Of a stretch of DNA of 64,000 nt, positions 1 through 64,000 are shown piece after piece (within the stretch, counting starts at the first letter, position 1; the number at the start of each line of letters is the position of its first letter). The notes beneath the pieces are model-generated. The model was not told the origin of the DNA. It searched no databases and was given only the letters and a program-made list of their open reading frames with translations. A program made the position numbers and the translations under genes. The stretch comes from Antedon mediterranea (taxonomy: Eukaryota > Echinodermata > Crinoidea > Comatulida > Antedonidae): the NCBI RefSeq assembly GCF_964355755.1, contig NC_092676.1, positions 24,720,288 through 24,784,287 on the forward strand. Reading direction: 5' to 3'.

Positions 1-155
1 TATTTAGCTAAATCGTCATCTAAAACCTAGACAAATTTCTGTGCTTTAAAGGAAATTATCCTCACATTTAGTTGATTGATTGCACCATAACAGTGGTGTT
101 TAGGTTGATAAATTAGTTGAGTTCTGGTAAAGTGAATTTATTCAAATTTTTGCAG

Positions 156-3100
156 GAGCCCCTGCGTCATCAGCAACAGCAACTACAGCCCAGCCTACAT
201 CTGGAACCCAAGTAGTACCGTCGCAACAGATGGCTGTAAATGCACAGCAGCCAAGTACTTCACAACAACCAGGTTCTGGATCACAGGTGGTTTCATCCCA
301 ACAACAGGTGGCAGCAGCATCTGTAACACCTGCTGTAAATACATCTAGTGCAGTAAGTCATATAGTTCTTGTGGAGACCTCCATGGTTTCCAGTGGCTAT
401 TTCATGTAACTTTCATTTAGATGTCTGCAGTAGCCATATTATATGGTACAGTATGCTGTATTGAATAAAGGATTTGAGTGGTTTACCGTATGGTACTGGG
501 TTTTAGTGGTACCATGGTACTGGTTTTTATTTGGGGTATTATGGTACTGGTTTTAGTACCTTATTAAACATGTTTTTAATCTTAAATTCACAGATCGCAG
601 TTCCTCAGGAGGCTACTAACGGTGCAATATTTGTTCAAACATCCGACTTTGATGAGGGTCCTTCAGCTCCTGCATCCTCCCCTAAGGCCACAGAAGCGGC
701 CTTACCGGTTCTTGACCAAGAAGAAGCCATGAAAAGGTAAAGAAAACACAAGAAAGAAGTTTTAAACCTCTGTCTACACTATCAAACCTTATGTGACAAC
801 AAAATGTGATGTGCCCATATATTGACATGATGATGTCATATCACTACCATATTTGGACAAATCACTACCATGTTTATTCATATCAAACTTTTTTTGTCAA
901 ACTAATTTGATAGTGTAGACAGAGCTTTAGTTTTAAAATGATGTTTGTTAATTTGTTGATTACATTTTTGTTGCTGTTTACAGAATTCAGATGCTTGAAC
1001 AGTCGATGGTCGGTGGAGAGCGTGCTAACGATCAAAACCTGAAGCAAAAGAGAAGAAAGAAACTGAAGCATGCAGAAGTGCGCAAACTTCAGTTAGCAAA
1101 GGCTATTGCCAAGATGGACGATGATGGTATTATGTTGAATATATACAGTAACATTGAAGATCAGCTTAGGGCCAAGAATGAACAGATTGAGACAATGAAG
1201 GCAAAGGTGAATATCCATTTGACTCACTCTATACTTGCTTAAGCATGAAATACCAGTAATACCATAGAATCTATGTTATTTCTTATGACCATTTACAAAG
1301 AATGCGGATCGGAAAGATTGCCCTCCTGAAAAAAATATTTTATTTTTTGAATTTTTGTTGCTGAATATGCCATTTAAATATTGCATAGTTATTATTCACT
1401 TTGACCAAATAATTGGATTGATAGATTGAAAAAGGAAATATTTACCTGAAAAAAAACTGTAATTTAACGCAAAAATAGTGAAATTGCCTGGAATGAAAGT
1501 CAATGGGTTTTTGGTTGGATTTAACCGTTTGTTTTGTCTTTTTACAAGTGAAAACATTTTTTTAAACAGCTTCATGCAAATGATTGTGAAATCAACGATC
1601 TTAACAGCGAATTTGAATTTGAGCGAATCGATTACCTGGACACGATACGTAAACAAGAGAAGCAGTTGAAGCTCTTTCAACAGATCCTGGAGAAGGTTCA
1701 ACCATGTCTACGCAGAGACTGCAATTATTTCAACATGGACAAGGTGAAAGCTGGCTGCACTTGGGACGAAGAAAGTGGAATGTGGAAATTGCCAGAATTG
1801 ACAATCACAAAAGATAAACTACCAACAGCAGGTAATCTTTCTAGTATTTTAGAGATTCCTGATCATCGCAATAATGATATAGCTAGAATTCGTAACCGTG
1901 TGTTAGAATCCATGCGTACTAAACTTGTCTCACTTTAAATCCATCTCTCTTTGATCATAATGTACCTGAGCATTAAAGGTTAGCGACGTTTACGACTTAC
2001 ATCGCATAACCTTAGAATAGAAACTGGGCGGTGGTCTCGCATGGCACCCGATGAACGTCTTTGTAAATTTGGCAAAGTGCAGACCGAGCTTCACGCATTA
2101 TGTGCATGCTGGCCCCATATACTGCACACATAATTATGCCAAAATTGTACTATACATTGCCATAGCCTACTATCAGAATTTGTTTTCGAAGTTCTTACAG
2201 TTAGTGAAAATATTATCCAAGTTTGTTATTGCTATTGTCATGCTTGTATCAACTACTATTTGTGTGCCATGTTGGACACTGTTATCCCTAGTTGTGAGTA
2301 AGAATAATAATAAACAATACATACGTTTTATTTTAACGCTATTAAGGCATGGAACAATCCTCCTCTTTATATCAAGAAATCGTCGAACATAACCTCTTTT
2401 AAACAGACTCTAAAATCATTGTATTTTTTAATTTAAAAAAAAAAAAACATTTTATACAAATTTTAAATATTTTACTATAATACTTTTAAATATTTCATAT
2501 TTTACATTTTGGATTTTAACATTTAATCTCTTTTTAGTATAAGGAATCTGTGCAATTTGTTTCTCTGTGTTTCTGGACCCCAATTGAAATAAGTTTTTTA
2601 ATTTTTGGGATATCCTTTTAACTCGAGTCTGTTGTACTGATTTTTAATTGTTTACATGTTTTTATTGTATGTATCTGTGTTGACTCAGTTAATAAAGAAA
2701 TCAATCAATCAATACTGTACAGTAAAATAATGATACATTGGTTTGCTACATAAAGCACTTATAATAGATATAGTCTATGACATTTAAGGAGCGTTCCCTT
2801 GCATATGGGAAAGCTTATTTACATTAATTAATAATTCTAATAATTTAAACATGATATTGTAATAAATATAAAGGTATTATGCCTGGTGGTCGGCAACCTA
2901 TGGGTCGATTGACAAACGGAGTTGATAGGTCAACGGCAAAGTACAATCCAGCTGAAATGATGAATGGGCCTAACAGCCAGCATGATGAAGATGGAGCTAG
3001 GTATAGGCAGGTAAGCAACTTCTCCTTTTAGCAGGACTTAAGCCACACTTGCATGGGTAAGTCTTACTAACCAGTAGGGAAGAACTCCCTTGCAATCGGC

Positions 3101-6100
3101 CTAGCAACTTTTCTGGTGCAACGACTTGCGAGCAAGTTAAAATCTTGATTATTAATAAAGGAATGTGAAAATCATGCAGAACTTAGAATAACTGCAGCAT
3201 ATTTCTATTCATATACAGCATATTATGTTTATTACATATCTGCATACCCGAGCTTTATTAATTTTACCCTTCATACTAATAACTCATAACAATGTTCTTT
3301 TATTACATCTTCAATAACAATTTGTGATATATTTTTATTTTTCTGGTTTCAATTGTTTCTTTTATTTTTAAATTGAATGCAATTGTTATGATTTTCTTAT
3401 TATGCATGAACCATCTTCGCATGTTGTATGTTTCCATAGAAACTAAATCAGTCAAGTCATGATGCGGCTCTAGATTATTTCAAGCCAAAACGAGCCAATC
3501 ATCTTTTAGGCAATCCGACCAATATGTCTACTGGTAAGTCGAATCAACGAATCAACCATAGTGTGAAAGATTTTCATCATTATTAATTGTAAATGTTATA
3601 TTACTGTTTTCGTGGTTTTTGCGTACATTTTGTCTCTAGATTTCTTATAATTTATTTTCTTTATAAATACAGTAGAACCCTTATTAAAGAGACAAGTTTG
3701 AGACCTCAAAAAAGTGTCCTCTTAGGGCTTAGGGCTATCCCCTGAATAGGGCTATCCCCTGAATAGGGCTATCCCCTGAATAGGGCTATCCCCTGAATAG
3801 GGCTGTCTCCTGAATAGGGCTATCCCCTGAATAGGGCTATCCCCTGAATAGGGCTATCCCCTGAATAGGGCTATCCCCTGAATAGGGCTGTCTCCTGAAT
3901 AGGGCTATCCCCTGAATAGGGCTGTCCCCTGAATACAGGCCCGTAGCCAGGGGGGGTTTTTATGGTTCGGGCGAACCCCCCCTTTACAGCGAACCCCCCT
4001 TAACCAACTGCGAACCCCCATCCCCGACATGCCCAATACCTCACCCTCATCTCCAAAAATCCTCCAAATACGTGCCCCACAGTACAAAAAGTTGTTTGTA
4101 AATTGAAAAATTCGTAAACTTGTTCGTGAACCTTCTTCTCTGTATGAGCGTCAACTAGTGATCAGTGGCGTATCCAGGATTTTGAAGTTGGGGGGGCCGG
4201 GAATTGCCAATTTGCCGACAACATTGGTGTCATTATCTGTACATACACGACGTCTCTGATCAATATATGTTCTAGGATTACATAGTCATATTGTCTTATA
4301 TGGGATAACGATGCAAAATTAAAACCAAACCAACATTATCTGTTAGTATGTTGTATTCATATTACAATATTAAGAAAGAGTTAGGAAAATCTGACTTGTA
4401 GTTTTCGAAATATAGGGTCTAAAACATCACCGAAAATGATCGTTTTTAGCCACGAAAGAAGTAAAACAATTTGCGGCCTCAGTCGACAATTCTAATAACT
4501 ACGCCATTTTTGGTTAAACATTTTTGGTTACATATAATTACGTTTTTTAGTAATTTATTTTATATATCACCATTGGAAATATCAATAAAACATGTTATTA
4601 AATGCTTATAAAATATATAAAGTTGTTTACTTAACGGAATTCATTGCTCTAACTTTGTGTAGTAACGATCAGAGATTCATGGTACACGCGCGAGAGAAAA
4701 CATTCCGCTGCGGGTGATTCGCATCCACCAATCAAATCAGCTAGAATCCTAAATCATTCAACCGTGAGCAATGCCAATCGCGAGAAAGCTCAGCTTTGAT
4801 TGGCTTACGATGACGTCATATCACAAAATGGTGGTTTTGTAGTTGAGCCTCACGGAATATTCTGTTCCAAAAATAAAATACATGGATATTTCTTATGGTA
4901 TATGTCCTTTTTCTTTAAAAATTTTGAATAATAAAGGCCTCATATCGAGAAAAAAACCGGGTTTTTGGCACTTATAATAAATATATCTTAGACAAAAAAG
5001 CACATGGCATGTGGAACTATATAATCTCTTAGCGTAGGAAGACATACAAATCTCAGGTCATGAGAGGCTCACTGCAGGTCAAAGACTTTTGAGTAAACAA
5101 TCTACCGCGTACGGCCGTACGTACGTGCTACACATTTTTAACGTGTTTCGTTAGATGTAATGAAAATAAAAAATAGTTGATCTGAAGGGATCAATGATGA
5201 TATGATATGTAAATAAACAAACACTCAAAAGAATTATATATACAGTTCAATTATTGTCAGAATAAATAGTTAATTTTTTTCACCGGCACCTTTGTTTGCC
5301 GACGGCCGCGATGATGTGCCGACGGAAACGAAATCAGGGTGTCTGTAAATTTCTAAAAGCTGCAAATGAATTGCCGATTTTAACCTGAAAAATAAATGTT
5401 TGGTCCCTGCATGTAACATGATATTGACGCGTCTCATAGCGAGCTGGCGCACGAACGATTCGTACAAAGGACACCGCCAGACAACTGCGTACCTATAATT
5501 GTTTAGATCACTGGCAGTCAGGCAGCATGCATAAAGTATATAGCCTTCCGACGTACATCAGTATTTATGTGTGACTATGAAGTATAATGTATCAGAGGAT
5601 TATAGTGAATATTAATATTTTACACTATAATATCTATGGTATCAAGTACTGACGTAGTTCACATTATGGCATCCGATTATTTTTTTCTAGACCACCAGCC
5701 GATACGTACTAAAATGTATTAATATCACCTATTTACATATTTATATTCCTCAACAAATTGCTGTAAATAAATATTATAGATAGAGCTAGCAAATAGCATT
5801 TGCCTTCACCCAGTGTGCTTTTTTCGGGGCTGCTCCTAGATATACGTTCGCATTGAACTTGAACGCAAAACAAAATACGGAGTAAATGATCAAACAATCG
5901 GCGGTTCCGCACAGAGCACGCGCATCTAACATACGGCAACAAATAGTTATCGTCATTTAAATTATCGACGTGTTTGAGGAGGAGGAAAAAAGTATGATCT
6001 TTTTGCTCATTGGTTATATAGCATGCTGCACGAGAGTGTCTTTTCCGGCCATTTAGGGGTGTCATTTAACAAAATTCGCTTCGCATCAGGCTGGGTGAGG

Positions 6101-8449
6101 GGGGGGGGGGTTGACCCAAATATTTAGTGTCCGAACCCCCCCTTGACAGATCCTGGCTACGGCCCTGGAATAGGGCTATCCCCTGAATAGGGCTATCCCC
6201 TGAATAGGGCTGTCTCCTGAATAGGGCTATCCCCTGAATAGGGCTATCCCCTGAATAGGGCTATCCCCTGAATAGGGCTATCCCCTGAATAGGACTGTCT
6301 CCTGAATAGGACTGTGTCCTGAATAGGGCTATCCCCTGAATAGGGCTGTCCCCTGAATAGGGCTGTCCCCTGAATAGGGCTATCCCCTGAATAGGGCTGT
6401 CCCCTGAATAGGGCTATCCCCTGAATAGGGCTATCCCCTGAATAGGGCTATCCCCTGAATAGGGCTATCCCCTGAATAGGGCTGTCTCCTGAATAGGGCT
6501 GTCTCCTGAATAGGGCTATCCCCTGAATAGGGCTGTCTCCTGAATAGGTCTATGCCCTGAAGAGGGCTGTCTCCTGAATAGGTCTATGCCCTGAATAGGG
6601 CTATCCCCTGAATAGGGCTATCCCCTGAATAGGGCTATCCCCTGAATAGGGCTATCCCCTGAATAGGGCTATCCCCTGAATAGGGCTGTCTCCTGAATAG
6701 GGCTATCCCCTGAATAGGGCTGTCTCCTGAATAGGTCTATCCCCTGAATAGGGCTGTCTCCTGAATAGGTCTATGCCCTGAATAGGGCTATCCCCTGAAT
6801 AGGGCTATCCCCTGAATAGGGCTATCCCCTGAATAGGGCTATCCCCTGAATAGGGCTATCCCCTGAATAGGGCTGTCTCCTGAATAGGGCTATCCCCTGA
6901 ATAGGGCTATCCCCTGAATAGGGCTGTCTCCTGAATAGGGCTATCCCCTGAATAGGGCTATCCCCTGAATAGGGCTGTCTCCTGAATAGGGCTATTATAT
7001 CCCCTGAATAGGGCTGTCTCCTGAATAGGGCTATCCCCTGAATAGGGCTATCCCCTGAATAGGGCTATCCCCTGAAGAGGGCTATCCCCTGAATAGGGCT
7101 ATCCCCTGAATAGGGCTGTCTCCTGAATAGGGCTATTATATCTCCTGAATAGGGCTGTCTCCTGAATAGGGCTATTATATCTCCTGAATAGGGCTGTCTC
7201 CTGAATAGGGCTGTCTCCTGAATAGGGCTATTATATCCCCTGAATAGGGCTGTCTCCTGAATAGGGCTATTATATCTCCTGAATAGGGCTGTCTCCTGAA
7301 TAGGGCTATTATATCCCCTGAATAGGGCTGTCTCCTGAATAGGGCTATTATATCTCCTGAATAGGGCTGTCTCCTGAATAGGGCTATTATATCCCCTGAA
7401 TAGGGCTGTCTCCTGAATAGGGCTATTATATCCCCTGAATAGGGCTGTCTCCTGAATAGGGCTATTATATCTCCTGAATAGGGCTGTCTCCTGAATAGGG
7501 CTATTATATCTCCTGAATAGGGCTGTCTCCTGAATAGGGCTATTCCCTGAATCGGGCTGTCTCCTGAATAGGGCTATTATATCCCCTGAATAGGGCTGTC
7601 TCCTGAATAGGGCTATTATATCTCCTGAATAGGGCTGTCTCCTGAATAGGGCTATTATATCCCCTGAATAGGGCTGTCTCCTGAATAGGGCTATTATATC
7701 TCCTGAATAGGGCTATTATATCCTCTGAATAGGGCTGTCTCCTGAATAGGGCTATTATATCCCCTGAATAGGGCTGTCTCCTGAATAGGGCTATTATATC
7801 TCCTGAATAGGGCTGTCTCCTGAATAGGGCTATTATATCTCCTGAATAGGGCTGTCTCCTGAATAGGGCTATTCCCTGAATCGGGCTGTCTCCTGAATAG
7901 GGCTATTACATCCCCTGAATAGGGCTGTCTCCTGAATAGGGCTATTATATCCCCTGAATAGGGCTGTCTCCTGAATACGGCTGTCTTCTGAATAGGGCTG
8001 TCTCCTGAATAGGGGTTGGCTTAATAGTGTTTACACATATTGCCCTTTTTAATTTCACAGGAAAGTGTCCCCTGAATATGGGTTGGCTTTAGTGTTAAAA
8101 CACACGAAAGCGTTCCCTTAATAGGTTGTCTTCTACTGTAGAAAGAATCCATAATAGTCTAAATTTGCAATTGCAACAGCTAATGAATGAATTTGTTATC
8201 GTTAGAACACTGAATATGTTTCATTTTATAATATGATATGTTTTTGTTTGCTCAGAGTCAAGTGGCATAGGTGGAGTAGGAGCTGGGCCGTTGCTAAGTA
8301 GCAGAAACGCAAGACAGGCTGCCCAATCACAACCCCAGGTTATTGCTCCGATGGAGCCATCAATGCGCCGTCCAATGCGGTTAGAAGCCCTTCCAGCGAC
8401 AAAAGGGAAAAAGAAGAAAAGATCTCCTAACTCACTAGAGCCACTCTGA
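156..8449 (+). CDS. KIF17: Kinesin-like protein KIF17, C-terminal part (5' end outside window)
   Basis: Plus-end kinesin-2 family motor (KIF17/OSM-3) that carries cargo along ciliary and dendritic microtubules. Only stalk and tail are visible. Coding exons from splice signals and phase: 156-352, 594-736, 984-1206, 1570-1831, 2874-3010, 3440-3533, 8256-8449 (stop TGA 8447-8449). The first exon is Q/S/T/A-rich linker. Exons 2-4 read AMKRIQMLEQSMVGGE, a charged coiled-coil stretch, then FEFERIDYLDTIRKQEKQ and RRDCNYFNMDKV...CTWDEESGMWKLPE, which I recognise as the conserved KIF17 tail. Exon 6 has DYFKPKRANHLL, also KIF17-like. The end carries a basic cluster KGKKKKRSP, positioned like the nuclear/ciliary localisation signal of vertebrate KIF17, and finishes in EPL. 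The motor domain must lie upstream of base 1. The last intron is 4.7 kb and full of repeats. Family assignment is strong; exon ends are hand-placed. Confidence 0.9.
762..930. mobile_element. MITE family M1 copy 1 (CTCTGTCTACACTATCAAA ends)
   Basis: Short inverted-repeat element in a KIF17 intron. The left end reads CTCTGTCTACACTATCAAA and the right end TTTGATAGTGTAGACAGAG, a near-perfect inverted repeat flanked by TTTAA/TTTAG, suggesting a TTAA-type target. Five further copies lie in the window (8553, 9077, 15665, 29097, 38459). No coding capacity. Confidence 0.8.
1835..2714 (+). mobile_element. 3' end of a non-LTR retrotransposon (LINE remnant)
   Basis: Lies in the KIF17 intron after exon 1570-1831. 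Around 2016-2120 one frame reads ETGRWSRMAPDERLCKFGKV followed by H and C residues, resembling the region downstream of reverse transcriptase in LINE ORF2. Around 2345-2415 another stretch reads AWNNPPLYIKK then SFKQTLKSL, a common LINE C-terminus. The 3' end is AATAAAG followed by ATCA repeats (2690-2714), a typical short-repeat LINE tail. Frames are interrupted by stops, so it is inactive. The left boundary is uncertain. Confidence 0.65.
3727..3935. repeat. 17-bp minisatellite, left block
   Basis: About twelve tandem copies of CCTGAATAGGGCTATCC with A/G and C/T variants (CTATCC, CTGTCT, CTGTCC). Continuous with the block resuming at 6168; the two halves are separated by an inserted element. 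Confidence 0.95.
3936..6167. mobile_element. 2.23 kb non-autonomous DNA transposon inserted in the minisatellite
   Basis: The left end is CAGGCCCGTAGCCAGG (3936-3951); the reverse complement of the right end is CAGGGCCGTAGCCAGG, so the 16-bp termini differ by one base. The flanking GAATA occurs on both sides (3931-3935 and 6168-6172) and is part of the minisatellite unit, as expected for a target-site duplication. C-rich subterminal stretches (GAACCCCCC) occur near both ends. Inside, 4164-4179 reads CAGTGGCGTATCCAGG, a related terminus, so another element may be nested. Small minus-strand reading frames at 5270-5467 and 5733-6065 match nothing I recognise. Confidence 0.8.
6168..8012. repeat. 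17-bp minisatellite, right block grading into a 39-bp dimer
   Basis: Tandem CCTGAATAGGGCTATCC units fill 6168 to about 6980. From about 6990 to 7970 the array becomes a higher-order repeat alternating a 17-bp unit (ending GGGCTGTCT) with a 22-bp unit (containing GGGCTATTATAT). No coding role is likely. Confidence 0.95.
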
Positions 8450-8552
8450 TTTTGTCCCTGTCTGAATAGTAGTTTGTGCTCAATCAAGTACTGTAAAGGA
8501 AGATGATATCTTTATGCTGCTATAGTCAGTCCAAAAAGGCACAAATATTATC

Positions 8553-8668
8553 TTAAGCTCTATTTACTCTATCAAAATGTGAAGTGCCCATATATGGAGA
8601 AGATGACATCATATCTCTACCATATATGGGCACATCACACTTTTTTGATATTGTAGACAGAGCTTTAG
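8553..8668. mobile_element. MITE family M1 copy 2
   Basis: Starts TTAAGCTCTATTTACTCTATCAAA-like and ends TTGATATTGTAGACAGAGCTTTAG. It shares the internal GTGCCCATATATGG segment with the other M1 copies. Confidence 0.75.
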
Positions 8669-9076
8669 ACGAAGAAGCCATCACAAAACCAACACAAGCA
8701 AATAATGTATCCTTTTGATGTAATTTTGTCATTGTCTACAGTTGTGTTATATTATAAATGCTGTATTTAACTGATGTGTGTAAAATGCTATTTATTACGC
8801 TCAGAATAATGTAATGTCATTACAGCCCCATTAAAGGCATTTACTAAATTTTGTCTCTGTTGAACGACATTCCAGTTACCTAAACATTGTCCTAAAACGT
8901 ATATATTATTTAACCCATCTCGCATACTATTTCAAATGTGTCATTTAAAAATTGTAAAAGTTTAATGTCTGTGCGCAAATTGTATAAATACATTTTAATA
9001 ATATATTTCACAGTGTTAAATATTGTGTGCCAATATTGATTGTATTTACCATGTGTGTGTCATATTACAGTATACC

Positions 9077-9200
9077 TTAAGCTCTGTCTACACTATCAAA
9101 TTTATGTGACAAAAAATTTATGTGCCCATATATGGATACAATGATGTCATATCACTACTATATTTGGATACATCAAACTTGTTTGTATATAGAGCTTTAA
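9077..9200. mobile_element. MITE family M1 copy 3, with TTAA on both sides
   Basis: TTAA at 9077-9080 then GCTCTGTCTACACTATCAAA; the right end reads AGAGC then TTTAA to 9200. The intact TTAA flanks point to a piggyBac-type target preference. Confidence 0.75.
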
Positions 9201-9654
9201 ATATACTAAGAAACGCATCAATATGTTGTTTCCCTATTCATTCATATATTAATATGTATTCAACATTAAACATTCAATTTTAATCGTCTTAATAGCCGTA
9301 CAGTCAATTTGTTAATGTAAAGATATATTTTTTTGTGAATAATAATAATATATTATAAAAAAAAGGTATATAAAATTTTTGCTATTGTATAGATAGATAA
9401 CACGTATATTTATGTGCTTGTAAACCAACGAAACAACGTTTTATGCAATGTTTTAACAAAAATATTTATTTTGCTGTGTAATACATTACTTGATTTTGTA
9501 TTCCGTCCACCTTTTCAGATATATTTTTTACAGTTTCTTTATAATATTATCTAAATATTTTACTTCTTTTTTTATAGCTTAATTAGGCCATGTTTTGTCA
9601 TCTCCATTTTCACGCAGTGAATAATATGTGAAGATGTTATTGTGCTTTTAATAG

Positions 9655-9970
9655 TTAAAGATGTATTGTCCCCTAAAAACATGAAAAATTAATTACATCG
9701 GACTTTGAATAGGTTATTTTGTTTATTTTAATCAAGTTAATCACTTGCGTAGAAAAAAAAAACGGAAAAGAAAGTATGTTTTCACTAAAATGACAAAATA
9801 AATGGTTAAATTCAACAAAAAACCCATTGTTTCACAGTTTTTTCAGGTAAATAATTTTTTTTTCAATCCAAGTTTTGGTCAAAGTGGATAACTATTATTT
9901 TATATTAAAATGGCATATTTAACACAAAAATTTAAAAAAATTATTTTTCAGGGGGACAATACATCTTTAA
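9655..9970. mobile_element. MITE family M5, full copy with TTAA target duplication
   Basis: Left end AGATGTATTGTCCCC (from 9659), right end GGGGACAATACATCT (to 9966): a 15-bp perfect terminal inverted repeat flanked by TTAA at 9655-9658 and 9967-9970. Partial relatives appear near 1312-1500, 42540-42775 and 48960-49095, sharing the CCCATTG and GGTCAAAGT segments. Confidence 0.85.
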
Positions 9971-10917
9971 CAAATATTTTGCGCCTGCCCTTATTACTGA
10001 AGTGAACTAAGTAACTAAAGGGGCCCATTTACACAGACAAGCGGTAACGGTAACCACTCATCTGTGTAAATTGGTCTTAAAGGAGTGATTGTAATCTGTT
10101 CTCTGTTAAATTTTATTAATATTATTATTAATTTATAATATTACGCATATATGTATTGTTTAGTATAATTCCGTTTTTATTAGAATAATTTTTTTTTTTT
10201 TCTGTGGTATAAGATATTGTTGTGATGTGTGTTTAGAATACAATAAATACATACAAAATACATTTATATATGTCGATATAACACATAATGAACGAACTGA
10301 GCAATCATTAAAATATGTATTTTCTTCGTAACTAATAACAATATTTTATTATACCATGGAGAAATAAGTTAGTTTGCGACTTAATAAAAATATAGGCGTG
10401 TATTAAGTATTCAGTACATGATATATTTAGTAGTTAAAAAATTTATCAAAAATATATTAAATATATACGGTATTTAATGGTATTGTACTGTAATTTAACA
10501 GATCACACACTTATCTACCATTTCTGTTACCGTACTTAAAAAAAGGTTATTTTAGCGACAAGAACTCCCAAATGAACTGTTTTACATAAACATATCGTAG
10601 CTCTACCGCTACCTTTAGTACCGTACTTACTGTAATTCTGTTTGCTGAAAAGGTTAAACACTTTCAGTAATGGATTGTATATGATCGTTCATAACTGTGC
10701 AATATATTGTGAATTATGTCGTCTAAAATCTGTTTTGTATGATTTTTTGTTTTATCATATATTTGTGTAATATTAATACAACCAACCACGAATGTACAAT
10801 CATATGTTTTCTAATTGAGAATATTGTATTTAATCGATCTATATACTACTACTATACCCTATTGTAGTCGAGTGATAACGGGAGTGTGTACCGTGGTCTG
10901 TAAATTCCATTTTCACG

Positions 10918-11024
10918 ATTTTAGTCGCGTGCAACGCGACTCTACAGCTCACTATGTCGGTCGGTATAAACACTAACTCAAATTTGAGCACGCGACTGCA
11001 GCCATGTATATGGCCTTGTTTTTT
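10918..11024. repeat. Repeat family M4 copy 1 (AGTCGCGTG / CGGTCGGT)
   Basis: Begins TTTAGTCGCGTG and ends CACGCGACTGCAGCC, inverted-repeat ends around a short TCGGTCGGT core. Related copies are at 41103-41192 and 50680-51423. Confidence 0.7.
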
Positions 11025-11653
11025 TTTTTATCAAACTCTATAACCTACATAACATTGTGTGGCTGGTTTATAGTCGAGAGTACGACACCACGCAATAACA
11101 TTCATATGTTGCGTATATCACCCCGGTAGTCATCTTTTGCACACTATAATTGAACTTGCTGCATAGAGATTAGATAATATCCTATATAGCACGTGAAGAT
11201 TGATCCAGGTACTGCCAGGTACTGTACGGCACTTATTAATGTTTACTGTTCTTTTATCATTGAAATACATTTGGGTTATTCTATTATATTAGAAGGGAAT
11301 ATTTTATTTATAATTTAATATATTTTTAAATTATAGTCGTAATAAATGATAGGCATTATTAGATAGCACGGTTTATAACTTACAAAAAAAAAATTGCGTT
11401 ATAGTTGAACTTAATACTGTATTTATAACTGGGAGATGATAGCAATTTGGCAAAGGTTGCGGCGGACGATGATACTACATTATTATTATTAGTTCCGTTT
11501 CTAAAACTAATATTAGGCATAGACCTACATTATAATCACTTGAACCATGGATTTTTAATCCATGTTTAAACATACACTTTATGTTTAGCCTAGTAGTCAG
11601 ATTTGAAACTGCTCTCACGTTAATACAACAAACCTTGTCTTGAATTTCAGAAA

Positions 11654-14600
11654 ATGGATGTTCTTGGGTTTGAAATTCCGAACGCTTCAACATGGCTGTT
11701 ACTGTTACTTTTACTGATTCTCACATACATGTAAGTATGGTCTAATTTTGAAAACTAGGCCTAGATTGTAAGACTGGCCTAGTATTATACGATTGCGACT
11801 CAAGATTGTGAGGGTAGGATGGAGAATATGTAAATAAGCATGATATTTTAAATATTTAACTATTCCTGTTTAAATGTTGGTTTTTTAAATCTCTTTATCT
11901 AGGTATGTAACATGGGGCCACTCGACGTTTTCAAGAATGGGTGTACCTGGTCCAAAACCCCTTCCAATAATTGGGAACATGCTTGGACTGATCGGGGTAG
12001 GTTTTTCTAATTTCCTATATCAGTCAAGAGGAAAAAGCTTCCTACTTTCTAGGATTTGTATGTGGTTAAGTTATCAGATATTCAATTGTTATTCAACTCT
12101 TAACTCCCTTTGTGAAACTTGACTACGGGCACCTCTCCCCCCCCCCCCCTCTCCCCTGATATTGTTTTCCTCTGTGTCACATTCCTTATGTCATCCTATG
12201 TTAAATTTAAAGAAACAATATAGTGTTCGACTAATAGATCGATTGGAAGTTTAAAGCTCATGATACCATTGTCGATACCATTACTGATAACTTTCCTAAT
12301 CAAAATGTTATTGCTGAGCAGGCCAATTCATTACCGGTATTATTATCTTTATTTTATTTAGGGAATGCCATTGCATACGATTTATAAAGAATTGGTAGAG
12401 AAATATGGAAAAGTATGTGGGTAAGTTAAGAAATTAAATAACTAATCCTAAACAAAGCATCCATTTCAAGCCTTGGAATAATCAATTGACACACGATTTT
12501 GTCACTATGTAATATCTAATTGACTATTGACAGTCAGTTTAATTCAATGTGTATCACGTATCACACAATATCACGTATCACGTAAATAACCTGAGTAAAT
12601 TTGGATTGGCGGCTATGTTTAACGACAATCAATTTAGTCATTGTAATCAATTTACTTTATAAAATGAACTATGACGTTTATATTATTTATTTAATTTCAA
12701 TAGTTTCTACGAGGGAAGAACTCCAATTTTATTGGTAGCAGATATAGACATGATGCAAGAAATAATAGTGAAAAAATTCGCAAACTTTCGCAATCGGAGA
12801 GTAAGTAAGCTGTTAACTTTTATAGCATAATGTTTATTTTAAATCGATAATTACTTTCTTTTGATGAACTACATTAAAAGACGATATGAGAATAATACGA
12901 ATAGGAACATAATTATATAATACATTTTTTAATATATTTCTCGTATTGTTCTTTCGATAAAAAAGTAATATGATTATATTGTTTTACTGTACATCTCAGA
13001 ACTTTCCATTGAACAACGGCATTCTCGATGAAGGGGTGAACAATCTTCAGGATGATCACTGGAGAGAAATTCGAAACGTATTATCGCCAAGTTTTTCGGC
13101 AGGTAAAATGAAAAAGGTAAATAAAAAAATTAATGAAAGCTATTACAAACTTTAGAAAATTTACGGGAAAATGGTCATAACAGCAATAATGTTGATACTT
13201 AATGTTATCGTAACGAATATAATGTTCTTAAAGATGATGGAAAAATGATTAACTACAGTTGATGATTATATTTACAGATGTCTCCCTTACTAAATGCTTG
13301 TTGTGATGGACTTGTTAAAAATGTCCTCGAAAAAGAAGCTGCAAAAGAAAACGTCGAAGTTAAAGAGTGAGTAAAATATTTCATTATTAAATATTCTAGT
13401 TTTTCGGAAAGCAAATGAAATACCTAAATAGCGTGTTTTAATATCGATTAATCCAGATGTTTAACCCTCGAAATTCACTCGAAAACCCAGTAGTAAAATA
13501 CGTTAAACCGTACGTTGCATATTCTATGGTTTTTTGTTTGTTTTGTTCTTTTGTTGCTGTTTTTTTTTTGCAGTAGATACATTTTTCTATTTTCAATCTC
13601 TCTTTTTTTTTTGACATTGATAATAAATAAAGTAACCATTAATATTGTTTTATAAATGTAGATTATTTGGAGCGTTCATTATCGATTCTGTTGCGAGTTG
13701 TGGATTTGGATTAGACGTAAACTGTCAAACAAATAAAAACCACCCATTTCAGATGCATTGCAAGAAAGCCTTTGATGTTAACTTTAGTAACATTTTTCTG
13801 GCCCTTTCTGGTAAGCAAGCAAACTTATGTGTCTCTTTAATTTCTTTTAAGTAGTCATAACTAAATTTATTTGATAATAGAAGAGTTTCACATAGGGTCC
13901 ATGTGTTCTCTTACTTTCACCGTTTAAACAATATATAACTATACTGTAAATATTTAAAAAACGAAACCGAAATGGAACTAACTAGAAGGTTACCTGTTCC
14001 TACACATACATACAAGATTCCATAAGTACTCTTTGATCTTTACAAACGTTGTTATTCTTATATTGCAATAAACCAATATCAATATTTTTTTCTTTATCTT
14101 TTTTCTTTATAGTACTTTTCCCCTGGATCGGACACATTTTGAACCTATTTAAAGTTGCGGCAATAACGCCGAAAGAAACTCTAGAATTCTTTACCGATGT
14201 TACTAATCAGGTTATTCAGTTGCGCAAAACAGACGAGAAATCAAGAGTACGTTTTTTGTTCAATTGCAGTTTACTATAACAAATTCATTCAATTTCAAAG
14301 AATCGTATAATTCATTAGATATTTTGTAAATCAGAAGTATGTTTTGGTTACAGAGAATTGACTTCATGCAATTGATGATCGATTCACACACTAACACTCA
14401 TAATGACGAAAATGATAAAGTTTCATCTTCAAAAGGCCAACTCACGAACAACGAAATACTAGCACAAGTAAGTAAAGTATAAAGAAGATAAGAAGACGAT
14501 TTTTTGTTTACTTTATAAAGAAAAATTGAGTTTCAGAAATGTTAAATATTTTATTATAGGTTCTTTACTCTAAAATTATAATCGCTTTATAAATTATTAA

Positions 14601-15918
14601 TAAATTATTCGGATATGTATTTATCAGTCACTGACGTTCTTCTTCGCTGGTTTTGAGACAACAACAACGGCACTTTCGTACATCTCGTATATACTGGCAC
14701 GAAATGGAGATAAACAAGACAAGTTAATTCAAGAAATTGATGAGGTCACTGGAGGAAACACCGACATCGGTTACGATATTGTTTCGAAAATGCCATATTT
14801 GGACATGGTGGTTACAGAATCTGTAAGGATGTTCCCACCAGCAACAATGTAAGTATACAATTTTTTTCAAAAAAAACTAAGGCAATCTAGCAACAAGATT
14901 CTTATCTCCGGAGATCAAAGTATTTATCTATGGCTGCGACACGATCAGTTCCACGCCCATTAACAGACACCGCGCGCCATGGAGATAATATTATGTAGGT
15001 TTACATTGTATAATAATGTTGGTATTTGTCGCAGCCACACATAAGATCAAAGGACTGTTTCTGAAAGGAAATCTGAATCTGAATTCTATCGAATTTCTAT
15101 CGATTACTGGTACTTTTATTCTTAAAGATTTGATCGTGTGTGTTCAGAAAGTTGCACAGTGAATGGCATTCAAATTCCGAAGGGAATGGTCATCAACTTT
15201 CCTGTCTATGCAATTCATAGAGATCCTGAAAATTACCCCGAACCCGACAGCTTCAAGCCAGAAAGGTGAGTCCGTTAATATATATTTTCACAATAATGTC
15301 CATTCCTGTTACAATGATAAGCTATTTTTACCTTTTCATTTTTACAAATATTAATATTATTTAATTATTTTTTTTGTTATTATTATTTTAAAAAACAAGG
15401 TTCAGCAAAGAAGGTAAACAGCAACGAAGTCCGTTTGCATTTGAAACATTTGGTAATGGACCTCGAAACTGCATCGGCATGAAGTTTGCTTTGATTGAAA
15501 TTAAAATGGCAATTGTTAGAGTTTTACAAAAGGTGAAATTTGAAGTCTGCCCTGAGACAGAGGTATGTAATCTACGTCACTAGAATTCAAGTTTAGATTG
15601 CATTTTGTAAGTTTTCCCTGGTCTTCCATTCGACACGGCCACTTCCATTCTGAAGTCTTAACATCTAATCCCCTAACACTATCAAACTTTATGTGACAAA
15701 AAAAAATGTGATGTTCCCCTATATGAACACAATGACGTCATACCACTACCATATTTGGACACATCGCACTTTCTTCTCAAACTAATTCGTTAGTGTGGAC
15801 AGAGCTTTAGTCTATCTTTTCCGTTTTCTTTCATTTTCAGATTCCACCAACTCCTCGTACAGCTGGTATCCTCACACCTGCAAATGACTTATTTCTAAGA
15901 GTTGTTGCCAGAGATTAA
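11654..15918 (+). CDS. Cytochrome P450, CYP3-like (clan 3), copy 1
   Basis: ER-anchored haem-thiolate monooxygenase oxidising lipophilic substrates with NADPH-P450 reductase as electron donor. Coding exons: 11654-11730, 11903-11996, 12362-12420, 12704-12800, 13000-13116, 13278-13366, 13662-13810, 14113-14246, 14354-14467, 14628-14848, 15128-15265, 15400-15562, 15841-15918 (stop TAA). They total 1530 nt, 509 residues, normal for the family, with no internal stop. Seen: Leu-rich N-terminal anchor; proline hinge PGPKPLPIIGN; I-helix AGFETTTT; K-helix ESVR; PERF; haem loop FGNGPRNCIG with the Cys ligand. The first Met begins the hydrophobic anchor and is shared with copy 2. The closest family I recall is CYP3A (HRDP, PERFSKE, FGNGPRNCIGM); subfamily and substrate are unknown. 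Confidence 0.93.
14879..15070. mobile_element. MITE family M3 copy in intron 10 of P450 copy 1
   Basis: Starts AAGGCAATCTAGCAACAAG and contains GGCTGCGACACGATCAGTTC and its partial inverse TTGTCGCAGCCACA, so it folds back on itself. The same element sits at the same intron position in P450 copy 2 (28261), so it predates that duplication. Confidence 0.75.
15665..15810. mobile_element. MITE family M1 copy 4 in the last intron of P450 copy 1
   Basis: CTAACACTATCAAACTTTATG at the left, GTGTGGACAGAGCTTTAG at the right. The orthologous element at 29097-29238 in copy 2 shows that insertion preceded gene duplication. Confidence 0.75.
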
Positions 15919-16076
15919 CTACTACAACTAGAACACTACCGGCAAGAAATAGACTAGAATTTCAACGTGACATATAATATGTGTAATTTTGATTCAAAAT
16001 TGCCTCACACTATAGTTATTAGGGAGAGGGAGACATTCATATAAAAATGTTTGCTTTTTTTCTTTCCTATGGCCGG

Positions 16077-17786
16077 CCGCGATTTTTTTTTTCGTACATA
16101 AGTTGGGGACCCCCTCATGAAACGTCACAAAACATGAATAATTCATCAGTTAAATTTTCTTGTTCCGTGTGCACCCAAGCGTATATCAACAAGAAGTGAT
16201 TACACAAGTGCGGTACGATTCTAGGCCTATCTCCGCTGTTGTTGCGGCGTGCGATTTCATAGAAGAATAGCGGCGTTTTGTGTGGATTGTCGAAATAATC
16301 AGCCTTTGTTTATGGTGTTTTTAATATAATTTATTACTAAAGAATTACGTGTTAAAATTATAGTTTCTATTAATACTATAGGCCTAATTATTAGTCTCTA
16401 AACCCATGTCTATTCTAGTAGTAGCTGTGTGGGTACGGTGTGTGACGTGTGTGTGTTAGGTACGTATGACACAATCCGAGTAATAAGTCAGCAAAATTAA
16501 ACATTAAACATTACACAAAAATACATTTTTTATTCTCGTGGGTCTAATCTTCCCATCTCATGTGTTCATATACGCGCATTTTTAAAGTTCCTTTGAGTTC
16601 ATGCATATTGTTTGATAATAAAATAGCAGAATAAAAAAAATACAGTACACAATTTATACAAATTCTTTATTCTTGTGGGTCTAAGCTTTCTTTGGGCTAT
16701 GTCCAATGAATTACTACTTAGTGTAATGTCTTGCCTAGCTGTTGATTAGCCTCGACTCGACACATTTTGTGTGAAGAATAGTGCGCGAAGGCAATCACGT
16801 GAATTGACCTAGAATCCTACCTAGGCCTACTGTAGAAAGAATCGTATCGCAGTTGTTCGTGTAATCACTTCTTGTTGCTATACGCTTGGGTGCACACGGA
16901 ACAACAAATTTAACTGATGAATTATTCATGTTTATTTTTGTGACGTTTCATGAGGGGTCCCCAACTTATGTACGAAAAAAAAAATCGCGTGCGGTACGAT
17001 TCTAGGCCTATCTCCGCTGTTGTTGCGGCGTGCGATTTCATAGAAGAATAGCGGCGTTTTGTGTGGATTGTCGAAATAATCAGCCTTTAGTTTATGGTGT
17101 TTTTAATATAATTTATTACTAAAGAATTACGTGTTAAAATTATAGTTTCTATTAATACTATTAGGCCTAATTATTAGTCTCTAAACCCATGTCTATTCTA
17201 GTAGTAGCTGTGTGGGTGTGTGTGACGTGTGTGTGTTAGGTATGACCAAAGATAGTTACACTATCTTTGGTATGACACAATCCGAGTGTAATAAGTCAGC
17301 AAAATTAAACATTAAACATTACACAAAAATACATTTTTTATTCTCGTGGGTCAAATATTCCCATCTCATGTGTTCATATACGCGCATTTTTAAAGTTCCT
17401 TTGAGTACATGCATATTGTTTGATAATAAAATAGCAGAATTAAAAAAATACAGTACACAAATTATACACATTCTTTATTCCTGTGGGTCTAAGCTTTCTT
17501 TGGGCTATGTCCAATGAATTACTACTTAGTTTAATGTCTTGCCTAGCTGTCGATTAGCCTCGACTCGACACATTTTGTGTGAAGAGTGCGCGAAGGCAAT
17601 CACGTGAATTGACTTAATCCTAGGCCTACTGTAGAAAGTATCGTATCGCAGTTGTGTATAATCACTTCTTGTTGCTATACGCTTGGGTGCACACGGAACA
17701 ACAAATTTAACTGATGAATTATTCATGTTTATTTTGTGACGTTTCATCAGGGGGTCCCCAACTTATGTACGAAAAAAAAAATCGCG
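16077..17786. mobile_element. Inverted-repeat element with tandemly duplicated body and right arm
   Basis: The left arm (16077 to about 16207) begins CGCGATTTTTTTTTTCGTAC and is inverted relative to sequence ending 16985 and again to sequence ending 17786. A unit starting GTGCGGTACGATTCTAGG occurs at 16208 and again at 16989, a period of 781 bp. The order is therefore left arm, body, right arm, body, right arm. A relic of the right end also lies at 47771-47840 in an SLC22 intron. Confidence 0.8.
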
Positions 17787-18829
17787 GCCGGTGTAAGATT
17801 TAAATGTGTCCGGTGGTTGAAAGTGTCCACTGGACAATTTTCAGCATTGAATAGTGTAATACCAGCTGTTGAAAATGGCTGCAACCACCCGGGCAGCTTT
17901 CATCGATAAAAAAGTAGGACCATCGACATCGACATCATATTAACCCCGTAAAAACTAGGGCACTGGACGGTCACCAACTCCCGTTAGGGTAATTATAATT
18001 CCTTAGAATACCAACTTGAATCGCAAAATATCAAGTCGATTGAAATAAATATTACTATTATTATATCTGGAGACATATAGTCTAATCAAATTAAATTGTT
18101 TGTTTTTGATTGAGTATATACAACCTGTTGTCAATTTGAAGTAAATCGACAACTTGAAAAAATATATAGCCTACCGGTACTGTATTATTATTTCTAGGGA
18201 ATGAATATCACTAAATCATATAGGCATAGGGCCTACCTATTTTCGTTCTCTCGAAATATTATTTCATTGGAATTCGCATTACTAATTCGCGAGAGAACGA
18301 AATAATTTCCCTCGAAATTATTTCGTTCTCTCGATCATTCCTTGTCTCGAAGTAGTAATTCGTTTTTTATATTGTTCAGTTCTTGAAATCTTATTTTGTT
18401 CTCCCTAAATATATTTGTTCCCTCAAAATATTTTTCAGTTCTCAAAATATTATTTTGTAATATTCATAATACTGTTACTAATTTAATAATATTAACTGAT
18501 AACAAAAGTGCTTTAAACAAGTAAGTTCGTCATTGTTAAAGTGAGTTCTTTTTCATTATATTTTTTTTCACAGATGCCTGATTTTGGTTTTATTTAATGA
18601 AACATTGAATTGGTTAGTCACAATATTTTTTTTGTTTCTAGAGATTTTACATTATTTATTTATTTATCTAAAATACATTTGAAAAATATTGTTGATGCAT
18701 ATTACCAAAAAATATTTATTTTTTTATATTTTATATGGCAAAATAAACACCTTAATTGCGCATCATAATTATTCGTTCACTCAAGGGTATTTCGGTTTTT
18801 TGTTTTTTTTTAATAATCTCTAAAAAAAA

Positions 18830-19145
18830 AAAACGTCCACCTCTCTTAAGGGACCACTTCTCATAATTCCGTAACGACCACCTTTCGCAAATTACCACCT
18901 CTATTGAGGTGGTCACTTACGGGAGGTGTAGTCGGTAAAAGAAGTGGTCGTCTACGAGCGGTGGTAGTTTATGAAAGCAGTCCGTTATGAGAGGTGGTTA
19001 CCCCTTCAGGAGGTTGTCCATTGTGAGAAGCGGTCCTTTAACAGAGGTAGTCCCTTTTAAATATTAAAGGTGGTCGCTAACAAGGGTGGTTGCTTACGAT
19101 CAGAGTGCTAAGTTTTGAAAGCCGATCACTTACGAGAGGTGGATA
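18830..19145. repeat. Degenerate tandem repeat of GGTGGTC/CACCTC motifs
   Basis: Roughly 25-30 bp spaced variants of GAGAGGTGGTC, with CCACCTCT in the opposite sense at the left edge. No coding potential. Confidence 0.6.
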
Positions 19146-19737
19146 GACTGACGGCAAGTAGAGAAATACATTTGCACATGATTTAGACATTTAGGTTTGT
19201 AAAATATATAATATTTTATTAGCTGGCGATATTAACTACATTAGCTGTGAGGCAATTTTCGTTACTACATTACCTGTTGAGTTGTACATTAGTATAATGT
19301 TGATTTTTATTTGATAAATAAGCTGTTGGTGTTTCTACATCATTAGCTAGTTCTAGGCTAGGTTTTATTATATGGGTGGATTTGACTTTTCTACACTAGC
19401 AGTTTTGAACAGGGCCTACTGTATTAGTTTAAATGGAATGCTACAAGTTGTATTATTTTTTTTAATTTATCGTTTTGTGTACTAAAGTGGCAGCATAATC
19501 AGTATTTATTTTTACCAGATGTCCAGCAAGGGTAATGTCCCAATTGGTAATTGCCACAATTGTCAGGTCAACCTCAAACCAGCGGCTCTCGGGACCGGGA
19601 GAGTTGTATGATTTGTTTTTATTATTATTTTTTTTTTTTTAATGCGCCTTGAGCACTCTGTGGTATGTGCGCTATAAAAATCCTGTTATTATTATTTGTT
19701 ATTATTATTTCACCTTTTAGTCGTGTCTGTCTACAGT

Positions 19738-21640
19738 AAAGTGATCTTTAATTGGAAGAGGACCAGTACAATTACTTGTTTTTAATCACATGATTATAAA
19801 CTATTTATTCCTCTTGTCTGTGCTCGTACAAAATAATAAAACGGTCGCTAATTGGAAGTGTCTTAAAGTAAAGTGATCTTTAATTGGAAGAGGACCAGTA
19901 CAATTACTTGTTTTTTATCACATGATTATAAACTATTTATTCCTCTTGTCTGTACTCATACAAAATAATAAAACGGTCGCTAAATGGAAGTGTTTAAATT
20001 GAAGTGATCTTTAATTGGAAGAGGACCAGTACATTTACTTAATTTTGTCACATAATTAAACTATTAATTATTATTGTCTTTACTCATACCAATTAATAAA
20101 ATGGTCGCTAATTGGAGATGTTTTAAGTAAAGTGGTCCTTTATTGAAAGAGGACCAGTACAATTACTTGTTTTTTGTCACATAATTAATAACTATATATT
20201 CTTCTTGCTTTATTAATACTAAATAATATAATGGTCGCTAATTGGAGGTATTCTTTAAGTAAAGTGATCTATAACTGGAAGAGGACTAGTACAGTTACTT
20301 AATTTTGTCACTATCATAATTAAAACTATGTATTCTTCTTGTATTTACTTCTACCAATTAATAAAAATGGTCACTAATTAGAGGTGTCTTAAAGTAAAGT
20401 GACCTTTAATTGGAAGAGGACCAGTACATTTACTTAATTTTGTCACATAATTAAACTATTAATTATTCTTGCCTTTACTCATACCAATTAATAAAAATGG
20501 TCACTAATTAGAGGTGTCTTAAAGTAAAGTGATCTTTAATTGGAAGCGGACCAGTCAGTACAGTTACTTAATTTTGTCACACAATTAAAACTATTAATTA
20601 TTATTGTCTTTACTCATACCAATTAATAAAATGGTCGCTAATTGGAGGTGTTTTAAGTAAAGTGGTCCTTTATTGAAAGAGGACCAGTACAATTACTTGT
20701 TTTTTTGTCACATAATTAATAACTATATATTCTTCTTGCTTTATTAATACTAAATAATATAATGGTCGCTAATTGGAGGTTTCTTTAAGTAAAATGATCT
20801 ATAACTGGAAGAGGACTAGTACAGTTAATTAATTTTGTCACTATCATAATTAAAACTATGTATTCTTCTTGTATTTACTTCTACCAATTAATAAAATGGT
20901 CGCTAATTAGAGGTGTCTTAAAGTAAAGTGACCTTTAATTGGAAGCGGACCAGTACATTTACTTAATTTTGTCACATAATTAAACTATTAATTATTCTTG
21001 CCTTTACTCATACCAATTGATAAAAATGGTCACTAATTTGAGGTGTCTTAAAGTAAATTTATTTATTTATTTGGAATTACACCTTTAGATCGGTGGCACA
21101 CTTAGCACAAAGGTGCATCCTTCACAATATAAAATATAACAATTAACAGAAAAGTAAAAAAAGGCAAAAGCAACTATCAACCCCTATCCTACCCCCCCCC
21201 CCCCCAATTTACATCGATACATACAGTAGATCATTAGTAAAGTGATCTTTAATTGGAAGCGGACCAGTCAGTACAGTTACTTAATTTTGTCACATAATTA
21301 AAACTATTAATTATTATTGTCTTTACTCATACCAATTAATAAAATGGTCGCTAATTGGAGGTGTTTTAAGTAAAGTGGTCCTTTATTGAAAGAGGTCCAG
21401 TACAATTACTTGTTTTTTGTCACATAATTAATAACTATATATTCTTCTTGCTTTATTAATACTAAATAATATAATGGTCGCTAATTGGAGGTGTTTTAGG
21501 TAAAGTGATTTTTAATTGGAAGAGGAACACTTCATTTACTTGTTTTTGTCACATACTTAACAATTATTTATTCTTCTTGTCTTTTCACATACCATATAAT
21601 ATAATGGTCCCTAATTGGAGGTGTTTAGGCAAAGCGATCT
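19738..21640. repeat. ~130-bp tandem repeat with 4-monomer higher-order structure
   Basis: Each monomer carries AAAGTGATCTTTAATTGGAA, then GGACCAGTACA, then AATAAAATGGTCGCTAATTGG. GGACCAG-type boxes fall near 19758, 19887, 20022, 20149, 20283, 20418, 20548, 20680, 20813, 20946, 21259, 21393 and 21525. Variants recur every fourth monomer, about 530 bp (20149 with 20680, 20283 with 20813, 20418 with 20946). One monomer is split by an insertion at about 21054-21236. Confidence 0.85.
21054..21236 (-). mobile_element. Short retroposon-like insertion in the tandem array
   Basis: About 183 bp interrupts a monomer between TCTTAAAGTAAA and TAGTAAAGTGATC, so AGTAAA flanks both sides. The left edge is TTTATTTATTTATTTGG, the complement of an A-rich 3' tail, suggesting a minus-strand retroposon. 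It contains a C homopolymer near 21191-21206. Family unknown. Confidence 0.6.
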
Positions 21641-23185
21641 TTAATTAGAAAAAAAAAATTTGTTTGGCATCATTAAGTATTATTGGTTATTAAAAGAAGA
21701 CAAGACAAGTGCAGGCGTGATAAAAACAACCACCTATCATAAAACGTATGATACAGTATTTAATAGTGGACGCATTTCAATCCATGGGTCAGACATTATT
21801 AAACGGGCCGGACAGCATTAAATTGTTGAAAAACGCCCACGAACCCGTTGAAACATGCAACTGGACACTATCCAATGCTGAAAAGTGTCCACCCGGACAC
21901 TTTTGAATGCTGGACACAATTCAATCTTACACCGGCCATCATAATAAGTAAATGAATATACGTTTACTTGGGAATGTTTGTATATGAACTCTTGCTGAAT
22001 ATGTTTACCTTGATAGAAATCCTAATGTTCGGAAGTAGACAATTATGTTAAAATTTAAAATGATAATGGTACATGGCAAATGTTGTCAACCTGCTAAAAA
22101 CGTTTCGTTAGGGGTAGAACGTGACGTATAGCTTGCTAATTTACATATGGCATGGCGCTCATGTTATTACGCAACTTGCGACTATATAATTCGCTCTATG
22201 TTCTGTCACGGCTAGTACTTGAGCTGAGAAGTGTATAATGATAAATGGTTCTCTATGAGAGATGGTTGTCTGATGTTTGTTAAGTGACGTTTACCTATGG
22301 CAGGTAAGAACCTGCTTCTTACGGTTACTAATGAATATTCAATAATACATGGGTGGATAGAGAAGAACCAATTATATTAAATTAAACGTGACATTTGTTT
22401 AATGAATATTCATAAAGCCGTCGAATTTTACCATAGTTACGTTTGCTTTTTGTTATACAGTATTATTACTACAAGAATTGTAAACAAAATAAATGCCACA
22501 CCTTTCCTCGTGCCGCGTTCGGCGATCTTGAGCCAGCCGTTTTTGAACGAAGTCCGAACCGGTACCTACCGTCAGTTCTACCCAGAACAACTGATGACTG
22601 GGAAAAAAAATGCTGCCAACAACTACGCCAGCAGAGGTTGGCAAGGACCTCATTGACATTTCTCTAAATAGAATTTTAAAATTAGCTTTCCTGATCTTCC
22701 ATAGTTTCGCTGGTGGATAGTCTGGATTTAACGACCGAGAAATTAACAAACGATTATTTTACTTAAAAACCAGTAGTGGGGGTGGCGCCAGGATTTGCCC
22801 GACAGAAGTACCGAAGAGCCTCGATTGGTGGTGGGCCATGCGTGCAAAGCAGCATCCACTAGGGGAGAGGGCGAAAGTCAAAACGGAATTTTGTTAATGG
22901 ATGGAAATACTCGCACGTAAATGATAAATGGCACGCTAGCGCTTTATCAATCTGCAAAATGATCATGCCTATACTTTCTCCGCCTGTAAACCGTGGAAAA
23001 AGGCGTTGGACACACGCGTTAGCAATTTTTAGCGTTCAATGCGAACGTCAACATGCAATCTCGTGTGTAGAAAACCCTATTAGCATAAAATGCTTGTGGT
23101 TGGTTTTTGTAGTCAGGATACACCATGCAATGACATCCATATGTTGCGTATATCTACCCGGTAATCTTTTACACACTATTGAACT

Positions 23186-23290
23186 TACGGAAACGTCTAA
23201 GCGCCATCCACTTGGTGACTTGTCAAGCTAATTCATTTTGACTAGTCGCCAAATGGATAGCACTTGAACGCTTTCGTACTTCCTGTATAA
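23186..23290. mobile_element. Small fold-back insertion upstream of P450 copy 2
   Basis: AAGCGCCATCCACTTGGTGA on the left pairs imperfectly with TCGCCAAATGGATAGCACTT on the right; TGTCAA and TTGAC form the inner arms. The matching region of copy 1 (near 11150-11170) lacks it. Confidence 0.6.
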
Positions 23291-23500
23291 AAACAGATTA
23301 GATAATATCCTATTATAGCACGAGAAGATTGATCCAGGTACTGTACTGCACTTTGTAATGTTTACTGTTCTTTCATCATTGTTATGAAATACATTTGGGT
23401 TTTTCTATTATATTAGAAGGGAATATTTTATTAATAATTATATATATTTTTAGTAGTAGTAGTTTATATCAGCTGCTGCTTTTACGGATTTTCGTATAGG

Positions 23501-23502
<2 letters not shown>

Positions 23503-23582
<80 letters not shown>
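23503..23582. repeat. (TA)n microsatellite
   Basis: About 40 uninterrupted TA dinucleotides. Confidence 0.98.
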
Positions 23583-23586
<4 letters not shown>

Positions 23587-23788
23587 AAATACTCGTAATA
23601 AATACAATATCATACAAAACATAACACGGCATTTACCTTATCTCTAATAGAATGTTCCGTTTCTAAAACTAATATTAAGCATACACTAAAATCACTTGAA
23701 CATACACTCTATGTTTAGCCTAGTATAGTCAAATTTGAAATTGGTCTCACGTTAAAACAACAACAAACCTTGTCTTGAAGTTCAGAAA

Positions 23789-26700
23789 ATGGATGTTCTT
23801 GGGTTTGGAATCCCGAACGCATGGCTGTTACTGTTACTTTTACTAATTCTTACATACATGTAAGTATGGTCTAATTTTGAAAACTAGGCCTAGATTGTAA
23901 GACTGGCCTATTATACGATTGCGACTCAAGATTGTGAAGGTAGGAAGGAGGGTGGACATTTAAATAAGTTTGAATCACATGATATATTAATGGACAACCT
24001 GTTTAAATGTTTGCTTTATTTAATTCTCTAGGTATGTAACATGGGGTCATTCGACGTTTTCAAGAATGGGTGTACCTGGTCCAAAACCCCTTCCAATAAT
24101 TGGAAACATGCTTGAACTGATCGGGGTAGGTGTTTTTAATTTCCTATATTAATCAGAGGAAAATGGCATAAGAGTATAAGAGTTTCATGTGTTTATTAAG
24201 TTATCAGATAATCTATATTGTTTTGACAACTCTTAACTAACTTTGTAGCCTGACCACAGCCGTCCTCCCCCACCCCTATTGATACTATGTTACATTCCTA
24301 TGCCATCTTCTATGTTAAATTTGAAGAAACAATATAGTGTTCGACTATTCCTAATAGATCGATTGGAAGTTTAAAGCTCATGATACCATTGTCGATACCA
24401 TTACTGATAGCGGTCGGCGATTTCGTTCTATTAAGACCAATAAGGCACGATTTAAAAATAGTTTCTTTCCAGGATCTATTAGAGCCTTAAACATGATGTA
24501 GACACTTTTTTTGTAATGTTTTTGTTTTTGAGTTCGTGTTGTGTCCGTTGGATATTGTGCTCCGCCAACAGAGCAAACAGAATGTCTATGTTTTTTCTTA
24601 AAACAAATGATAATAAAGGATACTTGACTTGACTTGATAACTTTCTTAATCAAAATCTATAGCTGAGCAGGCCAATTGTATTACCGGTAAAATTATCTTT
24701 ATTGTATTTAGGGAATGGCAATACATACAATTTATAAAGATTTGGTAGAGAAATATGGAAAAGTATGTGGGTAAGTTAAGAAATTAAATAATTACTAATC
24801 CTAAACAAAGCATCCATTTCAAGCTTTGGAATAATCAATTGACACCGATTTTGTCACTATATAATATCTAATTGACTATTGACAGTCAGTTTAATACAAG
24901 TCAGTGTGTATCACGTATCACACAATATCACGTAAATAACCTGAGTAAATTTGGATTGGCGGTTTTTTTGGTGTTTAACGACAATAAATTAGTCATTGTA
25001 ATCAATTTACTTGATAAAATGAACTATGGCGTTTATATTATTTATTTAATTTCAAAAGTTTCTACGAGGGAAGAACTCCAGTTTTATTGGTAGCAGATAT
25101 AGACATGATGCAAGAAATAATGGTGAAAAAATTCGCAAATTTTCGCAATCGGAGAGTAAGCTGTTAACTGTTACACTTTTATAGTATAATCTTTATGTTA
25201 AATTAATAATTTCTTTTTTTCTCTGATGAACTATTAAAAGACGATGAAAAAAATTATTTAATATTTTTCTCGTATTGTGCTTTCGATAAAAAAAACCAAT
25301 ATGGTTATATTGTTTTACTGTTAGAACTTTCCATTGAACAACGGCATTCTCGATGAGGGGGTGAATAATCTTCATGATGACCACTGGAGAGAAATTCGAA
25401 ACGTATTATCGCCAAGTTTTTCGGCAGGTAAAATGAAAAAGGTAATGAAAAATAAATGAAGGTCATAACAGCAATAATGTTGATAATTATGGTTATAGTA
25501 AAGAATATAATGTTCTTAAAGATGATGGAAAAATGATTAACTACAGTTGATTCTTACTGCATGTGGAATTTTGAAATGATAAAATGGTTAAAAAGAAAAA
25601 AAAGAATGTCTAATTTTTTTAATGGATCATTAAACACAAATGTTGTTAAATGATAATGTATGTATAAAAAAATAATAGAATAAATAATAAGTAAAAAAAA
25701 ATAATTGAATGAACCCACATAGGGAAAAAAAAAGTTAAATGAAACTTTGATGGGTTATACTGTAGATGCAAAAAAGGATAATCTGTTGGAAATAAATTTT
25801 GTAAACATTTAAAGATCAAAAAAATCAATGTTAAAGGATGAGGAAAATATAATGTTAACAGTAAAAAGTTAGTAAGTAATTAGTATAACAGAGAATATCC
25901 ATTGTTTAAATGAAAATATGTTTGCATAGATAAATCTAAAGAAAAATAAAATGGGACAAACCCATGGGATGGATTTATTAAACATAAACGTATTATAATT
26001 GTATGAAATAAATATGCATGTAGATGAAAAAAAAACCAAAAACAACTATGTAAGAAAAAATAAGCTTTGTTAATGAAAATGTGTTATAGATAATATGTAT
26101 AAAAAGAGGAAACTATGTAATCAATGTGGTTAAATGATAATGTATGTATAAACAAAATAATATATGGAAATAGTTTTTTTTTTAAAGAAAATAAGTAAAA
26201 AAAAAAAAAAGTGGAATGAATCCACATAAGAGAAGAAAGTAAAAAAGTTAAATGAAAATTTAAGAAGTTATAGATTCAAAAAAAGATCTGCTGGTTTTGT
26301 AAACATTAAAGAACAAAATATTAATATTAATGTTAAAGGATGAGAACAATATTATGTTAACAGTAAACATGTAGTAAGTAATGAGTATAACAGAGAATAT
26401 GCATTGTTAAATGAAAATGTGGTAGATGAAAAAATCAAAAACAACTATGTAAGAAAAAAAATAAGCTTGTTAATGAAAATGTGTTACAGATAATATGTTT
26501 AATCAATGTGATAATATGTAAACAAATGAATAAATAAGTATATGTATACAGATGATTAAACAAACATTGTAAATATAATGATATGTATAGTGTATAGTGA
26601 AAAATATATGTAAAGAGAACAGTGGTATGGAAATAAAAGTGGGATGAACCCACATAAGATAAAAAAAAAAAACTACAGTTGATGATTATATTTACAGATG

Positions 26701-29364
26701 TCTCCCTTACTAAATGCTTGTTGTGATGGACTTGTTAAAAATGTCCTCGAAAAAGAAGCTGCAAAAGAAAACGTCGAAGTTAAAGAGTGAGTAAAATATT
26801 TCATTATTAAATATTCTAGTTTTTCAGAAAGCAAATGAAATAACTAGATAGCGTGTTTTAATATCGAGTAATCCAGATATTTAACCTCTCGAAATTCACT
26901 CGAAAACCCAATAGTAAAATACGTTAAACCGTACGTTGCATATTCTATGATTTTTTTGTTTGTTTTGTTCTTTTGTTGCTGTTTTTTGCAGTAGATACAT
27001 TTTTCTATTTTCAATCTCTCTTTTTTTTGACATTGATAATAAATAAAGTAACCATTATTATTGTTTTATAAATGTAGATTATTTGGAGCGTTCATTATCG
27101 ATTCTGTTGCGAGTTGTGGATTTGGATTAGACGTAAACTGTCAAACAAATAAAAACCACCCATTTCAGATGCATTGCAAGAAAGCCTTTGATGTTAGCTT
27201 TAGTAATTTTCTTCTGGCCCTTTCTGGTAAGCAATCAAACTTATGTGTCTCTTTAATTCACGCTAAGTAATCGTCACTAAATTTATTTGATAATAGCAAG
27301 TTTTCTCTTACCATTTAAACAATAGAACTATACTGTAAATATTTAAAAATCGAAACCGAAATGGAACTAACTAAAAGGTTACCTGATTCTCACATACATA
27401 AGATGCCATACGTACTCTTTGATCTTTACAACAACGTTGTTATTCCTATAGTACAATAAACCAATATCAATATTTCTTTATCTTTTTTCTTTATAGTACT
27501 TTTCCCTTGGACCGGTCACATTTTGAACCTATGTAAAGTTGCGGCAGTAACCCCGAAAGAAACTCTAGAATTCTTTACCGACGTTACTAATCAGGTTATT
27601 CAGTTGCGCAAAACAGACGAGAAATCAAGAGTATGTTTTTGTTCAATTGCAGTTTACTATAACAAATTCATCCAATTTCAAAGAATCGTATAATTGATTA
27701 CGTATTTTATTATAAATCAGAAGTATGTTTTGGTTACAGAGAATTGACTTCATGCAATTGATGATCGATTCACACACCAACACTCATAATGACGAAAATG
27801 GCAAAGTTTCCTCTTCAAAAGGCCAACTCACGAACAACGAAATACTAGCACAAGTAAGTAAAGTATAAAGAAGATAAGAAGACGATTTTTTGTTTACTTT
27901 ATAAAGAAAAATTAAGTTTAAGAAATGTTAAATATTTTATTATAGTATCTTTACTCTAAAATCATAATCGATTTATAAAATTATTAATAACCTATTCGGA
28001 TATGTATTTATCAGTCACTGACGTTCTTCTTCGCTGGTTTTGAGACAACAACAACGGCACTTTCGTACATCTCGTATATACTGGCACGAAATGGAGATAA
28101 ACAAGACAAGTTAATTCAAGAAATTGATGAGGTCACTGAAGGAAACACCGATATCGGATACGAAATTGTTTCGAAAATGCCATATTTGGACATGGTGGTT
28201 ACAGAATCTATAAGGATGTTCCCACCAGCAACAGTGTAAGTATAACATTTTTTTCAAAAAAAACTAAGGCAATCTAGCAACAAGATTCTTATCTCCGGAG
28301 TTCAAAGTATTTATCTATGGCTGCGACACGATCAGTTCCACGCCCCTTAACAGACACCGCGTGCCATGGAGATAATATTATGTAGGCCTACATTGTATAA
28401 TAATGTTGGTATTTGTCGCAGCCACACATAAGATCAAAGGACTGTTTCTGAAAGGAAATCTGAATCTGAATTCTATCGAATTTCTATCGATTACTGGTAC
28501 TTTTATTCTTTAAAGATTTGATCGTGTGTGTTCAGAAAGTTGCACAGTGAATGGCATTCAAATTCCGAAGGGAATGGTCATCCACTTTCCAGTCTATGCA
28601 ATTCATAGAGATCCTGAAAATTACCCAGAACCCGACAGGTTCAAGCCAGAAAGGTGAGTACGTTAATATATAGTTTCACAATAATGTCCCTTCCCGCTAC
28701 AATGATAAGCTATTTTCCCTTTTCATTTAAATATTAATATTGTATTATTTAATTGTGTTTCTTTACAAATGAGGGTACGTTTATTTTTTTCAACGTTATT
28801 TTTCTATTTGTGTTTCTTTGTTATTAAAAAAAAAACAAGGTTCAGCAAGGAAGGTAAACAGCAACGAAGTCCATTTGCATTTGAAACATTTGGTAATGGA
28901 CCTCGAAACTGCATCGGCATGAAGTTTGCTTTGATTGAAATTAAAATGGCAATTGTTAGAGTTTTACAAAAGGTGAAATTTGAAGTCTGCCCTGAAACAG
29001 AGGTATGTAACCTACGTCGCTAAAATTCAAGTTTAGATTGCATTTTGTAAGTCTTCCATTCGACACGGCCATTTTTCATTCTGAAGTCTTAACATCTAAG
29101 CCCCTAACACTATCAAACTTTATGTGACAAAAAAATGTGATGTTTCCCTATATGGACACAATGACGTCATACCACTACCATATTTGAACACATTACACTT
29201 TCTTGTCAAACTAATTTGTAGACAGTACAGAGCTTTAGTCTATCTTCCCGGGTTGTGTAAATCGAGTTTGTTTTTTTCATTTTCAGATTCCACCAACTCC
29301 TCGTACAGCTGGTTTCCTTACACCTGCAAATGACTTATTTCTAAGAGTTGTTGCCAGAGATTAA
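23789..29364 (+). CDS. Cytochrome P450, CYP3-like (clan 3), copy 2
   Basis: Tandem duplicate of the gene at 11654, with the same role expected (ER monooxygenase). Coding exons: 23789-23859, 24032-24125, 24712-24770, 25059-25155, 25325-25441, 26698-26786, 27078-27226, 27497-27630, 27740-27853, 28015-28235, 28516-28653, 28840-29002, 29287-29364 (stop TAA). They total 1524 nt, 507 residues; every exon except the first (two codons shorter in the anchor) equals its partner in length. Motifs are intact: PGPKPLPIIGN, AGFETTTT, ESIR, PERF, FGNGPRNCIG. About 25 substitutions separate the two proteins, roughly 95% identity by eye, including changes such as FNIF/FNFL-type replacements before exon 8 and N to H in the exon 11 strand. 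Intron 5 carries a 1.1 kb insertion absent from copy 1. Confidence 0.93.
24409..24630 (+). mobile_element. LINE 3' tail insertion in intron 2 of P450 copy 2
   Basis: Copy 1 reads ATTACTGATAACTTTC without interruption near 12282; copy 2 has about 220 bp inserted after ATTACTGATA, ending AATAAAGGATACTTGACTTG just before ATAACTTTC. A short-repeat tail after AATAAAG is typical of LINE 3' ends. Confidence 0.7.
25552..26670 (+). mobile_element. 1.12 kb AT-rich, A-tailed insertion in intron 5 of P450 copy 2
   Basis: Flanked by AACTACAGTTGAT at 25539-25551 and again at 26671-26683; copy 1 has this sequence once. The insert ends in a run of A immediately before the second copy, the pattern of target-primed retroposition. 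Internally it is very AT-rich with loose direct repeats about 500 bp apart (GATAATGTATGTATAA at about 25651 and 26139; GAACCCACATA-like motifs at 25710, 26218 and 26645). No coding sequence found. Confidence 0.75.
28261..28450. mobile_element. MITE family M3 copy in intron 10 of P450 copy 2
   Basis: Same element and position as 14879-15070, with a few substitutions. Confidence 0.75.
29097..29238. mobile_element. MITE family M1 copy 5 in the last intron of P450 copy 2
   Basis: Orthologous to 15665-15810; the ACAGAGCTTTAG end is retained and the inner arm partly deleted. Confidence 0.75.
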
Positions 29365-30712
29365 CTACTACAACTAGAACACTACCGGCAAGAAATAGAC
29401 TAGAATTTCAACGTGACATATAATATGTGTACTTTTGTTTAAAAGTTGCCTCACACTATAGTTATTAGGGAGAGGGAGAAATTCATATAAAAATGTTTGC
29501 CTTTTTTCTTTCCTGGTTGATCACAATACGCAAATGAATATACGTTCACTTGGGAATTTTTTTATATGAGCTCGTGAAAAGAAACTGTTATAACTCATGT
29601 TATTTACCAGTAGATTGCTGGATGTGTTTACCATGATAAAAGTCGTAATGCTCGGAAGTTAGACAAATATGTTAAAATTTAAAATGATAATGGTGTGTAT
29701 ACTGTAGGCTTATGTTGTTAGGGATAGAATTTACCTTGAATTTACTCTGAATCCATCTTCTTTCGATAGAGTGTGGCAGATTGATGTAAGGAATACGTTA
29801 CCCACGATTTAAAGCGACAACTATTACCAAATAGAGCTAAATAAAAACAATACATGACATTTATATGTTACGCGTGCATGGCTATTATATTTACTATTAT
29901 TTCGTAACTAATTTTTATGTAAAATGTTTATGTACAACGCACTATTTTCGCTCTCTGTTGGGTTGGCATTGAGCTGAGACGTGTGTTTGAAACGTTTAGA
30001 TAAATGGTTCTCTATGACATAACAGTGGTTGTATTAGTGCTGCTTTTTGAAATTTATTTGTGTGCATCGGCTACCCAATAAAGGTATTTAAAGATCACAA
30101 CCCAGAATGAAAAACAAAAACAAAATGCTTCTCCACTAGAGTTTGACTTTTCAGAGATATAACATACATTTTAAAAATGTTAAAGTAGTAGAACACGTGA
30201 TACTCTCTCAGATAGGTGTTGATCGATTTATGCATAGTGATGCAAGTGATTCATAATTATACCTCTTATACAAACATTACAAAAAATTAAGTTACTGTTG
30301 TTGTTTTGGGTTTTTTGTAGGTTACTCAGATGTTAGTCATAAGTCGTATCTAAGCCTCCATATTTGGTGTGATGATGACTGTACTTGTAAAAGGTGTGCT
30401 CAGATGTTATTTGTCTTGGCGGTGTGTCTATATATGGCATTAATCAGGCAGTTACATTGCTGCCCAAATACAATATGCCTAATCTTTATCGACTACTTCA
30501 AACATTAACAAAATGAGTTATGCTTGCGCTTTCAGTGAATGATTAACTAGTAATACTGTAATTTGCATATGTTGAACTGTCTGGTTTAACTAGCACTTCA
30601 AATTGAGGGTGTTATGCCCATATATGGATTTGTAAATAAAATACAATTGATAGAGACATATAAAGGTTGAATCATTGAATCGTATCGTCTATTCAGTACA
30701 CAACCGTTAAAC
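29365..30712. other. Intergenic interval between P450 copies 2 and 3
   Basis: The first part matches the 3' flank of copy 1 without the repeat island. The remainder is AT-rich; I see no exon, RNA gene or clear repeat. AATAAA near 29844 is a possible polyadenylation signal. Confidence 0.5.
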
Positions 30713-33700
30713 ATGGACCTAAGCCTAGATTTTCTACCTCTGTCTACAACATGGCTTCTGTTTATTGGTTCTTTGGTTCTGTGGTATATGTAAGTACAGT
30801 GTGTGGCTCACTTATATTATTCTGGGCATGGAGCTATCAAATTAATTTAATTGATATAGCTCCATACCATGATGGATCGGTGGTCTTAGTAAGGATTATG
30901 TGCCTATCCCCTGAATACCATATTATCATATTATTAGCGATATATCCAGATTTGCTGATGTTACACCCATTTTTCGGCATACCCTTCACAGTTTAATCAT
31001 ACCTCCATGGTTTAACATGAACTAAACATATCTAGTGCTAGTATATTAGATGAAAATATTATCAACGACGCTCATGCAGCAGCGAGTCTGTGTTCCCGGA
31101 AGACTTGTTGACAAAAGACAATAGAATATATAAACAAGTGATTCAGCCAATCAGAGCCCGTGAAAGTGGTGGCACTTATGGTTAAACCATCAATCGTAAT
31201 ACAGTAATGGCTTTGCGAAGCCGATTAGCTTCTATATTCTACCATTGGAGGAATTTTTCTACCTATAATCTATATCTTCACTATAAAAAGAAGACAATTT
31301 CAAGGCGTATTGACTATTATAGACATATAGCTATATTTGATAATTTAAGTTTTTTTGTTTGTTTCATTTTTAATAATTGTGTAGGCCTATTGTTCATTTT
31401 TATTTTTTATTTGCCAGATATGCAACCTGGACATTCTCAACGTTTACGAAATTAAATATTCCTGGACCGAAGCCTACTGCATATTTTGGAAATATGGGAC
31501 GACTGTTTGACGTAAGTGATGGCGTTATATAGCCGTTAATTATTTATTGTTAACATAACCAATCATAGTGTCAGCGATGTTGGTAGTTGTGGAGGCCGTG
31601 GGAAAAAATTGTATTAACTTTTACAACTCCATATTCTCGACATGCGCTAACATCGGAATAATATAAGCCACAATTTTTTAAATAAATAATGATAATTACT
31701 TTCAATATTTTATAGATTAAAAAAGGATTGCATGTCGTCCAAAGAGAATTGATTGAAGAATATGGAAAAGTAGTTGGGTGAGAAATTAATTATGTTATTG
31801 GTAATAGTTGTCAGTATTCACTAAAGCTTGGTTCCCACTAGCGACGCAATGTAACGCAATGTAACGCAATCTCTGCAACGTAAGAAAATGCCCTTCTAAT
31901 AATGGTGTTTGCCCCCGCCTGCGTGAAATCAAACCAGCGATGTGTTCAACACTGTTGCGTCGTCGGTTCCCACTTGTGATTACGCAATACATCACTTTGC
32001 ATCAATACGTCGCTGTGTTACGTTGCGTGCTAGTGGGAACAACGCTTAAAACACCATTAACGCAGTAACGATTGCTTTGAGTGTTTATGCGTGGTTCCCA
32101 CTAGGACGCAACGTAACGACGTAGAGACGCAAATTGCTGTATCACAAGTGGGAACCGACGACGCAACAGTGCTGAAAACATCGCTGGTTTGATTTCACAC
32201 AGGCGGGGGCAAACACCATTATTAGAAGGGCGTCATACCGTATCAAGAAAGAAGTTTTACTTCTTTTAAAGAGAACAAAAATGCTTAAGTCACTACAAAT
32301 GATTTCAGAGAAACCATTTTTAACAATGGTGTTAAAACTCTTTTAAAATGTATTTATCATTTTATTAGATGTTTTTCTCTTCGGTCGCCGATTATGTTTG
32401 TAGCTGATCCAGATTTGGTAACTCGTATTCTTATCAAAGATTTTGATAAATTCCGCAATCACAAGGTAAGATTTATGCGTCATTAAAATAAATATTGGCT
32501 TTGGCGTTCCATACATTATAATTATTCAATATTTAAGTGTAAATGTACGTTCTTTAAAGGTTATGCTTATTATAATTTGTTATTTTCATGAGTTATGATT
32601 GGGAGATAATTAATCTTCAGATCGTCATCAGCGGCGTAACGAAGAAACCTGAGGCCCCTGGTTTCAGCCTAAGTAGCCGCTCCAACGTTCGACATAATGT
32701 TAATGCCTGTTTTTTTTAGTTAGTGTTGGTTTAACCAGTGAATGCTCATTAACTGTTACGCCACTGAATGTCAAGTTTTAATAAACTATAAATTGTTTGC
32801 TTAGAAAGTGTTGTTAAAATCGGGGTTAGGAGAAGACAGTCTGATTACTCTACATGACGCTCGTTGGAAGTACGTCAGAAGTATCTTGTCACCAAGTTTT
32901 ACATCAGCTAAATTAAAGCAGGTAGGGTATGGATGATTTTAATGACGCTAATGAGTCATAGTATTATTAATTGTATTTTTAAGTTTAAAAACAAATTGTA
33001 TGCATAATGAATAATATTAAAACATGAATCCACATTTTTTATATGGAAGGATGTGGAAAACAAATGGAGTTCGACAATTCAGATGTTATTTGTGATTCGC
33101 TAACACGCTCCATGTGATATTTAATCACGTGACTATATTATCTTATTGCTTTCATTAGATGACACCGCTTATAAATGAGGCTTGTACGAATATGTTATCA
33201 AAAATAGAAGAAAAGACCAGAAATGATGAAGTGCTTGAAACCAAAGAGTAAGAAAAATTGATGAAAAAAAACCCAACGTAATAATTTTATAATTCCGTCT
33301 CTCTGTCTAAATGTAAATGTGGGGAATAACCTCTAATTTGCAGCCTAACTAGGCTTAATTGCGCACAGATGTGGACGACACATGCAATAAATGTCATCTC
33401 CCCTAAGGGGTACCTTTATGCCAAGTGCTGCCACCAAACGGCGCCCGTCCGTGTGTCCACAATGACAGTGGCTGAATGGACCAGTACAACGCTGAAAGAT
33501 GAACTGGGTTCTTTGGAGTGCACCCGAGCCAGTGTAGACTGGAGCTTCAGTTTTAAGTCCTTATCCGAGAAGACTATACATTTCTAATTTGCAAATAGCA
33601 CTATTGAAAACAGAATGTTGCAATGTTTTTGATTATTTACCTAATTTGAATAGAATATTCGGAAATTATGTGATGGAAGTTGTGGCCACATGTCTGTTCG

Positions 33701-36700
33701 GAATGCAGCTCGATTCAGAGGGTAAAGATATCGAACGTTTTGCTAAAAACGCCAAGGAAGCTTTCAATACAAAGGCTAATGGACTAGTGGTTCTTTTAAC
33801 GTGTAAGATATTTTTAAATTCATTCTTCCTCAGGGAAATTTGTCTTTATTATTTTCCATTGTACCATGTGTTTGTTGATTTGATTTAGGCCTATTCAATA
33901 TCGGCTCATTACAATTACATGAACAGAATATTAATACATAAAAATACAAAATGAAACAAAAAGCCAGGATTGTCAAAAGCGAACCCCATCACTGTTTAAC
34001 TAAGACGTTATGCAAACAAATACAGCAGGAGGGACCAGGGAAAATCAAAAGGAAGAGAGGCAAGGAAGAGAGGCAAGGAAGAGAGAGGCAAGGAAGAGAG
34101 AGGCAAGGAAGAGAGAGGCAAGGAAGAGAGAGGCAAGGAAGAGAGAGGCAAGGAAGAGAGAGGCAAGGAAGAGAGAGGCAAGGAAGAGAGGGGCAAGGAA
34201 GAGAGAGGCAAGGAAGAGAGAGGCAAGGAAGAGAGAGGCAAGGAAGAGAGAGGCAAGGAAGAGAGAGGCAAGGAAGAGAGAGGCAAGGAAGAGAGAGGCA
34301 AGGAAGAGAGGGGCAAGGAAGAGAGGGGCAAGGAAGAGAGAGGCAAGGAAGAGAGAGGCAAGGAAGAGAGAGGCAAGGAAGAGAGAGGCAAGGAAGAGAG
34401 AGGCAAGGACGCAGCAATCACAATATTATTTTGGTCGGTCACTTCAATTCATTTTTTTATTCTTTCATTGTACAGTAATTTATATTAAAACGCTGATTAA
34501 CTTTTTTTCAATTTCAATTTCGTTTATTTCTGAACTTTCATCCATATCAACAAACGTACAAACAGAAAAAGAAAATTCGCAAACTCTAAGCTTAAATATA
34601 TAGGATATACTTCTCCATCCACAATACATTTTTAAGTTATGGAGCATATTATGTTTGACTGATTATTTTTAACTACCATAAAAAATCAAATTAAAAATGT
34701 AATTTGCTTACAGTATTATTTCCATGGACTGCACACATCTTCAACTACTTTAATGTTGGAATGATTCCAAATGATATTCTAACTTTCTTCAAAGATGTTA
34801 TTAATCAAGTTCTTACGTTACGAAAACAAGAAGAAAATTCGTCAGTAAGTTCAAATCTTTGTCTCATTGGATATATAACACGTCTGCATGTCGTCTGTAT
34901 AGAGTAGTGGAGAGGTATTTACTTGTGATTTGTATAATATATGCCCTATGAGAGAACAGTCTTGTACTAACATAATAAAGTTTCTTTTATTTTTTAGAGA
35001 GTTGATTTTGTACAATGTATGCTGGATGCCCACAAAAGCAAACCGGATAATGAAGAATTTGAAGATGAATATTATAGTGATAGATTGCAGGCACAACAAG
35101 CAACGAAACCACTGACAAGCGACGAGATAATGGCTCAGGTTGTTCTACCTTTTAATTACTATCAATCACAATGCTTTAAAATAAGTTAACAGTATACATG
35201 TTTTCTACAAGCGAATATATTCGCGCGAATCGAAAGCTGTTGAGTTTGTGGTGAAAATGCGCAACCTATCAGAACGTTCCATAATTTTTATGTGTTTTTG
35301 TTCTTTTTTAGGCTTTAACTTTCTTCTTTGCTGGATATGAAACAACCAGTACAACGTTGTGTTATGCCTCTTACTCCCTTGCAACGAACCTAGAAATACA
35401 AACAAGGCTTGTCGAAGAAATTGATGAGATTACCAGGGGAGACGAAAACATAACAATTGAGATGTTGAACGGGATGCCTTACCTGAATCAAGTGGTTTTA
35501 GAGGTTATGAGACTCTATCCTCCAGCCGTATAGTAAGTTACCATGTTTTTTCTGTAATAATTTACTGACACTTTTCACATAAATAACATTCTGCTCTAGG
35601 TAAAATATTACAAAAACCGACTGAGAGATCTTTGCAACCACATTATAAACTACTTATTTGATTCAAATATTATGATTTTCAGCGTTGAACGAGAGTGTAA
35701 TGAGACATGTACTATCGATGGAGTGACATTTCCAAAAGGCGTCCAAATATTCCTTGCGGTTTGGTCAATACACAGAGAGCCAGAATATTATCCAGAACCT
35801 GAGAAATTTGATCCAGAAAGGTAATACTATTTTTAGCCTATACTAGGCTACATTCAGACGTCATTCAGTACTCTCGGCCTACATAATATATATGTCAGTA
35901 CAGTATTGACAATATTTCTAGGATGTTAGGCCTATTCTTTTTGTTTTCGGTGAATAAGAACAATATGTCAAACATATTGCACTTGTCAACATTATTTAAA
36001 TTTAAACAGTGATATTAATAGAACTATTTCATTTTTTTTAAATTGTGAATAATTATAGGAATTTTTACTACCGGTTTTTGTAATTATTTAGATTTTCTAA
36101 CGAAGAGAAGAAGAAGCGCCCTCAATCTACGTTTTTAGCTTTTGGTGGTGGACCACGAGGATGCATTGGTCAAAGATTTTCATTGATTGAAATTAAAATT
36201 GCAATAATTCGCCTCTTACAAACATATACACTTGAAACTTGTGCAACAACTGAGGTAATATAATCAGATTATTTTCTTTTTTAATCAGCATTGTCTTTAA
36301 ACTATAGAAAATTTCATGACTTTCAAACACGTAGTTAGGTTACATTATGCTAATTTTCCTTTTCATTTAGTGTAACTGCATTAAACTCATCACAAACCCG
36401 TGCAATAGATCACTTATGTTACTGTCATGTAGCGGTAGTTGGATTTGACTTTTGAATTTGATGTTATACCATCTTTATTCACCAGAGCAGATACATCCAA
36501 AAGCAAAACGGAAAACATTCTATCATATTAATAGAGAATGTGTAGAGCTTTTAGTGTAAAACACAGATTATATTACTCTTATAATATATTATTATGATTA
36601 TTTATTGTTTCTGTTTTCTTTCAATCAGATTCCACCGACTCTCGGAAAACTAGGCATATTGTCGCCTGTTAACGGTGTGACACTCAAAGCCGTACGACGA

Positions 36701-36706
36701 ACCTAA
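30713..36706 (+). CDS. Cytochrome P450, CYP3-like (clan 3), copy 3 (diverged)
   Basis: Third tandem P450 with the same intron phases but clearly older. Coding exons: 30713-30789, 31418-31511, 31716-31777, 32369-32465, 32805-32921, 33159-33247, 33654-33802, 34714-34844, 34998-35138, 35312-35532, 35683-35820, 36092-36254, 36629-36706 (stop TAA). They total 1557 nt, 518 residues, with no internal stop. Motifs: membrane anchor WLLFIGSLVLWY; hinge PGPKPTAYFGN; I-helix AGYETTST; K-helix EVMR; HREP; DPERF; haem loop FGGGPRGCIG. Exon 9 encodes a longer acidic F-G-like segment than the other copies, and its donor is GTTGTT, weaker than usual. CYP3-type by motif; substrate unknown. Introns are rich in insertions. 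Confidence 0.92.
31820..32240. mobile_element. Long fold-back element in P450 copy 3 intron 3 (M2-related)
   Basis: Arms of about 100 bp: 31883-31990 and 32128-32235 are inverted copies (TTCTAATAATGGTGTTTGCC against GGCAAACACCATTATTAGAA). The outer ends carry GGTTCCCACTAG and ACGCAATGTAACGC motifs shared with M2 copies elsewhere. Confidence 0.8.
32629..32766. mobile_element. 138-bp hAT-like MITE in P450 copy 3 intron 4
   Basis: Begins CAGCGGCGTAAC and ends GTTACGCCACTG, 12-bp inverted ends with one mismatch. Flanking ATCGTCAT and AATGTCAA could be a decayed 8-bp duplication, as in hAT elements. Confidence 0.65.
33343..33582. mobile_element. 240-bp GC-rich insertion in P450 copy 3 intron 6
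   Basis: Flanked by TCTAATTTGCA at 33332-33342 and 33583-33593, an 11-bp direct repeat. The insert is much richer in GC than its surroundings and contains an open frame of about 70 codons (33369-33587) matching nothing I recognise. It could be a SINE or a retroposed transcript fragment. Confidence 0.6.
34046..34409. repeat. 15-bp polypurine minisatellite (AGAGAGGCAAGGAAG)n
   Basis: About 24 near-identical copies in intron 7 of P450 copy 3; occasional AGAGGGG variants. Purine-only except one C per unit. Long open frames across it are an artefact of the 15-bp period. Confidence 0.97.
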
Positions 36707-36739
36707 ACGATATTGTTAATTGAACTTGTTTGTAGTGAA

Positions 36740-36745
36740 TTTTAT
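36740..36745 (-). promoter_or_regulatory. Possible polyadenylation signal for SLC22 copy A
   Basis: AATAAA on the minus strand, about 310 bp beyond the stop codon at 37055. It lies inside the presumed 3' UTR of the convergent P450 copy 3, so the two transcripts may overlap. Confidence 0.35.
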
Positions 36746-37054
36746 TGTTAATAGGAACGTTGTTAAAAGTAGTCCGTGAAAAAAGTGGTCAACAAGCAGG
36801 GCCCAATGAAAAACAGTTTCAACTGTTTGGACAACCCTAGGTAAAGAAATGTAATAATAATAGTAGGCCTACCATTAGGCATTAATCACGGGAATACTAT
36901 AGGATTTTAGGATAGAACCATGTCGTAACACTTTTAACTTTAATTTTTCCACTCTCTAGGTATTAGTATTTGTTATTTCATTTTATAGTCTGTCAAATTA
37001 GAAAGCTTTTTTGCATATTATTTTTCTGATGAACAATACTGGTGGATACATTGC

Positions 37055-40000
37055 TTACGTCATCTCTAACACATCGAATGGTGCATCATGGCACTCTGAC
37101 GTCACAGCATCAGTTTTGCTGACATCTTGTGTTTTGATGATTACTCTAAAAACGAAATATAAATGACTTTATGAGGTAAAGGAAACGTCTTAACTTACCA
37201 AGGACTGGCGCAGATTCTGGGGAGGACAGGGGTCAGTTGAGGCGAAGGAAACGTCTTAACGGCTTACCAAGGACTGTCGTAGAGGTCGGGTGAGGTGAAG
37301 GAGTGGAAGTACGTTCATAAATTGTTTTTAGAGGGGAGAATATTCGAAACGGATCGGCGGCCTTGGTAACTAGTCTTGTAAGCCTACAAGGATAACGTGG
37401 CTATTCTTGTTAAACCACTTACACACAAAACTTTGGATTGCACTTGTAGGCCCTGACGATAGACTAAAGGATTGTAGAACTAATTAAGTAAACTTACCCT
37501 AGTGTTTCACCTTCATGAATAGTCTGTGGTAAATGTGTACCTTTGGTTTCTGGAAGAGTCACTATTAAAAGAGCACCGATACCAGACACGCCGGCAAAAA
37601 TAAAATAAGGGAGCTGCGTGAAACCCGTACCAATGAACATTAGTTGAGGGGCTAGCACTGATCCGAGGCTACCTATCATGGTTGAAACTCCAATTCCAAC
37701 ATTTCTGTTAAATAAATGTTCAAAACATATGTTATCTACTGTTCAAATATTGTAGGCCTATTCAGTTTAGTAGTTTGGAATATAGGCCTATTAGACCTAA
37801 CCTCTTATGATTATAATGACATTACCAATAATTATAATTAATGTTAATTACCTAATAGGTGTGGGTAAGATTTCCGCTGAAAATATAAAATGAATATTAT
37901 AACACGATGAAATGCTGAACTTGCCAATCAGCCCAAACGTGAACACTAACCAGTTACCTAATTAAAGAAACAGAGAAATAAATGCAATTAATTGTACATT
38001 TCTGTCAAAGGTGCGATGCATTGTTGCAGTGCGACTGATAGTCAACCGTGTATTATAGCTGTCCTAAGAGAAATTATTTAACTATTATAATTAATAATTC
38101 GTACTTGTGAATGCGATTGCAATACATGCAATTCCTGACATTGACAAAAAGAAACCCATCACTGGACGACGCCCCCATCGGTCTATAAAGTATCTGCTGA
38201 AAAGACACGCGGGAATTTCTACTGCAGCCGATAAAGCAACGGTTATGTAGTCGTCTGAACTCAAGGCAATTGCACCGAGTGATACTCCGTAGTACACGAG
38301 GTTTACCACGAATCTGAAATAATCATAAAAACCGATTTAAATACATTGTCATTCATTGTAAAACTAACGTTTTAAGCATATAGGCCTACAATTGCCATCA
38401 ATAAATTATTTTTTATTGCAGTAGGCCTACATAGGTATTATTAGTGCAGTATTAACTTGAAAGCTATTCCTACACCATCAAACGTTATGTGACAAAAAAT
38501 GTGATGTGCCCATAAATGAACACGATGGCGTCATATCATAAACATAATATTTGGAAACATCACACTTTTTTATCATCAAAATAGTTTGATAGTGTAGACA
38601 GGGTTTAACAGGCATGGCATATAAAATAAAAATGTTATTTAGCAGAATTGAAACTCACCCAAGAGATGTAATAACAAAAGTTCTAAAGAATATGACTTTT
38701 TTCCGAAACAGGTCTTTAACTGATGCCTTGTTTTCTTTAGTATGGACATCCTCTTCCTCACCCTATCATATACAAATTTACCAAGTTTGGACGTGTCTTA
38801 CTTTTATGTATTGCTTTCACATCGATAAAAATATATGTATTATTCAATAATTAATTATGGTTTTATTTTACCCTTTCTTCTCGTAGCATTTTGTAAACTT
38901 CATCCGGTATCTCCTCTTTCGCATATTTAGAGGCTTTTCTGTTAATATTTTCTGATTCATCAAATCGACCGATAGAATGCAACCATCGAGGTGATTCTGG
39001 TACTAACCTGAAATAATAGTGTATCAAGATAGAAAGATCAGGGAAGAGTTAAATTAAAGGAACACATCCTGTCCATTAGTGCATTAATTAAGTTTATCAA
39101 GATAAATAGATTTATTAGGTGTGTTTCAACGGGACACATCCCTGGTTAGATTTTAAAAAGTAAATGTCCCGTAGGAAGTTGTAGTCCGGCTGGGGACAGG
39201 CAATCTAGCAACATGATGATGAGCTCCGTTAGATCAAAGGTTTCATCTGTGGTTGCGAGACGATCAGTTCTGCTACACGATCAGTTCTCTACGTACACTC
39301 GATAAAAACCGGAGAATATTGTATTGTACTGTAACCTGATCAAAGGACTGTTACAAGTTCCTATCTTGTCAAGGTTCGAATTCAGCATCCATGTTGTTAA
39401 ATCAAGGCAATCAACAACAAGAAACAGAGCTCGCATTGCCAAGAACTCTAACAAGTCCTTTGATTTTATGTCTGGCTGCGACAAATACCAAAACAGTAGG
39501 TTTTTGTAGATAATCCCTTTTCTCAAAATAGGGTAGTTATGGTCCCATGTACGTTATTCTCCACAGGGCGTGAAACTGATCGTGTCGCAACCACAGATAA
39601 ACCTTTTGATCTCCGGAGCTCATCATCCTGTTGTTAGACTGTCTTGGTAAGATTGCCTTAGTCTGGGTGAGCAAGAAATAATCGGTTTCAATATTTATTT
39701 AGATAAACGTTTGTCGGAATTACTTACAGTATAATTGCCGCAAGTATAACGACATCAGCAGCACAAATACTCATTAACAGTGCTCGCCAATATCGAATAA
39801 AGTAAGCATACAGTGCTGTTATGCTGTAGCCCAAAGCCCAGAAAGACCCAGCGATCGACGTAGCCAATGATCGTTCGGTTGGACCAACCACTTCGGACGC
39901 TGTTTTATGGGATATAAAAAAAAAATAATTAAAAAATAGAAATTTCATTAGCGTATTTTATGCCTCTCTAGGCTGTCAAACGCGTTGTCGCTAAGAAATG

Positions 40001-41907
40001 TGTGTGATTCAATAGCAATGTCAAGAAACGCAAACGGTAAACACAAACTGTAAACACAGTTCCAGTTTTCAGATAATCCGAATAGACCAACAGTTACTTA
40101 CCATATATGTAGGCTGGCATAAACACTCCTGCGTGAGTCAAGGAGGCTAGAAAACGCAGTGTTACGTACGTCCAATAAGATGGCGAGAAAGCTGCCACAA
40201 AATCAAGAAGAATGTAGCACGAATAACACGCAACTATTAATTTTTTTCTTCCATATCTACAATGTTCAAACAATAAAATCAAATAACGTGTTTGACACTT
40301 TAACACATCAATGTATTAAGTAAATATAAATAGACGTAAATTAGATAAACTTAACAGTCAATCAACATGAATTTCTAAATTTATATTTTGCAAAATGAAT
40401 GTTTTAACATCAAGGTTCAAGATGATAATTGTATTTAACTACTGTAGAGTAGTTTGCGTCAGAGGTAGTTAAGTAATTGGTCAGATGTTTACTCTGACGT
40501 AATTCAAGTCCCACCCGACAATTACTGTATTACTACTTTTTTCAATGTACTTAGTAAAGTAAAAAATGACGTCAGAGTAAGGCAAACATCTGACCAATCA
40601 ATATTCATGTTATCCGCCATATTTTCTCTTGTACATTAAAGCTTAGTTCCCACTAGGGCGCAACACACGTAATTTTACCAATCAGAAGCGATGGATTATT
40701 GGTCAACGAGTTGAACTTGCGTTGCGTCCTAGTAAGAACCAAGCTTTATAAGCCCACCTGTCACTTAGATTTCCAAGAAAAGGTGCCGATATCATAACAC
40801 CAAAAAATGCAGTTGACATGGCAACAGAAACCAGTCGTGCTGATTCACACACCAGTTCGAACTAGAATAAAGTTATAAAAAAAAAAACAATAACCATCAA
40901 TTTGGCTTAAATACATCCAACCAGCCTCATTATTATTATTACGGTTTTAGGGTTGTAGATCCAACATCTATTTGTTTTCTGAATATTTCAAGTAGTTTGA
41001 TAATTAAGCATTTATATTTTATTCCATAGAACTAGTACCGTACTGCTAAAGGGTAAGGCTACTCTGGGATGGTACAGATAAAAGTAGGCTACATTCAATT
41101 TTTGTTACAGCTCACTCTGTCGGTTGGTCGGTCGGTTGGTCGGTAAACACTAACTTGAGCACGCGACTGCAGCCATGTATATGGCCTTGTTAGGGGTGAG
41201 GCTTTACTCTATACATATAGCATAGTAATACAGTTTTTTCTCGATATTTTAAAAACTTGTTTGTTTCCACTCTGAGACGTAACGCAAGGACCAATGACAA
41301 GCGAAGGATTATCGAACTGTCGCTTGCCATTGGTCAACTTGCGTTGGAAAGAAGACAGTTATATAATTTTAAGGGGAAATCTTCGAGACCCAACAGAGGG
41401 TAATTGACCCCTTGGTGGTTCGTTTCTATAGAAAGTGTTATCGACCTTTGAAGAGTTGTATCATAAAATGTTCATGTTTATATTAGGTATATGTTATTTT
41501 ATACTTACTTCTTGCGTTACCGTTGTCTTATATTGCGAATCGTCAAACACCCATCCATTTTCACAAGAATGTCTTGTATTCTCAAGCTCACTGATGTTCG
41601 ACCCTAGCGTAAAGCCAGTGTAGTTATATTGTGAACATTTACTTTCATCAATAAGTAAACTATCAGAATCGTCTGCAGGGCGCAACGCACTCATCATGTT
41701 CTCGCATTCTGTCGTATTCAATCCTTCTTCTCTGCATGCCTCTTCCCACCCTGGCAGACTACACCAGTGATCTGTTTCAACCAGTAAGAACACTTGTATC
41801 ATAGAATGTAACGCTTCTGACATAACAGAAAGAGCTAAGAGTAGAAATGACATCCATAAGTATCGGTTGTATCTTCCCAGGTATTTAAACAACTCATCGT
41901 AATGCAT
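37055..41907 (-). CDS. SLC22-family organic ion transporter, copy A
   Basis: Predicted 12-transmembrane major-facilitator carrier of the plasma membrane (organic cation/anion/carnitine type). Coding exons in transcript order: 41509-41907, 40758-40861, 40102-40256, 39728-39899, 38872-39007, 38659-38762, 38105-38313, 37852-37957, 37498-37704, 37055-37145 (stop 37055-37057). They total 1683 nt, 560 residues, normal for SLC22. Seen: MHYDELFKYLGRYNRY start and TM1; large first extracellular loop with several Cys and sequons NTT, NYT, NIS; LVCES; MFS motif GNLSDRYGRKK across an exon junction; GPTERS; LVPESPRW; DRWGRRP; GKFSIS and EILPTPIR; LPETKGTHLPQT. The Met at 41907 is chosen because copy B starts there too. 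Substrate cannot be predicted (OCT/OCTN-like versus OAT-like). The C-terminus ends VLEMT. Confidence 0.92.
38459..38608. mobile_element. MITE family M1 copy 6 in SLC22 copy A
   Basis: AAGCTATTCCTACACCATCAAA on the left, TTTGATAGTGTAGACAGGGTTTAA on the right, in an intron between 38313 and 38659. Copy B lacks it at the matching position, so insertion followed duplication or it was lost there. Confidence 0.75.
39193..39660. mobile_element. MITE family M3, larger fold-back copy
   Basis: GGCAATCTAGCAACATGATG at the left and CATCCTGTTGTTAGACTGTC at the right, with internal GATCAAAGG and CGATCAGTTC motifs in both orientations. Lies in an SLC22 copy A intron. Confidence 0.7.
40640..40747. mobile_element. 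MITE family M2 copy
   Basis: AAGCTTAGTTCCCACTAGGG at the left and CCTAGTAAGAACCAAGCTTT at the right, with inner inverted GCGCAAC/GTTGCGT. It adjoins the donor of SLC22 copy A exon 2 (40757). Related copies: about 53628, 54867 and 63188. Confidence 0.7.
41103..41192. repeat. Repeat family M4 copy 2 (CGGTCGGT, GCACGCGACTGCAGCC)
   Basis: Same core and right end as 10918-11024, in intron 1 of SLC22 copy A. Confidence 0.65.
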
Positions 41908-43828
41908 ATTTAACAAAATATTATAATGCCTTTATGTATGTACAGTTGTGGTTTTAGCCCAACGCTATTTCTTCAGGTCAAATCGTCAATATCGCTCTAC
42001 AAAATACAAGTATACAACGCTCCTTTTCGTGTTTACAATCAAGTTTTATCTCGGTTTGTTTATTTATTGCAATAGTACTTAGGGCGCTTATCCTAAATGC
42101 GAAATTGATCAAAGTACGGACGCAATAGGCAGAAATATATAGAAACATGCCGATTGGTAGAGGTTATAGACGGTGACCCAAACAAATACGGAAATAATCA
42201 CTCTAAATATCAACGCTGTAGGAAATCCAAACGAGGTGATTATAATACCGTGCAATTTCCTAATATGGGTTGATTTATGAGTAACTTAAAAATTCATTGA
42301 TCTCACAGAAGCTACACAAAATGTTACTTATGTGTAGGTATTATTGTTGTTTTTAAATAATGTTTTAAAAATGTATTTTCCTAAAAAATCCTTATCTAGA
42401 TCAGCCACTGCAACTAGCACGGACTCACTGAATAAATTCTCTGCAATGTTGTTTCTTAGTCTATTCTTGACTGAAGGATTCCTGATGATGATATTAAAAA
42501 TGATTGATCTCACAGAAGCTTTTTAAACAAAATTGTGCAGGTATGATTGTTGTTTGTAAAATGTATTATGTCCTCAAAAACATTAAACATGAAAATAAAA
42601 TCATATTTAAAAAAAACCTGAAATATGAAGGTTAATAAAAGAAGACTTTGAATAGATAGTTTTACAGTTTTAGTAAAGTTAATCACTTTCGTAAAAAAAT
42701 AAGTTTGTTATTTATAAAAGTCAAAATAAAGTGCTAAATTCAAACAAAAACCCATTGACTTCCAGTCAATTTGGCTATTTTTATGCAAATCAGAATTACA
42801 GTTTACTGAGCATGCGTATTGAATATTTAAATTAAGTAAATGATGGTATTGTTTCTTCGCATTCCTTCTTTCACGTCGATCGTGTAGTAATGTTTCTTTT
42901 CATCACCATTATTCTAGAATACGTAAAGGCCTACGTCATGCCATATGTGTTTATGAGAGAATTAACAGGAATAATATGTTGTGAATGCCATACACATGTT
43001 AAAACGAACAAACTATTGGTAAGTTTCAAACCATTTATTCAGATTGTAGGCCTATATTTCAGAAGTAACAACAACCCGGATGTATAGTTTATTTGAAGTA
43101 AACATGTGTACGTATCGAATTCACAGGTTTGAGTTCGACACGACTGAAGTTTGTGGTTGTACCCACCAATCACACTTCGGCCTATGTGAGATATTTCGGT
43201 TAAATTAGCAAGAATTTGACTTAAGTTTGTAAAAGTAAGGATACCCGTTAAGTGGTATTCAATTTCAAAAGAAGTGTTTACATTTAAAGTGTTTCACTCA
43301 TCATCTGCGGGGCCCCGACAGCCCCACAAACGACTAATGACAAAAAGAAGAGAGAGTGTGATTAGTGAATGTGATTAGTGAATGTGATTAGTGAATGTGA
43401 TTAGTGAAAAATGTGTATATTATAAGATGTAATTGTTTTTCCAAAAATGAATTCCACTTTCCTAACAAAAATAAATTCATACAGTACATTTGTTTTACTT
43501 CTTAATAAAGTTTGAGAACAATAACGTCACACAAGAAGGTGATGCACAATTGATTTGTGTTTTTCTTACGAGGTAGATTTGGAATATTAGGCATATATAT
43601 CTATATATTTATACAAGACGTAAATAAGTTACTAACTATTAACCGTTATACAAACGTGGTAATACTCGGTCTACAATTTCAATTAATTAGGGCCTACACA
43701 GTGGAAGCCCATTGGGTATTTACAAGTAAGAAATTATGCATATCATTATTTGTATAAAATAATGGTGTCTACATCTGTCAATCGTTTAATAGGAGTTATT
43801 CGTAATTTTTGTAATCCTCATGTTGGGG
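41908..43828. other. Upstream region of SLC22 copy A
   Basis: No coding exon supported. Contains partial M5-like sequence (about 42540-42775), a 13-bp tandem GTGATTAGTGAAT repeated about four times (43352-43405), and sequence duplicated at 49899-50580. Promoter elements cannot be assigned with confidence. Confidence 0.5.
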
Positions 43829-46800
43829 TCAAATTTCATCATGGCACTCTGACGTCACAGCATCAGTTTTGCTGGCATCCTGTGTTTTGATGATTACTCT
43901 AAAAGAAAAATATGACTTTATGATGTGAAGGAAATGGCGCAGATCCTGGGGAGGATAATTAAGTCGGGTTAGGTGAAGGAGTGGAAGTACCTCTATTTTT
44001 CTTTTTTAGAGTCCACCCACCCCACACATAATATTCGAAACGGATCGTCGTCCTTATTACGGTAACTATAATGCTGGCAATGACGTGGCTATATTCTTGT
44101 AAACCACTTACACACAAAACTTAAGGTCGCACTTACTTACGATATGCCATGACGATATACTGACAGATAATTATTAGAACTATTTAAGTAAATAGAAAAC
44201 TTACCCTAGTGTTTCACCTTCATGAATAGTCTGTGGTAAATGTGTACATTTTGTTTCTGGAAGAGTCGCTATTAAAAGAACACCGATACCAGACACGGCG
44301 GCAAATATAAAATAAGGGAGCTGCGTGAAACCCGTACCAATGAACACTAGTTGAGGAGCTAGCACTGATCCGAGGCTACCTATCATGGTTGAAACTCCAA
44401 TTCCAACATTTCTGTTAAATAAAAACACGTTTAAAACATAATATTATTTATATTCTAATATTGAATTTAATTTGAGTAGTACCACCTGATTACGGTTATA
44501 AGTTTATGACATTACCCATAATGAGATAATTGAAAAAGTATTGTCATCATTTTGAGCTTAATACTTATTATTTCTATCCCAATTAGAAATCCACAAAATG
44601 TCACATTAAAAGGAAATTGTTGATTGATTTGATTAAACTGTTGTAATCTAAAATGTGATTCACTTTGTCTGAAAATACTAACGATGGTAAGGCTTACTTA
44701 TTATGATGATGATAAACATGTTCAGTTTTAAGTGATATTACTGATCATACACAACGAGAATATGATAAATCAAGGCTAGAAAAGTGGTACGGCTACTAGA
44801 TCCCGAAAAAGGGATATAAATTACATATTGTTATGACTTGATAATTACCTAATAGGTGTGGGTAAGATTTCCGCTGCAAATATAAAATGAATATTATAAC
44901 ACGATGAAATGCTGAACTTGCCAATCAGCCCAAACATGAACACTAACCAGTTACCTAATTAAGAAAGAAATAATAAAATGAATTGGTTTAAGTACTTAAC
45001 GTTTTTTGCAAATGCATTGTTGCAGTGCGACTGATCGTGAACCGTTAAAGAAATTATTTAACTATTATAATTAATTATTCGTACTTGTAAATGCAATTCC
45101 AATGCACGAAATTCCTGACATTGACAAAAATAAACCCATCATTGGACGACGCCCCCATCGGTCTATAAAGTATCTGCTGAAAAGACACGCGGGAATTTCT
45201 ACTGCAGCCGATAAAGCAACGGTTATGTAGTCGTCTGAACTCAAGGCAATTGCACCGAGTGATACTCCGAAGTACACGAGGTTTACCACGAATCTTGAAT
45301 AAACAGACAGATAGTTTTGAATAAGAAATTAGAATGGAAAAAGGCTTCCTACTTTCTAGGAGTTATGAATGTGGTTAAGTTATCAGATACCGTAGTCTAT
45401 ATTGTTTTGTCAACTTTGTAACACTGCTGATTTTGCCTTTTTTGGTCATTGTAAAATTAGCATTTTATTACACAGCTTTCATCAGTAGGCCTAAATAAAT
45501 TTATTTTGGATTGCACTATAGTGCAAGTAATAAATGTCATAGCTGTATTACTTGATTATTATGAATATAATATGAAGTGCTTTTAACAGTCATAATTAGA
45601 AAAGGGAATGTAATTTAGCAGAATTGAAACTCACCCAAGAGATGTAATAATAAAAGTCCTAAAGAATATGACTTTTTTTCGAAACAGGTCTTTAACTGAT
45701 GCCTTGTTGACTTTATTATGGACTTGGACTTCTTCTTCTACCTCTTCTTCTTGATTCTGTTTGAAGAAATCAAGCTCAGCTACGTTTCTATGTTCTATGC
45801 TTTCCTTTTACATCGACATATTATTATCATATTATTTATATTATAAATAATCAGTTTTTTTTTCATTTTACCTTTTCGCCTCTTAGCAGTTTGTAAACTT
45901 CATCCGGTATCTCCTCATTTGCATGTTTAGAGGCTTTTCTGTTAATATGTTCTGATTCATCAAAACGACCGATAGAGTGCAACCATCGAGGTGATTCTGG
46001 TACTAAGCTGAAATCATAGTGTATAACTAAGTGTATATAATAAAAAAGTTTTATAATGGAGAACACGGCGCCATATTTAGGTGTTTCAAAGGTACACATC
46101 CTGGTCAGGTTTTGTAAGTAAATGCAATGTAGGTTTTAATTCCGTCTGGGCAAGAAAAATCTAATAACGGTATGCTAAGCTCCGTACGATCAAATGTCTG
46201 TTCATGTTCCGAGCTAGCATCCTGTTGTTATCCTGGGTGAGCGAGAAATTGTCGTACTTACAATATAATTGCCGCAAGTATAACAACATCCGCTGCACAA
46301 ATACTCATTAGCAGTGCTCGCCAATATCGAATAAAGTAAGCATACAGTGCTGTGATGCTGTAGCCCAAAGCCCAGAAGGACCCAACGATCGACGTACCTA
46401 GGGATCGTTCGGTTGGACCAACCACTTCTGACGCTGTTTGATGGAATATTAAAAAAATTTTAAATAGAAATTTCATTAGCGTATTTGATGTCTAGGCTGT
46501 CAAACGCGTTGTCGCTAAGAAATGTGTTTGATACATAGCATGCGTCAAGAAACGCAAACGGTAAACGCAAACGGTAAACGCAAACTGTAAACGCAGTTCC
46601 AGTTTTTAGATAATCCGAATAGGGTCAGACCAACAGTTACTTACCATATATGTAGGCTGGCATAAACACTCCTGCGTAAGTCAACGAGGCTAGAAAACGC
46701 AGTGTTACGTACATCCAATAAGATGGCGAGAAAGCTGCCGCAAAATCAAGAAGAATGTAGCACGAATAACACGCAACTAATAATTTTTTTCTTCCATATC

Positions 46801-48514
46801 TACAATGTTCAAACAATAAAATCAAATAACGTGTTTGACACTTCAACACATCAATGTATTCAGTAAATATAAATAGACGTAAATTAAATAAACTTGACAG
46901 TAAATCAGCATGAGTTTCTAAATTTATATTTGCAAAATGAATGTTTAACATCAAGGTTCATGAATATAATTGTATTTAACTACTGGAGTAGCTTTGCGTC
47001 AGAGGGAGTTATCTTACTTTATTACTGCTTTTTTCAATGTACTTGGTAAATTAAAAAATGACGTCAGAGTAAGGCAAACATCTGATCAATCAATATTCGT
47101 ATTATCCGCCATATATTCTCTAGTGCATTAAAGCTTAGTAAGTAATTTTACCAATCAGAAGTGGGAAGCAAGCTCCCTACCTGTCACTGAGATTTCCAAG
47201 AAAAGGTGCCGATATCAAGACACCAAAAAATGCAGTTGACATGGCAACAGAAATCAGTCTTGCTGATTCACACACCAGTTCAAACTAGAATATTAAAAAA
47301 AGAAAAATAGAACAGAAACTAGGCTTAAAACATCTTCCTCAAGCCTAATTATTACTACCGTGCTTATAGTTACACGATATTTGTTTTCTTAACATTGAAC
47401 AATTCAATTTAATGATTATCCATTTACACTCTCGGGTGGTACGAATAATAAAAGTACTTTCAATTGTTAGGGTTGGGGGATGAGGGGTGGTATTGGTACA
47501 ATCCAATACGATTTTTCTGTAGACAGAACTAATACAGTTTGTTTTGATATTTAAAAAGAAAGTTGAACAGAGTGGAACTCCTATTACTCTTACTAAAGAG
47601 TAAACAAAGAGGCTCATTGGAGTCAAACCTAATACATCGACATGTAAAGTCCATAGTCTTATCCACTCGACTACACAGACGGCTCTATAGAAATTGTTTG
47701 CATTATAGCGAATTGTTAGCTCAATTCTTATGCATGATGCAATTATTCTGAAACCTTATTTATATGACTAATGAATATTCATGTGTATTTTGTGACGTTT
47801 CACGAGGGGTCCCCAACTTATGTACGAAAAGAAATATCGCGTCCGGGCCCAACGGAAAGCTATTATAATATAATAAGAATACATGTTATGTTATACCAAG
47901 GCACTCTTCAACAGGACACTGAGGTCGCCTTGCCAAGATAGCAACTCGTAACAGTTCTTTTGATCTTATGTCAAATACCAACAGTACTGTGGTGACTTTG
48001 TACATTTTCTCCGCGGCGCACGGTGTCTATTATTATTAGGGACGTGGAACTAATCATGTCGAGTCGCAGGCACAGATAAACCCTCATGTTATTACAGTGC
48101 CTTGGTTATACTTACTTCTTGCGTTACCGTTGTCTTATATTGAGAATCGTCAAATACCCATCCATTTTCACAGGAATGTCTTGTATTCTCAAGCTCACTG
48201 ATGTTTGACCCTAGCGTAAAGCCAGTGTAGTTATATTGTGAACATTTACTTTCATCGATAAGTAAAGTATCAGAATCGTCTACAGGACGCAACGCACTCA
48301 TCATGTTCTCGCATTCTGTCGAATTCAATCCTTCTTCTCTGCATACCTCTTCCCATCCTTGCAGACTACACCAGTGATCTGTTTCAACCAGTAAGAACAC
48401 TTGTATCATAGAATGCAATGATTCTGAAATAATAGATAAAGCTAAGAGTAGAAATGACATCCATAAGTATCGGTTGTATCTTCCCAAGTATTTAAACAAC
48501 TCATCGTAATGCAT
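43829..48514 (-). CDS. SLC22-family organic ion transporter, copy B
   Basis: Tandem paralogue of copy A. Coding exons in order: 48116-48514, 47181-47284, 46645-46799, 46262-46433, 45872-46007, 45635-45804, 45085-45293, 44849-44954, 44205-44411, 43829-43898 (stop 43829-43831). They total 1728 nt, 575 residues. Eight of ten exons equal copy A in length. Exon 6 (intracellular loop before TM7) is 66 nt longer with a Glu-rich insertion; its acceptor is the only in-frame choice I found and is weak, so that start is uncertain. The last exon is seven codons shorter and ends HDEI because of the duplication breakpoint. Motifs GNLSDRYGRKK, GPTERS, LVPESPRW, DRWGRRP, EILPTPIR are all intact. Function as for copy A; substrate unknown. 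Confidence 0.9.
47771..47840. mobile_element. Fragment of the right arm of the 16077-17786 element
   Basis: GACGTTTCACGAGGGGTCCC followed by CAACTTATGTACGAAAA and ATCGCG, as in the repeat island. Lies in intron 1 of SLC22 copy B. Confidence 0.7.
47897..48107. mobile_element. MITE family M3 copy next to an exon 1 splice donor
   Basis: Begins ACCAAGGCACTCTTCAACAGG and ends GTGCCTTGGT, inverted ends. Its right end is about eight bases from the exon 1 splice donor of SLC22 copy B (48114-48115). Copy A lacks it there. Confidence 0.75.
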
Positions 48515-51500
48515 TTTTTTATACTAATGCCCTATATATGTAAAGTTGTGGTTTTAGCCCAACGCTATTTCTTCAGGTCAAATCGTCAATATCGCTGTAC
48601 AAAATACAAGTATACAACTCTACAACTACAACAACTATTTATTTATTCCAATAAATGCGAAATTGATCAAAGTACGGGCGCACCATACTGAAAATATATA
48701 GAAACATGCTAATTATAATACCGTGTAATTTCCTAATATAAATGTATAGATTTATTAGTAACTCATTAAAATTCATAGAAGCATAAACAAAATTGAACTT
48801 ATGTGCAGGTATGATTGTTGTGTTTGCATAATTTTTTTAATGAATACTAAAATCAGACTTTAAATGCCATGCGCGTAATTTATTCATTGATCTGGCCGAG
48901 GATTTTTAAACAAAATTGTACTTATGTGCGGGTATATGATTTATTTAAATTACAGTTATTTTTTACAAGTAAATCCTTTTTTTTATCATCTAATTTTTGG
49001 TCAAAGTTTATAGCTATTATGTGACATTAAAATGGTATATTCAATAAAAAAATTGTAAAATATTTTTCAGTGGGACAATTATTATCTTTAAAAAGACAAA
49101 TTAAACAATCATATTCAACCAAGAACTTATTAGGTGGCAGCCAATAAGACTATATTTTTGCGTGGAGACTCTTCTCTGGTTTAACGTACTGTATGTCTTT
49201 GTGTTGCAACGTAAGCAACACAAGATATCAGATATAGTGGTCCTGAACTTTGAAATAACTTACCCATTAGCATCAAGAATTCCACAAAGAAGAAAAGCTT
49301 TTCCTATAATTTTAAACGCCACATTATTTCAACTTACTTATAAAATAATAAAAGAAAAGGTGAAAAATAAATACCTCTACTCATTGCAGTCGATTGTTTT
49401 GTACCTTTTCTGTTTGTGTTTCAGTATTTGTTAGTATTTGTTGTGTTACTGCATATGAAAGAGTATTATTATTATTAATATCTTATGGCTTGCCCAGCAC
49501 AAGTTTCTCTTGGTTTTTCCGTTTGATTTTACTTTTTGGAACTTTGCCACTTTCAAAACTTAAAGAAATGTATTACCATTTTATAAGACACTTCTTTTTT
49601 CCAGTCTGTTTTATTCTCATAAAATATTTGTAAATTAAAAGAAATGTTATTTTTTATCGTTATTTTGTTTTTAAGAGAAATAAATGTTTTAAAACTTGAA
49701 TTGAATTAAAAAACAACAAAGCGCATCGCAAATAATTTGACCAATCACGACGTCACGTTTGTTAAGTTAAATGAATGTTTTTTAAAACAGTAAAAAGTTT
49801 AAATTGGCATCGTGTTCAGTACTCGTGCTATTAGAATAGAAACATTTTCTTTTTCCTCAACATTAAGTTATCAATCAAGAAAGGAAATACAGGGCCTAGT
49901 GAGCATGCGTATTGAATATTTAAATTAAGTAAATGATGGTATTGTTTCTTCGCATTCCTTCTTTCACGTCGATCGTGTATTAATGTTTCTTTTCAGCACC
50001 ATTATTCTAGAATACGTAAAGGCCTTCGTCATGCCATTATGTGTTAGTGAGAGAATTAACAGGAATAATATGTTGTGAATCAAAGGGAATGCCATACACA
50101 TGTTAAAACAAACAAACTATTGGTAAGTTTCAAACCATTTATTCAGATTGTAGGCCTACATTTCAGAAGTAACAACCATTTATTCATATTATACAACAAC
50201 CCGGATGTATGGTTTATTTGAAGTAAACATTTGTACGAATGGAATTAACAACAGGTTTGAGTTCGACACGACACAAGCTTGTGGACGTATTCACCATTTT
50301 TTACTTCTTAATAAACACCAGTTTCAGAACAATTACGAGGTAGATACAATTAATACTTTTAATATAGAATAATATATATTTATATATTTACAAGACGTAT
50401 AATATTAATAAGTTACAAACTATTAACTGTTATACAAACGTGGTAATACTCGGCCTATAATTTCAATTAATTAGGGCCTACACAGTGGAAGCCCATTTGG
50501 GTATTTACAAGTAAGAAATTATGCATATCAATTATTTATATAACATAATGGTGCGTACAAGACATATCTGTCAATCGTTTAATGATGTTAAACGTCATTT
50601 TTATAAGTTACCCATGATCCTCATCTTTGGGTCAAATGTCATATCGATTGTTGAAATATATTTAGAAGCCATCAGCATTTTTAGTCGCGTGGAAACGACT
50701 CTATAGTTCACTATGTCGGTCGGTCGGTCTGTCAGTCTGTCGGTCTGTCGGTCCGGTATCACTATGCGTTTTATCGCTTTCTGACTTTATCTTGATATCA
50801 GTTTAATCTAGCTAGGTCATTTTTTCACAGTATATTCCTTATGGCCAGGAATCTATGTGGTTATGTTTTCACGGTGCGCAATAAAAAATTACGCGGTCTA
50901 CGCACGATTTAACGAAATCACGTTTGTAATCATATCTTCACAACCATGAATCACAATTAAATAAAATTTGGTACTCATAAATTTCAGGGCATAAATCATC
51001 ATAATGGCAATACAATGACGTGCGTAGCGCATGTAACGCATGCGTACGCGCGCTTAAGATTTTCAAAATTCATTTTCGATGAAATAAGAGTACGTTTCAG
51101 GCAATTTTAAGCGTTTACAAAATTGCACTGCGCGTTAAATGTTATTGCGCACTCTTTTTGCCCGATTTCTGTTTTCTTGACTTTTCAACTCGAAATCACG
51201 TTATACGAGCACGTCAAAAGTGACAGGCTACGCACGTGTAAATTTAAAAAATATAAATGTTTTTAAACATTTCAACATTTTTAAACATGTTCAGTAATTT
51301 CGGTCAGTATAGTTCACTATGTCGGTCGGTCGGTCGGTCGGTCGGTCTGTCGGTCTGTCTGTCTGTCGGTCCGGTATCACTATGCATTGTAGCACGCGAC
51401 TTAATGGCTGTTGGCCTTGTTTCAAATAACGTTCACTCGCTGACTTCTTAGCATACAAACCGCATAGACTTCAAGAATTCATACCACATCATTTTTCACT

Positions 51501-51543
51501 TATAACTGTAATTGATATCAGGACATCTTATATTTAATGATTC
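48515..51543. other. Intergenic interval between SLC22 copy B and the GPCR gene
   Basis: Left part is the presumed promoter region of copy B, with M5-like sequence at about 48960-49095. 49899-50580 duplicates the region upstream of copy A. 50680-51423 is a long M4 repeat. Short open frames here (for example 49162-49434) look non-coding. Confidence 0.5.
50680..51423. mobile_element. Repeat family M4, long copy
   Basis: Starts TTTAGTCGCGTGGAAACGAC and ends AGCACGCGACTTAATGGC, giving short inverted ends. Each end is followed inward by TATAGTTCACTATGTCGGTCGG and a CGGT/CTGT tract (50720-50755 and 51322-51372), so the core repeat occurs twice in direct orientation around about 550 bp of unique sequence. 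Confidence 0.6.
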
Positions 51544-54500
51544 TTATCTAAACATGTCGTCATCGCTATCATGATTGTCACTGCTACTATCATGTTGCGA
51601 TTCCTTTTCCACTTCATCTTCACTTTCATCTTCTTTTTCTTCTATATCGTCTTTATTCGTCTCTTCATCCTCACTATCAGATGAAGACGAGGAGGAAGTT
51701 GAATCTGCTTCAGATTCACTTGTCGTGTCAACTGGCTCGGTTAGTTGATCTATTGGTTCGTCATTTATATCTTCAGCGTCATCATTAAGTTTGGTTTCAC
51801 TTACTGCTTCTGAGATTTCCTCTTTAAAAAAATTAATTTGTTACAAAAGAAATTAAAGAATATTATTTGTTTGTTTAAGATATGTATTGTTGTAAAATTT
51901 CGAAAGAGAATTATATATTTGAGAGAGTTAAAAAAAAAATGTTTTATGTACATTAAGTTTACAAAGGTTTCCCTTATTTATTCTTTAATGTTTAGGGACT
52001 GACCTGATAAGTTCTAGCTATTTTAGTTCTTCTCATGATGTTTTATTTATGTGTGTTTAACAATTATTTTTAGGTAAATATAAAAATAGAGAGTAGCCTA
52101 ACTAAACACGTGTGTCCACACAGTACGACTATCTCCTGAGTGTCGGTGTAGTGTTATTAAACATATATTGCTCTTCGTTCATTTCATGGGAAAGTATCCG
52201 CTTAATATAAGCAGGGAAGATCTATTGCCTGATATAAGGGTACCACCTGAATAGGAACGTCCTGTGATTAAGAATGTCCCTATTGTTTTTAGCCAAACGT
52301 CTTTTTTTTTCATTTCATTTCATTTCACATTTATTCAATTAATGAAAACTTAAAACAATGTAAACAATAAAAACAAATAAAGATTTCATTAATTTGGATC
52401 AGACTTAGAAGCCAAGGCCTGTCTCAGAAAGACCCAACAAAACATAATACAAAATAAAAATGTATACAAATTAGGTAAAAGTGGCATAATAGTAATAATT
52501 AAACTTAATTTGATGTCTGAATATTTTTGCATTTTCAAATTTTTTTAGATTCTCTTTTAAGTTATTCCATAATTTAGGTCCATGGACTGTAATAAAAAAA
52601 TTGGCTTTTGCTAAGTCTTACAAAAGGAACATAAAGTAAATTTGTGTTCTTAAGATAATAACTATGGACAGTCTTACTGTCTTTGGCTTTTTAAATAATG
52701 AAATTATGGAAAATGGAAGTTGACCTTTAACATATTGGAACATAAAAGTAAGTATTTGTTGTCTATGTAAATCTATTACTTTTATAAAGATATTAAGTTT
52801 TTTAAACAATGGTTCAGAAGTTGAGGCAAATGGTGCTAGGTTGATTATTCAAACAACACGTTTTTGGAGTTTTAGTAATCTATCCATGTTTGAAGGATAA
52901 TCACTGCACCAAATAAGGTTGCAGTATTGTAAATAAGGAAGGATAAGAGAATTGTATAATGTAATTAAAATATGTTGAGGGAAAGTAAACTTCAGTTTAT
53001 TTAATATTCCTATAGATTTAGATACTTTATTTGCAACATAATATTGGTGCGGTTTCCAACTTAGATGTTCGTTTACAATTATATCTAAGAATAGAGTTTC
53101 AGGTTTTTTGTTAATGTTTTTCCCATTTAAAGTAACTTTTAAGTTTGATACGTTAACTTTCTTTTGGATGGGATGAAATAATAAATAATTAGTTTTTTCG
53201 ATTTTTATTAAAAGTCTATTTGCATCAAACCAAGAACCAATTGTTTTTAACTCATTGTTTATAGTATATTGTATAAAATATCTAAATTATCATGCGAGAA
53301 AAATAATGTTGTATCATCGGCGAAGGACACAACCTGTAGAGTGTCACTCACACGAGTCAAGTCATTTACATATATTAAGAACAATAACGGTCCCCGCCAG
53401 AACCTTGTGGAACGCCACAAGTTATGTCCCTCGTCGATGATTTACATCAATCCAATGAAACAAATTGCTTGCGGTCAGTAAGATAACTTTTGAACCAGTC
53501 CAAAGATATACCTCTGATCCCATATTTATCAAGTTCGGAGAGTAAAATTTGGTGATTTATAACATTTCTTCTTTTCTTCTCGGTATTTTTTATATATAAA
53601 TAGAGAGTGTCGGTTTTTACTAAAGCGTGGTTCTCACTAGAGAGGCAACACAAGGACGCAACGCAACGTAAGTGATTTGACTAATCAGAAGCGATGAAAT
53701 ATTCAAACTGTCGATTGTCAACTTGCTTAAGTTGGGTCTACGTTCTTATACGGTACACTTCAGAATGGCAGTATAGCCTACTTACCAGATTCAATTGGGT
53801 CATCATAGCTTTCTATCGTTATGATACTCATTCCTATACAAATAGAAAGTCAAAAGTGTTTTATTTTTTTTTGCTGCAAAAGCTAATGTTTAAATTCTTC
53901 AAAAACGTATACAAATTAGTATCTTTACAATTCAATTTGCTGTGATAGGAATAAATATTAGGCCTACAGTACATTAATAGTACTATTATACTATATTACA
54001 TGCATTTACTATTATTAATAAATTACATTCATTTTGAAGCGAACAAGAATACAATAATAAATATTTTTTATTTTTGTTCCTATCAAGAGAATTCTGTTTT
54101 AAATATTGTCACAATTATTCATTATAAAACTAAATGGTTTTGTTGAACATGTTATTCATTTGGTACATTACGATGTAATTCTACTTACTGCGTGGTTCAA
54201 ATTCGGATATCGTGGTATTAACTGTACTGGCAATTGAGTGTCCTAAAAGTTAAACAAATTTCATTCATCAAAAAACTAATCAAATCATCAGGAAGTAACC
54301 AAAGCTCCTTATAAAAGTATTGCATTTTATCAAGAAATATAGTTTAAGAAATATGTTTTCTTGAATTTTTAGGTTTTTCATTTTGTTTAGTTGTTAATCA
54401 ACCCTAACCCTTAAAAAATATATTATAGTTAATACTCACGTTTTTCCTCTATCAGAATCGACTAGAATTGAAAAATTGAAACAAATAGTTTGCATATTAC

Positions 54501-57500
54501 ATTACAGAAATCCACTTTTTGAACTCATTATAGCCTTGTAATTTGTCAAAATTCTAAAGATACAGTAGTAAACTATAATGAAGTTGTAATAGGCCTATTG
54601 ATACGTTATCATACTAATGTTAATCAAATATAAAATTTAAATGTTCCACTTACAGCTAACTTAATATCATCTCTTACATCTGTAATCTGATAAAGTATAA
54701 AATAAAAAACTTATATTTTTGGTAATGGCTTCATAAAGTACGATATAAATTAATACTATACTGGTAATTGATTGATTATGTACTGTATGAACTTATAAAG
54801 CGCAACCTGAGTTAATATTTTTTAATATTACTGTAAGATAAGATTTTGTTTCAAGAGACGGCTCTGTAACGCTTGGTTCCTACTATAGACGCACACACAC
54901 TGCAAGTTGACTAATGACAAGTCTCATTGTGATAATCACTCGCTTGTGATTGGTCAAATTACTCGCGTTGCGCTTACGTCGTTGTGTTGTAGCGGGGAAC
55001 AAGATATATATATATATATATAATATACGATTTTAAACGGATGTTCCATATTATATATTGTTGGTATAAATAACAGTAGTACTTACATCCTTGCTAAAGT
55101 AGCAGTATACAGAAATGGTTATTCCGTTCGAAGAAAATAAGATATAGAATATCAACCAATAGAGGTATTCTCTATCTGCCAGTATAACAAAGGCCCAGGT
55201 GAGGATTAGATGAGGTACCAAGTAAAGTGAACCGAATGTACAGTGCCTGATAAAACAACATAACAATTGTGTTTAATGTTATTCATCCATAAGCGTACAG
55301 ATTGGTTCCATGTTTGTACGTTCTGTTTCTTTACTTATCTAAACAAAACAACATTATTTATCAGCTACCGAGGATTTTCGTTGTGCGTCAAACCACGGCA
55401 GTAACAAGACAATGAGCTCCCCTCGCCAAGATAGGAACTCGTAACAGTCCTTTAATCTGATCTCTCGCTGAGAAAAATACCAACAGTACTGTACAATGGG
55501 CATATTTTCCGTGGCGCGCGGTGTCTGTTAAGGGGCGTGGAACTATCGTGTCGCAGCCATATATAAACCCATTGATCTCCACCCTTGAAGCTCAGCATCC
55601 TGTTGTTAGAATGCCTTGGTTTACTAATTATAAATATGAGAAAGAGAAATTATGGGTCTGATTTCCTACCTGAGATGCAGTTTGATCTCTTCTGCTCTCT
55701 TAGATCCTTTTGATCCTTTAATTTTACGCAACGAGAGTAAAACCAGTAGCGTAATTCTTGCCTAAATAAAAAAAATATAAATACATACAATTGAATATTT
55801 TTAGTTTCCATGATAAAAAAAATCTTCTAATAAACACTAATAAAACGTTAATTGTCTTACCCGTCATGCACGAATACTTACAACAATTAGAGTCATCGAA
55901 GGGAATACAAAAGCAACTAGACCACCTGCTTCAAACTTTAACCAGCATCTGTAAAAAAATAAATAAAGGTAACATTAAGTGCAATTTTTTTTAACTGGAT
56001 CAAAATAAATCCTCCTTTTAAAACTAATCTTTTACTTTTTTCAGTAGTTCAACCTTGTTACCATATTGGGTGACTCACCAGAAAGTTGGGTATACGGTGG
56101 ATAATTGTTGATACCTAAAAATTTAACCCCTTAAAAATTTAACCCCCTAAAAATTGTATACCTTAAAAATTTAACACATTAAAAATTTAACACCTTAACA
56201 ATTTAACACCTTAAAAATTATAATAATTACCCTTCACTATCACCGTACCCATGATGAATACCAAAAAACACCGCAGCAATCACTAAAGACCCTCCATATG
56301 CAAACGTAGCGTAACCTATCCTCTTCGACGGACTTCCTTGGACTCTGTATTGGTTGGCACGCATGAACAAGTGTACACTCTCAACCGTGAGCCACAAGAG
56401 AATGGACATGTAGAAGAAGTGCAAGAGTACGCCAAATATATTACAATACAGCTGTGAAGATACGAAATAGAACATGATTCTTAAAAAGATTGCAAGAAGT
56501 CTCACAAAATATTTAATTTGTTGAAACTTAAATTCGAACCAAATAATTTCAAATTAACAAAAACGGCAATATAAAATAATGAATTAATGTTTCGTGTAGG
56601 CATCTCTATACATTATTAACTTACGAGATAAAACATGATTCTTAAAAAGATTACAAGAAGTCTCACAAAATATTTACTTTTTTTAAACTTAAATTTGAAC
56701 CAAATAATTTAAAATTAACAAAAACAGCAATATAAAATAATGAATTAATGTTTCGTGTAGGCATCTCTATACATTATTAACTTACGTGATATTCGATGAC
56801 TTCAGAATTTACTATAAATAGTATCGTAGCGCAGAATGTCGATAACAGTAGATTGGAGTAAATGAACACCATTCCAGGTCCTCTGAACAAACCCCTTGAT
56901 TTATCAGAAGAATATAATAGAATGTTATAGAGCAGTCCAATCACCCAAGTAGTATAAGGTTTGCGTTGTCAGGAGAATAATACAGAAGGAGTTCAGGACC
57001 TCTTTCATTGCTCTTAAAATTCCACCACCTAAGCTGCTAAGCTATAATTTAAAGATCATTTACACAAGACAAACGGAATAGAATTTTAGGCATACTTACC
57101 ATATAGTATTGATAAACTTGGCAACGTAGAATATTGCTATGAATGAAACTATGCATATACTATATATGCCTAGCCTTTCGCCTAGTCGAGCATAGTCGAA
57201 GCCCTCCTCCTGAAAATACAGTGTAATTAATATAAAAAAGGATGTGATAGTGTTGATAGTGAGAGGCTACAGTAGTATAAGCAAGACACTGAGCTCGCCT
57301 TGCAAAGATAGTAACAGTCCTTTGATCTTATGTCTGGCTGCGACAAATACCAACAATACTGTACTATATTCTCCGGCCTCGCGGTGTCGGTTAAAGAGTG
57401 TGGAACTGATCGTGTCACAGCCATAGATAAACCCTTTGATCTGAGGAGCCCAGCATTCTGTTATTAGTATTGGTATGAGAGACGATAATGGTGAAGTGGT

Positions 57501-60500
57501 TGCTTTGCAGCCGAATTATGATTTATTTCATTTTAACCTATAAATTGGTAACTAATAAACAAGTGGGTTAGCTGCACACCTTATACTTTACTATAAATTG
57601 TATTACACTATTTAATAGGAACATAGTTAATACATATATGAATTGATCGGATCCACTGACCTCAACTGGTTTTTCAACTGGAGTAAAAATTCCAAATGTT
57701 GTTGTGTGATCACATTTACATTTCACATGCCTGTCAACATATCCAATGTTTTTACAACCAGTAGTTGACCAAATCCTGAATGAAAAAAATATTCAATTTT
57801 GTATAAAATATTATCGATCGAGTGGAAATTTCAATAATGCATCTTAATTTCGTCGGTAATCGTTACAAGACAGAAACTTATGATATTTATACTTGCGAGA
57901 ATAATTTAATAATTAATAATTTTTTGGTTAGTTAAAACTTTTCACAACGTACCGTTTACTCACGTGCCAAAATACACAAAGTGCATTTTCAGTAAAATAT
58001 GTTTCATCAGATGAAATAAGAGACTATAAAACAACAAGAAGTATACTGTAACAAGTTAATTAAGCAAATTCACTCTTCCGTTATAATAATAATATAGTAT
58101 GCCTTATGGAAACAATGTACGGAAGGCTTGGGTTGTTTTAAAGTTGTTTTAATAAATTTGTAGTTGTAGTTCAAACTTATGTTTAACTTACATAATCTAA
58201 CTCCATTGAAAATTCCACTGAAACTTGGAATGATGTCGTGTTTGTCCCTATACTGTATGACAACAAACCAGTTGCAAGCGTGTAGGGAACACCACTCTTA
58301 TCTTCGATACTGAAATACATATGAATAAAACTTATAGATAACTCTTTAGAACAATGTAATTCTGGAATACCGAACTTAAAATTATAATCCTTGCATAACT
58401 ACAGAAGTTTTTCTGCTGTAAAAGTTACTTGAATAGAATTTTGCCAAGTATAGTACTTGCTTTGTTTGCTTGTTAGCACGATAGCGCCTACAATTTTCAA
58501 GTTATCATTCTGTGTTATTTTTCGGTGTAAATATAGGTACGGTATATATTTACAGAATATGCCTATTGAATTTAAAAAAAATCGGTTCATTAATACTTCA
58601 CAAATAACAAAAAAAAAGATAAATTTGTATTCTTTTAACATGGGCCGAAACATCAATATTTTCTTCCAAGTATACTTCACTCAGTTTCTGAGGGCTTTCA
58701 TTAGTGTATTGTTATGTTTTTCTTCGAATGTGTTATTGGAATTTTGACCAAATAAATAAATTCATGAATGTTGTTTGTAAAAAGTCAATGGCACCGCTAA
58801 AAACAGAATTGTACCCAAATGACGCTGATTGAGATTTGTTTTGTACGCGTGCGCGTACGCGTGCGCAAAGGCTTTTGTGAATTGCATTGCTCTGTACTGG
58901 AAATATACTGTTACATTTACCTTTCCTCCATTTCAATGGAATCACTCTGCGTTTCAATAATTACATCTTTATCATAATATGTAGCGACAATCGTTGCTGT
59001 TTCTGAAGACGAAAATAGTAATTGATTATCATTAATTTAAAGAAAATTCTAAGATACCATATAGTTGACCAACATCATCATCCTCCTATACTGTACAGAA
59101 CCTAATTTGAGTATAGTCGCACATGGGTTGGTCACATTTATGCAGCTGGGCATCCTAATTTTCCTTAAGTTTTGTGTTCCACACGTTTCTAAATTATTAT
59201 TATCATTATTACATTACAATTTTTACACGAATACCTTGTTTCTACCCTGTTTCTACCATTACCGGTATTGTATAAGTTAACTATAATTATTGTAAGTTAA
59301 ATATATTTCATATTTAATTTTTGAATTCTTCTCTTTAAATGATGATAATTTTATTTTTGTTATTCTGTTCTAATTTTTAAAACAGTTTGTGTGACCTTTA
59401 TCTTAGACCAAGATTAAGAGATCAATAGAATGACACTTACCGTCAATCCCACGAGCAGAATTGGCATCTAACGTTACATAACATTTGTCCTTTGGTTTTT
59501 TGTTTACAGAATTATCTTTAGTAACAGCAAAGTCATCTCCATCTTTGGAAATGTGTACAGTCCAATTTCTAGATTTAATTGGTGAAATGCTGGAAACTAA
59601 GCAAAAAACACATACTTTAATGACTGGTTTTATACTTTTGCAATCTGTTTATTTTTTTCAATTTGTTTACTTTTATAATTTGTTTACTTATGCAATTCCT
59701 CTACTTTGAATCCCTCTTTTTTGGTAATCCCTCTACTTTGGTAATCCCTCTACTTTGGCAATCCCTCTACTTGGCAATTCCTCTACTTTGGCAATTCCTC
59801 AACTTTGGTAATTATAATTCTACTATAGTAATTCGCCTACTTTGGTCATTCTTCTACTATAGTAATTCGCCTACTTGGTCATTCGCCTACTTTGGTCATT
59901 CGCCTACTTTGGTCATTCGCCTACTTTGGTCATTCGCTTACTTTGGTCATTCGCCTACTTTGGTCATTCGCCTACTTTGGTCATTCGCCTACTTTGGTCA
60001 TTCGCCTACTTTGGTCATTCGCCTACTTTGGTCATTCGCCTACTTTGGTCATTCGCCTACTTTGGTCATTCGCCTACTTTGGTCATTCGCCTACTTTGGT
60101 CATTCGCCTACTTTGGTCATTCGCCTACTTTGGTCATTCGCCTACTTTGGTCATTTGCCTACTTTGGTCATTTGCCTACTTTGGTCATTCCTCTACTTTG
60201 GTCATTCCTCTACTTTGGTAAATTCCTCTACTTTGGTAAATTCCTCTACTTTGGTAAATTCCTCTACTTTGGTCATTCCTCTACTTTGGCAAATTCCTCT
60301 ACTTTGGCAAATTCCTCTACTTTGGCAAATTCCTCTACTTTGGCAAATTCCTCTACTTTGGCAAATTCCTCTACTTTGGCAAATTCCTCTACTTTGGCAA
60401 ATTCCTCTACTTTGGCAAATTCCTCTACTTTGGTAAATTCCTCTACTTTGGTAAATTCCTCTACTTTTGTAAATTCCTCTACTTTGGTAAATTCCTCTAC

Positions 60501-63500
60501 TTTGGTAAATTCCTCTACTTTGGTAAATTCCTCTACTTTGGTAAATTCCTCTACCTTGTAATTCCACTACTCCCAATTCCTCTACTGTTACAATTCCTCT
60601 ACTTTTTCAATTGTGCAATCGTTCTGCACAAACAAATTACATGCCTACAATACTTACCAACGTGTTTTGATGGTTGGATTAAATCAACGTTTTCTTCTGA
60701 ATTTACAACTTGTTGCATCACCTTTTCAGTGGCTATAATCATATCGATTTGTTTATTGATTTCCTGAAACCAAAATTATAGAAAGGTTACGCTGTTGTTG
60801 TTGTTAAAAATGTCGATAAAAAGTCAGGAACAGTTTCCTAGTGTAGACCAGTTGAATACCTTAAAAACCTGCATGTTTGCAGACAAGTCTAAGTCTATTG
60901 GTAACCAAACACTGAGTTTATTCAGAATAAAAAAATGTTAAGTTTATATATACAGTACCTTGTTTTCATTATATACAACTATATCTGTCACTGAAACAAC
61001 GTCCTGGTTGTAAAAATAAAAAATAAACAAATTGTTTACAAGATACTTTTTTTTCTATTAGCCTAAAATAATCTAAAAATATCAATTAATTGAAATTTAA
61101 GGGACTCAAAATCACTGAAACTTTTACCATGACGCGACGAGTCTACGATCTGTTTTATGTCCGCCGTTATAAAATTAAAAAATCGCTATTGTGTCTACAA
61201 TATGTTTGATATTAATAAGTAAAATGTTTACCTCTACTGTTTGCTTTATATCACGATCGGACACAAACACTCCATCTGCTAATTCAATAATCACTGATGA
61301 TAACATATCAATTTCATTGTTTGAGAGTTGTCGTGGATTTGCTAGTTTTGATGCAATTCCGGATATGCGTAATTTATCTGTTAATGATGATCCGTTCATC
61401 TTGAACAAAAAAATGAACCCGTCCATTATTTGTTTTTCGTGTCACTCTAGCGGGGCCAGAAGCATTTTTCTACTATGAGGTTAAGGCAGAAATCATGAAT
61501 AATGACATTGACATTATGACATTGTAGTATATATAGTAAAGTACAAATAATTAGGGTCATGAATTATTCATGATTTCTGTCTTAACCTAATACGAAACAA
61601 ATAATGCGGCAGAGGATACGCCACTGTAGCAAGTTATCAGCAAAATAAAGTTACTTACTAACGCGCCTAGATTTTGAAAAGCAACGCGGATGTTCACATT
61701 GAATGTGAACTGTACACTGTTTCCACTAGGGTCAGTAGCGGTATAAACGACTCTTGTATTTCCAATGATAAAAATGTCTCCAGAACTATGTGTTGATGAG
61801 ATTGTCGGCGGGATCATAGAGTTATCGGTGGAAAGAGGTTCGTTCCATTCCACAGATGAGTTCGTCTCGGTCGCATCAATAAAAATCTCTATGTCACTTG
61901 TCATGTTAACAAAGTCTGGAGGTTCATCGTCTGAAATTGAAAAAAAAGCGGTATGTTTATAAGCAGTTAGACAGATTTCATCAATATTTCTATGATGAAT
62001 AGTACGAGTTCGCAGCAGATCAGCAGAGTTAAACCTTACCGTTTAAACGGCACATAAGCGCAACTGATTCTTTTTTCAGACATTAGGCCTAGCCTACTCA
62101 CCAAACACATCAATTTCAAACTGGCATAGTACAAAATTCGCGGCTTCGTCAATGGCTCTGAAGGTGACTGTAGTTGTGGAAAAGAGAAATACGTCACCAG
62201 TGTTATGATCAGACGTAATGGTAGGCGGGATCTGTGAGTTATCCGATGCACTTGGCTGGGTCCAATTCACCACTGCTGTGTACAGGCCATCATCAGTACC
62301 AATTGAAATATCAGATGGACAGTAAATAAAATATGGCTTCTCTAAATCTATCGAAATAAGGTAATAATACACTTCTATGAACACCGAATGAAAGTAAATA
62401 TATTTATATTTAAAAGTTACAATGATACAAAATATAATAGTGCAGGTAACATATTAAAGACTGTTTGTGGTACACCACATACATTTAGTATGAACAGCAA
62501 TGTGACACCACCTTAGAAACAATACTCTTCTATAGCTGGTTTCCATTGCGCCCATTGTGAAGCTTACTATTGTTTTAACTTTCACACCAGTCCCACCCAA
62601 TTTCCTCTATATTCCCAGTTTTCTGAACTTTCTTCATTCTCACTCCCGGGGACGATCGAAGTATGTTGATCGAAACGTCGAGAAACTCATCAGTTCCTTT
62701 CATTACTATACGTGGTGTACCGCAAACTTTACATCAACATTTTGATTTCACTATGCAAAACTTCAAACAATATATTAAAGACTATTAATAACATAAAGCT
62801 ATACCTAAAACTGTAATAACGAAAGAACAGTTCTGTACGTTTGATGCACCATCTGAAGCAGTGTAGATGACTTGTGTTTGGCCTACAGTAAAAGCCTCTC
62901 CTGGCACGTAATTGGTAGTAACTACTGGATGGTGTCCAGAATTGTCAATAATGTCTTGGAAGTCCCACTCTACGCGTGCCGAAGGCAATCTGTACTCTGT
63001 GTTGACGGTAATATCCATAGGACAGGTATAAAATACAGGTGCTTCAGTGTCTGATAAATAGCCAAGAAAATAGATAATAATGCTATGATAACTATTAAAT
63101 TGTTTATTCTATATACAAAGAAACATCGACCTCAATTCTTTTGAATTATGCGTATTGCTGTTTAATAAAAAATATTCTACTAATATACTTGATTCCCACT
63201 GGGCGCAGCGCAGGGACTAAGTGTTTTGACAAATCACAAACGATGGAGTATTCGAACTGCCGTTTGTCATTGGTCAACTCGCTTGCGTTACGTCTAGGTA
63301 CTTACGTTACGTCCTAATGGGACCAAAGCTTAAACAATACGATCAATTGTGATTACCTTCAACTAGTATATGAAACACACACGTTATTGTGTTCATAGAT
63401 GGATCAACAGCAGTAATGTTTCCAGTGTGGAAACCAATAGTAAACTCATCCCCTGACAAGTGCGAGTGATGCATTGTGGGTGCTTCTCCTGAATTATCCG

Positions 63501-63976
63501 TTGCATTAATGCTATCCCAGAAGACAGTCGCTGTTGGCATTCTGTGATCCGTAGAGACCGTAACATTGGCAGGGCAATTATGAATAACTGGAGATTGATC
63601 ATCTGAAAAATAGATACAGTTTGTTTATGAAGCGCTGAACGAGAAACTCGGAAAAACCTCATTTATAAGGAAAAATATTTATCTCTATCAACTAGCTCTA
63701 TCTATTAGCTATGTTGCTAATTCTTCTTACCTAAAACTGTTATATTGAATTGGCAATATGCAATGTTTCCCGCAGCATCTTCAGCGGTGAATAAAATAAG
63801 ATGAAATCCAATTTGGAGTTCCATTGACGTCACTTCCCGATCAGCAATCAATGGATTCTCACCACTGTTGTCAGTTGCGTTCAGATAGTCCCATGAAACG
63901 ATTGTTGTTGCAACATTAGGATCTGAAAAACCTGTAAGATCCTGAGGGCAATTTCTGAATACAGGGGCGGTAATAT
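51544..63976 (-). CDS. HYR-domain adhesion G-protein-coupled receptor (5' end outside window)
   Basis: Class B2 (adhesion) GPCR. Exons in order: 63731-63976, 63357-63602, 62805-63050, 62102-62341, 61659-61930 (five HYR domains, phase-1 exons); 61232-61399, 60959-61003, 60658-60763, 59441-59596, 58921-59002, 58192-58309 (GAIN-like); 57953-58023 and 57661-57775 ([19 protein letters not shown], then [12 protein letters not shown]); 57100-57209 (TM1), 56786-56894 (TM2), 56231-56451 (LYC, TM3 [23 protein letters not shown]4), 55882-55948 (CWL, TM5), 55670-55761, 55087-55246 (TM6-7), then tail exons 54654-54686, 54440-54461, 54189-54242, 53786-53833, 51544-51821. About 1100 residues are visible. 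Phases agree throughout. HYR domains probably mediate adhesion; autocleavage at the GPS and G-protein signalling are inferred. The start codon and more ectodomain lie beyond 64000. Confidence 0.88.
52303..53600 (-). mobile_element. 5'-truncated LINE with reverse transcriptase fragment
   Basis: On the minus strand 53447-53580 encodes [16 protein letters not shown] then [15 protein letters not shown]; 53290-53400 reads [12 protein letters not shown] and [11 protein letters not shown], the reverse transcriptase FADD catalytic box; 52850-53240 contains thumb-type LSWKPH...[15 protein letters not shown] and [17 protein letters not shown]. This is a Jockey/CR1-like non-LTR element. It is broken by a stop after LQKRVV and a frame change near 53410. 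The 3' end near 52303 is T-rich with TTTCA repeats (complement of a TGAAA tail). It sits in the last GPCR intron. Confidence 0.85.
53615..53745. mobile_element. MITE family M2 copy
   Basis: ACTAAAGCGTGGTTCTCACTAG at the left, then AAGGACGCAACGCAACG and inverted GTCGATTGTCAACTTGC. It abuts the truncated end of the LINE. Right boundary approximate. Confidence 0.55.
54867..55003. mobile_element. MITE family M2 copy in a GPCR intron
   Basis: TAACGCTTGGTTCCTACTAT at the left, TTGTAGCGGGGAACAAG at the right, with inner inverted CTAATGACAAG/CTTGTGATTGG. Confidence 0.6.
55383..55620. mobile_element. MITE family M3 copy in a GPCR intron
   Basis: CCACGGCAGTAACAAGACAATG at the left; CATCCTGTTGTTAGAATGCC at the right; internal CGTGTCGCAGCCATA. 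Confidence 0.65.
56105..56222. repeat. Tandem ~16-bp TTAAAAATTTAACAC repeat
   Basis: About seven degenerate copies of CCTTAAAAATTTAACA in the intron downstream of the TM3-TM4 exon, ending just before its splice donor. Confidence 0.8.
56474..56786. repeat. ~160-bp tandem duplication spanning an exon-intron edge
   Basis: The segment ATGATTCTTAAAAAGATT through ACATTATTAACTTACG occurs twice (56474-56625 and about 56635-56785). The second copy ends with the true donor of the TM2 exon, so the duplication created a decoy donor sequence in the intron. Confidence 0.8.
57270..57480. mobile_element. MITE family M3 copy in a GPCR intron
   Basis: Contains AAGACACTGAGCTCGCCTTG, GGCTGCGACAAATACCAAC and ACTGATCGTGTCACAGCCAT, and ends AGCATTCTGTTATTAG, matching the M3 family. 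Confidence 0.65.
58843..58866. repeat. 24-base alternating purine-pyrimidine tract
   Basis: Two copies of GTACGCGTGCGC in tandem, in a GPCR intron. Strict alternation makes it a Z-DNA candidate. Confidence 0.85.
59690..60560. repeat. 17-bp minisatellite with two successive unit types in a GPCR intron
   Basis: Units TACTTTGGTCATTCGCC dominate 59880-60190; TACTTTGGCAAATTCCT and TACTTTGGTAAATTCCT dominate 60210-60550; mixed precursors precede 59880. It lies in the intron between 59596 and 60658. Long open frames through it reflect the repeat, not a protein. Confidence 0.95.
63188..63335. mobile_element. MITE family M2 copy between two HYR exons
   Basis: TACTTGATTCCCACTGGGCG at the left, CCTAATGGGACCAAAGCTTA at the right; inner inverted CAAACGATGGAGTATTCGAA and CCGTTTGTCATTGG. 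Confidence 0.65.
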
Positions 63977-64000
63977 CTGGAAGATAAAGATCACATCATT

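Follow-up and report, generated by a model that had tools for sequence, protein, structure and literature searches.

Organization of the receptor gene

The window, a stretch of 64,000 nucleotides from the crinoid Antedon mediterranea, contains part of a predicted receptor gene on the minus strand. We assembled a 28-exon model of this gene, extending from 51544 to 74753, with AG/GT at every internal border. The exon phases were consistent, and the 28 spliced exons gave 1750 codons with 0 internal stops. The encoded protein would consist, in order, of a C-type lectin, 12 HYR domains, a GAIN/GPS region, a seven-pass core, and an acidic tail, with the stop codon ending at 51544. One further HYR upstream of the lectin brings the number to 13 in all. 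The predicted receptor belongs to a known class, with a new form of ectodomain.

A preliminary description of the window had reported at least five HYR domains, each on its own phase-1 exon of about 246 nt. All five matched Pfam PF02494 (41.7 to 59.3 bits; cut-off, 21.7 bits); four of the exons were 246 nt long with phase 1-1, and the fifth was 272 nt long with phase 1 in and 0 out. The right end given for the receptor, 63976, was exactly the first base of an HYR exon, and the sequence to the right of 64000, which had been proposed for counting the remaining HYR exons, contained the other seven exons of the array, the lectin, and the further HYR. The lectin had been missed in the first reading because it lies outside the window. 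Among the 13 HYR units, 12 exceeded the Pfam cut-off, H2 being below it. Two cysteines were kept in H1 to H11, and H12 was without them. By eye, the lectin sequence (...GTPVDF...WEE...) carried neither the EPN/QPD nor the WND motif; since these are the calcium-sugar motifs of carbohydrate-binding C-type lectins, sugar binding should not be assumed.

In the spliced model, a GPS just before TM1 matched Pfam PF01825 with 42.9 bits (cut-off, 22.5 bits), the seven-pass core matched 7tm_2 PF00002 with 58.9 bits (cut-off, 20.6 bits), and all seven helices, TM1 to TM7, were seen by eye, in agreement with the GPS and complete seven-pass core described before. The profile search suggested at that time matched for HYR, GPS, and 7tm_2, and the Pfam GAIN families had no match in the spliced model. 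The GAIN region, of about 280 residues, was placed as expected and was 35 to 36% identical to that of two paralogs, whose sequences were assembled from matching exons. The GAIN/GPS of ADGRG6 gave a partial alignment only (E = 1.1e-4), strongest toward the GPS end, and solved GAIN domains aligned mainly with the GPS and the final portion of the GAIN region. The best matches in a search of PDB sequences were adhesion GPCRs (ADGRL3, E = 1.6e-19; ADGRD1, E = 6.4e-19). In adhesion GPCRs, cleavage follows the rule HX↓T (the arrow marks the cut), followed by a tethered agonist of the TxFxI type, and L usually precedes the cut. The predicted site in the window is HT↓TTFGIF, in which T precedes the cut.

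For the last exon, an acceptor at 51821 was rejected as it gives stops; with the acceptor at 51819, the frame stays open, in phase 0. The latter was backed by tail exons with a similar ending (DYDSDDACFEK and DYDSDDACFGK) on the 3' side of the two paralogs read that far. On the 5' side, comparison with the paralog exons established no signal-peptide exon for the window gene and revealed no convincing coding exon in common upstream of its first HYR; two N-terminal HYRs were common to two paralogs. The best 5' match, near 78.7 kb (extended coordinates), looks like a shared repeat because it has stops inside in the paralog. An intronic minisatellite and, by eye, a retroelement-like stretch were also seen inside the gene.

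Table 1. Predicted features of the receptor gene, in window coordinates (positions above 64000 lie to the right of the window)
Feature	Position	Strand	Evidence
Further HYR, upstream of lectin	about 76040-75799	-	30.2 bits
C-type lectin exon	74753-74373	-	Pfam Lectin_C 53.4 bits
Other HYR exons of the array, seven in all (H2 included)	64410-64165 to 68821-68579	-	right of window
HYR exon H2	68120-67860	-	16.1 bits, below Pfam cut-off
HYR exon H8	63731..63976	-	246 nt, phase 1-1; Pfam HYR 50.7 bits; AG/GT borders
HYR exon H9	63357..63602	-	246 nt, phase 1-1; Pfam HYR 53.2 bits; splice borders
HYR exon H10	62805..63050	-	246 nt, phase 1-1; Pfam HYR 59.3 bits; splice borders
HYR exon H11	62102..62347	-	246 nt, phase 1-1; Pfam HYR 41.7 bits; splice borders
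HYR exon H12, at the end of the array	61659..61930	-	272 nt, phase 1 in / 0 out; Pfam HYR 50.1 bits
GAIN-region exon G1	61232..61399	-	splice borders; counterpart in 3/3 paralogs
GAIN-region exon G2 (45 nt)	60959..61003	-	splice borders; counterpart inferred from paralog-to-paralog matches in same place, not directly with window exon
GAIN-region exon G3	60658..60763	-	splice borders; counterpart in 3/3 paralogs
GAIN-region exon G4	59441..59596	-	splice borders; counterpart in 3/3 paralogs
GAIN-region exon G5	58921..59002	-	splice borders; direct counterpart in 2/3 paralogs, third via paralog comparison
GAIN-region exon G6	58192..58309	-	splice borders; counterpart in 3/3 paralogs
GAIN-region exon G7, GPS motif start (CVFW)	57953..58023	-	splice borders; counterpart in two C7 paralogs
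GPS exon, predicted cleavage HT↓TTFGIF, then tethered-agonist segment	57661..57775	-	Pfam GPS 42.9 bits; HTTTFGIF identical in three paralogs
TM1 exon	57100..57209	-	exon model
TM2 exon	56786..56894	-	exon model
TM3-TM4 exon	56231..56451	-	Pfam 7tm_2 26.4 bits alone; 58.9 bits for whole core
TM5 exon, begins at ECL2 cysteine (GCWL)	55882..55948	-	exon model
TM5 end and ICL3 exon	55670..55761	-	exon model
TM6-TM7 exon	55087..55246	-	exon model
Last exon: Ser/Asp/Glu-rich cytoplasmic tail, end DSDDDMFR and stop	51544..51819	-	exon model; similar tails in two paralogs

Paralogs and related loci in the genome

Three paralogs of the receptor were found in the same genome, and the order of lectin, HYR array, GAIN exon, GPS, and seven-pass core was kept in them. 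Most of the GAIN exons had paralog counterparts (Table 1), and HTTTFGIF was identical across the three paralogs. An upstream HYR on the same strand within 30 kb was found at 13 of the 116 7tm_2 loci listed; in three control arrangements, the count was 0 of 116 each time. The GPS is of the canonical form (...CDHLTNFA) in a second group of HYR receptors, and an Ig domain was found in the single locus of this group that was scanned. With the two C7 copies added to the 13, at least 15 loci in one genome join the module of hyalin, a protein of the hyaline layer, to a signaling receptor. The lineage expansion that had been raised as a possibility in the preliminary description was supported.

It had also been suggested that equal exon phases make the number of HYR units easy to change. 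The tandem C7 copy (C7:7.588-7.608M) indeed has 8 HYR after the lectin, compared with 11 in its neighbor, but the paralog HYR units group according to their position in the array, which suggests that the twelve-unit layout is old and has been largely retained. When the window was compared with each of the three paralogs, the last HYR unit gave the best match (50 to 51% identity), which would be expected of a unit tied to the GAIN side.

We then compared the two C7 copies, the one testable pair for selection on the HYR units. The HYR dN/dS was 0.18 over 626 codons, indicating purifying selection overall; 7 of the 8 HYR exon pairs were below 0.4, and one was at 1.17. Diversifying selection on the HYR units was thus unsupported in this pair. 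The seven-pass exons gave a dN/dS of 0.50 on 20 changes in 185 aligned codons, with 0.87 for TM3-4 alone and 1.68 for TM6-7 alone, so that this pair does not demonstrate strong constraint on the core. A bindin exon was matched once in the genome (E = 2.3e-28), with one stop within the matched stretch, and agrees with an echinoderm origin; to our knowledge, bindin is limited to echinoderms. A tunicate origin gained no support from glycosyl hydrolase 6, which had no hit (nor did its control anywhere), or from the ascidian spliced-leader pattern, which had 0 matches, and COX1, sought as a guide to the mitochondrial code, gave no match.

Candidate mechanism and alternative explanations

It could be argued that exon chaining has joined two adjoining genes, the upstream one for a secreted lectin/HYR matrix protein and the downstream one for a short adhesion GPCR. 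HYR clusters with no 7tm_2 nearby among the matches listed, such as those at C10:11.87M and C4:29.47M, make HYR-only genes plausible neighbors. On the other hand, the phases run unbroken from H12 to G1 and across the 28 exons, the order is repeated at three paralogous loci, the chance-neighborhood controls were 0 of 116 at 30 kb compared with the 13 loci found, and the last HYR is the unit best matched in each of the three paralogs. Because of the phases, the recurring order, and the placement, the sequence argues strongly against separate genes, and we consider such a pair very improbable; the single serial-HYR adhesion GPCR of the preliminary description was upheld. The minisatellite and the retroelement-like stretch seen by eye would suit a decaying pseudogene of the expansion, but with 1750 codons lacking any stop or frameshift and with all splice sites intact, this explanation is hardly credible.

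From the 28-exon model, we consider it likely that the gene encodes an adhesion receptor that cleaves itself, is activated by a tethered agonist, and holds on to the matrix or a neighboring cell with its HYR/lectin arm. The outer part would begin with one HYR at the N terminus and continue with a C-type lectin and twelve HYR in a rod, followed by the GAIN/GPS region, the seven-pass core, and the acidic tail. By analogy with established adhesion-GPCR biology, the receptor would cut its own GPS at HT↓T, the arm would bind a matrix or cell-surface partner, and a pull on the arm, or its loss, would free the TTFGIF segment, which would then act as a tethered agonist on the core to produce G-protein signaling. 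Since HYR is the repeat of the echinoderm adhesive matrix protein hyalin, the first candidate partners would be proteins that contain HYR, namely hyalin-like matrix, egg-coat, or neighboring-cell proteins.

Alternatively, the product may be mainly a shed or anchored adhesion molecule, whose function lies in the HYR/lectin arm, with the seven-pass part serving only as an anchor that signals little. The stronger purifying selection on the HYR units than on the 185 seven-pass codons of the tandem copies (0.18 versus 0.50 on 20 changes) and the T, not L, before the cut would agree with this, but all three paralogs retain the GPS and HTTTFGIF, and the two read on the 3' side retain the tail ending, which makes an anchor of this kind improbable. 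Gamete or immune recognition, rather than attachment to the embryonic matrix, with the HYR arms as fast-diverging recognition surfaces, is unlikely but deserves consideration. In the covered part of its description, EBR1_5, an HYR-bearing egg receptor gene of strongylocentrotid sea urchins, has positive selection in three HYRs (PMC5521101). A bindin exon is present in the genome, and several HYR receptor loci with near-equal scores among the matches listed look recently duplicated. The purifying selection on the HYR exons of the C7 copies, with one pair of eight at 1.17, speaks against such diverging surfaces.

Returning to the tethered-agonist receptor, we note a speculative and quite improbable extension, in which HYR-lectin adhesion GPCRs would be the missing signaling receptors for the HYR matrix. 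Their own HYR arms would bind hyalin-type arrays and turn attachment to the hyaline layer or egg coat, or tension within either, directly into G-protein signals, and repeated gain and loss of receptors and HYR exons would create lineage-specific matrix-recognition codes. The interpretation of adhesion GPCRs relies on their ectodomains, in which each new module points to a new type of partner. Should the arms bind hyalin-type matrix, these receptors would provide a testable candidate for matrix sensing by echinoderm cells, and the twelve-unit arm and the tandem copy without three units would offer a natural test of arm length against force sensing.

Comparison with known systems

Like vertebrate adhesion GPCRs, of which ADGRL3 (latrophilin) and ADGRD1 are the nearest solved sequences and serve only as a lead toward one of the named subfamilies (A-G, L, V), the predicted receptor has a GPS, a class-B seven-pass core, and an HX↓T site followed by a TxFxI-type agonist; unlike them, it has a lectin and thirteen HYR. 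We know of no vertebrate adhesion GPCR with HYR. Among the literature matches listed for HYR and hyalin terms, there was no description of an HYR-bearing adhesion GPCR, although the echinoderm adhesome of Whittaker et al. (2006) could already list one. The covered parts of PMC10381214 and PMC9759900 contain nothing on such receptors, and the text of a choanoflagellate GPCR paper (PMC12716839) is without whole-word HYR or "hyalin," though the paper is indexed with "HYR domain" and "hyalin repeat" once each.

A C-type lectin in the ectodomain is shared with amphioxus adhesion GPCRs, where it was then called unique to amphioxus among GPCRs; the words HYR and hyalin are absent from that paper's main text (PMC2246102). 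Hyalin is a cell-adhesion substrate, and hyalin and other echinoderm HYR matrix and footprint proteins resemble the predicted receptor in using serial HYR for adhesion, but they are secreted, and the parts of the papers covered do not describe a seven-pass part in them (PMC9382459, PMC11212366). EBR1_5 is, like the predicted receptor, membrane anchored with several HYR, seven in its case, but according to the part of its description covered, it carries a transmembrane and a SEA domain in place of GAIN/7TM (PMC5521101).

The HYR receptor gene of the window

At 51544-63976, the preliminary description located an adhesion GPCR carrying five or more HYR repeats, and this was borne out by five minus-strand open frames between 61587 and 63995 that scored 41.7 to 59.3 bits against Pfam HYR. 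The exon length of about 246 nt and phase 1 that it gave held for four of these exons, each precisely 246 nt long and in phase 1 at both ends, but not for the fifth (61930-61659), which is 272 nt long and passes to the GAIN exons in phase 0. This GAIN-adjacent HYR (61659-61930, minus strand) lacks both cysteines that the remaining eleven units of the array retain. The spliced GAIN-to-TM7 protein matched Pfam GPS (42.9 bits) and 7tm_2 (58.9 bits), both over the curated cut-offs, and its best PDB matches in a sequence search were ADGRL3 and ADGRD1.

To the right of 64000, seven more HYR exons were found, together with a C-type lectin exon and one further HYR. Using a profile built from the HYRs of the receptor's own family, we counted twelve HYRs in the array and one before the lectin in the 84 kb searched; this profile also found a fragmentary HYR at 76676-76509 (E 0.16) and no further strong unit. 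The second HYR of the array, H2, scored 16.1 bits, under the Pfam HYR cut-off. The lectin-to-stop model has 28 exons with AG/GT at all internal borders, phases consistent throughout and 1750 open codons; no signal-peptide exon was established for the gene.

Several other features were recorded (see table). As judged by eye, each of the two nearly identical exons is probably exon 1 of an organic-cation-transporter-like gene, the genes lying in tandem. Also by eye, the open frame in the receptor's last intron resembles the end of a polymerase that we take to be that of a non-LTR retroelement. A long repetitive frame is also present at another receptor locus (L013/L014). At about 78.7 kb, in coordinates of the window extended rightward (L002), lies a stretch with a match of 55-60% on the 5' side of the C7:7.590M paralog, in frames containing stops; it is probably a dispersed repeat. 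To our knowledge, bindin is known only from echinoderms, and the bindin core exon, the chief pointer to the phylum, suggests that this is an echinoderm genome. Weak tests for a tunicate source gave negative results.

Other features of the window and of contig C1
Feature	Position	Strand	Evidence or remark
Cytochrome P450 haem-binding exon	28709-29020	+	Pfam 57.5 bits
Two nearly identical exons	41497-41931, 48095-48523	-	by eye; no Pfam match
Bindin core exon	C1:15552879-15553076	-	E 2.3e-28
Open frame, last intron	52852-53286	-	no Pfam match at 0.01
Tandem duplication, TM2-TM3 intron	56461-56791		161-bp segment, 2.1 copies, 94% matches
17-bp minisatellite, most of G3-G4 intron	59692-60605		about 53 copies
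17-bp array	6163-8014		about 103 copies
17-bp array	3730-3935		about 12 copies

HYR and seven-pass exons across the genome

Whether the HYR and seven-pass exons belong to one gene or two was considered in three closer relatives of the window's seven-pass core (C2:33.886M, C7:7.558M and C7:7.590M) in the same genome, which comprises 354 Mb in 18 contigs, contig C7 carrying the window. Direct reading of all three showed a lectin, an array of HYRs, the G6 exon of the GAIN region, a GPS containing HTTTFGIF and the TM exons, all on one strand and in this order, as in the window receptor. Counterparts of the window's G1, G3, G4 and G6 were present at all three, that of G5 at two with the window exon as query, and that of G7 at both C7 loci, while the short G2 was matched only by comparing paralog with paralog. 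In the two relatives read that far, the acidic last exon is again present after TM7 and ends in DYDSDDACFEK or DYDSDDACFGK, compared with DSDDDMFR at the end of the window's tail.

We then compared the best 150 HYR matches (150 of 1417 candidates scored) with 116 7tm_2 loci, collapsed from 150 listed of 160 matches (150 of 367 candidates scored) plus six places from the search for relatives of the core. All counts are lower bounds from the top matches. Within 30 kb, at least 13 of the 116 loci had an HYR upstream on the same strand, and none had one downstream on that strand or in either direction on the other strand, among the matches listed. For the same four arrangements, the matches listed gave 14, 2, 0 and 0 at 50 kb and, at 15 kb, 10, 0, 0 and 0. 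The 13 do not include two of the three relatives, because their HYRs fall outside the top list; at least 15 loci therefore carry HYR receptors.

A second group, at C1 (6.92M and 39.57M) and C8 (18.64M), has the canonical GPS ...CDHLTNFA(I/V) and, judging from match extents, differs in intron positions. Its HYR exons were read directly in two of the three pieces, both on C1; those on C8 come from the genome-wide HYR matches. In the one second-group locus scanned (L010), Pfam identified an Ig domain besides HYR and 7tm_2. Two C1 receptors also have lectin exons on the 5' side of their HYR arrays (39.599-39.601M and 39.672M), and C7:7.618M, adjoining the C7 pair, shows HYR together with a GPS that reads ECHCSHTSIFGIL. 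The HYR receptor loci C1:39.57M and C1:39.64M, like C1:6.59M and C1:6.78M, have equal or near-equal HYR scores and similar spacing, and so represent either haplotypes that were not collapsed or segmental duplications that arose very recently. At C10:11.87-11.92M, HYRs are densely clustered, with lectin exons on their 5' side, and no 7tm_2 lies nearby among the matches listed; the cluster perhaps encodes a lectin/HYR protein lacking the receptor part.

Evolution of the array

A FastTree tree was built from the 46 HYR units of four loci, the window and its three relatives, with groupings taken from topology alone; in it, the units of the relatives clustered by position. The window's H3, H4, H10, H11 and H12 were placed with their positional counterparts; for H1 and H6 these counterparts were the best hits, for H5 in one relative only, and H2, H7, H8 and H9 had no clear positional partner in this comparison. 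After the lectin, the window has 12 HYRs, the C2 locus 11 and one weak, and the C7 pair 11 and 8, the copy with 8 missing the counterparts of H3-H5.

Between the C7 copies, dN/dS was 0.18 for HYR (626 codons in 8 matched units; one unit alone 1.17), 0.11 for GPS (35 codons), 0.28 for the lectin (48 codons, covering a portion of the domain) and 0.50 for TM1, TM3-4, TM5 and TM6-7 together (185 codons). TM3-4 alone gave 0.87 and TM6-7 alone 1.68, both from few changes.

Proposed mechanism and known systems

The sequence analysis shows the architecture, GPS, seven-pass core and conservation of the window receptor. If it behaves as known adhesion GPCRs do, the receptor would cleave itself at HT|T, the cleaved arm would stay held non-covalently, and release of or a pull on the arm could expose TTFGIF as the agonist. 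The usual sugar-binding motifs were not seen by eye in its lectin, and therefore protein is the likelier ligand.

No description of an HYR adhesion GPCR was found in the literature searched, in which PMC12716839 is indexed with one mention and which did not extend to The echinoderm adhesome; public echinoderm gene models may well hold such proteins uncommented. By term, HYR and hyalin are absent from the main texts of the Ciona (PMC2396169) and sponge (PMC4302439) repertoire papers. In excerpts of the sources, hyalin, whose repeat is HYR, is described as a cell-adhesion substrate (PMC9382459, PMC11212366), and the egg-receptor gene EBR1_5 has HYR as well (PMC5521101). For amphioxus adhesion GPCRs, the excerpted text reports C-type lectin without mention of HYR (PMC2246102).
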